Source: Nemophila menziesii
Taxonomy: Eukaryota > Streptophyta > Magnoliopsida > Boraginales > Hydrophyllaceae
Assembly: GCA_029959085.1 (NCBI GenBank)
Contig: JARWIR010000031.1
Span: 7,378,001 to 7,442,000 of the forward strand
Direction: 5' to 3'
DNA: 64,000 nucleotides
Shown here in pieces: positions 1 through 64,000 of this stretch; positions within the stretch are counted from its first letter, which is position 1, and every line of letters begins with the position of its first letter. Under the pieces are notes generated by a model, which did not search any database, was not told the DNA's origin, and saw only the letters and a list, made by a program, of their open reading frames with translations. Both the position numbers and the translations under genes were made by a program.

Positions 1-1445
<1,445 letters not shown>

Positions 1446-1490
1446 TCTATATTATATTTCAGAGTTTTTTCTAGTGTCCAGATTTACCCA

Positions 1491-1575
1491 CATAAGTGGT
1501 GGCTAGGATTAAATCTGGCTAAATATAAGTGGTGACCAGGATTTAATCTGGCTAAACAAAAGTGGTGGCCATGAT
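1491..1575 (+). repeat. Helitron 1 5' subterminal tandem repeat
   Basis: About three imperfect units of 34-35 bp built on the core AAGTGGTGGCCAGGAT. They lie about 45 bp inside the Helitron 5' end. Units with the same core recur at the 5' end of Helitron 2 (7343-7435) and in copy B near 50433-50500. Confidence 0.8.
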
Positions 1576-1692
1576 CATTTATGATATCATTAATACTATT
1601 AATTAATTAACATTTTAAAAAAATAATACTAATAATACTAATAATCTCTATGATAAAGTTTTCCTTATTCTTCTCAATCTCATTTGTACGTT

Positions 1693-2442
1693 TAGGGGTG
1701 AGCATGGTTCGGTTCGTCTCGATTTTTGGCCAGAACCGGAACCGAACCGAATATTTCGGTTTTTTATAATTTAATAACCAAACCGGGTGGTTCATCTTTG
1801 GTTCCACGTTCGGTTTTTGGTTCCAAATTGGTTCGTTTTGGTTCGGTTTTGGTTCGCTTCGAATTCGGATGCTTGGTCAATAATATTTTCACCAATTTCT
1901 CGAAATACATTGTCCAATAGAGACTAATATTCCAATACAATTATGCTATTATTACTTGTCCACGTGGACTATTAATATATCAATTAAATATAACCTTATA
2001 ATCTAAAAATACTTATCTTAATTTACAATACTACAATAAATTTAAATCTATTACTTCCTATTTCATACACTCATGATTTATAAAATCAATCAAGTAATGA
2101 ATACTTATAAGCTTAAGTGATATAAAAAAATTCTCACTGATAACACCATCAAATAGTATAACTAAAATTTCACGTATATGATAAATTCTTAACAAAAGTT
2201 TCTCCCACATAATTCTTATAAAAGAAGTTCACACATTCCCTATTTTTTCATTCGCTAGTTCGGTTTTTTTTTGGTTTTTTTGGTTCGGTTTTTATGTAGT
2301 AAACCGAACCGAACCAAAAAAATTGGTTTTTGAAAAATTAAAAACCGAACCATTTGGTTATTCGGTTTTTGTTATTTTGGTTCGGTTTTTTTTGGGTTTT
2401 TTAGTTCGGTTTGGTTATCTGGTTCTCATTTGCTCACCCCTA
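1693..2442. mobile_element. hAT-type MITE, non-autonomous
   Basis: A 750-bp element with perfect 12-bp terminal inverted repeats (TAGGGGTGAGCA at the left, its reverse complement at the right). It is flanked by the 8-bp duplication TGTACGTT (1685-1692 and 2443-2450). Eight-base target duplications and this short TIR are typical of the hAT superfamily. Subterminal regions are packed with GGTTCGGTT motifs in both orientations, which could be transposase binding sites. No transposase coding is visible. Copy B keeps a single TGTACGTT at 50598-50605, so this is a clean insertion into copy A after the duplication. Confidence 0.95.
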
Positions 2443-2659
2443 TGTACGTTAAACAAAAAATTTAATACTATCTCTTTACACTTGCATTCGAACAAAAAAA
2501 CAAATCTCAAATCTCTTCACACTCACTTTCCACACACCAAATCCAATCTACTGCATAAGAGACCGCCCCACTCAAACACCAAGCCGCTCTTATGCACAAG
2601 AAAACCGCCGCCACTCAGGACCTCACCTTCCCACACCAAGCCGAATCGCCACCCTTCTT

Positions 2660-3420
2660 CCGGCGAAGTGGTTCTTCTTTGTTCTGCATTAGATCTTCTC
2701 TTTGTTCCGGCGATAAAACAAAGTTAGGGTACATCCAGTTTAATGAAACGGAGTCGTTCTTCTTTGTTCTACTTTAGATCTTCTCTTTGTACCTTGAACA
2801 AAACCAGTAACATCTTTCCTTTTTTCTTTTATTCTTCAATTTCATCTTCTAAAAAACACTTCTTTCCGGCAATAAAACAAAGCTAGGGTACATTCGGTCA
2901 TAATGAAACAGAGTGGTTCTTCTTTGTTCTGCTTTAGGTCTTCTCAAAACCAGTAACATCTTTCCCCTCTTTTTTTATTCTTAAATTTAATTTTCTTATT
3001 CATTAGGTATACTTCATATCCGCAGCTTCTAAAACAAAACTGGCGATGTTGTTCTGCTTTAGATCTTCTCTTTGTTCCTTGAACAAAACCAGTAACATCT
3101 TTCCCCTCTTCTTTTATTCTTCAATTCCATCTTCTTATGATGTGTGCATTTACTTCATATACGCAGCTTCTAAATACCCCCTTTTCCAGCGATAAAACAA
3201 AGCTAGGGTACATTCCTCATAACAGAACTGAGCTTGCCAGGCAGAAATGAAGAAGCAAGGCCCAGGCATCCTCCACTTAATGCTGACTGAAACTGAGTGG
3301 TTTTTCTTTGTTCTGCTTAATATCTACTCTTTGTTCCTTGAACAAAATCGGTAACATCTTTCCCCTCTTCTTTTATTCTTCAATTTCATCTTCTTATATA
3401 TCCTTTGATGATTACACAAT
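2660..3420 (+). repeat. Degenerate tandem repeat inside Helitron 1
   Basis: About five imperfect units of roughly 90-250 bp. Each begins with a TTCTTCTTTGTTCTGCTTTA-like core followed by AGATCTTCTC, 'AAAACCAGTAACATC', a pyrimidine-rich tract and often 'AAAACAAAGCTAGGGTACATT'-like text. Starts lie near 2670, 2757, 2916, 3050 and 3300. The array is conserved in copy B (about 50805-51540). No protein-coding pattern is visible. It may be a multiplied UTR/intron piece of a captured gene, but that is a guess. Confidence 0.7.
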
Positions 3421-4257
3421 GAGTATTGTTATTGTTATTGAGTTCTTCTCTGTATGTATCTTTTACTTTTGCCAATGTTTAATCACTATTTACACGTTGA
3501 TGTAAATTACTTTTTACAGTAAGTTTTATAATGCATTTTTGAATTCTATTGCAGTAAATGTGTTAGCGATTTGCAGTAAATATCCATTCGCATCATCTGA
3601 TTGAGTGAGCAATTTGGTCTTACACTGATTGGTAAATGCTTTATAATGCATTTTATAATCCAAACACTGATCTAAGTAGATAAATGTTTGAAACCAAACA
3701 TTGATTGGTAAATGTTTTATAATGCATTTTTCTTAAACTGTACGTTACGTTTTGGTCTTACACTGCAAATTTCGAATGATTTTGCAATAAATATCCATTT
3801 GGCACAACTGCTGGAGTGAGCATCTAAGTGTTATAATGCATGTTTTGAATTGGACCAAAAGCTAATTACATTGAAACATGACGAGACAGGAGCATACACG
3901 AATATATTACAATATATTACAAGACGTTTTACAAAGATTAGGAGCAAATAATAGTACAAGTTTATTAACTAATCTCAAAGCTTAAGCTTTTGAAGAGAGT
4001 CTAGGTTTAGTTATTTAGCTTAGTATAACTTACGATTATTATTTTTCTTTTTTATCCCTTTCCCGACACTTTAAATCTCGAGTTATTGTAGGTAATAGCT
4101 GCTACAGTGGCGGTTTTTATAGTAGATGTAAAACTCGCGTCCATGACGAAAATGATACACAAATGAAGAAGAAGTTACTCTTTCTAGCAAGAAGAGTGAA
4201 AAGGGTAAAAAAGGAAAAATGGGTTGGTGAACTCAGATTGCATAAGAATAGAACAAA

Positions 4258-5330
4258 GTTAATATATTTCTTTCTTACAGGATGTTTGTGTTTCAGTTTC
4301 TCACCTTGCTGATTTAATATCAAGATCGAAGCAAGAGCTGATGCTTCACCGTTAACATGGTATACAAGCCTTAAGCATATTTTTTAGTTATGAAATTAAT
4401 TTTTTTTGCTAACTCCTTTTGTTTATAGTACAATAGTTGCATATGCAGGTGATAGGAATTTCCACACTTTAATTTTATTTCTTCTGATAAAGAATAGAAA
4501 AAGGTGGCTCATTGTGTATGAAGGGAGATTTGCAACAATGGTCCCTGAGGGGCAGATTTGCAATTAATTGTCTTCATTTGTAAGTAGAGAGTGGTTTGAT
4601 AGCTACGCGCACATCTATTTGGTTAAAGGGAATAGTAGAAGTTGATGATATTTCACAAATCATTGAAAGATATCATGGTATGTAGGATATGTTTTGTTAT
4701 TTTAGAAGTTGAATGAATTAATTAATTTTTGTTTTGGATTAAGGGTTTCGCCATGAGATATATCCAATTGATGAACCGAATAATAGGTTGATGAAGAAGA
4801 TTAAGAAATATGATAGTTCGACATTGAAGCACGAGACAAAGTTTCTTTAAGACTTGATGCCATGTCATCATCAATGCTTAGCTTTGTCTTTAAATTATCA
4901 GATAATGCCTTTAGACACAATTTAGTTCATACTACCCACTAAGCACAGCAAGATCAGTTGACATCATTTACAAGTTTTTCCAGTTGACTCTGTTTTATGT
5001 AAGTAGGAGGAATATATGTTCCATCTTGATCCAGTTGCTCAGTTATACAAATATGAACATGACCTAGAGTTGCTAAATCCAAAAAATCAGAATTTGATAA
5101 GAAATAGCCAAAAGAGTGATATGAATGGCTCTTTTGTGCACTCAAACATCTTTATGGGTGCTACAGAAGTTGTACTTTGGATCCCAATTATTGAAGAACC
5201 AAAACGCAATTTATGGACGCCATATGAATGAGTTCTTCCTCAGCTGTAACTACAATAATGACAAGTTCAAACGATTGAAGAGCTGAGTTGATTATTAAAG
5301 ATGATAGTACGAGTTTGATATATACTCTTT
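4258..5330 (+). pseudogene. Exon-like fragments of an unrecognised gene in Helitron 1
   Basis: Several short stretches read like decayed plant exons with intron-like AT-rich gaps. Near 4280-4345, after an acceptor-like TTACAG, the frame gives a peptide containing SHLADLISRSKQELMLHR. Near 4620-4680 a frame ending before GTATGT gives IVEVDDISQIIERYHG. From 4745 comes HEIYPIDEPNNRLMKKIKK, and near 5016-5230 a 71-codon frame. Copy B preserves additional residues (near 53345-53480, containing RAELIIKDDSTSLIYTLF). Frames are broken by stops and indels in both copies. I could not assign a family; a protein search with the copy B pieces would be the test. Confidence 0.4.
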
Positions 5331-5392
5331 TCTTTTTTTTTCTTTTTTTTTTGGGTTACATGGGTTCCGGGATAGCTTGCGCGCACCCGACT
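5328..5392 (-). mobile_element. SINE 3'-end fragment (copy A)
   Basis: A T-rich run followed by the reverse complement of the SINE 3' end seen at 49802-50033 (shared text GGTTACATGGGTTCCGGG and GCGCGCACCCGACT). Only about 40 bp of the body remains. Copy B retains in its place about 70 bp of apparently ancestral sequence (around 53421-53485). So a SINE inserted in copy A, and a deletion then removed its 5' part together with neighbouring DNA. Confidence 0.7.
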
Positions 5393-6358
5393 AAAATAGT
5401 CATGTTCTGGTACACAATTTGATGCTTTTTCTTATAGAATGATTAGGCTTCAACTACATAGCAAAAACAATTGCATGGACAAAATTTTGATATTTCCTTC
5501 AGTTGCACAACCTTATCCCTCCCTCTTTGTAATGTTCAGAGGTTCCTAACTCAAAATTTGTGTTAATCTGACCAAAAACAATGATTGGATGTTTATAATG
5601 CTTTCTTTCACATGAAAAATAATTGTTAATCTGACAAAAAAAAATTGAGTGAGACAGATATAGATTTTGGATCTAAGAAATCTACTACTTGAGACCATTC
5701 AGATTGTTGGCGAATTAATTTCAGACCGTTGGTCTTTCAAGATTGATACAGATATAATTGGAAATCGCCATTTTTCAAATCTTTGCTAAGATAAATTTCT
5801 CTTCGTTATTTACAGTTTTCTCAATCATATATAAAGATATTCAACTTCATATGCTTAATGATTCATAAAAGCGTGAAGTTGTTCAACAAGTTCAGTATCT
5901 AAACTTATCTCTTACAATTCATCTTTCAAAAATAATAAACATTAATTTAGTGGATAGTGGATATTTAATGATGATAATTGTTGATATTTTGAGTTGGTTG
6001 GAAAAAAAAGTGTACTACTAAGATACAGAGGTGTGTGCAAGTTAGGGAAAATGTTTTTGCTCAGCAAAAGTTTTATATTGAAAAGCATTAAAAGAGTTTG
6101 ACAATGTACAAGGACTAAGCACCATCCAAGAGGATGATTTAATTCGTGAGTTGCTAAGGGGCTCTTCGTGAAAAGTTGAAGAGGAGGTCGGTAGCTTCCA
6201 AAATCACGCTTCCAAAATCACGCTTCCAAATTCACACCAGGGACCTCAGTGAAAATAACGACAACCAAAAATGTTGTTGTGATAGGGAGAAAATATGTGA
6301 ATTTTTTGTATAACAACTATAGTTGTACGTGATTCATATGGTGAGTCATCATCATCAT

Positions 6359-6516
6359 TTTTTTTTCGTACGAGGGTTCCGGGCGTACACCCGACTAGTC
6401 CCACAGAAGATATGACTGCCTCCCCAACCATACCTCCAGGCAAATTAGAACTAGGTTGCCCATGTACCTCTCACTTGAGAGACAAGCCCTGGCCAGATGA
6501 GCTAGCTCACTTGGTT
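6359..6516 (-). mobile_element. tRNA-derived SINE (copy A)
   Basis: Reverse-strand SINE with its A-tail appearing as a T-run at the left. Read on the minus strand, it starts near a box A-like TAGCTCATCTGG, and it ends with GGGACTAGTCGGGTG and a CCGGAACC-type 3' end before the tail. Flanks are ATCATCATCAT on both sides, consistent with a target duplication, though the flank is itself a simple repeat. It is transcribed by RNA polymerase III when active. In copy B the 3' half has been deleted (remnant about 54145-54245). It resembles Au-like plant SINEs, but the family assignment is tentative. Confidence 0.75.
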
Positions 6517-7258
6517 ATCATCATCATCTTAATCCATCAAATTCCTTATCTCATCTCTAATATATCTATTTTCACTCATTTTAACTAGGATAAAGTATAT
6601 GACTATTGCACTTCACGTGAGCAAGATTTCTTATCATATATGGAGTGTTATTGTATATTAATAAATTATTTGGCTAGAAAACACAAATTAAGGTCTTAAT
6701 TTTTAAAAAAAATTATGTAATTAAATCTCTAAAAGAAATAAAGGGTGCATGATAAGTTCAAATGGTTTGATACTTCAAAAGTCCACAAAATGCATAATTA
6801 TTGACAAAAAGAATAGTAAATGAAATATTACTAGATTCAACACACAAAAAAGAAACCACTGATTGTTTTCCTATTATATACACAATGTGATTCCTCCTAA
6901 ACAAAAAATTTTCTTGAAGAGAAAGTATGCAAGACTCAATTGATATACACAATGTGATTCCTCCTAAAGAACGAATTTTCTTGAAGAGAAAATATGCAAG
7001 ACTCAATTGATTTAAGCACGTGTCTTTTATTTTCACCAATTTTAAGGCCATCGTGTAAGATCTTGGCACCATCCAACATAGCCTTATAAACTGACAAATC
7101 TAAGAATACGATCCACAATTAACTCTCAAATACTTACACTCAGATCTCCTACAAATGCAATGACACTTCATACATTAGTAAATGATTTAGTAGTCTAGGG
7201 TGTGTTAGCTATAAAGGATGTACAAATTTCCAAAGACCTAACTACTATTAAATTTTCA
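6517..7258. other. AT-rich 3' part of Helitron 1
   Basis: Contains a short local duplication: ACACAATGTGATTCCTCCTAAA followed by TTTCTTGAAGAGAAA-type text occurs at about 6882-6930 and again at 6946-6990. No gene is recognised; conserved in copy B at 54240-54990. Confidence 0.55.
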
Positions 7259-7288
7259 TAGTGTCTTCAGACACTAGGTCATACCTAA
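7259..7288 (+). other. Helitron 1 3' terminal hairpin
   Basis: Stem TAGTGTC/GACACTA with loop TTCA (7259-7276), then GGTCATAC and the terminal CTAA. In Helitrons this hairpin acts as the rolling-circle termination signal. The copy B version is identical in stem and loop (ending at 55024). Confidence 0.85.
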
Positions 7289-7342
7289 TATATATATCTA
7301 TATTATATTTCGAAGTTTTTTCTACGGTCCTGATTTACCCAC

Positions 7343-7435
7343 TTAAGTGGTGGCCAGGATCGATTCTAGGAAAACATAAGTGGTGGCCAGGATCGATTCT
7401 GACAAAACATAAGTGGTGGCCAGGATCGATTCTGG
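7343..7435 (+). repeat. Helitron 2 5' subterminal tandem repeat
   Basis: Three tandem units of about 34 bp sharing AAGTGGTGGCCAGGATCGAT, beginning about 47 bp from the Helitron 5' terminus. They are more homogeneous than the matching units of Helitron 1, as expected for a younger copy. Confidence 0.9.
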
Positions 7436-7439
7436 CCCC

Positions 7440-8522
7440 ACTTATTAATTTTTTTTTTTTTATACAAAACACGTATAACTCTCGAGAGCCGCTCTCCTTC
7501 ACAAGACCGTCACTACCCATCACCGTTCTCATCGCCGCTACCCATCAGAACAACCTCATTCACTCTCCTATCGAAACCCTCTCTCCTTCGCTCTCCATCA
7601 CCGCTCTGCTGCAAAAGAAAACACGCCGCCGCTCGAGGACCATTCTCCACCAAGCCGCTGCTCGAGGAGCATTCTCCAGCAAACTGATCTGCTGTAAAGG
7701 AAAACACGCCGCCGCTCGAGGACGATTCTCCACCATCATCGAGGGGAATTTTCGACCATCAACCACCCGGCTTGGCTACACCATCAACAATCGGAGAACC
7801 CAAATTAAAACACACTCACATTTCCACCAAGCCGTTCTCTTAATTTGTAACCTAATCTCATTTTTTTCACCTCTCCACTCACGATTCTAAATTAAGGTAA
7901 AATCTTTCCTCCCTCTCTCTGATTGATTTTTCTTTTGGGGTTTTACTTTTGTGTTGTTGCAATTTTATTTCAAGTGCAGTTTTAGATTGGTTAATGGACA
8001 TGTGAGCTGCTCCTTCTTCTTCAACCTTCGTAATAATTTTTCCTTTCCCAAGTTTGAATTTATATACATACATATCATCTCTGTAATTGCAAATCTTAAT
8101 TTCTAAATTTTTACCCCGATATTTCTTGATTGCGATCTACACCTATGCATATAATTTATTTATCTATTAATTTTCAGTTATATTTACTAATCTATATTCG
8201 AGCTTAAACGAATCTCATTGCTAATTGTCTTAATTGGTCTGTATATGCATATATGTGCGTCTTTCTTCCATTTTCTTTGTTAAGCTTACTTTCTTCACCA
8301 ATAACAGTACTGGGTCTTTCACCAAACCCCAGGAATTTAATCTTTCAAAAGCCCTTTTTTTGTATACCGATGAAACTCAACAAATTAACCAGGCTCAGCA
8401 TACAATCTTCTTAGTTTGTAGCTTTCTCTTATCTTCAGGGCCCAAAAAACACCAAAAACATTGGTAATTTATCACAACTCTCTTGGGTTTAATTTATTGC
8501 TTAATTTAATTATTGATTATAG
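7440..8522. other. 5' captured or leader region of Helitron 2
   Basis: Includes a GC-richer block (7480-7770) with repeated GCCGCTCGAGGA/ATTCTCCACCA text. It is followed by sequence that looks like leader exon plus introns (GTAAAAT after 7893; an exon-like GGCCCAAAAAACACCAAAAA at 8440 before GTAATT). This could be the 5' part of the L18a-like gene, but I cannot show it. A 209-codon frame here starts in Helitron 1 and crosses the element junction, so it is not a native gene. Confidence 0.45.
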
Positions 8523-8810
8523 GACAAGCAGATCATGAAAAGGGAAAATATGCTTTGAGTGATCAGAAGGAATATATGACAAGCCTCTTCCTTGCTTTGG
8601 TTGTGGAATTGGATGGTTTTCGTGAGTATTTTCTCTTTTTTTTACCCTTTATTTACGTTTTTAATTTTATTTTATTTTTGTAGTTTTTTGGTTGGGTTTT
8701 TATGCCCATTAATGTGGTATTACGCAACTATACTATATTTTGGAAATGATTATCGTAAGGATCCTAGGGAAAGAGCAGGACTAGCTGCTTCTGCAATTGC
8801 TGTAATTTAA
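8523..8810 (+). pseudogene. 60S ribosomal protein L18a-like protein, captured fragment
   Basis: Two exons can be joined cleanly. The first (8523-8621) gives an acidic/charged DHEKGKYAL segment, then, after a one-frame slip, PCFGCGIGWF, and ends at a GTGAGT donor. The second (8684-8810) starts after TTTTTGTAG and gives a hydrophobic LCPLMWYYATILYFG segment followed by YRKDPRERAGLAASAIA. These are signatures of the plant membrane protein family annotated as '60S ribosomal protein L18a-like', which is not the ribosomal subunit itself. A stop at 8808 and the frame slip show that it cannot make the full protein. Same strand as the Helitron. Assignment is from memory of the family, with no search. 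Confidence 0.8.
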
Positions 8811-8972
8811 TTTATTTATTTTCAATTGCTTTTCTTGAGTGAAAAATTTAATTGTGGTGCTGTGAATTTAATTATTACCTAGAGATAACCATTTTAGGCT
8901 ACCTAGATTCTTTTAACTTATCAATTCTATTTCTTTTTTCTCCATTTTAATGGTGTTTAATTGATTTTTCAG

Positions 8973-9157
8973 TGATAGAGAAGATACACAGTGACCGTAA
9001 GGAAGGTTAACCTGATGTAGGTAAGGTTGAAGTAATTGCACTATAGGTCCCTATAATTTATTCTTAATTATGTTTTGTGTTTTTTTTAGTTGTTTGGAAT
9101 CCATGGGAGAAGAAATCAAAAGCTATGGTGGATTTTGAAGATGATGAATATAAACAG
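8973..9157 (+). pseudogene. Glucose-6-phosphate 1-epimerase-like, captured fragment
   Basis: Two short exons, 8973-9020 and 9090-9157. The first is bounded by TTTTTCAG and GTAAGG, the second by TTTTTTAG and GTATTA. Joined, they keep phase (gta g + tt gtt) across the intron and read through VVWNPWEKKSKAM and DFEDDEYKQ. That is the conserved C-terminal-half segment of plant aldose-1-epimerase-family glucose-6-phosphate 1-epimerases, which interconvert the alpha and beta anomers of hexose 6-phosphates. In the first exon an in-frame TAA sits where the family has a leucine codon in a GLPD motif, probably from a small indel. The rest of the enzyme is missing. No promoter is recognised. Confidence 0.83.
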
Positions 9158-9291
9158 GTATTATTTAGTTATGTAGTATTATTTGATTGTTTTTAATCAC
9201 CATTTTTTTATTAATTCTCCATTTTTCATGTTTTGTTCATAACAGGTATGGAGGTTAGCATGATATGGAATTAAAGGTGTTTATTAACTAG

Positions 9292-9876
9292 GCTGCACTG
9301 GATCATCTAATTCAGAGGAAAGATATTGACCCAAAAAGAATAATAGTCTTTGGAAGATCACTTGGTGTAGCCGTTGGTTCTGTTTTAACAAAAAATAATC
9401 CTGAAAAGGTATTTATAGATGTGCTTCAGTTTCAATTTAGTAGTACATATATTTAACATGTACTTTTGTACTGTTAGGTTTCTGCTTTAATATTGGAAAA
9501 CACTTTTACATCTATTCTGGACATGGCTGGAGTATTACTTCCCTTTCTAAAATGGTTCATTGGAAAAATTACTTCAAATGGTCCGAAACTTTTAAACTCT
9601 GTAGTTCGTTCACCTTGGAGTACAATTGATGTTATTGGTGAGGTGAGAGATAATTAACTAATTAAACATTTAATTAAATATCTTTATTTGCTCATTATTT
9701 GGGGAATTTGACTACAGATAAGACAGCCTATTCTTTTTCTGTCTGGATTACAAGATGAGATGGTCCCACCATTTCACATGGAGTTACTTTATGCTAAAGC
9801 AGCTACAAGGAATAAACAATGCTTATTTGTAACATTTCCCACTGGTATGCATATGGATACATGGTTATCCCTGTAG
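9292..9876 (+). pseudogene. WAV2: WAV2/Bem46-type alpha/beta hydrolase, captured fragment
   Basis: Three consecutive exons, 9292-9408, 9478-9642 and 9718-9876, with proper GT/AG borders and no internal stop. They encode about 146 residues of the C-terminal half of the plant WAV2 family (membrane-linked Bem46/ABHD13-like hydrolases; Arabidopsis WAV2 modulates root bending). Visible features are the nucleophile elbow GRSLG (Ser codon 9358-9360; the usual last Gly is Val), LILENTFTSILDMAGVLLP, the acid in GLQDEMVPP (Asp codon 9754-9756) and the His in GMHMDTW (9850-9852). So the whole catalytic triad is kept. A TAG at 9874 ends the frame about 25-30 residues before the family's usual C terminus. 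The N-terminal half (lipid anchor/TM and oxyanion part) is missing except for a possible remnant at 9246-9280. Truncated, so probably non-functional. Confidence 0.9.
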
Positions 9877-9917
9877 GTACATGAACATCTGAAGCTTTAG
9901 TAGAGGACACATTGAAG

Positions 9918-10262
9918 AGGTTCATTTGAAACATTTAGATGGACACATTGAAGAGGTAAGAATGGTTCTATTTTTTACTGTTTTCTTAACTTTTACTAGG
10001 GTTCTTATTTATCCAATCATATGTTTTACTTTCACTAAAACAGGTTCCTTATTTCTTTTTACCAGCTAAGGAATTAGTTGATGTGATCGCATCATCTTGC
10101 TACAGGTGGGATAATTAGCATTTCTCTATTATAGAATTAGATGCCATTTTTCTAATTTATTTACACGTGAATAAATTTTGAGATTAACATTTATTAATAT
10201 GTTAACTTTTTTTTGGGTGTCACAGCTGTTTTGACTATATTGTGAAGTTAAAAGTATGCGAT
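9918..10262 (+). pseudogene. HCAR: 7-hydroxymethyl chlorophyll a reductase (HCAR), captured fragment
   Basis: Three exon pieces: about 9918-9955 (VHLKHLDGHIEE, donor GTAAGA), 10044-10105 (VPYFFLPAKELVDVIASSCY, acceptor AAACAG, donor GTGGGA) and from 10226 (CFDY, acceptor GTCACAG) to a stop at about 10260. Together they match a conserved block of chloroplast HCAR, the ferredoxin-dependent Fe-S flavoenzyme of the chlorophyll cycle that reduces 7-hydroxymethyl chlorophyll a. The Cys-rich SCYxCFDY stretch is retained across the last junction. After CFDY the frame diverges and stops, so the capture broke off there. A short direct repeat (GGACACATTGAAGAGGT at 9905-9921 and again at 9940-9956) lies at the upstream capture border. 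Confidence 0.85.
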
Positions 10263-10600
10263 TAAAGGTTGTCATGGAGGAAGAGTTAGAATAGATAGTG
10301 GTTATAAGAATGTTGTTGTATAATAATTTTGTATGTATATATATAATATAGATATCTCTTAGTAGAGAATCGATTAATGGATTTAAAAGTCACTTTTGTT
10401 TATGTCAATACTTTTAAAAATCATTGCAAAGATATCTATTTGAAACCTGTTTTTTTTAGTTAGTTGCACTTTAAGTCTCCGTATTATACAAAAATTACAC
10501 TTCGTGTTTATATTATTTTGCTATAAGATAATTTTATTTCTCTTATTGTGTTATATCTTTTCAAACTTTTGAATTTTGCCTATTCTTTTTTAATTGGATA

Positions 10601-10627
10601 GTGCCTTCAGGCACGGGCAATACCTAG
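10601..10627 (+). other. Helitron 2 3' terminal hairpin
   Basis: Stem GTGCC/GGCAC, loop TTCA, then 13 bases ending in CTAG with T following. Compared with Helitron 1 the stem differs by a compensated T-A to C-G pair, so pairing is maintained. Confidence 0.88.
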
Positions 10628-11230
10628 TATATATATATATATATACACGACACAAATACCATTCTATCAAATTTTAATATTAATTTAAGATATTTAACAC
10701 GATAACAATTTATTTAGACAATATAAATTTATGTTATGTATAATATTAATTATTTTAATTATTTAATGTATTATATTTTATAAATTTTAACATATATAGT
10801 TTGATTTATTTGTCTAATGGAGTGTCTCTTTACTTCACATTATTTAATGACAGTTTTTTGGATTTAATCAAAATTGAATTATATATCACTATATATGTCA
10901 ATTTTGACATAATATTAATATATTAATGATGATATAAAAAACAAAGATGACAAAAAATAAATTTCTTCTTTTTACAAAGGCTAATCAAAAAGTTTTTTGA
11001 CATTTTATATTTGTTATCAGTATATTGTCAAGAATATAAGAGATCCCATTTTGAAAGTTCGTTCTAAGTTCTTTAAAATGTCAAGATAGACCATAAATCT
11101 ACTTTGGTTAAAAACACAAAAGAAGGATGGCTCATCCAATGTATCTAGGGTGCAAATAATTAAGGATTACATATTATAAATCATACAAAAAATTGAATAT
11201 TTATTACAACAAAAAATTTGGCGCAACATA
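10628..11230. other. AT-rich non-coding DNA
   Basis: No gene seen. It starts with the TA-rich Helitron target. Matches copy B 55089-55680, where the TA run (55025-55088) is uninterrupted. Confidence 0.6.
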
Positions 11231-13290
11231 ATTTTTTTTGTCAAAAGAACATCTTACATAATACCATTAATACAATGATTAACAATGAAATTAAAAGAAC
11301 CAATTAACAAGAAATATATCCAGTTAGAAAGATCCACATTTCTTCTCGTGCACTTTGCCAATGAATCCGATGTAGTACTGAAATTCCTACTAATATGGGC
11401 GAACTTCCATAAGGGACATTGAACTAACCATCTTCTAATTTCAGCTTGAAGAGGTTTGAGACTCCAATGGAGGTCGATCAATTTTTTAATGCCTTGAACT
11501 AAGTCAAGGTTATCAGAGTAGAAAGAACAACTCTGAGAAATGAGATCACTAGCTAATCTCATGGCTAAAATAATGGCCCAAGCTTCACCCTCAATCACAT
11601 TATTGACATAACATCTATTATTTACCCTTGGAGAAATACACCCCTCCTTTAACCCAATAACAATGAGGATCACTGGATCCCATTCTTTTTTAGAGGATGT
11701 GTCACAAACCCAAACCATTTCTGCATCATCGTTAAGAACACGATTCTCAACACCTTCTCCGTCATTTCCATTACCAATTTTGCCTCCCTTTTTCTCCTTG
11801 TTGCACATACCAAATAACCTTGATATAAGATCATTGGTATTGCGTGATACACGCAATTTCTTATTCTCATGAAAGCACTTCATTCTTTCTTTTCAGTTGT
11901 TCCAAGTAGTAATAAGAATATATACCGTAATAAGGTTTTTATCCCATCCGTTGTCTGAAAAACAAGTAATAGTAAGAAGTAAACACTTTGCAAACTTAAT
12001 ATTCGCATTATTGTCAATTTTGATTTGCATCAGAGAGGACGACAAAACTTGCATACTAAAGGGGCATTTAAGAAGAAGATGTTCAACAATTTCCACGTCT
12101 AATTCACACCACTCACAAATATTATTGTTCACAAATCTTCTTTTTTTAGATTACATTTTATTGGGAAATCGTCGTTACATATTTTGCAACACAAATTCTT
12201 AACCTTGGCCAGAACGTTGGCTTTCCAAATGGTATTCAAAATAAAACTCATGTTAGCCTCTACACTATTGGATGTATTAGCTTCAAAAGAATTTCTTCCT
12301 CTACAGTCGCATGATAACCCGATTTAGTGGAATAGCTCCCTTTCTTACTTAACGACCAAAAATTTTTACCCTCCTCATCCAATTGCATTATGTGGATTTT
12401 CTTAATCAAGGTGAAAATATAAGACGGGAACAAGGAGTTAAGAAACTCAAGGTTACACCCTGACATATCGTATTGAAAAGCTCATTAACCACCATAACCG
12501 AGCAATTGATGGTTGTTCAACACGAATTCCTTTGACAATCCAATTATGTTTCCAAATATTAACCAAAAAACCATTACCAATTTGAAAAAATGTGTATTTT
12601 TTAAGAACTGAATTCCTTTGTACAAACTTGCCCAACTCCATAATCTTTTTTTATCAAATTTGGCATCCCAGATGTTACAATTTGGAGAATAAATACCTTT
12701 GAGAACTCTAGCAGTAAAAGATTCAGGTTTGTTGATAATTCTCCATGCATGATTAGCCAGCATAATTAAGTTCATTTTTTGGAATCTCTAAATCCAAGTC
12801 CACCAATTATTTTAGCCCTTAAAGTTTTTATCCACACAACTCAATGAATTCTCTTTTTACTTTTAGAATCCCACCGAAAATTCGAAACAATACTAGAAAA
12901 TTTCTTACAAAGACATTCATGAATTTCAAAGATAGACATCTCATAGTTAGAAATAGCTTGTAGAATAGCCTTAATACGGTCTTCTTTACCACCTTCCGAC
13001 AAGAGACAAGCAATCCAGCTCGTAGATTTAGATATCAATCTATCTTTAATATAATTATGGTTCATAGTCTTTTCCCTTCTTAGAGTAAGTGGTATTCCCA
13101 GATTTTTACCAAGGGACTTGGTAATACTAATATTAAGTTTTTACGAGACCTCCCTACAAATATTATATGTAGTACCATTACTAAAAGAATGGCTGATTTT
13201 TGGAGGTTAATTCTTTGACCTGAAGCATTACATATATTGATTATTTGGTTATCAAAAATTCAACACAACTTTACATGAGGAAAATCTCCA
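11231..13290 (-). mobile_element. L1-type LINE, 5'-truncated and decayed (copy A)
   Basis: Minus-strand remains of the second open reading frame of a plant L1-like non-LTR retrotransposon. In coding order: the end of the reverse transcriptase and its thumb region (13065 down to 12480; SGQRINLQKSAIL-type text, then MNLIMLANHAWRIINKPESF and ARVLKGIYSP), the zf-RVT zinc-binding motif (12132-11893; CEWCELDVEIVEHLLLKCPF), and an RNase H-like domain (11883-11254; EGEAWAIILAMRLA, YSDNLDLV). It ends in A8 at 11231-11238 (seen as T8). Frames are interrupted by stops and shifts. No endonuclease or main RT core with YxDD is found, so it is 5'-truncated. Copy B carries the same element at 55680-57690. 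Confidence 0.8.
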
Positions 13291-15038
<1,748 letters not shown>

Positions 15039-15431
15039 CGTGAGGAGAATTGCCGCCTCACTTTTAAAATTTAGCTAGCTAAATTTAGTATAAAAAAACA
15101 TAATGATAGAATAATAGAATATATACCTACATTCTTCTTTCTATCGGCTCTCCCATCTCTTTCTCTCTTAGAACATATACACTCGAGCTCTTAGTGGGGT
15201 AATTGCAACCACATAGTGCGTTCTTCTCCCTTCTCATATGTATGTTCTTCGGGGGATTGGGGATTTAAGGCCCCATGACTTCAACCTTAATAAAATAAAA
15301 CCCAACCCCCATTTCCCATTACAACCTCACTAGAAGAAGGCAAAAAACCCAATACACCCCCTTCTCCTTTGTTTTTACGGTGAAACAAACCAAATCAAAA
15401 CAAAAACCCCATATAGCGATTTACCACATCT

Positions 15432-15433
<2 letters not shown>

Positions 15434-15484
<51 letters not shown>
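15434..15484. repeat. (CT)n microsatellite
   Basis: 51 bp of CT repeat just upstream of the pyrimidine-rich LTR target. The copy B counterpart (59822-59908) is longer. Confidence 0.95.
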
Positions 15485-15489
<5 letters not shown>

Positions 15490-15606
15490 CTCACAAGAAC
15501 CACACCTTCATCAACAAGCTTCACCGTCCCCTCCTCACTATCATTACCTCCACCTTCTCACCATCCACCTCCACCTTCCACCTCCACCTTCCATCTTCAC
15601 CACCAT

Positions 15607-15992
15607 TGGTGTCGCCTAGGGTGTGATAAAAATAAGATAAAATAAAGTCTAGAAAACTACGCACTCTCACCCTAGACAGGCACAATACTGCTAGTATTAC
15701 AGGACGTATGCAAGTTTTAGTTAGTAAGTTGAGTTCGTTCTCAGGGACTTAAGTGTGCTAGTCGAATAGGTAACAATAACGAGTAAACAATAATTAATTA
15801 AAAGACAGAAAAGTAAAGAGAGAATAAATTCGAAATTAATTAAACTAAGAAATTAAAGACAATAAAATAAAAAACGAAGAATATGAGATGAGAAATATAG
15901 CTTAGGTTTTGCTAGTATGCACTAATTCTTCTAGTTCTTTCTATTAGATCTAGTTAATAAGGGAGAATATTAGCTCTTGTATACTTAGTCAG
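15607..15992 (-). mobile_element. Truncated LTR (copy A version of the solo LTR)
   Basis: Starts with TGGTGTCGCCTAGGG directly after ACCAT (15602-15606), exactly as the solo LTR in copy B. It covers only the first about 386 bp (the LTR's 3' end, since it lies in reverse). It then jumps at AGTCAG to flank sequence that in copy B lies beyond 62076. A deletion of about 1.68 kb with 2-bp microhomology (AG) explains it. Confidence 0.88.
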
Positions 15993-17690
15993 CATCCGAG
16001 ATCTATTTGTTTTTTCTTGTGATTAATGCTTGCTTATTTGCAGGTGAACAGAGCCCTTGGGTCCAGCCCCCTTTGGATCCAACCCTTTGGGTCTAGTCCT
16101 TTGGGTTCAGTCTGATAATTGTGTTGTAGCAAAAAATCTATTTTTTGATCCTATGAAATCTTTTTTGGTAATTATCAAGTTACACTTAGGAATGTTTGTC
16201 ATTTGTGTTTCCGAAAGTTAAAAATTCACTATATTATTTAAAAATTTAAAAATTACACACTGATTTGTTAAATTTGCAGGTAAAAATGGGATAGGGTCCA
16301 ACCCCTTGGTTTTATAATGTGAAAGTGTTAATATCTTGATGAATCCGGATAAAAAAATTAATATATAAAAATTTATTCAAACACTTCAACATGAATACAA
16401 CCCATAGGGTACATCATTGGACACAGACATGGACATATAAAAAACGAGACTTGGGTACAAACCCTATTGTATTTGGACTATCACATGGACAAAATCCGTT
16501 AGGACACGGACAAACACTAAATGCAATTATATAAAAAATCCTTTCACATAACTTAAATAAATTAAAAACCAACATAGGTCTGTATCTATGGGTACGGGAT
16601 CTATCAGATTATTGAAAAGAAAAAAAAATAAAAAAGGGTAAAGTTGGAAAAAATACAACCAAAAAGTGAAACTAGGCACTATTAAGTAGGTTTTTGTAAT
16701 TAGGCTTTAAAAATTAAAAAATAAGTTATGTTAAATTTAGGCTCTAATTTGTATATTCCTCATGTTCTTCTTCCTCTCGTGATTCGTGTACTAGGCCAAC
16801 TCTAATTTCACGAATTATGAGTTATGTCTAAAATTGTTGATTCATTTATTGGAAGTTATCAATTCGTAAATCTAGTATTTTTTAAATGCTTTGTATAAAC
16901 CTAATGTTTAATTTCACCATTGGTCCCTGCTTCACGCCTTATTTTGGTTAATTGGGTTCAAATGAATCATTGGTCCCGGCTAAATATTTTCTATACATTC
17001 CCAGGCAATTTTTGGGTTTCTGATCACGATCCACTCATATGAATTATTAATGGTATCTCTCTCGCAAGTGTATTTGGTAACCAACATTTGTTGTCGTAGT
17101 GGAAACCAAGTAAGTTCTCATTATCAAGTTACACGTAAAAAAAGTATTGTATGTGTATATCCGTTTACATTCGTGATAGAAGTTAAATCTTAATGTCTCA
17201 TTTATTGATAATTCTATAGTTCATTCACAGTTTAGAAACTTTTTGCTATATGGGGGAATGTCAATTGGATTTTATGTTAGCCACTGGGTTGTTATTACAC
17301 TTCCTTCATCTGGGATGTACATGGTCATGTTTCACTTGAGTATTAGTTGACTATGTTTGTATGCTCTCTTTCCATATTGCAATTTTTTTTCATACATATA
17401 CACTACAATTTTCACACAAACTAGCATGACCTCGTTTTAGCTTATTGTAGTGGCTGGATGAGACCCGTGTTAGCACCAAAATATTTCAGATATACATACA
17501 GATAAAGTAAGATCAATATTATTTATTAGGCAAAACTTTTAGGTGGGCCTATCGTGTCTACAATATTAATATCTCTACCCAAGATTTGAACACATGAAGA
17601 ATCTGAGTTTTGTATTCAAAACTTTTCTATCGAAAACTCCAAGGTCGTCGAGGAAGCCATTGCGATGTGGGTAAATGTTTTATATTTACC
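15993..17690. other. Non-coding DNA, conserved in both copies
   Basis: Contains repeated text of the type CCCTTGGGTCCA / CCTTTGGGT (16040-16110, 16290) and intron-like AT-rich sequence. No reading frame is recognised. Copy B counterpart: 62075-63770. Confidence 0.5.
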
Positions 17691-17762
17691 ATTGTTGTTA
17701 AGTGCGAGATGCGCAAAAAATGATGAGACCACAAATAGCGTGAAGCGCAAAGCGCTCGATTA

Positions 17763-17767
17763 AGCGC
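17763..17767 (+). other. Target site duplication AGCGC (left)
   Basis: AGCGC abuts the left LTR and is repeated at 25022-25026. Copy B (63853-63857 region) has a single copy, reading TTAAGCGCTAGATT. Confidence 0.95.
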
Positions 17768-19350
17768 TGATGTCTCCCTAAATGTTCTAATTTTATGCCA
17801 TTGGGAGACATCATTTTTGGTGTTTATTTGATTATTTAGATAGACTTTTGGTGCTAATAAGCAATAATCCGGAATTTCCATTTTATTTCTAGTAATTTTG
17901 ATTTATTAAACTTTTACGCGTAATATTGGTATTTTTAGTGTAAAGTTTACAGGTTTTAGATGTTAGCTAGAAGAGGAATCCGAGGAGAAAGTCAAAGATC
18001 ATGATATGGAGTCAAGACTTAAAGATAAATCCCGAAGATATTATTTTTAGAGCTGAAAATCTATTTTCCAGGCCATAGATTGCTGATTTCGAGGTGCTTA
18101 AGAGATGATTTAGCCGCTGACCCTTGAAGAGATTATGTTCCTTATCGAGTTACGGAACTTTAGCAACTGGAATGAGGTCAATCGGGGTCATAACGAAGCG
18201 GGAAAAGCCGTTTGAGTGAAGGTGTATCAGCAGTTACGGGATTTGGGCTTAATTAGTGGACTTGGGCTTTTCTAATTTTTACTTAATCCTTAAGTAAAAG
18301 CCCTAATCCGATTTTATGATTATAAATAGGTCTTTAGACCTCATTATTCAGTACCTCTCATTTTATTCTTCAAATTAAATCATCATTAGAAGAGAGCGTC
18401 CAGAGAGAAAGTCAGAAGCAAGGAAAAGGAGAAAGTTTAGAGCTGGAGAAAGTCATCTTCTCCAAATCACAGCCAAACCCGATTCTTAATTAGGTTCTAT
18501 CTTTTATTTCTGTAATTGAAGAACATGAATTCTTTCTGTTTTAATTTAGTTTTTCTTTTTAATATGAGCTAAGCTTTTCATAGTGCTTGAGAACAAACAA
18601 TGGGTGAATCCTAATTTTATGAAATAACGAATGTTGAATTTGGGTTTTTATTGAATTAAACTAAATTAGGGCTTTTACTCTTTTCAATAAATTGAGATTA
18701 TTTTACTGTTTTTAGCGTCATGAACTAGCAACAGGTGTTAGTATTTAGGCTATTCCAATTAGTGGCAATTGGATCATCCTGACGGAGGGTTTAGATACAG
18801 AACCATTTATTCAATCTAGGATAGAAGTTATTGATTCTGACGAACTTAGCTAATTCTAGGGCCAATGAGGTAATAAAACTTAAACATCCAACGGTGGATC
18901 ATATTTACCCTGACGGGACTAGTGACACTTTAGGATCGCCTTATAATCCACCCTAACGGGGGTATAAGGAATTTAGAATCTCGACCATTGTAATTGACCA
19001 ATTTAGCCCTTAAACAACATAAGTTAGGAAATAAGATTGGGAGGATCCTTGCGTTCTCAAGTGCTACTTCTCATATTGCGTTTTACATCATTTTACTTGC
19101 GTCTTAGGTTTACTTGCATTTAATTATTTGTCTTTTATTCATTAGCTTTAATCAACAAAACCAAACAAACATTTTATAGTCTTTTATTTTCATAAGTGCA
19201 TCAATCACTATTTGCTAGACATTGTGATCAACCATTCCGTCCTTGGAACGAATCTGATTTATTAGTTATTACTACTTGGGACAACCGTACACTTGCGGTT
19301 GTGGTTCGATTTACATTTTCATTTAATTTAGAACACACAAAGGACCACCA
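17768..19350 (+). repeat. 5' LTR of young element
   Basis: 1583 bp, TG...CA ends. A TATA box (TATAAATAGG, 18321) lies 550 bp into the LTR, preceded by the self-complementary TTAATCCTTAAG/CTTAAGTAAAAGCC area. This marks the likely Pol II promoter, with R starting about 30 bp downstream. Confidence 0.95.
18321..18330 (+). promoter_or_regulatory. LTR TATA box
   Basis: TATAAATAGG in the 5' LTR; the identical motif in the 3' LTR is at 23992. Related LTRs in the window also have TATA-like motifs in the matching position. Confidence 0.7.
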
Positions 19351-19356
19351 AGTTTT

Positions 19357-19374
19357 TGGCGCCGCTGCCGGGGA
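19357..19374 (+). promoter_or_regulatory. Primer binding site, tRNA-Asp type
   Basis: TGGCGCCGCTGCCGGGGA, 6 bases after the LTR end, complementary to the 3' end of plant tRNA-Asp at 17 of 18 positions. Asp priming is usual for Athila/Tat-type elements. Confidence 0.88.
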
Positions 19375-19511
19375 CGGTAGCGTGTGACCACGGTGTTTAT
19401 CCTTTAGTGACAGTTGCATTTATTTTTATTTTTCAGTTTTACGCGTGTGTTTGTTTTGTTTTGTTTTTACAGGTGCTTTATTCAGGTAATGATCAAGAAA
19501 TTTAATTAAAG

Positions 19512-20756
19512 ATGTATAGAGGACATTACCCAGATCCCGATCCATATGACTATTGGGAAGACTCTTCGGGACAACAACAATGGGGTAGTAACTTCTACCA
19601 ACAACCTTATCAATACCCGCAAGAGCAAGGATGGAACAATCAATGGATCAGAAGTACTCAACAACAAACACCATATCACTATCAACACGAGCAAGAATGG
19701 AACAACCAGTGGGTTGAAAACATTCAACAGACTTCACCTCAACACTATCAGCAAGAGACACTACTAGAGAGAGTTAATCGCCTACGCGAGGAATTTCAAG
19801 CAGGAGAACCAGAGCGTAAGGCAAGAGATGAGGAATTCAAAGCCACCCATGCACTCATACAACAGAGCCTAGATCAAATGGCTGCCCGAAACAACCCTCC
19901 TAACTTAGTTGAAACTGGTAGTATGTCTTATGAAGATTCCACTCCCCCGAGGGATAGAAGAGATCAACTGGAAGAAGTAGTTGAGGAGGAGGTGTTGAAG
20001 GAAGATACTATTGATAGTGATATGACCATCATGCCGGTTATAAATGAAGACCACCATGTGGTTAACAATCCTATTAGCATGGTGGAAGAAGGAGTAGCAA
20101 CAAAAATCCTAGAAATTGAAGCTGAGATTTCTATTCCTATGGTGCGTGCACATGATCCAGAGACTGAACGCAAACAAGAAGAAGAGGTGATCGAGATTCA
20201 GATTCCACATCGAGAATATGATGAAGTAATAGTGGAAGATTGGATTGAAAGCGAAGACGAATGTGAAGTGGTTGAGAAATCAATTGAAGAGTTAAAGCTT
20301 CATAATAAAAGAGAAATCGAATTCCCACCACAAAAAGTTCACCAATCCCTATCTCCACCACTAGTCATCATTAGAGATAAAATATCGGAATCACCTCTAT
20401 TATTAAAAATGATCAAGAGGTGTTACGCAAGAAAGGTGCTACACCGCGAGAGTAAAGCGGCAAGGAGAAGCACCTACCCACCACACTTTAAAGAGGAACG
20501 CGAGATTAAAGAAAATACAAATGAGCTTATACCGTCGAGAACGGTTATCTACTATCGTGTGGTGAAGAACGAGTTTCGCCATGAAAGCAAGAAGGCGAAA
20601 CGGAGATACTACCCTCCCCCTTTCAGAGATCGATTGAATAAAATTTTATGGGGGAAGGTTTCAAAGCTTACATGCCAAGGACGAGGCGAATTCAAGCGGA
20701 GGAGAACCGCAAGGGCCTCAATACCATCTTCATGGAAGGTAACGCGTCGAACTTAA
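19512..20756 (+). CDS. Gag-position protein of non-autonomous LTR element
   Basis: An intact 414-codon frame beginning 138 bp after the primer site; the first ATG after it is used. The N terminus (about 1-75) is rich in Gln, Tyr, Asn and Trp, with a repeated QEQ-W-N-N-QW pattern (three copies). Residues about 80-130 are charged and probably coiled coil. An acidic block (about 145-270) contains EVIVED. The C-terminal third is basic (K/R-rich, with YPPxF motifs near 325 and 365). I see no CCHC zinc knuckle, protease DSG/DTG or RT motif, so it is not a typical Gag. Homologous decayed pieces occur at 30050-30720 (minus) and 33285-33500 (plus), so the protein belongs to an element family. A role in RNA packaging or particle assembly is only a guess from position. 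Confidence 0.75.
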   Translation: MYRGHYPDPDPYDYWEDSSGQQQWGSNFYQQPYQYPQEQGWNNQWIRSTQQQTPYHYQHEQEWNNQWVENIQQTSPQHYQQETLLERVNRLREEFQAGEPERKARDEEFKATHALIQQSLDQMAARNNPPNLVETGSMSYEDSTPPRDRRDQLEEVVEEEVLKEDTIDSDMTIMPVINEDHHVVNNPISMVEEGVATKILEIEAEISIPMVRAHDPETERKQEEEVIEIQIPHREYDEVIVEDWIESEDECEVVEKSIEELKLHNKREIEFPPQKVHQSLSPPLVIIRDKISESPLLLKMIKRCYARKVLHRESKAARRSTYPPHFKEEREIKENTNELIPSRTVIYYRVVKNEFRHESKKAKRRYYPPPFRDRLNKILWGKVSKLTCQGRGEFKRRRTARASIPSSWKVTRRT

Positions 20757-23420
20757 AGACGTAATAAACAAAAGTGTTTCTTGGGAGACAACCCATGCTT
20801 TAAATTGCTTTCATGTCTTTTAAATTCTTAGTGTAAATTAGAGTAATGGTTATTTATTTAGTGTTTATTTGTAAGAAATGAGGAAGGTTGGTGTTTTTGA
20901 TGATTACAGGAGTGAAGGTCACGAGTTTGGGGTACCTAGAACGAAAAAGAATGAAAATTTTGGGTTCCAATACAGTAGAAACCGGGTACCCGGTTTGTAG
21001 AATGCGGGTACCCGTTTTCGGTGCTGTACCCCAGGTATCAAAACTTCGGAAGATCATAACTTGACGCTCGGAGGTCGGAATTAACTTTTTCTTGAGCCTA
21101 AACCGCATAACTTTTCGAGCTCTATCCAATGGTGAAGTCGAAAATTTCGTATGAACAGCTAAAAGTTTCTGACCCAGCGTTTTGAGGCCCGACATTAGTT
21201 GCGTCTCGTGGTTGCGTCTCCACTTAGCACCATTGATGACGAACCAAAGCTCCAAAAACACTTAAATTCCATCATCAAAACACCAATATATCACCAATCC
21301 TTACCTCTAAACATCATCCCAACACATAATCAATCACAAATCTTTCCAAAAACACCAAGAAATTCAAGTTTTAACCCAAAAATTTCTTCACCAAAACTTA
21401 AATTATATCCTTTAAACCTTTCCAACACCATAGATATTAAATACCCATCTCAACTAAATCACAAATTCCACTACTGTGCCACTTTCAACAATATCAAGAG
21501 ACACAAATTTCATCAAAAGCTTTGGTAATTTGAAGGTTGGAGATTGCAAGTGCAAGGTATCAAATCATCATAAATTCCATGGCCAATCCGGTAAAATAGC
21601 TAGAACTATTCTTTTATTTCTATTACCAGTTGGGAATTAAGATTTATTTTAGTTATTTAGCGGAGGAATTGTGAATTGTTTGAGCATATTAATATTATAT
21701 ATTTTGCAAGTAATCTTTAAGTAGGTGAAAAATTGAGTTTGGGGTCATCAAAGATGACCATGAAGGTTGGAAAAGGTACGAAGAACATGATGAAGATAAA
21801 AAGTTGGATGTTGAGGAAAGCTTTTCGTAGAAGAGATGATGATTTAGAGGGTTAGGAAAAGATGAAGACTTGGAAAATATGACATGAGAGTTCGAAGTAT
21901 GCAAAACTTCAACATGAGACTACACGTAATCGGCCTAGTGCCGATACAGATATGTTTTCCTATCCTTTCTCATTTAGTGTATATTAGTTTAATTGCTTTA
22001 TTGAGTCTTTTCGAGTCGTGGGGACACGACTCATTTTTGAGTTTGGGGTGGGGTTCGTTGCCTCATCCCAGTTTTTATGTGTTTATTTGTTTTAATTGCT
22101 TTCAATAAAATAATTAGGAGTTGCGTTTGACTGTAGAAGATTTTAAATGTCCCTTTTAAGCATACTTCTGATGAATCTATGATAGTAGATAGTGGACTTT
22201 AGGGAATAACATAAAACGCACTTACAATTGCATGCTAACATAGGTAATTGATAGGAAAAATTAATGAACAATGCAAATGAAGTAAGCTTGTACTTAAGGA
22301 ATATGTTTGGTGTGTAGAACGTGAAATCCTAATTAGTAGAGAACCCACCTAGATATGAACTAAAGACAAGCTATGTACTTAGGAAAATGATAGGGGCAGT
22401 TCTTTGTTAGCCATTTGAAGCCTTTTAGCTTGCTATCCCTTCTTATAATTTCATCCGTCTTAGCCCAATTTTGAGCCTTAAGCCTTTTCTTTTGTAGCCA
22501 CGATATAAGCCCATTATCCCTTAGATTATTAAGCATGACCAAATGACCCGCACTTGAATCACAACCCTGAGACTTGTCTCGAGCTTGAGTTTGGGGTGGA
22601 GGGTCCACATTTGGGAAATTACATTGGAAAGGGATTATATGTGTTTGTATTAAGGCACAAAAAGGTAGATGATATTATTATTTGTAACCCTTTGCCGGGA
22701 TTTGAATTTAAAAAAAAAAAAAAAAAAAAAAAGAGAGAAAGAAAAAGAAAATTATAAGAGACATGACTTTTCACATCAAAATGATGGTCATGGGTATCTT
22801 GTACAAAAAAAAAAGAGAAGAAATGAAAAAGAAAATAAAAAGAAAGAAAGAATAAAATAAACCGGCAAAGTGGAATATTTTTGGAATTCATCTTAGTCTC
22901 ATTTGGGTTGACATTGGGGACGCAACATTAGCGCGTCAAATGGGTGAGTGAGAACATTTTTTAGCGTAAACTCAAGCTCGAGGACATTGTTGATGGTAAG
23001 TGAGGAGAGAGCCAAAAGCTCACTTCAAATTTACCAAATATACATCCACACCTTCCTTAAGCCATTATTAAAACCATAAAGACCTCGTGATTCCTAAGTG
23101 CATAGTGAATTTATGATTCTGTTGATAGGGAATACGCTAGGTGGAGCGTTCAAAGCGAGTTAGGATTAATGACCACCCTATAGCCATCATACAGAGATGA
23201 GTACAAGTGTAACCTTCAAGCATTGCGACTTTAATTTTATGATTGAGATTATTTATGTTTGATGTTGCATTATTAGTGTATGTATATGTTAGTTCTTAAT
23301 GTTTGCTATATGAGATTTATCTTTAGCATTGCTTTAGGGTTTATTTGCTAGCTTCTATTTTCTCTTGCATCTACTTCATTCCCCTTGTTTTATTTAATTT
23401 TGCTTTGTCGGGACGACAAA
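20757..23420 (+). other. Long 3' non-coding part of young LTR element
   Basis: Starts with the motif GTCGAACTTAAAGACGT...TTCTTGGGAGACAACCCA, which follows pol in Athila/Tat-like elements and recurs at 33965-34015 and, reversed, at 29975-30040 and 40085. Next comes a block with palindromic GGGTACCC repeats (20988-21020), then AT-rich text and an A-rich tract (22708-22731). No coding seen. Confidence 0.7.
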
Positions 23421-23438
23421 GGTTTGAGTTGGGGGTCT
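23421..23438 (+). other. Polypurine tract
   Basis: GGTTTGAGTTGGGGGTCT directly before the 3' LTR; the G-run serves as plus-strand primer in such elements. Confidence 0.75.
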
Positions 23439-25021
23439 TGATGTCTCCCTAAATGTTCTAATTTTATGCCATTGGGAGACATCATTTTTGGTGTTTATTT
23501 GATTATTTAGATAGACTTTTGGTGCTAATAAGCAATAATCCGGAATTTCTATTTTATTTCTAGTAATTTTGATTTATTAAACTTTTACGCGTAATATTGG
23601 TATTTTTAGTGTAAAGTTTACAGGTTTTAGATGTTAGCTAGAAGAGGAATCCGAGGAGAAAGTCAAAGATCATGATATGGAGTCAAGACTTAAAGATAAA
23701 TCCCGAAGATATTATTTTTAGAGCTGAAAATCTATTTTCCAGGCCATAGATTGCTGATTTCGAGGTGCTTAAGAGATGATTTAGCCGCTGACCCTTGAAG
23801 AGATTATGTTCCTTATCGAGTTACGGAACTTTAGCAACTGGAATGAGGTCAATCGGGGTCATAACGAAGCGGGAAAAGCCGTTTGAGTGAAGGTGTATCA
23901 GCAGTTACGGGATTTGGGCTTAATTAGTGGACTTGGGCTTTTCTAATTTTTACTTAATCCTTAAGTAAAAGCCCTAATCCGATTTTATGATTATAAATAG
24001 GTCTTTAGACCTCATTATTCAGTACCTCTCATTTTATTCTTCAAATTAAATCATCATTAGAAGAGAGCGTCCAGAGAGAAAGTCAGAAGCAAGGAAAAGG
24101 AGAAAGCTTAGAGCTGGAGAAAGTCATCTTCTCCAAATCACAGCCAAACCCGATTCTTAATTAGGTTCTATCTTTTATTTCTGTAATTGAAGAACATGAA
24201 TTCTTTCTGTTTTAATTTAGTTTTTCTTTTTAATATGAGCTAAGCTTTTCATAGTGCTTGAGAACAAACAATGGGTGAATCCTAATTTTATGAAATAACG
24301 AATGTTGAATTTGGGTTTTTATTGAATTAAACTAAATTAGGGCTTTTACTCTTTTCAATAAATTGAGATTATTTTACTGTTTTTAGCGTCATGAACTAGC
24401 AACAGGTGTTAGTATTTAGGCTATTCCAATTAGTGGCAATTGGATCATCCTGACGGAGGGTTTAGATACAGAACCATTTATTCAATCTATGATAGAAGTT
24501 ATTGATTCTGACGAACTTAGCTAATTCTAGGGCCAATGAGGTAATAAAACTTAAACATCCAACGGTGGATCATATTTACCCTGACGGGACTAGTGACACT
24601 TTAGGATCGCCTTATAATCCACCCTAACGGGGGTATAAGGAATTTAGAATCTCGACCATTGTAATTGACCAATTTAGCCCTTAAACAACATAAGTTAGGA
24701 AATAAGATTGGGAGGATCCTTGCGTTCTCAAGTGCAACTTCTCATATTGCGTTTTACATCATTTTACTTGCGTCTTAGGTTTACTTGCATTTAATTATTT
24801 GTCTTTTATTCATTAGCTTTAATCAACAAAACCAAACAAACATTTTATAGTCTTTTATTTTCATAAGTGCATCAATCACTATTTGCTAGACATTGTGATC
24901 AACCATTCCGTCCTTGGAACGAATCTGATTTATCAGTTATTACTACTTGGGACAACCGTACACTTGCGGTTGTGGTTCGATTTACATTTTCATTTAATTT
25001 AGAACACACAAAGGACCACCA
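23439..25021 (+). repeat. 3' LTR of young element
   Basis: 1583 bp, co-linear with the 5' LTR without gaps. Differences seen by eye: C/T near 17879/23550, T/C near 18437/24108, G/T near 18819/24490, T/A near 19066/24737 and T/C near 19262/24933. Confidence 0.96.
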
Positions 25022-25741
25022 AGCGCTAGATTAAAGTATCTAAACGTTTTATAATATATAGAATAAAAAATTATTTAATAAAAAAACATACTTAAAAATT
25101 AAAAATCTCCAAAAACAAAACATATTGTCAAATTTGTTCATATCATAAAAAATAAGCAATTTCAAACAAATAAGATGAACACTTATTAACAAACCATTAT
25201 TTTACAACCATATACGTGAATTATGTTATCACAACAACCGAGTTTAAGTCTGCACCAAATAAGATGGACACTTATTGAATATATATATACAATATCACAA
25301 TCATTATTCATGTAAATTGTAACTAAATATTTTATTACAATAACTAGAGAAAGTGAAAACCAAGTCTAAATCTGCAACAAAAGTAAATTCGTTTATCACA
25401 AATATAGATGGTTGGTCCCGTTACCATGAAATGATTTAGCATACTTAGTTTAACTGATGGTTAGACACAGTAAATCCATATGCACGTCTTCTATTTAATT
25501 TATAAGTTTTTAGTTTAGTATGAGTTTAGGGCCTTAGAGTTTGGATGGCCTTTAAAGTTGATAGCTATTTTATTTCAAACATAATTTTACTGACACCAAA
25601 AGCGCATGAAAGCGTGCGATTAAAAGCGTGATTCTGGGTTAATCACGATTCTCTCTATGGTGAAGCGTAACAGACTCGATTCACACTGATTTACCGATTA
25701 ATCGTGCGTTTTTTACGAATTTAACAACACAGATATTTACC

Positions 25742-25959
25742 AATCAGTGGAAAATGATGCATTTCTACAGTAACATAATATTAATAAACTATTTTTCTTA
25801 TATATTTATCGACGAATGTTACTTTGTATACATATACAGAGATGTGGACATAAATCTTGAAGTGAAACCAAGGATTCTTGATTCGTTTAAGAAGAATTAT
25901 GCATCAACATTCCCTTATAAGAACAAGGTATGTAGCTTAATAGAAATTATTTGTTTATA
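25742..25959 (+). pseudogene. Exon-like fragment resembling plant p300/CBP-type histone acetyltransferase (HAC)
   Basis: An exon-like stretch at 25840-25927 is bounded by TATACAG and GTATGTAG. It reads DVDINLEVKPRILDSF and ASTFPYKNK. The pattern LEVKPR-[IF]-L-x-x-F ... [FY]PYKxK is like the segment just before the catalytic core of plant HAC acetyltransferases. Only about 29 residues remain, and the next sequence (from about 25970) is retroelement. It may be a stranded exon of a broken gene. Family assignment is weak. Confidence 0.35.
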
Positions 25960-25969
25960 GTGTGAATAC

Positions 25970-27000
25970 ATATTTGAAAGTATAGAAAGGATTAGTAAGA
26001 AATGTGGTAAAAGTAAGTTTTGTACTTAAGGAGAATGAGTGACGTGTATAATGTGAGATCTGAGATAGTTGAGGACCTATTTAACGAATGTGCTAGAGGC
26101 GATTAAGCAACAAAATTTCATAGTTAGGAAGATTATTAAGGTCGTTCTTTTATAATCCTTTGTATCCTTTTAGCTTGTTAACCAAATATAATTGTTATAT
26201 CATCCTTGGCCCCTTCTAGCCTTTTCTTTATATCCACATTATAAGCCATACCCCTTAGATTTTAGGATCGCAATGTCAAGGCAGTCGTGTTTAGAGCTTG
26301 AGTTTGGTTGGTGGGTTTGAATTATGGGAAACACTTTCCGTGTGATTTTGAGCTTGTATACGTATGTTCTATGTTGATCATGTTCCTAATATTGTAACCC
26401 TTTTCCAAGGTCTATTGAAAGAAACAATGTTTAGAAAAAGAAAAGATAAAGAAGAAAAAATTAAAATTGGTAGCATGACATCTCACATCAAAAAGAGTGA
26501 CATGACTATATTACAAAATAATTAATGTCAAATAATTGAAAGAAAACAATCGGAAAAGTGGAATATTTTATGTAATCATCGTGAATTGTTTTGGGACTAA
26601 TCAGGATGTTAGTTAAGTGCATCAATTGGGTTGGGTGAGAACATCTTTGTGTGTAAACTCAATCTCTAGGGCAATTTGTTGACGCTATTGAGGAGAGAGC
26701 CAAAATCTCCCTCTACATTAATCAAATATACAATCATACCATCCCTAAGCCAATAATACAATCTTAAAGACCTTATGATTCTTAACTATGTGATCTAGAA
26801 ATGATTGATTTGATAAAGAGTAGTTAATTAGACCATTGGATACTATCTTAGGATTGAGGACCAACTTATATCGACCATATCAGACTAATCGGAAAACCAA
26901 CCCTTCTTGCATTGTGAAGTTAATCTAATCTTGAAAAGATATATTGTTGATTGTTTGTATGATAAGTTAATGTGTGAGTTAGTTTGTAGATATTATTACA
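25970..27000 (+). mobile_element. 3' internal remnant of an LTR element
   Basis: Matches, with many changes, the 3' non-coding interior of the young element (around 22230-23100) and of the element at 35720-36091. Shared landmarks include the 'CTTTTAGCTTGTTA' stretch, the GAGCTTGAGTTTGG text and the 'GACATCTCACATCAAAA' stretch. No coding. Confidence 0.6.
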
Positions 27001-27249
27001 TCAAACTTGCTAGGTAGTTGCTTTGGGATCATTCTTTACATTATCTTCTCTCATGATGTTTTCTTTATTGGTCACGAGATATCAATTTAGGGTTATTTAT
27101 TGCATATTTGAGGGATTATTTTTATATATTTTGATAGTTTTTCGTTTCTTGTCTAATTTTAGAGAATTCTTACTTTTAGAGCTATTTATACGTACTTTAT
27201 GTGTTAAGGGTGCATATCTTAGGAACTTGTATTATATTAGATACCAAGA

Positions 27250-28172
27250 CAAGGATAAGAGGTCGATAAAGGAAGGTCAAACCCAAGTCAAGGAGTTAAA
27301 GGACCTAGATCAAGATAGAAGCAGAGAAAGAGAAGCTTCATGCCATTCTTGCCATTCTAACCCTTCTGGTTATCAATTTTTTATTTTTATTTCTTTATTA
27401 TGAACTAATTATATTAGCTTGAGAATAAAATATGGGTATGAACCCTAGACTTGTTTTATATTTTATTTAATTTTGGATTTATATATAATTAAATTGTTCG
27501 TGATAATTATATATTATGTGCTTTGAATTAATGCTTGCAGTCCTTGATAGTGGATGAGTATAGGGTTATCATCCTGACGTGGGATTCAATTTTAGAAACA
27601 CCACATAATCATCTATTGTGTGGTAGTGATCCTGAAAGGATTTCCTAACTAGATAGTCAATAAGGTTTAATTTAACCACTGATCATTGCGCAGGGTCCCC
27701 TTACCCAAGTCCCTTGGTAGTGTAGGTTGCTTCCTAAGCTACCGTGACGATAGTTAGGAAGAATTTAGAATCCTTGCTAATGCGTATGTATCACAAAATT
27801 CTCCCTTTGATAATAAACATAGAACAAGGCCAGTGGGGATTACTTTCTAGTTCTCGAGTTAAATTGTCATAAGTTTCTCTCTATCCTATTTTATTTTGTT
27901 GTCTTTAATTTAAGTATTAGTTTATTTAATTGTTTAGATTCTTATGAAAACAAAATATATATTTTAGTGTCTTTGCGTATTATTTAATCAATTATTCCTA
28001 GTTAACTTCATAATAGCACTATTTACAAATTTACTTTTATAGCCCCTGAGATCGATATTTATTTTACTTATACATTACTTGCAAATGATCATTTCACTTA
28101 CAAAGAGTTTATCGTAGTGGTATAAGGTGTATGTTCTTTTATTTATATCGTTATTTTATCACACCTTCACCA
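27250..28172 (+). mobile_element. LTR remnant
   Basis: LTR-like text in forward orientation: the GAAACACCACATAA...GTGTGGTAGTGATCCTGA landmark at 27595-27640 (also at 28855, 32760 and reversed at 38390 and 60600), and an end of the form TTATTTTATCACACCTTCACCACCA. No primer site follows, so it is a 3' or solo LTR. Left part lost. Confidence 0.65.
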
Positions 28173-28179
28173 CCACCAT

Positions 28180-29394
28180 GTATTTACATGCAATTTATGA
28201 ATACTCTGGAGGATCCCTCTGTTTATAGACATTACTTGAAGTTAGAAGCGCGTAGGAGCTGAGGGATCGTGATTTGGAGCTAAATTGAAGAAGTTATTAA
28301 AGTTTTAGTTAGCATGGCTCAAACCAGTCCACTCTACCTTGGATTGTTTTTTGGGTTGGATTTGGTCATTGAAAAGAGACCCACAACCCATAAAATGTTT
28401 TTAGCCCTGTAAATATAAGAATTTTAGTTTAGAAAAGGGTTCCATTAAGTTTTCAGAAGATTATAAGAAGCAGAGAAGAGAGAAACATTTGCGAGAAGAA
28501 CTTGTAGCCCTACTACACCACTTCTACACCATCCTATCTTCAATATTAGAGAAAACTTTATTAATTTCTTGTTTAAACATGATTCTAATATCTTTACTAG
28601 TTAGTTTTATTTCCTATATTATGATCTAAATGTCTTATAGCTTGAGTTTCTGTATGTATGAAACTTGAATGAATTATGATTTATTTTTAATGCTCTTTGC
28701 AAAGTCTAAATTTAATTGAATTAGGTTATTTATTTGGTTGCATATAATTTGATGTAATTTATTCTTTCTATAACTTGATCAATTATAGAATGACAATAGT
28801 ATCTTAAATTGTCACCTTGGCAGGGGGTTTAGGAACATAATTAGTTCATATTCATCCGGTGTGCGGTAGTGATCCTGAAGGGCTTGCCTAGCTGGATAAT
28901 CACATAGGTTAACTGTTTGTAGTGCCAAGATTTTGTGTAAAATAATCTCACTCGAGGACTCTAGTAATAGTTAGGAAGCCTTATAAGCTACCCTGAAGGG
29001 AGTTAGAAGGAGGTTAACTTCCGGATTAACAAAGAAAGACCCAAAACTCCCCCTTAGCACTAGAATCAATCATTGTCACGATAAAGGATTACTTGAGACA
29101 TGAGCTATACTCTCGGATTTTATTCATAGGTTATTTACTTACTTTAGTATTTCAATTAATATATTTTAATATTTACATCGTAGTTTATTATTCACGACCA
29201 AACAAAAATATATTTATTTCTATTTTTGTATTTTATTTATAACAAAAGAATCATCTACGGTCTTTACTAACAAAAGCTTCAAATTAACGACTTTAGTCCT
29301 TGTGGAGAACGTGATTATTACTTGTGAACGACTAGTACGCTTACGGGGAGTGCTCTCGAGGTGTTGATTTTTTAATTATTTTTATCACACCTTA
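28180..29394 (+). mobile_element. LTR remnant
   Basis: A second forward LTR of the same broad family. It has a promoter-like TATAAGAA near 28414, the GTGCGGTAGTGATCCTGAAG landmark near 28860 and an end at TTTTTATCACACC. It abuts a reverse-oriented element at about 29395. Start truncated. Confidence 0.6.
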
Positions 29395-31740
29395 GAGATA
29401 ATAGTTTGGTAAAGCTTTAATGGTGTTCATGAGTTGGAGAAGAAGAAGGCGTAAGGATTTAGTATTTAAATTGAACTAGATTTCTTCTTCTTATATGTTC
29501 GACGTGCTCGTGCGGTGTACCGCATAGGTCAGCGCGGTATACCAAATACTTGTTCTTCTTGTACCGTATTGATGGTAGTCGTGATGCTTGATACGGGATC
29601 TTGCCAATTTCTTCATGGGGAAATATCGCATGGCTGGCACGGTAAACCATGACCAATACTTGATCTCAGCCCCATACTTTATGCGTAATTTAATAACGAT
29701 CGTCATGACGGTCTGGGTCATGCAATGCTACGCGGGAGGGGTGTGGTTTACCATAAATCCTCTAAAACAACACCAATAAAATCATTAAAAATTCCTACCC
29801 ATCACGACAATCTCCTCTTTTTCATTCCAAACTCAGCCTATGGAATACCTACCGATCAAATACACAACTACCTTTATCATAAAACGTAATATACACTAAA
29901 AGAACTGAAAATTGCTACTTTATACTATCAAAACTAAAATTAAAAAATTCTTGAAAACTTTTTAAAATTTACCTATTAATCTTGGGTTTCCTCCCAAGAA
30001 GCTATTTTGTTTATCACGTCATGAAGATCGACATGTTACACATCCCAAAAATATTGATGAGGCCTTTGTGATACTACCCGACTTTATCTCACCTCCTCCT
30101 CAAACTAACATCTTTTTGATTTTCCCACCTAAATTTTGTTTCATTCTATCTTTAAAAGGCGGTGGGTAGTTTCCCCGTTTTGTCATCTATGTACCACGAC
30201 AAAACCTATTCTTCACCGGGTTATGATTTATGACGTCCTTGACGGTATGTTCTCTTTCTTCTCTACAATCTTGTATTCATATTTGAGTGGTGGGTAATTC
30301 CATCTCCTTGTCGCCTTACATGTATGGTGTGTCACCTCGATTTCAAAAAATTTGTTGATCTTCTTTAATGGTGGTGGTGGTTCTGGTTTTTCTTATACCC
30401 TCTGATCCTCAACGATTTTCAGCTCTAACATCATTCATGATTCGTGGTGTGAATGGTAATGGGTGATTTCTTTGAAAAGCGACTAAATATTTATTGTTCT
30501 TATGCAATCTTGGTGCCTCAACTGGTTTCTCAACCACTTCTTCCTCGTCATCAACCAAATCTTCCACTATTACCTCATCAAATTCTTGCATTAGGAGCTC
30601 CCTAACCTCGATCATCACTTCTTTAAGCCTGACCTCTCTCTCTCTCTCTGTATGTCTATCTCTTTGTCTCTCTCTCACTATCTCTCTCTCTATTATATGC
30701 ATACTCCATGGGGACGACAATTTATTTTTTTAATTTCTAGGATTTGTTTTGCTACCCCTCATTCTACCATGCTTACAATAGGCTTAACCACATGTTCCAT
30801 CCAATCATATTTGGTAAGGTTGTTGAATCACTAATACATGTATCTTCATTTACTCACTCTTCATTAATACTTCTTTCGGTTGATCTATATTAACCCTCAT
30901 AAGAGTGGACTCATAATAGCTTTCGTACAACTCGTGGCGATGCTATGGGATAGATTTTGGGTAGTCGAGTAGTTTGACATTTGTATGAATAGCTCTAATT
31001 TTTGTTTTCCTTGGATTAGTGTCAACATGGCTTCAATTCTGAGCTTGTTTTACTCTTCTCTTGCCTTTGAACTTTGGCACATCTGTCTGAATTTTGCGAT
31101 AATTTCATTCAATGATTTTTTAGGAAGATCTTCTAGTCTTGTGAGTTGTATTCCACTTGCTCGCATGTAGTTTTCAAGCGTCTCTTTCAATTCATAAGGT
31201 TGACTAGTCATTGGAGGTTGTGGGATATTTTTGACCATTTGATTACACATCCATTTATTAGAGAGTATTGAAAATGTTTTGATAGCAGTTACTACCCCAT
31301 TGTTGATAACCCAAAAAGTCTTTTACTCGAGACGGTTAATATGTCATTGGAGGTTGTGAAATATTTTTGGCCATTGTAACTTCCTTTTTATTTTGGGTAA
31401 TAGTAAGGTGTTAGGTAGAAATTGTTATCCCTTGGTTGGTTTTCCATATATTCTTCCGCATGATTCAATAGGGCGGACTATGGATAATAGCCTCCTTACA
31501 TCTTCACAGTAATCCTCCCAAACGGTTGGCGATTGAATCACTGCTTGAGAGGTGAGCTTAATACCTACACATCTCAAAAACAAGAAACCAAGAGTAAAGT
31601 ATAATAATAAATATCCAAAATGCAACAAAAAAAAATACAATTTGTCCCCAACAGCGGCAGAAAAAACGTTTCGTCTCCCAAGGTGTGATAAAATAACTTA
31701 ACTAATTCAACATCTCGAGAGAGCTTACTACCTGCAAGTG
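29395..31740 (-). mobile_element. Decayed non-autonomous LTR element, reverse
   Basis: Internal region of a relative of the young element on the minus strand. From its 3' side: a block with GCGGTGTACCGC-type palindromes (29510-29545), the conserved TTCTTGGGAGGAAACCCA motif (about 29975-29995, reversed), then a broken gag-position frame (31250 down to about 30050), including EVIVED and VVEKPVEA segments at 30720-30409 and a 66-codon piece at 31250-31050. A degenerate primer-site-like TGCCGCTG...GGGGA (reversed) lies near 31650, followed by about 65 bp of LTR end, cut by the forward LTR that starts at 31741. Confidence 0.7.
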
Positions 31741-34700
31741 TGATGTCTCATTATTTGTGATGGATTAATATAGGTTAAAGACATCATCTTATGTGTATTA
31801 GGATAGTCAAATACTCGATTTTTGTTTATATTATTGTATAATTTTATTTCTTGTCTTGATTTGATGATTTATTATTTTTAAAGCATATTTGGTTTAATTG
31901 TTTGTTAATTGTGAGCTTTAAAGATATATGAAAATTACTTGAATTCCAAATCAATTTTAAAGAGATAAAGGAAAGAAGATAAGGATGGAAATTGGAGATA
32001 AAGGAAGGAAAAGATAAAATAGAAAAATAAAAGTTTTCAAATAAATCTGAATTTCAGCAGCCACGTCCACGAAAGTGATCATAACTCAATATTGGATGGG
32101 AATGTGGAAGAATGGTCCAAAGCAAAAGTGTAGAAATTTCTGAGACGATCAATATCGAAGATGTTACAACCAAAACAAGACATCAACAATTTATTACCTT
32201 TTCTATATTTTAGGGCTACATATTTGATTTGTAAAAGAGTCCTATTACTTTCCCTATACTCCTAGAATCCAAATTAGGGTTCCTATACACCTATAAATAC
32301 AACCTTTAACTATCGTAAACATGTCATTTCTCAGTTCTAAACCTTAAATTAATCCTTAGTCATTCAAGAGAAGCAACAAGACCTGTAGAGAGGAAGACAA
32401 GAAGTTGGAAAATAGAAAATTCCTCTTGTCCATCATCTCCTCTATCATTGGGGTAATTTGTATTAGATTTTTTAGCTTATCTTTGTTTCTAATTACTTAT
32501 ATCCATAGTTTATTTCTATGTCTTTATATATGAACTAATTCTCTCATAGATTGGGTTTGCATATGTATAATCTTTGATTTCTAATTCTTTATTTGTTTTA
32601 ATGTTATTTGGGAAAACCTTTTTTAAATTGATTCTAGATTCTTAACCATATTTTTTTATGTGCTTTGATTTATTGACTGTAGTTCTTGTGAATGCATGCG
32701 TATAGACTACCCCATTAATAGTAGTTAGATGGTTACCCGAAAGGGGTGTCTAATTATTGAAACACCACATAAGCGTCTAGTGTGCGGTAGTGATCCAGAA
32801 GGGCTTGCCTAACTAGATAGTCATTAGGGTTTGATTTAATCACTGATCATCATTTGCTGGTCAGTCTCATCTAAGAACTTAGTGGCGTAGGAGCACCTTA
32901 GTTAAGCCCCTTGGTAATTGTGAGGTCGGCACCTAAGTCCACATGGAAGAGGTTAGGAGGAATTTAGAATCTTGGCTATTTATGGATAAATAACATGAGC
33001 TAGTTCAAACTTCCATGGAGTTCAATAATGAAAGATTCAAGGAACAAGATGCAGAATTGGAAACCTTGGAGACAAATGTCACCCAAGTAACTAGTAAATC
33101 CCGTAAGTTTCAACAAGAACTTCCACAGTTAATCCGAGATATAACGGAGGATCAGACTCGAAAAGCACTTCCATCTCAGCCACATGAAGATTTAAATGAT
33201 TTGAAAAAAAATGTGGATGAAAGTGACACAAAGCTCAATTCTGCCTTATCAACAATGCAACTCATGCACCAATAAATTCAAGCGATGGAGCAAAGAGTTA
33301 CGCAAGTCGCTATGACCAATCAACAATTACAACAAGAAATACATATGAAACTGGGTGATAGCAATGTTGGGTTCAAAGTTTCAACCATAAAAGAACCAAC
33401 CAAGCTTAGCTTAGAAGAAGTAATTGTTAAAGATCAGAATACGAAAGAGGTTGAGAAAGAGTTCAAGCATGTGGTTAGAGAAGATGAAAAAGAAACTTAG
33501 GAAGAAGAGACAACTTCACAAAAGGTGCAAGAAGAATAAAGTAAGGTGGAACCGCCACCTACACAACCATCGTCACCAATCAAGTCAAAACTAATTGAGG
33601 TAATAATCAAAGATTGTGATAGTAAGGATAAGGTTGAAATATTTCATGAGGGAACCGTGACTCTCTGAACTGAAAAAGAATCCAGAATTTTTCATTTTGT
33701 GAAAGAAAATGAAGCTAAAAAGAAAGTCCACAATAAACCTGTGAAGAAAAGAATCAAAAGTGAGTGTGCGGTTGGTGACGAGGTTCCATGGAAAGCCTCC
33801 AAGAGAGAAAATAGACCACGGGGATTCAAGAATTGTGGATGGGTCCGTTTGTAGTTACAAGAGTTGTTTCAGCAAAACTGATTGAAATACAAGCTAAGAA
33901 GGGTCACAAACTTCGGATAGTAGATGTGCACAGGCTATATAATCAAAATATAATTGAGGTAACACGTCGAACTTTGAAAGACGTTAAACAAAAGCGCTTT
34001 CTAGGAGACATCCCACATTATTTTATGTTTTTTTGTTTTTATTCTTTTTATTCTTTTTAGTTAGTTTATGTGTTTTTAAGTGCATATGGCAGTAATAAGG
34101 AAGGTATGGGTGCTTTTGATGTGTAGGTATGAAAGGATTCGAGTTTGGGGTGAAAAAATGGAAAATTTTTAGAGATGAAAAGGGCTGGACAAAGGCTTTT
34201 TGCGGTACACCGCCCGCATGTATTCACGGTGCACCGCACTTATCAGCGTGGATTTTTTTACCAAAACTTCGAACTGGCATAACTTCGCGCTCGGGTATCG
34301 GAATTCACTTTTTCTCGAGTCTAAATCACATAGTTTTTCGAGATCTGTCCAATTGAGTGGATAAATCCTGAGTCAGAGGTAAAATAAAAAACGTATTTTT
34401 TTCGTGGTATCCAGAGATTTTGTGCGGTACACTTCACGAGGGGTCCGGTGCACCGCAGATCCAAAACCGTGGCAACGGTTCGCAAATACGGTACATTGGC
34501 GAGGCCAACTTCACAAAACTGTGTCAACAACTCGCATCCACGGTTTGAAACCCTTGAGTTCGATGTAAAACATCTCAGCCCGGGCGCACCGCACGACATC
34601 GCCAGATCCAGATTCGAAAGGTTATAAGATGGGTTTTAAAGAAGAGGTTAGTTTTTACACGAATTTATCAATCCTTAAACCTCTCTTTCTTCCCCAAACC

Positions 34701-36091
34701 TCTCCTAACTCCATTAAAACTTCACCAAACCTTCACCAAATATCAAAACACTACCTAATCACCATAAATTTACGTCCGATCCGTTCCCCACATCATTATA
34801 AAGAAGATTCAACCACCCAAATCATATCAAAACACTTTGAATCCAAGAATCAAAAGCCAAAATTTCCAAATATTACCCAACAACTTCTTAGATCCATACC
34901 AATCAAGTACGAGTTCATCCTACCCACATAGAGAATCATCATCATAACACCTTTCCTAACCAAAATAACACTTGTTCAACCTAAAATCGAGGGTTACAAA
35001 TTTAAAGAGTGTTTAAAGCTTTGAGTTGGAGGTCAATTGAGATGAAGAAAAGAACATGAACATTATCTACTGTTAGGGAGATGAAGAAGAATCAAACTAA
35101 GGTATTGGGTTTTATTGAAAGAAATCAATTGAGAAAACTTCAAGTTCCAGTATAAGGGGTAAAACGGGTCAAGTGAATAAAGGAAAACTAGCTGTGTTGA
35201 ATTCAAAGAGCGAAAAGGTTTCAACTTCCATAAGGAAGAAACCATAACCTCTACAAATCAAGTCCTATACCCGAGATGAATGAAGCTTCAAAGGCCTTGT
35301 TAGCTTCCGCCAAAACGTATTTACTGGACTTACCTTTAGCTCATGAGAAAGTATTCGAAAAAGAAGTTGGAGAAGATGAAAAACAAGAGATTTCTAGAGT
35401 GTGATTGATTGATAAGGGGATGTAAGGGAAAGTTAAATTGGTGAAACATGAAGATTACATACAAGGAAAGAACTTCACCCAATTACGGGTATTGATCATG
35501 CGAGGCAATAGCCTCGAAGAGTATGTTTTCTTTCTTTCTTACCATTTTTTATGTGCAATATCTGTTCAATTTTAATTTTTTGTTGAGTCTTGTCGAGTCG
35601 TGGGGACACGTATCATTTTTTAGTTTGGGGTGTGGGGATTGGTTGTCTCTAATATCCATTTTTATGTGTTTTTACTGTTTTTAGGAATAAATTAAAAATT
35701 TTGATAGAGGGAATTTTGATGTAGAGTGTGTTTAAAAGCTTTAAAGCATATACTTAGTAAATTAATGATAGAAAGAAGTATGTTTATGATCTGTTTTATT
35801 TTGTATACTTTGAGTATTTGCAGGAAAACACACATTGATAGTAAAGAAAAGATTAGTTAGCAATGCGATAGAAAATATGTTTGATCTCAGGGAGCCATGA
35901 GTGGTGTGCAGACCGTGAGATCCAAGTTAGTTGATATACTCATTTGATGAACGTGCTAAAGGTAAGAGAATATCGAAAGTGCATAGTTTAGAAAGTGATT
36001 AATGAGGTTATTTGATAAGCACCTTGTTGCCTTTTAGCTTGTTGTCCATTTATTATATTTTATATCCTTCTAAGCCCCTTCTAGCCTTTCT
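31741..36091 (+). mobile_element. Partial non-autonomous LTR element, forward
   Basis: Begins with an LTR start (TGATGTCTCATTATTTG). The LTR runs to about 32998, where its last about 350-400 bp, the primer site and the gag start are deleted. Coding relics follow: 33015-33275 and 33285-33500 (charged, coiled-coil-like, with EVIVKD), then 33833-34010, which looks like the C-terminal tail of a gypsy integrase (MGPFVVTRVV, then LRIVDVHRLYN). Then the conserved post-pol motif (33965-34015), the GCGGTACACCGC block (34200-34600) and the 3' non-coding interior. It is cut at about 36091 by a reverse LTR; no 3' LTR. Confidence 0.72.
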
Positions 36092-39000
36092 AATGGTTGG
36101 GTTGGCTGTTGTTGGAAGAACATAATTCTTCCAGCGCTAGCGTCTTCTCTACCTTCTTGCTCTGACTTGAAAACCTTAAGCCTCTTGTGTAATTCTATGA
36201 AGTGTGTGAAAAGAGGAGGCTAAGGGGTGTTTTTATAGGTGCTAGGAGTCCCTAATTCGTTTTACTTGGAGTGGGAGACAAGTAAACGACTCTTTAATTC
36301 ACAGCCCTAAAATATAATGAAGGTAAGATTATGTTGCTGATTTGTTTTGGTCATATCTCCTTCAATACTTATCCGTTTGACGCGTTCTTTATATCTAAGT
36401 CACTTGTCTCGGAAAGCTCTATCCATTGGTCCAGACCATTCTCCCAAATTCCTAGTCAATCTTGAGTTATGAGATCGTATTTGAATGTGGCTTGAATTTC
36501 AGATTTATTTGGCAACTTTATATTTTCCTTCTTTGCATATCTCCTTCCTTAATCTTCCAATTTCCATGTATATCTTCTTTCCTTTACTTCTTAGACTTGA
36601 CTTGGTTTCTAATTAATTACCATATATCTTTAAAGCTTCACAATAAATAAATAATTAAACCTCATATGCTTTAAAAATTAAGAAATCATTCAATCAAGAC
36701 TAGAAATAAGAAAGTGCACTCTAAAATTAGAAACTCGAATAAAATACTTCCTAACACACTAAAAATAATCTAAGACTTTAATTCTCACCTCTCCTCCTTG
36801 TATTGGTTTTCCATGAAATTCAAGAACCTACTAACTTTGCACTAAAAATAACCAAATTAACACATAAAAGCTCTGAAAATGCAAATAGTCTACTTCCAAG
36901 GGGAGAAAGTGCAATATGACAAGATAAGCATAAAGGTCTATCAAATAAGTCAAATTCACCTAAAATGATGTCTCATAAAGGCTAATATTTAGAACAAATA
37001 GGGAGATACCAGTCTCCTACTTATTCTCCATTCTCTTGACAAAACTTTTCAAGGTTGCTCTGATCTTTGAGTCTCATACTCTTTGGATAAAAACGGTTAA
37101 AGAATGCAGCTTGAAGTTCTGTCCATGTATTAATTGTACCTTGTGGTTGTCTATCTAGCCAATCACCAACTTTGTCGGTTAGAAAGAACGAAAACATGTG
37201 ACAATACAGTTGCTCGCGTGTAATGACTGGAGTAACATAGGCATCACAAATCTGCATGAACTTCTTAATCGCTCTTACCAGATCTTGAACTGCTGCACCA
37301 CTATAGAGTTCGAAATTCTGAAATTGACTGAGCATGCCCGTATCGAGCTTGAACTTGATATTCTAGATCTCTGGATGACGATAACCTAATGGTTGTACTT
37401 GAAAAGGTACTCCCAAGCCTAGAAGATCTTGTTCAATTCTGTTGTTTTTTCTGTTATCTCCTTGTGGTGGTGGTGGTAAATGACCTAAAGGACCAAGTGG
37501 TGGATCCCCTAGGGGTGGATCTACTCCTTGTTGTTGATTTTCTGCCATGGCTCTTCTTTGGTTTCTTTCTTCTCGGATACGTCTGTTATAAGCTCTGAAA
37601 CTCCTTTCAGGCTCCGGGAGAGGAGGCCAAGGATGCACTGTTAACACCTGAAAAAGACTAAAGCAACCAACAAGCGTAAATCTGGAAAAATAAAAAATAA
37701 AAACTGGAAAATAAAAATTAATTAAAAACTACTACTAGAAATAAATAACCCACACGCTAACGAGACACAGGTCCCTGACAGCGGCGCCAAAAACTTGGTG
37801 TCGCCTAGGGTGTCATAAATATATGATAAATAAATACGGGAAACAATGCACTAATCACCCTAGACTAGCATGATTCTGCAAGTATTACAGTACATATACA
37901 AGATTTAATGATAAGAAGATTCGTTCCTCAGGGACTTAAATGTGTTAGACGAATGGATAAATAAATCAGAGTAGTAATTAATAATTAAAAGACAAGAAAG
38001 TAAATATGATTGATTGAGAGATGAGATGAATAACTAAATAAATTAAAAGACAAATAATTAATACGAGAGAGAATATAGATGAGAGAGTATAGCTTAGGTT
38101 TTTGCTAGTATGCACTAATCCTTCTAATTCTTTCTATCAATTTCAGTTTATAAGGGAGACAATAGTTCTTTGATATGTAGTCAGGATTCTAAATTCCCCC
38201 TATCCCCGGAGAGCGTTTTAGGGTGGCAACCTCACAATCACAAGGGAACTCACAAAGGGTTAACCTACGCCATTTGGGTCCTAGGTGTAGTCCTACCTAC
38301 TAATGATGTATGGTGATGAAAATAAACCTTAATGACTATCTAGTTAGGCTGGTGTTGTCATGACCAATTCCTTATTCTAGACGTTTATGTGGTGTTTTAA
38401 TAACTAGACACCCCTTCTGGGCGACCATCTAACTACTATTAGCAAAGCCCTAAATTGATCAGGTTTAAGACAGACTGTAAATCAAAGCACATAAATCAAA
38501 TATATGGTAAATTAGCTAGAATCAGATTAAAACATATAATTCCCAAAGAAACTTAGATAGAAAGAAATTCGAATTCATAGATTATACATAATGCAAAACC
38601 CAAGCTATGGGAAAATTAGTTCATACCTGAAGGAAATAAACTAAAAGAATGATACATAGATTTCATCTTGCTCTTTTCAATAACTCTAATAATATAAAAC
38701 TTAAGGACTAACTTATGAGAGGCATGGATGATTTTACAAAGGTTTAAGGGTGTATCTATAGGTGTTTAGAAGACCTAATTCGTTTTCTTAGAGTGGAAGA
38801 CAAGTAACTTGGACTCCAAGCCCAACTCAAATTCGTAACCCTAAAATGTAGAAAAGGTAATAATCTGCCGCAGTTTTTTTGTTTTTGCTGTAACTTCTTT
38901 GTTTCAACTCCGTTTGACGCTTTCCATATGTCGAAATTGATCGTCTCGGAAAGATCTATAACTTTTCTTCTGACTATTTATCCAAATTCCTAGCCAATAT

Positions 39001-39170
39001 TGAGTTATGATCACTTTAATGGTTGTAGGTGCTGGAATTCAGATTTATTTGGCAACTTTATCTTTCCATATCCTATCTTTTCTTTCTTTTATCTCCAACT
39101 TCCATGCATATTTTCTTTCCTTTATCTCTTTAGACTTGATTTGGAATATTTATCTGTAAGTAATGTGTAA
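36092..39170 (-). mobile_element. Chimeric reverse LTR element with gag only
   Basis: On the minus strand: LTR (39170-37796, missing its first about 180 bp), tRNA-Asp-type primer site (37789-37772, 15 of 18 matches), gag start (37647-37363) and gag core (37335-37021). The next LTR then starts at 37011 and runs to 36092. All of pol is missing. The two LTRs overlap over about 0.8 kb but look only about 75-80% alike, far more than the near-identity seen in the young element. So this is either very old or a product of recombination between two different elements. Confidence 0.7.
37021..37647 (-). pseudogene. Athila/Tat-like gag, truncated
   Basis: Two frames separated by a short shift: 37647-37363 (proline/glycine-rich N terminus) and 37335-37021. 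The second holds a Retrotrans_gag-type core: FELYSGAAVQDLVRAIKKF, CDAYVTPVITREQLYCHMF, DKVGDWLDRQPQGTI, TELQAAFFNRFYPKS. This is the capsid-like part of Ty3/gypsy Gag. It is broken off at the ENGE segment by the LTR at 37011; no zinc knuckle or pol follows. Confidence 0.82.
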
Positions 39171-40033
39171 GTGGTATTCCCATATTTTTACCAAGGTATT
39201 TGGTAATACCAATATTAGGTTTTTACGAGACCTCCCTACAAATATTATTTGGAGTACCATTACTTAAAGAATGTCTGGTTTTTGGAGGATAATTCTTTGA
39301 CCCGAAGCATTACATATAATGATTATTTGGTTATCAGAAATTCTAACAAGACAACTTTACATGTGGAAAACCTCCAGTTTTCTTTCAATGTCTTTAGAGA
39401 TATGTCTAATTTTTCAATTATAGGAAATCCCGTGAACTTGATAACTTTATTAAATGCTTAGTATTCAATTGAATGGAGATGCAAGAGGAAGATTGGTCCC
39501 TAGCCAAGAAATCGTCACTTCAGAGGTCTGCATATTCAACTTCCAATATGGTATTAGCTTGGGTAGGGGCAACATTTCTACCCATTACATCGTTGATTCA
39601 ATTACAAACAACGTATGCAACAAAATTTTTGCCTTGCGAAAAAGACTGATCTATGTTGACTTTTAGAGCCTATAGTTAGGGCGACCAAATAGTGGACAAA
39701 GGGTTGTGCTTCTTCTACAAATAGATCCTACTACTGGGAGTATTCTTAATCTTGCATATGAACAATTCTAGAAAATGAGGAAGTTCGTAGAGTAATACAA
39801 ATTTAAAAGAAGGCACCAATTTCAATAAAGAAGTTGTTTCTAACTACCCAAATATTCCTTAAGCATGCAACAACTTTCAGGGCTCAAATATTGGACATTA
39901 GATTTAGAAGTTTATAATTCAAAGAGTCAACAACCAAATCCTACAGTTTTATTGATGTTGATATGGAAATGAAAGGGGAATAAACCCCAAAAATTTCTTG
40001 TTCGTTCACACTTGGGGACGACGCATTCTACAC
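39171..40033. repeat. Third copy of the 13087-13935 segment
   Basis: Co-linear with 13087-13935 (copy A) and 57487-58335 (copy B), but more diverged (several percent, with an extra ACGTATGCAAC insertion near 39610). It begins sharply at TAAGTGGTATTCCCA and ends at GACGACGCATTCTAC, between two unrelated retroelement pieces. Confidence 0.8.
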
Positions 40034-40126
40034 TACAAAATTAGAAGACTTGAATGAAATAAGCAATTATGTAAACGAAATGGCTTTTGTTTAACGTCGT
40101 TAAGCTCGACAAGTTACCTCTCACAT

Positions 40127-40531
40127 CTATTCGGTTTCAAGGAGGTACATGACCTCCCCAGGATGGGGATCCACCATGCGATTAGTATCCTCACCTACAT
40201 GATAAATCTTTAACTGATGTCCATTCACCATAAAGGTGTGTTGTTCAGCTGGGTTTTCGCTTTCTATCGCTCCATGAGGCGTTAACTTGGTCACCACAAA
40301 AGAACCAGACCATTTTGATCTCAACTTACCCGGATAATTACTGATCTTGGAGTTATATTTGAGGACCAAATATCCAACTTTAAACTTCTTTTCATGAATA
40401 CGATTATCATGCCACCTATTTGTTGTTTCTTTATAAAGCTTTGCATTCTCGTAGGCATGAAATTGAAACTCATCAAGTTCATTCAGTTTCATCATGTGAT
40501 TCTTACCGACTAGAGTAGGATCGATGTTCAT
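40127..40531 (-). pseudogene. Integrase C-terminal domain remnant
   Basis: An open 134-codon stretch with the gypsy integrase C-terminal pattern: ANRWHDxxI-like text, KFKVGYLVL, KLRSKWSGSFVVTKLTPHG, then FMVNGHQLKIYH. The LRSKWSGPF-type motif is the usual SH3-like DNA-binding part. Confidence 0.85.
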
Positions 40532-41518
40532 CTCCGCTATCGCCCAATATGCACCTAGTTCAAGTTCAAGAGGTAAGTGACAAGTCTTACTATAGACTAT
40601 GCGATATGGAGACGCACCAACAGGTGTTTTTTAGGCAGTACGATATGCCCACAACGCCTCATCTAACTTTGTTGACCAATCCTTGCGTGTGGCACCAACT
40701 ATCTTCTCTAGAATGGATTTGATCTCTCGATTAGAGACCAGCTTGACCATTTGCTTGCGGATGATACGCAGTTGTTACACGATGTCTCACCCCATACTTC
40801 TCTAAAACCGCCTTCAAGTATCTGTTAACAAAATGAGAACCTCCATCACTAATAATAACTCGAGGCGTACTATGTCTAGTGAAGATGTGTGACTTCAAAA
40901 ATTTATCACTACCCGCAAATCATTGGTTGGCAGAGCTACAACCTCTACCCATTTGGACACGTAATCAACCGCTAATAGGATGTAAAGATTTCCGTGAGAT
41001 GGTACAAAAGAACCCATGAAATCAATACCCTAAACATCAAATATTTCAACTTCAAGAACGTTGTTACGTGGAATTTCATCTCTCTTGGATATGTTTCCGG
41101 TAAATTGGCACCTATGACACTTCTTAACATATTCATGGCAATCTTTGTGTATAGTGGGCCAATAAAAACCGGATTGAAGAACCTTTGCGGCTGTACGATC
41201 ACCTTTGAAGTGTCCCCCATAGAGTGAATCATGACAACTAGCAACTAGCAACTGAATATCACCCTCAGGTAAGCATCTTCTCACCATCTGATCACTACAT
41301 GTTTTGTAGAGAAAAGAATCCTCCCAAAATAATTGCTTAGCACGGTGACTCAATCTCTTTCTCTCTTGTGAGGTTGACCCTTGAGGAAAAGAACCACTCA
41401 CAATAAGATTCGTAATGTCTGCATACCAAGGAGTACCGTTTACATGTATCGAAAATAAATTCATTAGGAAACTCTTCCTTAACCAGTTCGGGACTACAAT
41501 TGAACTCGACACCTTCAA
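40532..41518 (-). pseudogene. Integrase zinc-binding and core remnant
   Basis: The zinc-binding HHCC module is readable at 41518-41030 (CHDSLYGGHFKGDRTA, then CHRCQFTG). In other frames further down are the core motifs IISDGGSHF (near 40860, second catalytic Asp) and AYHPQANGQ (near 40770). In-frame stops near 40740 and 40632 inactivate it. Confidence 0.85.
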
Positions 41519-42084
41519 GACGCGACAAATGATCAGCTACCTGATTATCATAACCCTTTCTATCTCGAATCTCCAAGTCAAACTCTTTTAACAACAAGAT
41601 CCATCTGATTAAACACGGATTTGCATCTTTCTTCTGCATAAGGTATTTGATAGCGGAATGATCGGTGTACACGACAATTTTCGCTACAAGGAGATAGGAA
41701 CGAATCTTGTTAAATGAATACACTACGGCTAGTAACTCTTTCTCCGTCACGGTATAATTAATTTGAGCACTTGTAAAGACTTTACTAGCGTAATAGATGG
41801 AGTGAAATACTTTAACTTTCCTTTGACCCAAAACGTCACCCATAGCAAGGTCGCTAGCATCACACATAACTTCAAATGTTATATTCCAAATCAGGAGGTA
41901 ATACAATGGGGGCGAATATGAGTTTCTCCTTGATCTCCTTGAATGCCGCCATGCAAGCTTCATCAAAAAGTAATTTGGTGTCCTTCTCGAGTAAGTTACA
42001 TAACGGCTTAGCAATCTTAGAGAAGTCTTTAATGAAATGATGGTAAAACCCAACATGTCCCAAGGAACTTCTCACCCCTTTCAC
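41519..42084 (-). pseudogene. RNase H domain remnant (RVT connection and RNase H)
   Basis: Retains [17 protein letters not shown] and [10 protein letters not shown], the D-E-D positions of gypsy RNase H, and ends with ADHLSRLEG. The linker from RT ([20 protein letters not shown]) is in the overlapping shifted frame at 42084-41872. Confidence 0.88.
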
Positions 42085-43157
42085 AAAAAATAGGAGGGGG
42101 AAGAGTCTTGATAACCTTTATCTTAGCACGATCAACTTCTAAGCCTGAACTCGAAACTTTGTGTACGAGGACTATTCCTCCACGAACCATGAAATGGCAC
42201 TTCTCCCAATTAAGAACTAAGTCGGTTTCCTTGCATCTTATTAATACCTTCTCTATATTTTGCAAACAATCATCAAAGTTATCACCAAAACAGAGAAGTC
42301 ATCCATAAATACCTCAAGGAATTGATCCATCATATCTCCAAATATTTCCATCATGCAACGTTGGAAAGTGGTAGGTGCGTTACACAATCCAAATGGCATC
42401 CTTCGGAATGCGAAAATGCCAAAAGGACATGTAAATATAGTTTTGTGCTAGTCATCTGGATCGATGCGTATTTGATTGTAACCTGAATAACCATCTAGAA
42501 AACAATATATTTTCTACCTGCTAACTTGTCCAACATCTGGTCTATGAAGGGGAGTGGAAAATGGTCTGTTCTAGTAGCCTTGTTCAACTTACGATAGTCC
42601 ATACACACTCTTCAACCAACTACGGTTCTTGAAGGTATGGCTTCATACTGATCATTAAGGACAATAGTTATACCACCCTTCTTTGGTACGCATTGAACCA
42701 GACTTACCCAATCAGTACTAGCTATGGGAAAGATGATTCTCGCATCTAGTAGCTTTATTACTTCCTTCTTGACCACCTCCTTCATGGATGGAATTAATCT
42801 TCTTTGACCTTCAACTGAGCGTGCACTTATATCCTCCAAAATGATTTTGTGTTGGCAAACAGATGGACTAATACCTTTGATATATGAAATGGTCCATCCA
42901 ATTGCCTCTTTATGAGCTCGGAGTACACGCAACAGTTTATCTTCTTGAGAACCTGTTAAGTGAGCTGACACAATAACATGCAAAATTTCATTAGTACCTA
43001 AATACACATACCTCAAATGTGACGGTAATGGTTTCTCTTCTATCTTCGCAGGAGATATAATAGATGGTTTCTTTTGAGGTTCAATCTCCCCCACGTCTCG
43101 TAATGGTTCATAGGCTAGACGCCTAGGCTTAGTGTTTTCTGAATTTAGAGCTGCCAC
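42085..43157 (-). pseudogene. Reverse transcriptase remnant
   Basis: From its N-terminal side: 43157-42612 (peptide containing EEKPLPSHLRYVYLG, then SLVQCVPKKGGITIV), [11 protein letters not shown] near 42490 (first catalytic Asp) and MPFGLCNAPTTFQR near 42370. The catalytic box FMDDF is at 42309-42295; a one-base loss directly after it shifts the frame. A TAG lies between the DGYSGYNQI and FG-LCNAP parts. Non-functional. Confidence 0.87.
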
Positions 43158-43477
43158 TGTTTCAGTGAGCTCTCACATCATCTCTGGTAAGTCAAGTACT
43201 AGGGCTGCCTGCAAGATATCATCAAAATTCATATCATTAAATACCTCTTGCGTTGACCGTTCAATCACATCCACCCGGTGACACTCCTCCATGGGGTCCG
43301 GGAACTTCATTGCCCAAATTACATTGAACTTTACCTCCTCGTCTTGGATATGCTTGGTTAATTATTTGTTTTCTACATCAATAAGAGTACGCCCCGTGGC
43401 AAGGAATGGTCTTCCCAAAATAACAGGGACATTTCTATCCGCGTCGTATTCAAGTATAACAAAATCGATGGGAAAAA

Positions 43478-44092
43478 TTAAATACCTGCCTTAACGAGGA
43501 CATCTTCTATGTGCCCCTCCGGATGTGCGAGGGATCTATCTGCCATTTGCAGGACCATAGAGGTCGGTCGTGCGTTTCCTATCTTCAACTTTCCGAAAAT
43601 TGACTTAGGCATGAGATTCATACTCGCACCCAAATCACACAACTCTTTTCCTCTCCACTCATCCCCAATATAAATAGGGATTGTAAAACTATCAGGATCA
43701 AGCAATTTAGATGGTAGCTTACTTTGACAAATCACACCACATTCTTCGGGTAATCCAATCATTTCATTCTCCATGTAAGGGTGTTTATTATAGATGGTTC
43801 TTTTAAAGACTTTCACGTATTTTGGCACATCTTTAATAGTATCCAAGAATGGCACATTAATGTTAAGCTTGCTTACCACATTAAGGAATTTCTGATAATC
43901 TGCCATATTTCCTTTCTTTTGAACTCTTGAAGGGAAAGGTTGAGGAGGACGCTTCTCTTCTACAACAATATCTTTCTTCTTAAGCTTTTCCGAGATTTTC
44001 TCAACTTCTACTTCCTCTACTTCCAGTTTACTCTCTTTCTCAACCACATATTCCACCGTTTTCTCTTTCACTGTTGTTTCTTTCTCTTTCAT
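43478..44092 (-). pseudogene. Gag C terminus and aspartic protease remnant
   Basis: A 204-codon open stretch. It starts with a Glu/Lys-rich segment, then PPQPFPSRVQKKGNMADYQKF, an LLDPDSFTIPIYIG strand and the protease active-site motif LCDLGASMNLMP, followed by ADRSLAHPEGHIEDVLV. DLGAS instead of DTGAS/DSGA is typical of Athila-type proteases. The frame ends shortly afterwards at 43478. Confidence 0.87.
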
Positions 44093-44160
44093 AACCGGAA
44101 AAGGTGGTGGTTGAAATTGCGATTCCGGTTTATAATTCCATTATTTATATTCGTAATTTA

Positions 44161-47100
44161 AATAATCATGTGCTTGTGGCCAAAGTAGCGGGAGCCGTCA
44201 TAATCCGACTAACACATATATATACGTAGGTCCCTTTAGCGGACATTATTCGAATGCTAGGTAGTCAATAGGGTAAAAGGAACTTGACCTACCTGAAAGC
44301 AAAGAGACTAGTAAGGTATATAATTAGGGTTTCCCTTCTGGAAACTTAATGAACTTTGAATCCCATCTAGTGTGAACATTAAAACCATTCACCCTTATTC
44401 ATATAGACGCAATTCAATGGGATATATTCTTACTAGCCTCCTTAGCTATAATATTTTATGCATAATTAGTTTGATTAACTTAGAAAACAGAACAAATATA
44501 TTTTCATTTCATATTTCTACTCTGTTATCCGAATTACATACTTGCATCTTTACATTGCTTTGAAACCATTAATCACACTTTATCCCTGCGAACGGTAACC
44601 CTACTTATAAATTCTTTCCAACATATGATTCGTACTCTGCAGAGTCGATTCGCATAGTATTGTGTTGTACTTTATTTTATTAACGGGAACAACAAAGGTC
44701 AGGACACAACGCATCTGTACGCCAAAACTCACATAAAAAGGAGAAGAAAAGGAAATAATATAAAAATAATGTGGAAGATGAGCAAAACAAAAATAATATT
44801 TCTTAATGACTTAGATTGATGACTTAAACAATGCAACTTGACCATAGGAAGTGACACAAGCTGGGTTGACAAATAAATATGAAATATAGATAAACTTGAT
44901 TTATAACCTAGTGTCAGAAAAGGTTTCTCTTATACAACAAAAATATACTTGTGTGTAGCTATGGACCCTTGAACATGATATTAGTGTCATGTTTAGGGTG
45001 ACGACTTAGATTGAATCCTTTTTCTAGAGATACATGCTTATTTGATTGCTTTGCCTTATATTTTTTTCCTCATATTACTGTTTCATATGTTTTGTATTAT
45101 CTTTTCATATTATCTTTACAGAATGTATTCTCTTTATATATCTTTCTCTCTTTTATTTTATCCTTTTATTTGCTTAAGGAAAATAAAAGAGTGAGTGTAG
45201 GGTGTGTTGTGTCATAATAATATGATATTTTATCTATTATTTTTGACACATTAGGTTTATTTTACTGTGTAATTTGACGATATTACAAGATTTAAAGGTA
45301 AAAGGAGATTTCCAACCTTGAATAGTAAATGAACCTAAAAGTGAGATACTGAAGCTAAATTAAGATAGTACTATTTTTAGAAACTATACAAAAGAGGAGT
45401 TGGAAGATTTAGTCATGATTCAGAATTAGAAGACATATATTGGACAAGCTAACTCTGTTTAACGGAAATAAGAATAAGGACATTTTAAGAGCCCTATTGT
45501 AAATTATCACCTTGGAAGCAAAGAAATACTATCTTGGAAATCACTCCTGAAATAGAAGAATCCAAAGAATATGAGAGTCCAAGAATAAGAAGATCCCATG
45601 AAAAGAAGAATAATAGAAGATAATGATGGAATAAAATATGATAAATGTTAACATTATCCGGAAGTCACTAAAGTTTTAGACTTCATTTAACTCTAGCTCC
45701 ATTTCTTATGAATAAATATAGACTTAGCTTATCTTCGATGAGGAAATTTTATGATTAGTTAAACACTACTTCATAGGGTGGTAGTTTAGGGTTATTGTAA
45801 TCTTGACTCAAGTTCATTTGAATAAACCTAGTATTTTTTTTGCTTTAAACTCACACAATATTAAAATTTTGTACCCGGTGAATAATCTATGAAAGTAGGA
45901 AACAAACTTCGAATATGATGTGATAACGTGTGATGACCCACCATCTCTAACCAACAAAGTGAATTTCCCTTGAAATCAACAAGTTCAGGAAGAATTGTCA
46001 AGATTGAAACTATAACCGTTATGTTGGTATAGCGTGATGGCTTGCCTCCACAATTAACATGAAATTTCCAATATTTTCTAAAGTAAGTGTATTAAACTTT
46101 ACCTCTATATAAATTCCATGTTCATGATTGCATAGTCAAAAGCTAAGGACTGAAGGATCTCTCTCCCATGAATCAACATTCTCTTTAGAATAGTAATCAA
46201 GCAATCGACAAATCCCCGATTTAGCAAACCTAGATATCGTAGTTTACCCAAATAATCCCCAGGCTTCAGAAGATTGATCATTGGAATCACTCGGTGGTAA
46301 AGTGGAATGAGGGTAGTAAAATTGACAATGTCTCATAATAATCTCCTATTGATTGTGATTTCATAAGAAAACAACAACCTTGCGAAAGTCATCACTTTCC
46401 TTCAGGGGTTTGTATAGCTTTTCAAACTTTTCTAATTTACCCAATTTATTTCATTGTGTTAGCCATTAAAAACCTAGTTAAGTAGGTGTTAAGGGTGTGG
46501 GAAAGTTATTTAGTGAGCATGGAAGCATAATTTCTTAGATTCTCTCCTAGCTAGTTGACCAATAACTTGTTGCAATAGAAATATTTTTTAGGAAATAAAC
46601 TCGTTACTAATCCGAAAGACGGGGCCAATGTCGAGTAGATGGAATTAGTCTTAGTGCCTTTCTTACTTGATTGAATGCTTTACTGACTGTTCAAAAAAGG
46701 GCCAGAACTCGATTCGGGAATCTCATTAGTCCTCAGATTTAATTATAAATTCGAGCTTCTTAAAAGCAAGTTGATATCTGACAATAAATAAAGATCAAAA
46801 TAACCAAATTGATTACATTAACTCATTAAATATCTTTGTTGTGTTTGTCGTTGTGTTTCTTGATTGTATACATATTTATATTATATTAATCAATCAATAA
46901 TATAAATATGTGTTATATTGTATACCGATCATGGGTTATATGATATCTAATAACAATAAAGCTGCAAAAATATAATCAAACAAAGGATAAAATATATAGA
47001 TGCTAGATTTAAAAGGGACAAACCACCTTCAAGAAATCATATTAATATATCTAGCTTGGCATTTACATCAAGCTTTCAAAAGAGTTAACAATTTCCAATA
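44161..47100. other. Unassigned AT-rich DNA
   Basis: About 2.9 kb without a recognisable gene or element end. Parts (45440-45900) look like worn LTR text but match nothing firmly. No tandem repeat of note. Confidence 0.5.
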
Positions 47101-47176
47101 ATAGTCTCATGAAAAGTAAACAAGATTTTTTAGTCAGATGAAATCTTTCTACTTATTTTTGTTGTTGTTGAATTAG

Positions 47177-48498
47177 TCATCTTGCAATTTCTTCAAGGTT
47201 TGCAAGGATCTGTTTTGTATCTGGCCTTTGAGAAGGTACGTCGACACAACAAGACAACGCAAGATTAATGTAATCTAAAACACGCTCCTTTATTTTATGT
47301 AGATCAACACCAGTTTGACCATCAACAATTTCTGGACGACACAAATTTATTACATCATGACCAAGATCACCTGCAATTCTCATGTCGTTTGACAACCCAA
47401 TTGCTTCCGTCCTGGTGATCAACTCAAGAAAGATTATACCAATGCTATAAATGTCATATTTTTCACTCACATAGTCACTCTCATTTAGCTCTAGAGCAAG
47501 AGCATTATATTCTTGGTCATCACGAGTTCCAAGCATTTCATGTACTCCAATAGTATTCAACATAAGATGCAAGCCAAAATCTGATACATGAGGTTCGTAT
47601 TTATCGTCTATAAATATATTATTTGACCTCATATTTCCATGAACAATGAGCTCTTCCATTGCGTTGTGAAGAAAATGAATTGCTTTAACAATTCCCATGG
47701 AGATTTTAAGAATGTTTATCCAATTCACATTTCCATCTGTATAAAAATGAAATTGTTATATTGTGATTATTCTTATACAACTAATCTTGATGTAACATTT
47801 CCATAAATAACATTGAAACTTCTGTAACAAGATTAATTGGATGTGGACAGTTTCATGATTCTCAAGTCGTAAAATTCATTCAATTTTTTGACACGTGGAT
47901 ATATTATCAATCAAGTAACGAATCAAGACTTTATAAATCAGACTTTGTTGAATAAAATAGGAATCTAGCAACATACCTAGTTTTTTAGATTTTGCAACAT
48001 ATTACAAACAATAGTAAAATTAACAAGAAATTTTAGAAGAAAACGAGACATACCTTCTATTAATTGAGAAAGTGTACGATCAGCAACAAATGGATGGATC
48101 ATCATCATCTCACCTTTTGTCCCAACATAAAATGCATACAAAGGAACTAAATTTGTATGCCTCACAGAACCCAACAATTTGATTTTCTCCACCACATCAT
48201 TTATCTTTAAAGTACAAGCAAGATTAAATAACTTCAAGATTACAAGTGAATTAGTCCTAGCCAACAATGCCTTTTGCGAAGTTGCATAGCTAGATCTAGC
48301 TATAACTCTACTTGGAGCTTGGAATATGTCATCCACACTAATATCTTCACCACCATTGAATTGTATAAATTCCTCATTTTCACTATCACTACCTTGTAGT
48401 GCTCTCTCCTTACAGAAATAGTTCAACAATAGATAGATTAGTGTACATGCTAACACAGGAAGGTCAATGAAAAGTACGACGGCCTCGTTGTCTTCCAT
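47177..48498 (-). CDS. LRR-RLK-derived pseudokinase, TMKL1-like, two exons
   Basis: Exon 1 is 48498-48054 and exon 2 is 47736-47177. The intron (317 bp) has GTATGT donor and TATACAG acceptor and joins in frame (gaa G|AT GGA). Product: 334 residues. An ATG at 48498 is the first in frame. Residues about 6-27 are a membrane segment; kinase-like sequence starts at about 51 (EDISVDDIFQAPSRVI). The Gly-rich loop is lost (ARSSYATSQK), Lys89 of the beta-3 strand and Glu104 may remain, the catalytic HRD is HGN (181-183), Asn188 is kept, and DFG is kept (201-203). The APE motif is altered. The HGN form and the 'SVRHTNLVPLYAFY' text match the atypical inner domains of plant LRR-RLKs such as TMKL1. The whole LRR ectodomain is missing. 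Probably an inactive, membrane-bound signalling partner or a young pseudogene whose frame is still open. Confidence 0.78.
47737..48053 (-). other. Intron of pseudokinase gene
   Basis: 317-bp AT-rich intron, GT...AG on the minus strand. Its position, after the LSQLIE segment and before the alpha-E region, is usual for related receptor kinase genes. Confidence 0.75.
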
Positions 48499-48522
48499 TT
48501 CACGATAAAGTACAAAATTCAA

Positions 48523-48804
48523 TTTTAAAATATTTGGGGAATTATACCATATATTGTAGATTTTTTGGTTGAACTTTTTTTTATTTGACTATTGTATAAG
48601 ATATACAGACTGTTTCCTCTAATTAATGTTACGATATGCTTTTAATGAAAAAAATTAAATAAGTCAATGCTAGGTTGATGGTAGATAGAAATTACTCCAT
48701 ATATTTATTGATAATATTAGGTTGCTTGTGCTGGTTTTCCTTTTTTCCTTCTTTTTTTATTTTTTTATTTTTTGTACTAGAAAGGTTAAAATACCATAAT
48801 TCCC
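48523..48804. other. Upstream region of pseudokinase / duplication border
   Basis: AT-rich. On the minus strand a TATAAT-like sequence lies about 50 bp before the first ATG. The copy B match to the window start begins around 48805; whether the border lies here or further left cannot be told. Confidence 0.4.
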
Positions 48805-49456
48805 ATGTATTATAGTCGGAAATACTAGTTTTAAAGCACCCTGCATTTGTTCATATCTTATAAATTTTTTTACATAAATCGTCTAAATATTTTTAAGTTA
48901 TATTTCATTAGATGAAATAGATCCAAATTCGGCCCATTGTAAGGCTTGTGAGGGACAACAACCCCTGATATTTGGTCGAGTTTTGAGGCACCAAATCTTA
49001 AAATCACTAATGTGTATGTGTGTGTATATGTAATACTTTTTAAAATACATCATGTATGGTGGCATAGGTAGTCTAGTAGAAACATTGTTATGAACATTAT
49101 TCTTATTTTACGATATAAAACTTTTATCTCAAATTTAGTTATAAGTATAATAGGTATTAAAACATTCTAGAATTGTAAAATAAGTTATAGTTTTGTTGAA
49201 GTATAAGAAATATAGAATATTTAATCAACTAGTTGAATTATTTAATTACAATGTTCCTTGTATGTATTAGAAATTGTTCAAATTTTTGTAGTTAGTTTAA
49301 GTAGCATAAAGGATAGAGTCGGTTTTTTACACCAAAATGAGTTTATGTGGATTCAAACACCTATCACACACACATAACTAGTTGAAAATTATCACTTTTT
49401 GTTATTTTCATATGAGTAATATGACTCAGAAACTTTCTCTTGAAAAGCTAGTTAAG

Positions 49457-49459
<3 letters not shown>

Positions 49460-49552
<93 letters not shown>
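49460..49552. repeat. (CT)n microsatellite (copy B)
   Basis: About 93 bp, with one TA interruption near 49541. Counterpart of 657-787. Confidence 0.95.
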
Positions 49553-49801
49553 AAAGTGTAACACCTTCTCTTCTCCAAAAAGATTTTTAATCCTTTCAAA
49601 CCTTCATTAAAATATAAGTGTGCTACTTAATAACTCTTATTCTTGGTTTCAAGATCTGATATGTTGGTCGTCGATCGGTCCATGTTATTTTATTTTGCTT
49701 TGTTTAGGTTGTTGGAAAGTGCTGAAGGTGATTTCTCTAAAAGTTTGTGTTATTTAGGTATATTTCCACTCCTTTATTCTTCATGGTTTTAACCCACTTG
49801 G

Positions 49802-50033
49802 TTTTTTTTTTGGTTACATGGGTTCCGGGTTAGCTTGCGCGCACCCGACTAGTCCCACGGAGATATACATGCCTCCCCATATATATTATCATGGTAAATC
49901 AGAACTAAGTTGCCCATGTTCAGGGAGGGGTTCGAGCCTTGTACCTCTTACTTTCCACCCGTTAGGGAGGGGATTCGAACCATGTACCTCCCCTTTAAGT
50001 GCTGAAGAAATAGCAAGGCTCTGGCCAGTTGAG
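49802..50033 (-). mobile_element. tRNA-derived SINE with target duplications
   Basis: 232 bp in reverse orientation, flanked by ACCCACTTGG at 49792-49801 and 50034-50043. Copy A has a single ACCCACTTGG at the matching site (about 1092-1101). The left T-run is the A-tail. On the minus strand it shows CTCAACTGGCCAGAGC (box A area, slightly 5'-truncated), box B GGTTCGAATCC near 49980 and a second box B-like GGCTCGAACCC near 49935, suggesting an internal duplication. The 3' body contains GACTAGTCGGGTGCGCGC. Same family as the copies at 6359 and 5328. Confidence 0.92.
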
Positions 50034-50358
50034 ACCCACTTGGCTGTTGGGTACCCTGGAAGAATGGTTGTATTTTTCACTAATACGGATCACGGTTGTT
50101 GTTTGTTAATCGTGATTAGGATTCTTCGCTTGGTTCTGAGATTTTTAATCTCCGTTGACTGCTCAACGATGGAGGATTTGAACACATGGTTATTTTACCT
50201 GGATAGTTATTGGGGCAAGAAATTTATGTTTTGTTTTGTTGGGTGTTATGTATTGATGTTGTTAAAAATCTCTCTTTTTATCTGTTATCCATTAAATCGG
50301 ATATGATATGTAACCATCTATATAATGTTTGATATTATGAATAAAATCACATTTTAGA

Positions 50359-50383
<25 letters not shown>

Positions 50384-50389
<6 letters not shown>

Positions 50390-53300
50390 GGTATATTTCA
50401 AAGTTTTTTCTACGGTCCACATTTACCCACATAAATGGTGGTCAGGATTAAATCTAGCTAAACATAAGTGGTGGCCAGGATCATTTCTGACTCCACTTAT
50501 CATTTAGACTAATAATTAATTAACATTTTAAAAAAATAATCCTAATAATCTCTATAATCTCTATGATAAAGTTTTCCTTATTCTTTTCAATCTCATTTGT
50601 ACGTTAAACAAAAAATTCACTTGCATTCGGAAAAGATATCTCAAATCATTTCACACTCACCTTCCACACACCAAAGCCGCTCTACTGCATATGAGAACCG
50701 CCGCCACTCAAACACCAAGCCGCTCTTATGCACAAGAAAACTGCCACCACTCAGGACCTCACCTTCCCACACCAAGCCGAATCGCCACCCTTCTTCCGGC
50801 AAAGTGGTTCTTCTTTGTTCTACTTTATATCTTCTCTTTGTTCTGGTGATAAAGCTAGGGTACATTCAGTTTAATGAAACAGAGTCGTTCTTCTTTGTTC
50901 TTCTTTAGATCTTCTCTTTGTACCTTGAACAAAACGAGTAACATCTTCCCCCTTTTCTTTTATTCTTCAATTTCATCTTCTAAAAAACACCTTTTTTCCA
51001 GCAATAAAACAAAGTTAGGGTACATTCGGTCATAATGAAACAGAGTGGTTCTTCTTTGTCCTGCTTTAGGTCTTCTCAAAACCGGTAACATCTTTTCCCT
51101 CTTTTTTTATTCTTAAATTTATTTTTCTTATTCATTAGGTATACTTCATATCCGTAGCTTCTAAAACAAAACTGGCGATGTTGTTCTGCTTTAGATCTTC
51201 TCTTTGTTCCTTGAACAAAACAGGTAACATCTTTCCCCTCTTCTTTTATTCTTCAATTCCATCTTCTTATGATGTGTGCATTTACTTCATATACTCATCT
51301 TCTAAAAACCCCTTTTTCCGGCGATAAAACAAAGCTAGGGCATATTCCTCATAACAGAACTGGGCTTGCCAGTAATGACGAAGAAAGGCCCAGACATCCT
51401 CCACTTAATGCTGACTGAAACTGAGTGGTTCTTCTTTGTTCGGTTTAATATCTTCTCTTTGTTCCTTGAACAAAATCGGTAACATCTTCCCCCTCTTCTT
51501 TTATTCTTCAATTTCATCTTCTTATATATCCTTTGATGATTACACAATGAGTATTATTATTGTTATTGAGTTCTTCTCTGTATGTATCTTTTACTTTTGC
51601 CAATGTTTAATCACTATTTACACGTTGATGTAAATTACTTTTTACCGTAAGTTTTATAATGCATTTTTGAATTCTATTGCAGTAAATGTGTTAGCGATTT
51701 GCAGTAAATATCCATTCGCATCATCTGATTGAGTGAGCAATTTGGTCTTACACTGATTGGTAAATGTTTTATAATGCATTTTATAATCCAAACACTGATC
51801 TAAGTAGATAAATGTTTGAAACCAAACATTGATTGGTAAATGCTTATAATGCATTTTTCTTAAACTGTACGTTACGTTTTGGTCTTACACTGCAAATTTC
51901 GAATGATTTTGCAATAAATATCCATTTGGCACAACTGCTGGAGTGAGCCATTAAGTGTTATAATGCATGATTAGAATTGGACCAAAAGCTATATACATTG
52001 AAACATGACGAGACAGGAGCATACAAGAATATATTACAATATATTACAAGAAGTTTTACAAAGATTAGGAGCAAATAATAGTACAAGTTTATTAACTAAT
52101 CTCAAAGCTTAAGCTTTTGAAGAGAGTCTAGGTATAGTTATTTAGCTTAGTATAACCTTACGATTATTATTTTTCTTTTTTATCCCTTTCCCGACACTTT
52201 AAATCTCGAGTTATTGTAGGTAATAGCTGTGCTACAGTGGCGGTTTTTATAGTAGATGTAAAACTCGCGCCCATGACGAAAATGATACACAAATGAAGGA
52301 GAAGATACCCTTTCTAGCAAGAAGAGTGAAAAAAGGTAAAAAGGGAAAATGGGTTGCTGAAATCAGATTGCATAAGAATAGAACAAAGTTAATATATTTA
52401 TTTCTTACAAGATGTTTGTGTTTCAGTTTCTCACCTTGCTGATTTAATATCAAGATCGAAGCAAGAGCTGATGCTTCACCGTTAACATGGTATACAAGCC
52501 TTAAGCATATTTTTTAGTTATGAAATTAATTTTTTTTTGCTAACTCCTTTTGTTTATAGTAAAATAGTTGCATATGCAGGTGATAGGAATTTCCACACTT
52601 TAATTTTATTTCTTCTGATATAGAATAGCAAAAGGTGGCTCATTGTGTATGAAGGGAGATTTGCAACAATGGTCCCTGAGGGGCAGATTTGCAATTAATT
52701 GTCTTCATTTGTAAGTGGAGAGTGGTTTAATAGCTACGGGCGCATCTATTTGGTTAAAGGGAATAGTAGAAGTTGATGATATTTCACAAATCATTGAAAG
52801 ATATTATGGTACCTAGGATATGTTTTGTTATTTTAGAAGTTGAATGAATGAATTAATTTTTGTTTTAGATTAAAGGTTTCGCCATGAGATATATCCAATT
52901 GATGAACCAAATAATAGGTTGATGAAGAAGATTAAGCAATATGATAGTTTGACATTGAAGCACGAGACAAAGTTTCTTTAAGACTTGATGCCATGTCATC
53001 ATCAATGCTTAGCTTTGTCTTTAAATTATCAGATAATGCCTTTAGACACAATTTAGTTCATACTACCCACTAAGCACAGCAAGATCAGTTGACATCATTT
53101 ACAAGTTTTTCCAGTTGACTCTGTTTTATGTAAGTAGGAGGAATATACGTTCCATCTTGATCCAGTTGCTCAGTTATACAAATATGAACGTGACCTAGAG
53201 TTGCTAGATCCAAAAATCAGAATTTGATTAAAAGAGTGATATGAATGGCTCTTTTGTGCACTCAAACATCTTTATGGGTGCTTCAGAAATTGTACTTTGG

Positions 53301-55020
53301 ATCCCAATTATTGAAGGACCAAAACGCAATTTATGGGCGCCACAACAATGACAAGTTTAAACTATTGGAGAGCTGAGTTGATTATTAAAGATGATAGTAC
53401 GAGTTTGATATATACTCTTTTCAAGCCTGTAACTGAGGTGTATTACTTGCATTATATGCTCGAGAAAATGGGACAGAGTATGTAAAATAGTCATGTACTG
53501 GTACACAATTTGATGCTTTTTCTTATAGAATGATTAGGCTTCAACTAAATAGCAAAAACAATTGCATGGACAAAATTTTGATATTTCATTCAGTTGCACA
53601 ACCTTATCCCTCCCTCTTGGTAATGTTTACAGGTTCCTAACTCAAAATTTGTGTTAATCTGACCAAAAACAATGATTGGATGTTTATAATGCTTTCTTTC
53701 ACATGAAGAATAATTGTTAATCTAAAAAAAACAATTGAGTGAGACGGATATAGATTTTGGAGCTAGAAAATTTACTACTTGAGACCATTCAGATCGTTGG
53801 CGAATTAATTTCAGACCGTTGGTCTTTCAAGATTGATACAGATATGATTGGAAATCGCCATTTTTCAAATCTTTGCTAAGATAAATCTCTCTTCGTTATT
53901 TACAGTTTTCTCAATCATATATAAAGATATTCAACTTCATATGTTAAATGATTCATAAAAGCGTGAAGTTGTTCAACAAGTTTAGTATCTAAACTTATCT
54001 CTTACAATTCATCTTTCAAAAATAATAAACATTTATTTTGTGGATAGTGGATATTTAATGATGATAATTGTTGATATTTTGAGTTGGTTAGAAAAAAAAG
54101 TGTACTACTAAGATGCAGAGGTGTGTGCAAGTTAGGAAATAAGAAAGATATGACTGCCTCCCCAACCATACCTTCAGGCAAATTAGAACTAGGTTGCCCA
54201 TGTACCTCTCACTTGAGAGACAAGCCCTGGCCAGATGAGCTAGTCACCTGGTTATCATCATCATCTTAATCCATCAAATTCCTTATCTCATCTCTAATAT
54301 ATCTATTTTCACTCATTTTAACAAGGATAAAGTATATGACTATTGCACTTCAAGTGAGCAAGATTTCTTATCATATATGGAGTGTTATTGTATATTAATA
54401 AATTATTTGGCTAGAAAACACAAATTAAGGTATTAATTTTAAAAAAAAATTATGTAATTAAATCTCTAAAAGAAATAAAGGGTGCATGATAAGTTCAAAT
54501 GGTTTGATACTTCAAAAGTCCACAAAATGCATAATTATTGACAAAAAGAATAGTAAATGAAATATTACTAGATTCAACACACAAAAAAAACCACTGATTG
54601 TTTTCCTATTATATACACAATGTGATTCCTCCTAAACAAAATTTTTTTTTTGAAGAGAAAGTATGCAAGACTCAATTGATATACACAATGTGATTCCTCC
54701 TAAAGAACGAATTTTCTTGAAGAGAAAATATGCAAGACTCAATTGATTTAAGCACGTGTCTTTTATTTTCACCAATTTTAAGGCCATCGTGTAAGATCTT
54801 GGCACCATCCAACATAGCCTTATAAACTGACAAATCTAAGAATACGATCCACAATTAACTCTCAAATACTTACACTCAGATCTCCTACAAATGCAATTAC
54901 ACTTCATACATTAGTAAATGATTTAGTAGTCTAGGGTGTGTTAGCTATAAAGGATGTACAAATTTCCAAAGACCTAACTACTATTTAATTTTCATAGTGT
55001 CTTCAGACACTAGGTCATAC

Positions 55021-55024
<4 letters not shown>
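50384..55024 (+). mobile_element. Helitron 1 (copy B)
   Basis: Co-linear with 1446-7288 without the hAT MITE. The 5' terminus is blurred by TA-repeat change (reads ATATGGTATATTTCAAAG instead of TCTATATTATATTTC). The 3' terminus is intact: hairpin GTGTC/GACAC, then CTAA at 55021-55024. About 350 bp corresponding to 6046-6404 is missing. It keeps exon-like residues near 53345-53480 that copy A lost. Confidence 0.85.

Positions 55025-55088
<64 letters not shown>
55025..55088. repeat. (TA)n run at empty Helitron 2 site
   Basis: About 64 bp of pure TA directly after the Helitron 1 terminus. This is the unoccupied target of Helitron 2. Confidence 0.93.
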
Positions 55089-55089
<1 letters not shown>

Positions 55090-55679
55090 GACACAAATAC
55101 CATTCTATCAAATTTTAATATTAATTTAAGATATTTAACACGATAACAATTTATTTAGACAATATAAATTTATGTTATGTATAATATTAATTTTTTTAAT
55201 TATTCAGTGTATTATATTTTATAAATCTTAACATATATAGTTTGATTTATTTGTCTAATGGAGTGTCTCTTTACTTCATATTATTTAATGACAATTTTTT
55301 GAATTTAATCAAAATTGAATTATATATCACTATATATGTCAATTTTGACATAATATTAATATATTAATAATGATATAAAAAACAAAGATGACAAAAAATA
55401 AATTTCTTCTTTTTACAAAGGCTAATCAAAAAGTTTTTTGACATTTTATATTTGTTATCAGTATATTGTCGAGAATATAAGAGATCCCATTTTGAAAGTT
55501 CGTTCTAAGTTCTTTAAAATGTCAAGATAGACCATAAATCTACTTTGGTTAAAAACACAAAAGAAGGATGGCCCATCCAATGTATCTAGGGTGCCAATAA
55601 TTAAGGATTACATATTATAAATCATACAAAAAATTGAATATTTATTACAACAAAAAATTTGGCGCAACATAATTTTTTT

Positions 55680-57690
55680 TTGTCAAAAGAAAATCTTACA
55701 TAATACCATTAATACAATGATTAACAATGAAATTAAAAGAACCAATTAACAAGAAATATATCCAGTTAGAAAGATCCACATTTCTTCTCGTGCACTTTGC
55801 CAATGAATCCGATGTAGTACTGAAATTCCTACTAATATGGGCGAACTTCCATAAGGGACATTGAACTAACCATCTTCTAATTTCAGCTTGAATAGGTTTG
55901 AGACTCCAATGGAGGTCGATCAATTTGTTAATGCCTTGAACTAAGTCAAGGTTATCAGAGTAGAAAGAACAACTCTGAGAAATGAGATCACTAGCTAATC
56001 TCATGGCTAAAATAATGGCCCAAGCTTCACCCTCAATCACATTATTGACATAACATCTATTATTTACCCTTGGAGATATACACCACTCCTTTAACCCAAT
56101 AGCAATGACGATCACTGGATCCCATTCTTTTTTAGAGGATGTGTCACAAACCCAAACCATTTCTGCATCATCGTTAAGAACAGGATTCTCAACACCTTCT
56201 CCGTCATTTCCATTACCAATTTTGCCTCCCTTTTTCTCCTTGTTTCACATACCAAATAACCTTGATATAAGATCATTGGTATTGCGTGATACATTATGAA
56301 CACGCAATTTCTTATTCTCATGAAAGCACTTCATTCTTTCTTTTCAGTTGTTCCAAGTAGTAATAAGAATATATGCCGTAATAAGGTTTTTATCCCATCC
56401 GTTGTCTGATAAACAAGTAATAGTAAGAAGTAAACACTCTGCAAACTTAATATTCGCATTATTGTCAATTTTGATTTGTATTAGAGAGGACGACCAAACT
56501 TGCATACTAAAGGGGCATTTAAGAAGAAGATGTTCAACAATTTCCACGTCTAATTCACACCACTCACAAATATTATTGTTCACAAATCTTCTTTTTTTAG
56601 ATTACATTTTATTGGGAAATCGTCGTTACATATTTTGCAACAAAAATTCTTAACCTTGGCCAGAACGTTGGCTTTCCAAATGGTATTCAAAATAAAACTC
56701 ATGTTAGCCTCTACACTATTGGATGTATTAGCTTCAAAAGAATTTCTTCCTCTACAGTCGCATGATAACCCGATTTAGTGGAATAGCTCCCTTTCTTACT
56801 TAACGACCAAAATTTTTTACCCTCCTCATCCAATTGCATAATGTGGATTTTCTTAATCATGGTGAAAATATAAGACGGGAACAAGGAGTTAAGCAACTCA
56901 AGGTTACACCCTGACATATCGTATTGAAAAGCTCATTAACCACCATAACCGAGCAATTGATGGTTGTTCAACACGAATTCCTTTGACAATCCAATTATGT
57001 TTCCAAATATTAACCAAAAAACCATTACCAATTTGAAAAAATGTGTATTTTTTAAGAACTGAATTCCTTTGTACAAACTTGCCCAACTCCATGATCTTTT
57101 TTTAGCAAATTTGGCATCCCAGTTCTTACAATTTGGAGAATAAATACCTTTGAGAACTCTAGCAGCAAAAGATTCAGGTTTGTTGATAATTCTCCATGCA
57201 TGATTAGCCAGCATAATTAAGTTCATTTTTTGGAATCTCTAAATCCAAGTCCACCAATTCTTTTAGCCCTTAAAGTTTTTATCCACACAACTCAATGAAT
57301 TCTCTTTTTACTAGACATTTATGAATTTCAAAGATAGACATCTCATAGTTAGAAATAGCTTGTAGAATAGCCTTAATACGGTCTTCTTTACCACCTTCCG
57401 ACAAGAGACAAGCAATCCAGCTCGTAGATTTAGATATCAATCTATCTTTAATATAATTAAGGTTCATAGTCTTTTCCCTTATCAGAGTAAGTGGTATTCC
57501 CAGATTTTTACCAAGGGACTTGGTAATACCAATATTAAGTTTTTACGAGACCTCCCTACAAATATTATTTGTAGTACCATTACTAAAAGAATGGCTGATT
57601 TTTGGAGGTTAATTCTTTGACCTGAAGCATTACATATATTTATTATTTGGTTATCAGAAATTCTACACAACTTTACATGAGGAAAATCTC
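55680..57690 (-). mobile_element. L1-type LINE, decayed (copy B)
   Basis: Same element as 11231-13290, with RNase H (56160-55696), zinc-binding motif (56583-56344) and RT-end pieces (57226-56936, 57467-57279, 57670-57482). A deletion of about 55 bp near 57311, absent in copy A, removes part of the frame. Confidence 0.8.
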
Positions 57691-59426
<1,736 letters not shown>

Positions 59427-59819
59427 CGTGAGGAGAATTGCCGCCTCACTTTTAAAATTTAGCTAGCTAAATTTAGTATAAAAAAACATAATGATAGAAT
59501 AATAGAATATATACCTACATTCTTCTTTCTATCCGCTCTCCCATCTATTTCTCTCTTAGAACATATACACTCGAGCTCTTAGTGGGGTAATTGCAACCAC
59601 ATAGTGCGTTCTTCTCCCTTCTCATATGTATGTTCTTCGGGGGATTGGGGATTTAAGGCCCCATGACTTCAACCTTAATAAAATAAAACCCAACCCCCAT
59701 TTCCCATTACAACCTCACTAGAAGAAGGCAAAAAACCCAATACACCCCCTTCTCCTTTGTTTTTACGGTGAAACAAACCAAATCAAAACGAAAACCCCAT
59801 ATAGCGATTTACCACATCT

Positions 59820-59821
<2 letters not shown>

Positions 59822-59908
<87 letters not shown>
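59822..59908. repeat. (CT)n microsatellite (copy B)
   Basis: About 87 bp; counterpart of 15434-15484 (51 bp). Confidence 0.95.
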
Positions 59909-59911
<3 letters not shown>

Positions 59912-60010
59912 ATCCTCACAAGAACCACACCTTCATCAACAAGCTTCACCGCCCCCTCCTCACTATCATTACCTCCACCTTCCACCTCCACCTTCCATCT
60001 TCACCACCAT

Positions 60011-61535
60011 TGGTGTCGCCTAGGGTGTGATAAAAATAAGATAAAATAAAGTCTAGAAAACTACGCACTCTCACCCTAGACAGGCACAGTACTGCTAGTA
60101 TTACAGGACGTATGCAAGTTTTAGTTAGTAAGTTGAGTTCGTTCTCAGGGACTTAAGTGTGCTAGTCGAATAGGTAACAATAACGAGTAAGCAATAATTA
60201 ATTAAAAGACAGAAAAGTAAAGAGAGAATAAATTCGAAATTAATTAAACTAAGAAATTAAAGACAATAAAATAAAATACGAAGAATATGAGATGAGAAAT
60301 ATAGCTTAGGTTTTGCTAGTATGCACTAATCCTTCTAATTCTTTCTATTAGATCTAGTTAATAAGGGAGAATATTAGCTCTTGTATACTTAGTCAGGATT
60401 CTAAATTACCATTCCTTAGACCTTGAGAGCGACTAAGGGGGCTACGGACACACCACGAGGCTGGTTCAAATAGGGTTATCAAACGCTACTAAGGCCCTAA
60501 GCAATCAATTTCCATTCATGGTGATAGTGGTTAAATTATACCCTAATGACTATCTAGTTAGAATCACTTTTGTCAGGACTAATATCGACACTAGACGTTA
60601 TGTGGTGTTTCAATAATTAGACACCCAGTTAAGGTCACCATCTAATTACTATTAAGAAAGCCTAAAGTGACCAGGTTTAGGACATGCAATAAATCAAAAC
60701 ACATAAACAAATATAAAGGTAAGTAGCTAATATCAAATTAAAACATGTAATTCCCAAAGAAACTTCGATAGAAGAATTAGAATTCATAGATTATACATGA
60801 TGCAGAACCCAAGCTATGGGGAGTTTATTTCATACCTGATGGAAATAAACTAAAAGAAATTACAAAAGACATCATCTTGCTCTCTACAATAAACTGGAAG
60901 AATAAAACCTTAAGAACTAATTACTATGAGGCAAGGATGATTTACAAGTGATATAAGGGTGTATTTATAGGTGTTTAGAAGACCTAATTCGTTTTCTTAA
61001 GGGAGAGGTTAAGTAATGGACTCCAAGCCCAACTCAAATTCGTATGGAAATAAAGATAATTTGCTGACTTGTTTTGAACATATCTTCTTTGTTATTAGTC
61101 GGTTTTTAGCCCACAAGATACCAAAAGAATCCTCACAGAATTATCTACGTCCCTATGAAAGGAATCTTTCAAAATTGGCTCGGTTTTGGAGTTATCACCA
61201 CTTCTTTAGGCGTAGCTGCAGAAATACAGATTTAAGGCAGTTTTTCCTTTTCCATGATTTTAGCTTTTGTTTCCTTATCTCCAATTACCATGCTTATCTC
61301 TTTCCATACCTTGTAGTCTTTGACTTGGAATCTAATTAATCTCCATAATTATCTTTAAAGCTTCACACTAAATAAACAATTAAACCCAATATGCTCTAAA
61401 AATATTATTTTACTAAATCAAGACTCAAAAAAGGAAAGTGCACTATTTCTCAAGAAAATCGACTATTATGACTTCTAAATCACTAAAAATGATGTCTTAT
61501 CCTAATATAAATCTATCACAAATGAGGAGACATCA
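60011..61535 (-). mobile_element. Solo LTR with ACCAT target duplication
   Basis: 1525-bp LTR in reverse: on the minus strand it starts TGATGTCTCCTCATTTG and ends GGCGACACCA. ACCAT flanks both sides (60006-60010, 61536-61540). No internal region is present, so it arose by LTR-LTR recombination. It belongs to the same broad family as the LTRs at 31741 and 37796. Confidence 0.93.
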
Positions 61536-61540
61536 ACCAT

Positions 61541-62074
61541 CATCACCGACGCCTCCTTTTATCATTACCTTCACCATCAAAACCCTACTGCACACGAAGC
61601 TGTCCAGATTTGATGCCTGGACAATCATTTTCCGCCGTTCGTTCACTGGATCTTTGTCGCCGATCTCTCTCTCACTTCCTCGTGGATCTCTCCCTCACCT
61701 TCCCACTCAGTTTTGCTATCCCTTCTCACCACCATGTTTAGATCTGGCGTTCATGGACCTTTTCACCACTATCACGTCGAAGTTTACCTTCCCTTCAAAG
61801 CCGTTCACTAACGTCGTGCTCCACCGTCGATCTCCAGCGCACTGCCGTCGCGCTCCACCATCGTTCTCCACCATCATTCTCCAGCGGAAGGCCGCCGCAC
61901 TCCACCATCGATCTACATCGTAAGGCCACCGCGCTCCACCATCGTTCTCTACCATCATTCTCAAGCTTCGAATTTGTCTAGATCCACCACCACCACGAAC
62001 CAAGATTCTTCATAGAATGCCGCTCCTCTACACACGAAATCTGCCTCTGTTCCTTCTCCATTCGTGTTCATTAT
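61541..62074. other. Pyrimidine-rich segment deleted from copy A
   Basis: GC-richer DNA with repeated CTCCACCATCGTTCTCCACC-type text (61820-61965), similar in flavour to 7610-7740. An open frame of 161 codons crosses the LTR end, so it is not native. No gene recognised; possibly the 5' part of an old gene or Helitron-like repeat. Confidence 0.4.
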
Positions 62075-63842
62075 TAGCATCCGAGATCTATTTGTTTTTT
62101 CTTGTGATTAATGCTTGTTTATTTGCAGGTGAACAGAGCCCTTGGGTCCAACCCCCTTTGGATCCAACCCTTTGGGTCTAGTCCTTTGGGTTCAGTCTGA
62201 TAATTGTGTTGTAGCAAAAAATCTATTTTTTGATCCTATGAAATATTTTTTTGGTAATTATCAAGTTACACTTAGGAATGTTTGTCATTTGTGTTTCCAA
62301 AAGTTAAAAATTCACTATATTGTTTAAAAATTAAAAAATTACACACTGATTTGTTAAATTTGCAGGTAAAAATGGGATAGGGTCCAACCCCTTGGTTTTA
62401 TAATGTGAAAGTGTTAATATCTTGATGAATCCGGATAAAAAATTAATATATAAAAATTTATTCAAACACTTCAACATGAATACAACCCATAGGGTACATC
62501 ATTGGACACAGACATGGACATATAAAAAACGAGACTTGGGTACAAACCCTATTGTATTTGGACTATCACATGGACAAAATCCGTTAGGACACGGACAAAC
62601 ACTAAATGCAATTATATAAAAAAATCCTTTCACATAACTTAAATAAATTAAAAACCAACATAGGTCTGTATCTATGGGTACGGGATCTATCAGATTATTG
62701 AAAAGAAAAAAAAATAAAAAAGGGTAAAGTTGGAAAAAATACAACCAAAAAGTGAACCTAGGCACTATTAAGTAGGTTTTTGTAATTAGGCTTTAAAAAT
62801 TAAAAAATAAGTTATGTTAAATTTAGGCTCTAATTTGTATATTCCTCATGTTCTTCTTCCTCTCGTGATTCGTGTACTAGGCCAACTCTAATTTCACGAA
62901 TTATGAGTTATGTCTAAAATTGTTGATTCATTTATTGGAAGTTATCAATTCGTAAATCTAGTATTTTTTAAATGCTTTGTATAAACCTAATGTTTAATTT
63001 CACCATTGGTCCCTGCTTCACGCCTTATTTTGGTTAATTGGGTTCAAATGAACCATTGATCCCGGCTAAATATTTTCTCTACATTCCCAGGAAATTTTTG
63101 GGTTTCTGATCACGATCCACTCATATGAATTATTAATGGTATCTCTCTCGCAAGTGTATTTGGTAACCAACAGTTGTTGTCGTAGTGGAAACCAAGTAAG
63201 TTCTCATTATCAAGTTACACGTAAAAAAAGTATTGTATGTGCATATCCGTTTACATTCGTGATAGAAGTTAAATCTTAATGTCTCATTTATTGATAATTC
63301 TATAGTTCATTCAAAGTTTATAAACTTTTTGCTATATGGGGGAATGTCAATTGGATTTTATGTTAGCCACTGGGTTGTTATTACACTTCCTTCATCTGGG
63401 ATGTACATGGTCATGTTTCACTTGAGTATTAGTTGACTATGTTTGTATGATCTCTTTCCATATTGCAATTTTTTTTCATACATATACACTACAATTTTCA
63501 CACAAACTAGCATGACCTCGTTTTTGCTTATTGTAGTGGCTGGATGAGACCCGTGTTAGCACCAAAATATTTCAGATATACATACAGATAAAGTAAGATC
63601 AATATTGTTTATTAGGCAAAACTTTTAGGTGGGCCTATCGTGTCTACAATATTAATATCTCTACCCAAGATTTGAACACATGAAGAATCTGAGTTTTGTA
63701 TTCAAAACTTTTCTATCGAAAACTCCAAGGTCGTCGAGGAAGCCATTGTGATGTGGGTAAATGTTTTATATTTACCATTGTTGTTAAGTGCGAGATGCGC
63801 AAAAAACGATGAGACCACAAATAGCGTGAAGCGCAAAGCGCT
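62075..63842. other. Non-coding DNA, copy B counterpart of 15991-17767
   Basis: Very similar to copy A. No gene recognised. Confidence 0.5.
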
Positions 63843-64000
63843 CGATTAAGCGCTAGATTAAAGTATCTAAACGTTTCATAATATATAAAATAAAAAATTA
63901 TTTAATAAAAAAACATACGTAAAAATTAAAAATCTCCAAAAACAAAACATATTGTCAAATTTGTTTATATCATAAAATATAAGCAATTTCAAACAAATAA
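63843..64000. other. Empty site of the young LTR element and following DNA
   Basis: CGATTAAGCGCTAGATTAAA runs without interruption where copy A carries 7.25 kb of retrotransposon. The sequence then matches 25022-25180. Confidence 0.93.

Follow-up and report, generated by a model that had tools for sequence, protein, structure and literature searches.

The window, as we call the whole 64,000-nucleotide stretch of Nemophila menziesii DNA that was analysed, holds at 7297-10627 (3331 bp, about 3.3 kb) a non-autonomous Helitron that was inserted between the A and the T of a (TA)n tract. Five unrelated host genes have contributed pieces to it, every one in sense orientation: TIC40, an L18a-like membrane protein, a glucose-6-phosphate 1-epimerase (G6PE), WAV2 and HCAR. 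An earlier note on this DNA had counted four; its four families were right and its number was wrong, as TIC40 is a fifth that had been overlooked. The features are as follows.

7259..7288, plus strand: 3' terminus of a different Helitron-like element (hairpin, CTAA followed by T), present in both duplication copies
7297..10627, plus strand: non-autonomous Helitron, 3331 bp, missing from the duplicated copy at 55024-55089
7297..7440, plus strand: Helitron 5' end with three 33-bp repeats (7341-7439), from a repeat search
8280..8504, plus strand: TIC40 piece A, exon 1 (transit peptide) to 8463, then the start of intron 1; 92.9% to the C148 gene L016
8506..8813, plus strand: L18a-like membrane-protein piece with two exons (8523-8621, 8684-8801); 90.1% to the C264 gene L017
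8840..8998, plus strand: TIC40 piece B, where intron 1 ends and the first 26 nt of exon 2 follow (VIEKI.SDR); 90.6% to L016
8996..9156, plus strand: G6PE piece, remaining exon to 9020 and exon 9090-9157; 158/161 to the truncated copy L029
9280..9869, plus strand: WAV2 piece, exons 9292-9408, 9478-9642 and 9718-9869 with introns; 94.9% to the C24 gene L014
9866..9917, plus strand: WAV2/HCAR junction, running into a 17-bp direct repeat (9905-9921, 9941-9957), from the repeat and the donor comparison
9918..10237, plus strand: HCAR piece, exons 9918-9955 and 10044-10105, next exon starting at 10226; 91.0% to the C321 gene L018
10235..10627, plus strand: 3' backbone ending in the hairpin at 10601-10614 and CTAG, common to L009, L019, L020, L039 and L040
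55025..55088, plus strand: empty site of the duplicated copy, (TA)32, from comparison of the two copies

The proof that this is a Helitron is the empty site. The surroundings of the element are duplicated 44-48 kb away in the window, with 6407-7308 matching 54145-55045 at 98.1% and 10628-15995 matching 55069-60399 at 95.6%, and the duplicated copy continues through the (TA)n and lacks exactly 7297-10627. The ends proposed earlier (TC, a hairpin, and CTAG before a T) were located: TC stands at 7297 behind an A (A, then TCTATATTATATTTC), and the hairpin GTGCC-TTCA-GGCAC at 10601-10614 precedes CTAG at 10624-10627 and then T. The insertion between A and T left no target-site duplication, although a duplication of TA would be invisible in a TA tract, and the two ends share no terminal inverted repeats, just AT-rich matches mostly within the flanking (TA)n. 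A Pfam search of six frames detected no Rep or helicase domain inside the element, and mobilisation would have occurred in trans, by a protein encoded elsewhere that we take to be RepHel. By itself the scan for a hairpin with CTRR is weak evidence, with three matches in the window where 30 mononucleotide shuffles averaged 0.73 and reached three at most. The ends do recur in relatives within the same 1.5-Gb genome. With up to 6 mismatches in 26 allowed, a similar 5' end was present in 20 of 35 loci (A precedes TC in 17 of the 20), a count from a sample that had been fetched for likeness to the whole element or to one of its pieces; a BLAST search using the 3' end recovered a similar one in nine of the 35, where a regex search had found none. 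Among 55 matches, from the best 40 of 3009 candidates scored, 7297-10627 is the sole full-length copy.

The two copies of the site differ in their TA tract, which is (TA)32 where the element is absent and (TA)4 plus (TA)9 where it is present, as might be expected if the element had once been in both copies and had left one of them, with TA repeats remaining at 55024 as a scar. Somatic excision of Helitrons leaving variable TA repeats is described for maize in excerpts of PMC10095026, citing Li and Dooner. However, the excisions described there are somatic, slippage alters the length of such tracts anyway, and no excision is needed to explain the two copies if the element inserted into a TA tract, which makes a scar quite improbable. 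A second haplotype, mis-assembled, might account for the duplication; the empty site would then be an allele, and the conclusion on the Helitron would be unaffected.

Pfam passed its cut-off for the WAV2 piece only, and the family assignments were tested with protein searches, PDB and donor loci, which bore out the four that had been named. TIC40 exon 1 (8280-8463; tblastn E 5.2e-31) lacks its first 3 codons and has one in-frame stop, and its donor on C148 was named through a downstream exon with a 29-residue match to structure 2lnm (E 3.6e-10). The L18a-like piece is nested inside the captured TIC40 intron 1; it is frame-shifted in its first exon and deviates at none of 41 conserved columns. 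The epimerase family is supported by PDB 2ciq (E 0.003), by aldose-epimerase proteins (E from 1.6e-6) and by a tblastn match of 88% over 26 aa; its exons had been placed at 8973-9157, but 8973-8998 is TIC40, so the first "exon" is a TIC40/G6PE hybrid. The HCAR family (PDB 5dqr, E 1.1e-16) was correctly named; the piece had been placed at 9918-10262, and homology to the donor stops at 10237. The WAV2 piece reaches 84% identity to plant WAV2 proteins and matches Pfam Peptidase_S9 at 1.7e-11, while a PDB search with it gave no match; the N-terminal half of the protein is absent. As had been claimed, Ser, Asp and His are all kept, yet Val replaces the second Gly of the GRSLGG elbow. The piece deviates at 3 of 100 conserved columns, as many as 8 of 119 real proteins reach, and two of the three deviations are already present in the donor.

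The donors lie on five different contigs, each more than 1 Mb from a contig end: TIC40 on C148, the L18a-like gene on C264, the nearest of ten gene-like G6PE loci on C329, WAV2 on C24 and HCAR on C321. The C24 gene is the only multi-exon full-length match to WAV2, and a candidate at C264:55842978 was set aside as a distant relative (45% over residues 16-110). HCAR is otherwise found only as a Helitron piece on C355, and the L18a-like gene only as Helitron pieces on C206, C200, C46, C355 and C110. The internal sequence is thus traced to host genes located elsewhere, in keeping with the earlier reading of capture from several unrelated genes, and an origin from neighbours is not supported. Joint inheritance from one ancestral gene neighbourhood can draw on the locus tags of L18a-like and WAV2 genes in some other plants, whose numbers differ by 7 to 35 in five pairs; in the other listed species the two tags sit on different contigs or far from each other, and the dispersal of the donors here, together with the separate events that the nesting of L18a in a TIC40 intron and the subset-bearing relatives require, leaves that origin a negligible probability.

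The relatives indicate stepwise assembly, since they carry different subsets of the pieces. In the mosaic table L010 and L011 have TIC40, L18a, G6PE-region and WAV2 parts without HCAR (a G6PE protein match in these two was absent at 1e-3), L012 has TIC40-L18a-G6PE parts, and in L013 and L015 WAV2 is the sole one of the five. L044 shares the backbone that flanks HCAR, without HCAR itself, and carries kinesin and E2 pieces, while L009 combines TIC40, L18a and HCAR with kinesin. From its position 3424 (81-88 bp) L009 matches, at 94-99%, sequence lying beyond WAV2 in L010, L011, L013 and L015, which implies that L009 has undergone a deletion. Recombination between L009-like and L010-like elements was considered as the origin of the element and rejected, because L009 3424-3511 makes loss from a common ancestor simpler. 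In the order that we infer, the TIC40, L18a-like, G6PE and WAV2 pieces would have been collected in one set of elements, the HCAR piece would have joined an L044-like backbone, and a common ancestor, in which E2 is not established, would have lost different internal segments to give 7297-10627 and its C355 sister. These two look like products of deletion in a longer ancestor, one in which the kinesin piece was present too, and some relatives may have lost pieces rather than never had them. The order is drawn from pairwise matches, with the 40 top candidates out of 3009 scored.

The epimerase piece bears on whether exchange between Helitrons was needed at all. Straight capture of every piece from host genes is compatible with WAV2, HCAR and L18a pieces that trace to genes found once, and with the 67-bp G6PE exon, which is equally close (65/67) to the gene L025 and to the truncated copy L029. 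Gene and copies cannot be told apart by this exon alone; the difference lies outside it. L025 was the nearest gene throughout, when three loci and later seven more were compared, and matches the whole piece at 147/171; at all 12 sites where at least five of six truncated copies agree and differ from L025, the piece sides with the copies. By this comparison it is closer to the dispersed truncated copies than to any of the ten gene-like loci. Among copies L027-L031, 4 of 5 loci have 5'-repeat sequence nearby and one (L027) a recognisable 5' end, so that not all would count as proven Helitrons. As the L044 and L010 types, moreover, each match one part of the mosaic, capture without exchange is unlikely. 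We hold with high confidence that this is a non-autonomous Helitron built stepwise from captured pieces, with the gene pieces most likely decaying passengers.

The internal splice sites had been described as largely intact, and the borders checked do have AG before and GT after the exon, so a spliced read-through RNA across the pieces is possible. A working chimeric gene, with a fusion protein kept by selection, could also point to the in-frame join of the G6PE exon with WAV2 exon 1. The joined exons have no single reading frame across the genes; in that model, whose first exon is 1 nt too long, the longest ATG ORF is 157 aa (G6PE-WAV2), and up to 184 aa with exon skipping. Against its donor the WAV2 piece has only 3 nonsynonymous and 8 synonymous changes (dN 0.009, dS 0.086), and this appearance of purifying selection vanished once changes were assigned to branches: the 8 synonymous ones fall between the donor and the capture ancestor, and 3 nonsynonymous and 0 synonymous follow capture. 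Sister copies have 5-8 nonsynonymous and 2-4 synonymous changes. No mark of constraint is seen in WAV2 after capture, on just 3 changes, too few to exclude constraint, and neutral decay of this copy would likewise be read from few changes. The nucleophile elbow has the G-to-V change, the N-terminal half is missing, and a stop stands at 9874-9876, 79 nt ahead of the next exon border. The RNA would encode at most a truncated hydrolase, probably dead, and would probably be targeted by nonsense-mediated decay. A working gene is very improbable.

Multi-gene capture by Helitrons is already known, and this element is a well-documented example. In the available portions of Dong et al. 2011 (PMC3288121), non-autonomous maize elements hold gene fragments from several loci, gained stepwise through relatives with shared ends, with CTAG 3' ends and nested or multiple termini; the present case differs in its plant and 1.5-Gb genome, its five pieces with donors located and its L18a piece nested in a captured TIC40 intron. 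Transcribed Hel1-331/332/333 likewise have captured exons within one element that splicing could join (extracts of PMC4528327), with RNA shown in maize, whereas 7297-10627 was analysed as DNA. Maize relatives retaining different portions of one captured gene appear in parts of Sweredoski et al. 2008 (PMC2575219), while the two sisters described here seem to have dropped different portions of an ancestor with several genes. Helraiser and HelibatN3, as excerpted from PMC4778049, share the 3' hairpin, flanking-DNA capture, and promoter and exon trapping, but are animal, reconstructed and of known autonomous source. The order of assembly of a multi-gene Helitron is traceable step by step here because one genome contains the donors, partial intermediates, a differently deleted sister and an empty site. 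The epimerase piece suggests that a captured piece may derive from another dispersed copy and not the gene itself, which matters for counting capture rates.

The single direction noted earlier holds for all five captured pieces, and extends to kinesin in L044 and L009, to E2 (L044) and to an M3 peptidase in L043 that matches weakly, under the Pfam cut-off. The element was chosen for its one direction, so only these last three count independently. No minus-strand Pfam match was found in the five elements scanned, a scan that misses pieces, as the WAV2-bearing L013 has no Pfam match on either strand. It is conceivable, though rather doubtful, that Helitrons here mainly fuse already-chimeric elements, nearly always in sense, and that the six-gene ancestor (TIC40, L18a-like, G6PE, WAV2, HCAR, kinesin) was a splice-competent unit; if so, its transcripts could keep supplying new exon combinations. 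A coconut protein (P0001) that resembled a fusion proved to contain just an internal WAV2 repeat.

The neighbourhood of the insertion holds a further Helitron trace. The Helitron-like 3' end at 7259-7288 lies 8 bp upstream of the insertion at 7297, so that the element would have inserted just behind the end of another Helitron, possibly one whose 5' end is at 1446; window 7288-7427, around the 5' end of the present element, is 84% identical to window 1437-1576.

The insertion borders of the element are evident from the sequence itself, since the window also holds an element-free duplicate of the site. On the left, 6407-7308 is 98.1% identical to 54145-55045, and on the right 10628-15995 aligns with 55069-60399 at 95.6%; between these flanks the duplicate has (TA)32 only, where the occupied site reads (TA)4, then the element, then (TA)9. 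At 7297 the 5' end is TCTATATTATATTTC with an A directly before it, and the 3' end (10627) has the hairpin GTGCC-TTCA-GGCAC, then CTAG, with T next. The Helitron ends proposed in the earlier note, a TC start and a hairpin with CTAG before T, are thus backed by the duplicate. Excision scars made of TA repeats are described in PMC10095026.

The surrounding duplication, with a spacing of 44-48 kb near the element, is not uniform, as K2P differs among its segments: 0.013 (879 sites) and 0.020 (5261 sites) in the nearest flanks, climbing to 0.046 and 0.057 farther left. It may reflect either real duplication or the placement of two haplotypes in one contig.

Features around the element (window positions)
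1-25173 and 48805-64000: large duplication, K2P 0.011 to 0.057 depending on segment
1446-7288: probable second Helitron, 5' end resembling that of the chimera, 3' hairpin and CTAA; duplicated along with its flanks
17768-25023: LTR retrotransposon, LTRs 17768-19352 and 23439-25023; in one duplication copy only

The CTAA end at 7288 lies eight bases upstream of the chimera, and the 5' end at 1446 may belong to the same element; Pfam gave no credible match in 1446-6453 (three plus and two minus frames). Tandem and head-to-tail Helitrons of plants and bats are mentioned in PMC5876387. The LTR pair differs at 5 of 1585 columns, and a matching empty site lies near 63850. Both duplication copies also carry a minus-strand terminus, at 6451 and 54189, whose hairpin and CTAG|T belong to another Helitron-like family.

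The genome searched (G000; 1.517 Gb, 361 contigs, the window being C206:7378001-7442000) gave 55 matches to the element, one of them full-length (40 of 3009 candidates scored).

Host loci of the five pieces (window positions; position on contig)
TIC40: C148, 12.5 Mb of 20.0; matches 8280-8504 and 8840-8998
L18a-like: C264, 47.0 Mb of 60.7; 90.1% over 8506-8813
G6PE: nearest locus L025 on C329, 49.6 Mb of 55.3; best among ten gene-like loci compared
WAV2: C24, 17.1 Mb of 36.0; 94.9% DNA identity over 9280-9869
HCAR: C321, 2.17 Mb of 3.53; 91.0% over 9918-10237

Exon matches in the WAV2 gene span residues 1-305 of 324 (82-91 unmatched), and no second full gene was found among 21 matches (19 scored candidates), with one distant match only, on C264. 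Those in the HCAR gene span residues 14-452 of 452 (188-204 unmatched), and all 13 of 13 scored candidates lie on C321 or in the C355 sister element. Every other L18a-like match is a piece of a Helitron (12 of 12 candidates scored). Because the donors lie on five contigs, each more than 1 Mb from the contig ends, they are not adjacent in this genome, in agreement with the capture of separate genes that the earlier note had proposed. All four gene families it named match gene loci in this genome; a fifth, TIC40, had been missed.

Homology identifies the gene on C148 as TIC40: an exon farther downstream, in the same orientation, gives a 29-residue match to the TIC40 structure 2lnm (E 3.6e-10), and the other exons we take to be TIC40 as well. 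Its transit-peptide exon corresponds to 8280-8463, with 85% identity across 62 residues and a single stop (E 5.2e-31). The L18a piece stands between two C148-matching blocks and itself has no match in C148, which places it, on alignment, within TIC40 intron 1. What had been read as a first G6PE exon, 8973-9021, is instead 26 nt of TIC40 exon 2 and then G6PE.

A dispersed copy fits as the immediate source of the G6PE piece, which sides with the truncated copies at 12 of 12 sites where at least five of six copies agree and differ from L025. Counting against such a copy, the 67-bp exon alone is 65/67 identical to L025 and equally 65/67 to the truncated copies L027, L029 and L030, so that the difference falls outside it, in the intron and in what remains of the first exon; extending the comparison by seven G6PE gene loci weakened the case for a second-hand origin. 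Elsewhere, an amplified array (G000:C351:3027992-3229452) holds dozens of matches to a single exon of G6PE (residues about 80-136), many spaced about 3 kb.

Parts shared with related elements were mapped in a 60-bp mosaic table.

Related elements
L009 (C355 sister): element positions 1-1445 at 98.8%, 2570-2941 at 97.9%, 2939-3331 at 95.4%; without G6PE and WAV2; an extra 1.7 kb after the common HCAR part, with more HCAR and kinesin
L010, L011: TIC40, L18a, G6PE-region and WAV2 parts; without HCAR
L012: parts of TIC40-L18a-G6PE
L013, L015: WAV2 alone out of the five pieces
L043, 266-5092, minus strand: Helitron with a weak sense peptidase M3 piece, under the Pfam cut-off
L044, 3660-8783: complete Helitron with sense pieces of a ubiquitin-conjugating enzyme (E2) and of a kinesin motor; backbone that flanks HCAR on either side present, HCAR itself absent

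The G6PE protein query had no match in L010 or L011 at 1e-3. Since the first 81-88 bp of the spacer peculiar to L009 match the sequence past WAV2 in L010, L011, L013 and L015, an ancestor of L009 probably once carried G6PE and WAV2 and later lost them; the present element probably lost the WAV2 end, a spacer and an HCAR-kinesin segment.

A script check found AG before and GT after the internal exon borders examined, bearing out the view that splice sites are largely intact. In the fully joined predicted RNA the one long ORF with an ATG start is 157 aa, comprising 11 G6PE residues and then WAV2 up to the stop at 9874-9876, and the HCAR exons would be 3' untranslated. This stop lies 79 nt ahead of an exon border, a position that usually invites nonsense-mediated decay.

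WAV2 changes by branch (synonymous, nonsynonymous, intronic; gapped sites excluded; ancestor taken as majority state)
Donor to capture ancestor: 8, 0, 4
Capture ancestor to this element: 0, 3, 4
Capture ancestor to L013: 3, 8, 5
Capture ancestor to L010: 4, 8, 2 (some changes common to L010 and L011)
Capture ancestor to L011: 4, 8, 1 (some changes common to L010 and L011)
Capture ancestor to L015: 2, 5, 4

On these counts the donor gene looks to be under constraint, and the mobile copies give no sign of it, the counts being small. One of the three nonsynonymous changes in the element replaces the second Gly of GRSLGG with Val.

Among the best 120 of 1195 and best 120 of 650 proteins for WAV2 and L18a-like, locus tags of the two are separated by 7-35 numbers in Anisodus acutangulus, Phlomoides rotata (two pairs), Solanum commersonii and Punica granatum, and are not close in Tetracentron, Rehmannia, Lonicera and Melastoma, among others. 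An old synteny of the two genes in other plants is possible; it is not seen in G000, where they lie on C264 and C24. Helitrons carrying several genes, capture in steps, nested termini and chimeric transcripts that are spliced have been described (PMC3288121, PMC4528327, PMC2575219, PMC4778049; review PMC13317346), and the chimeric element is a well-documented member of this already described kind.
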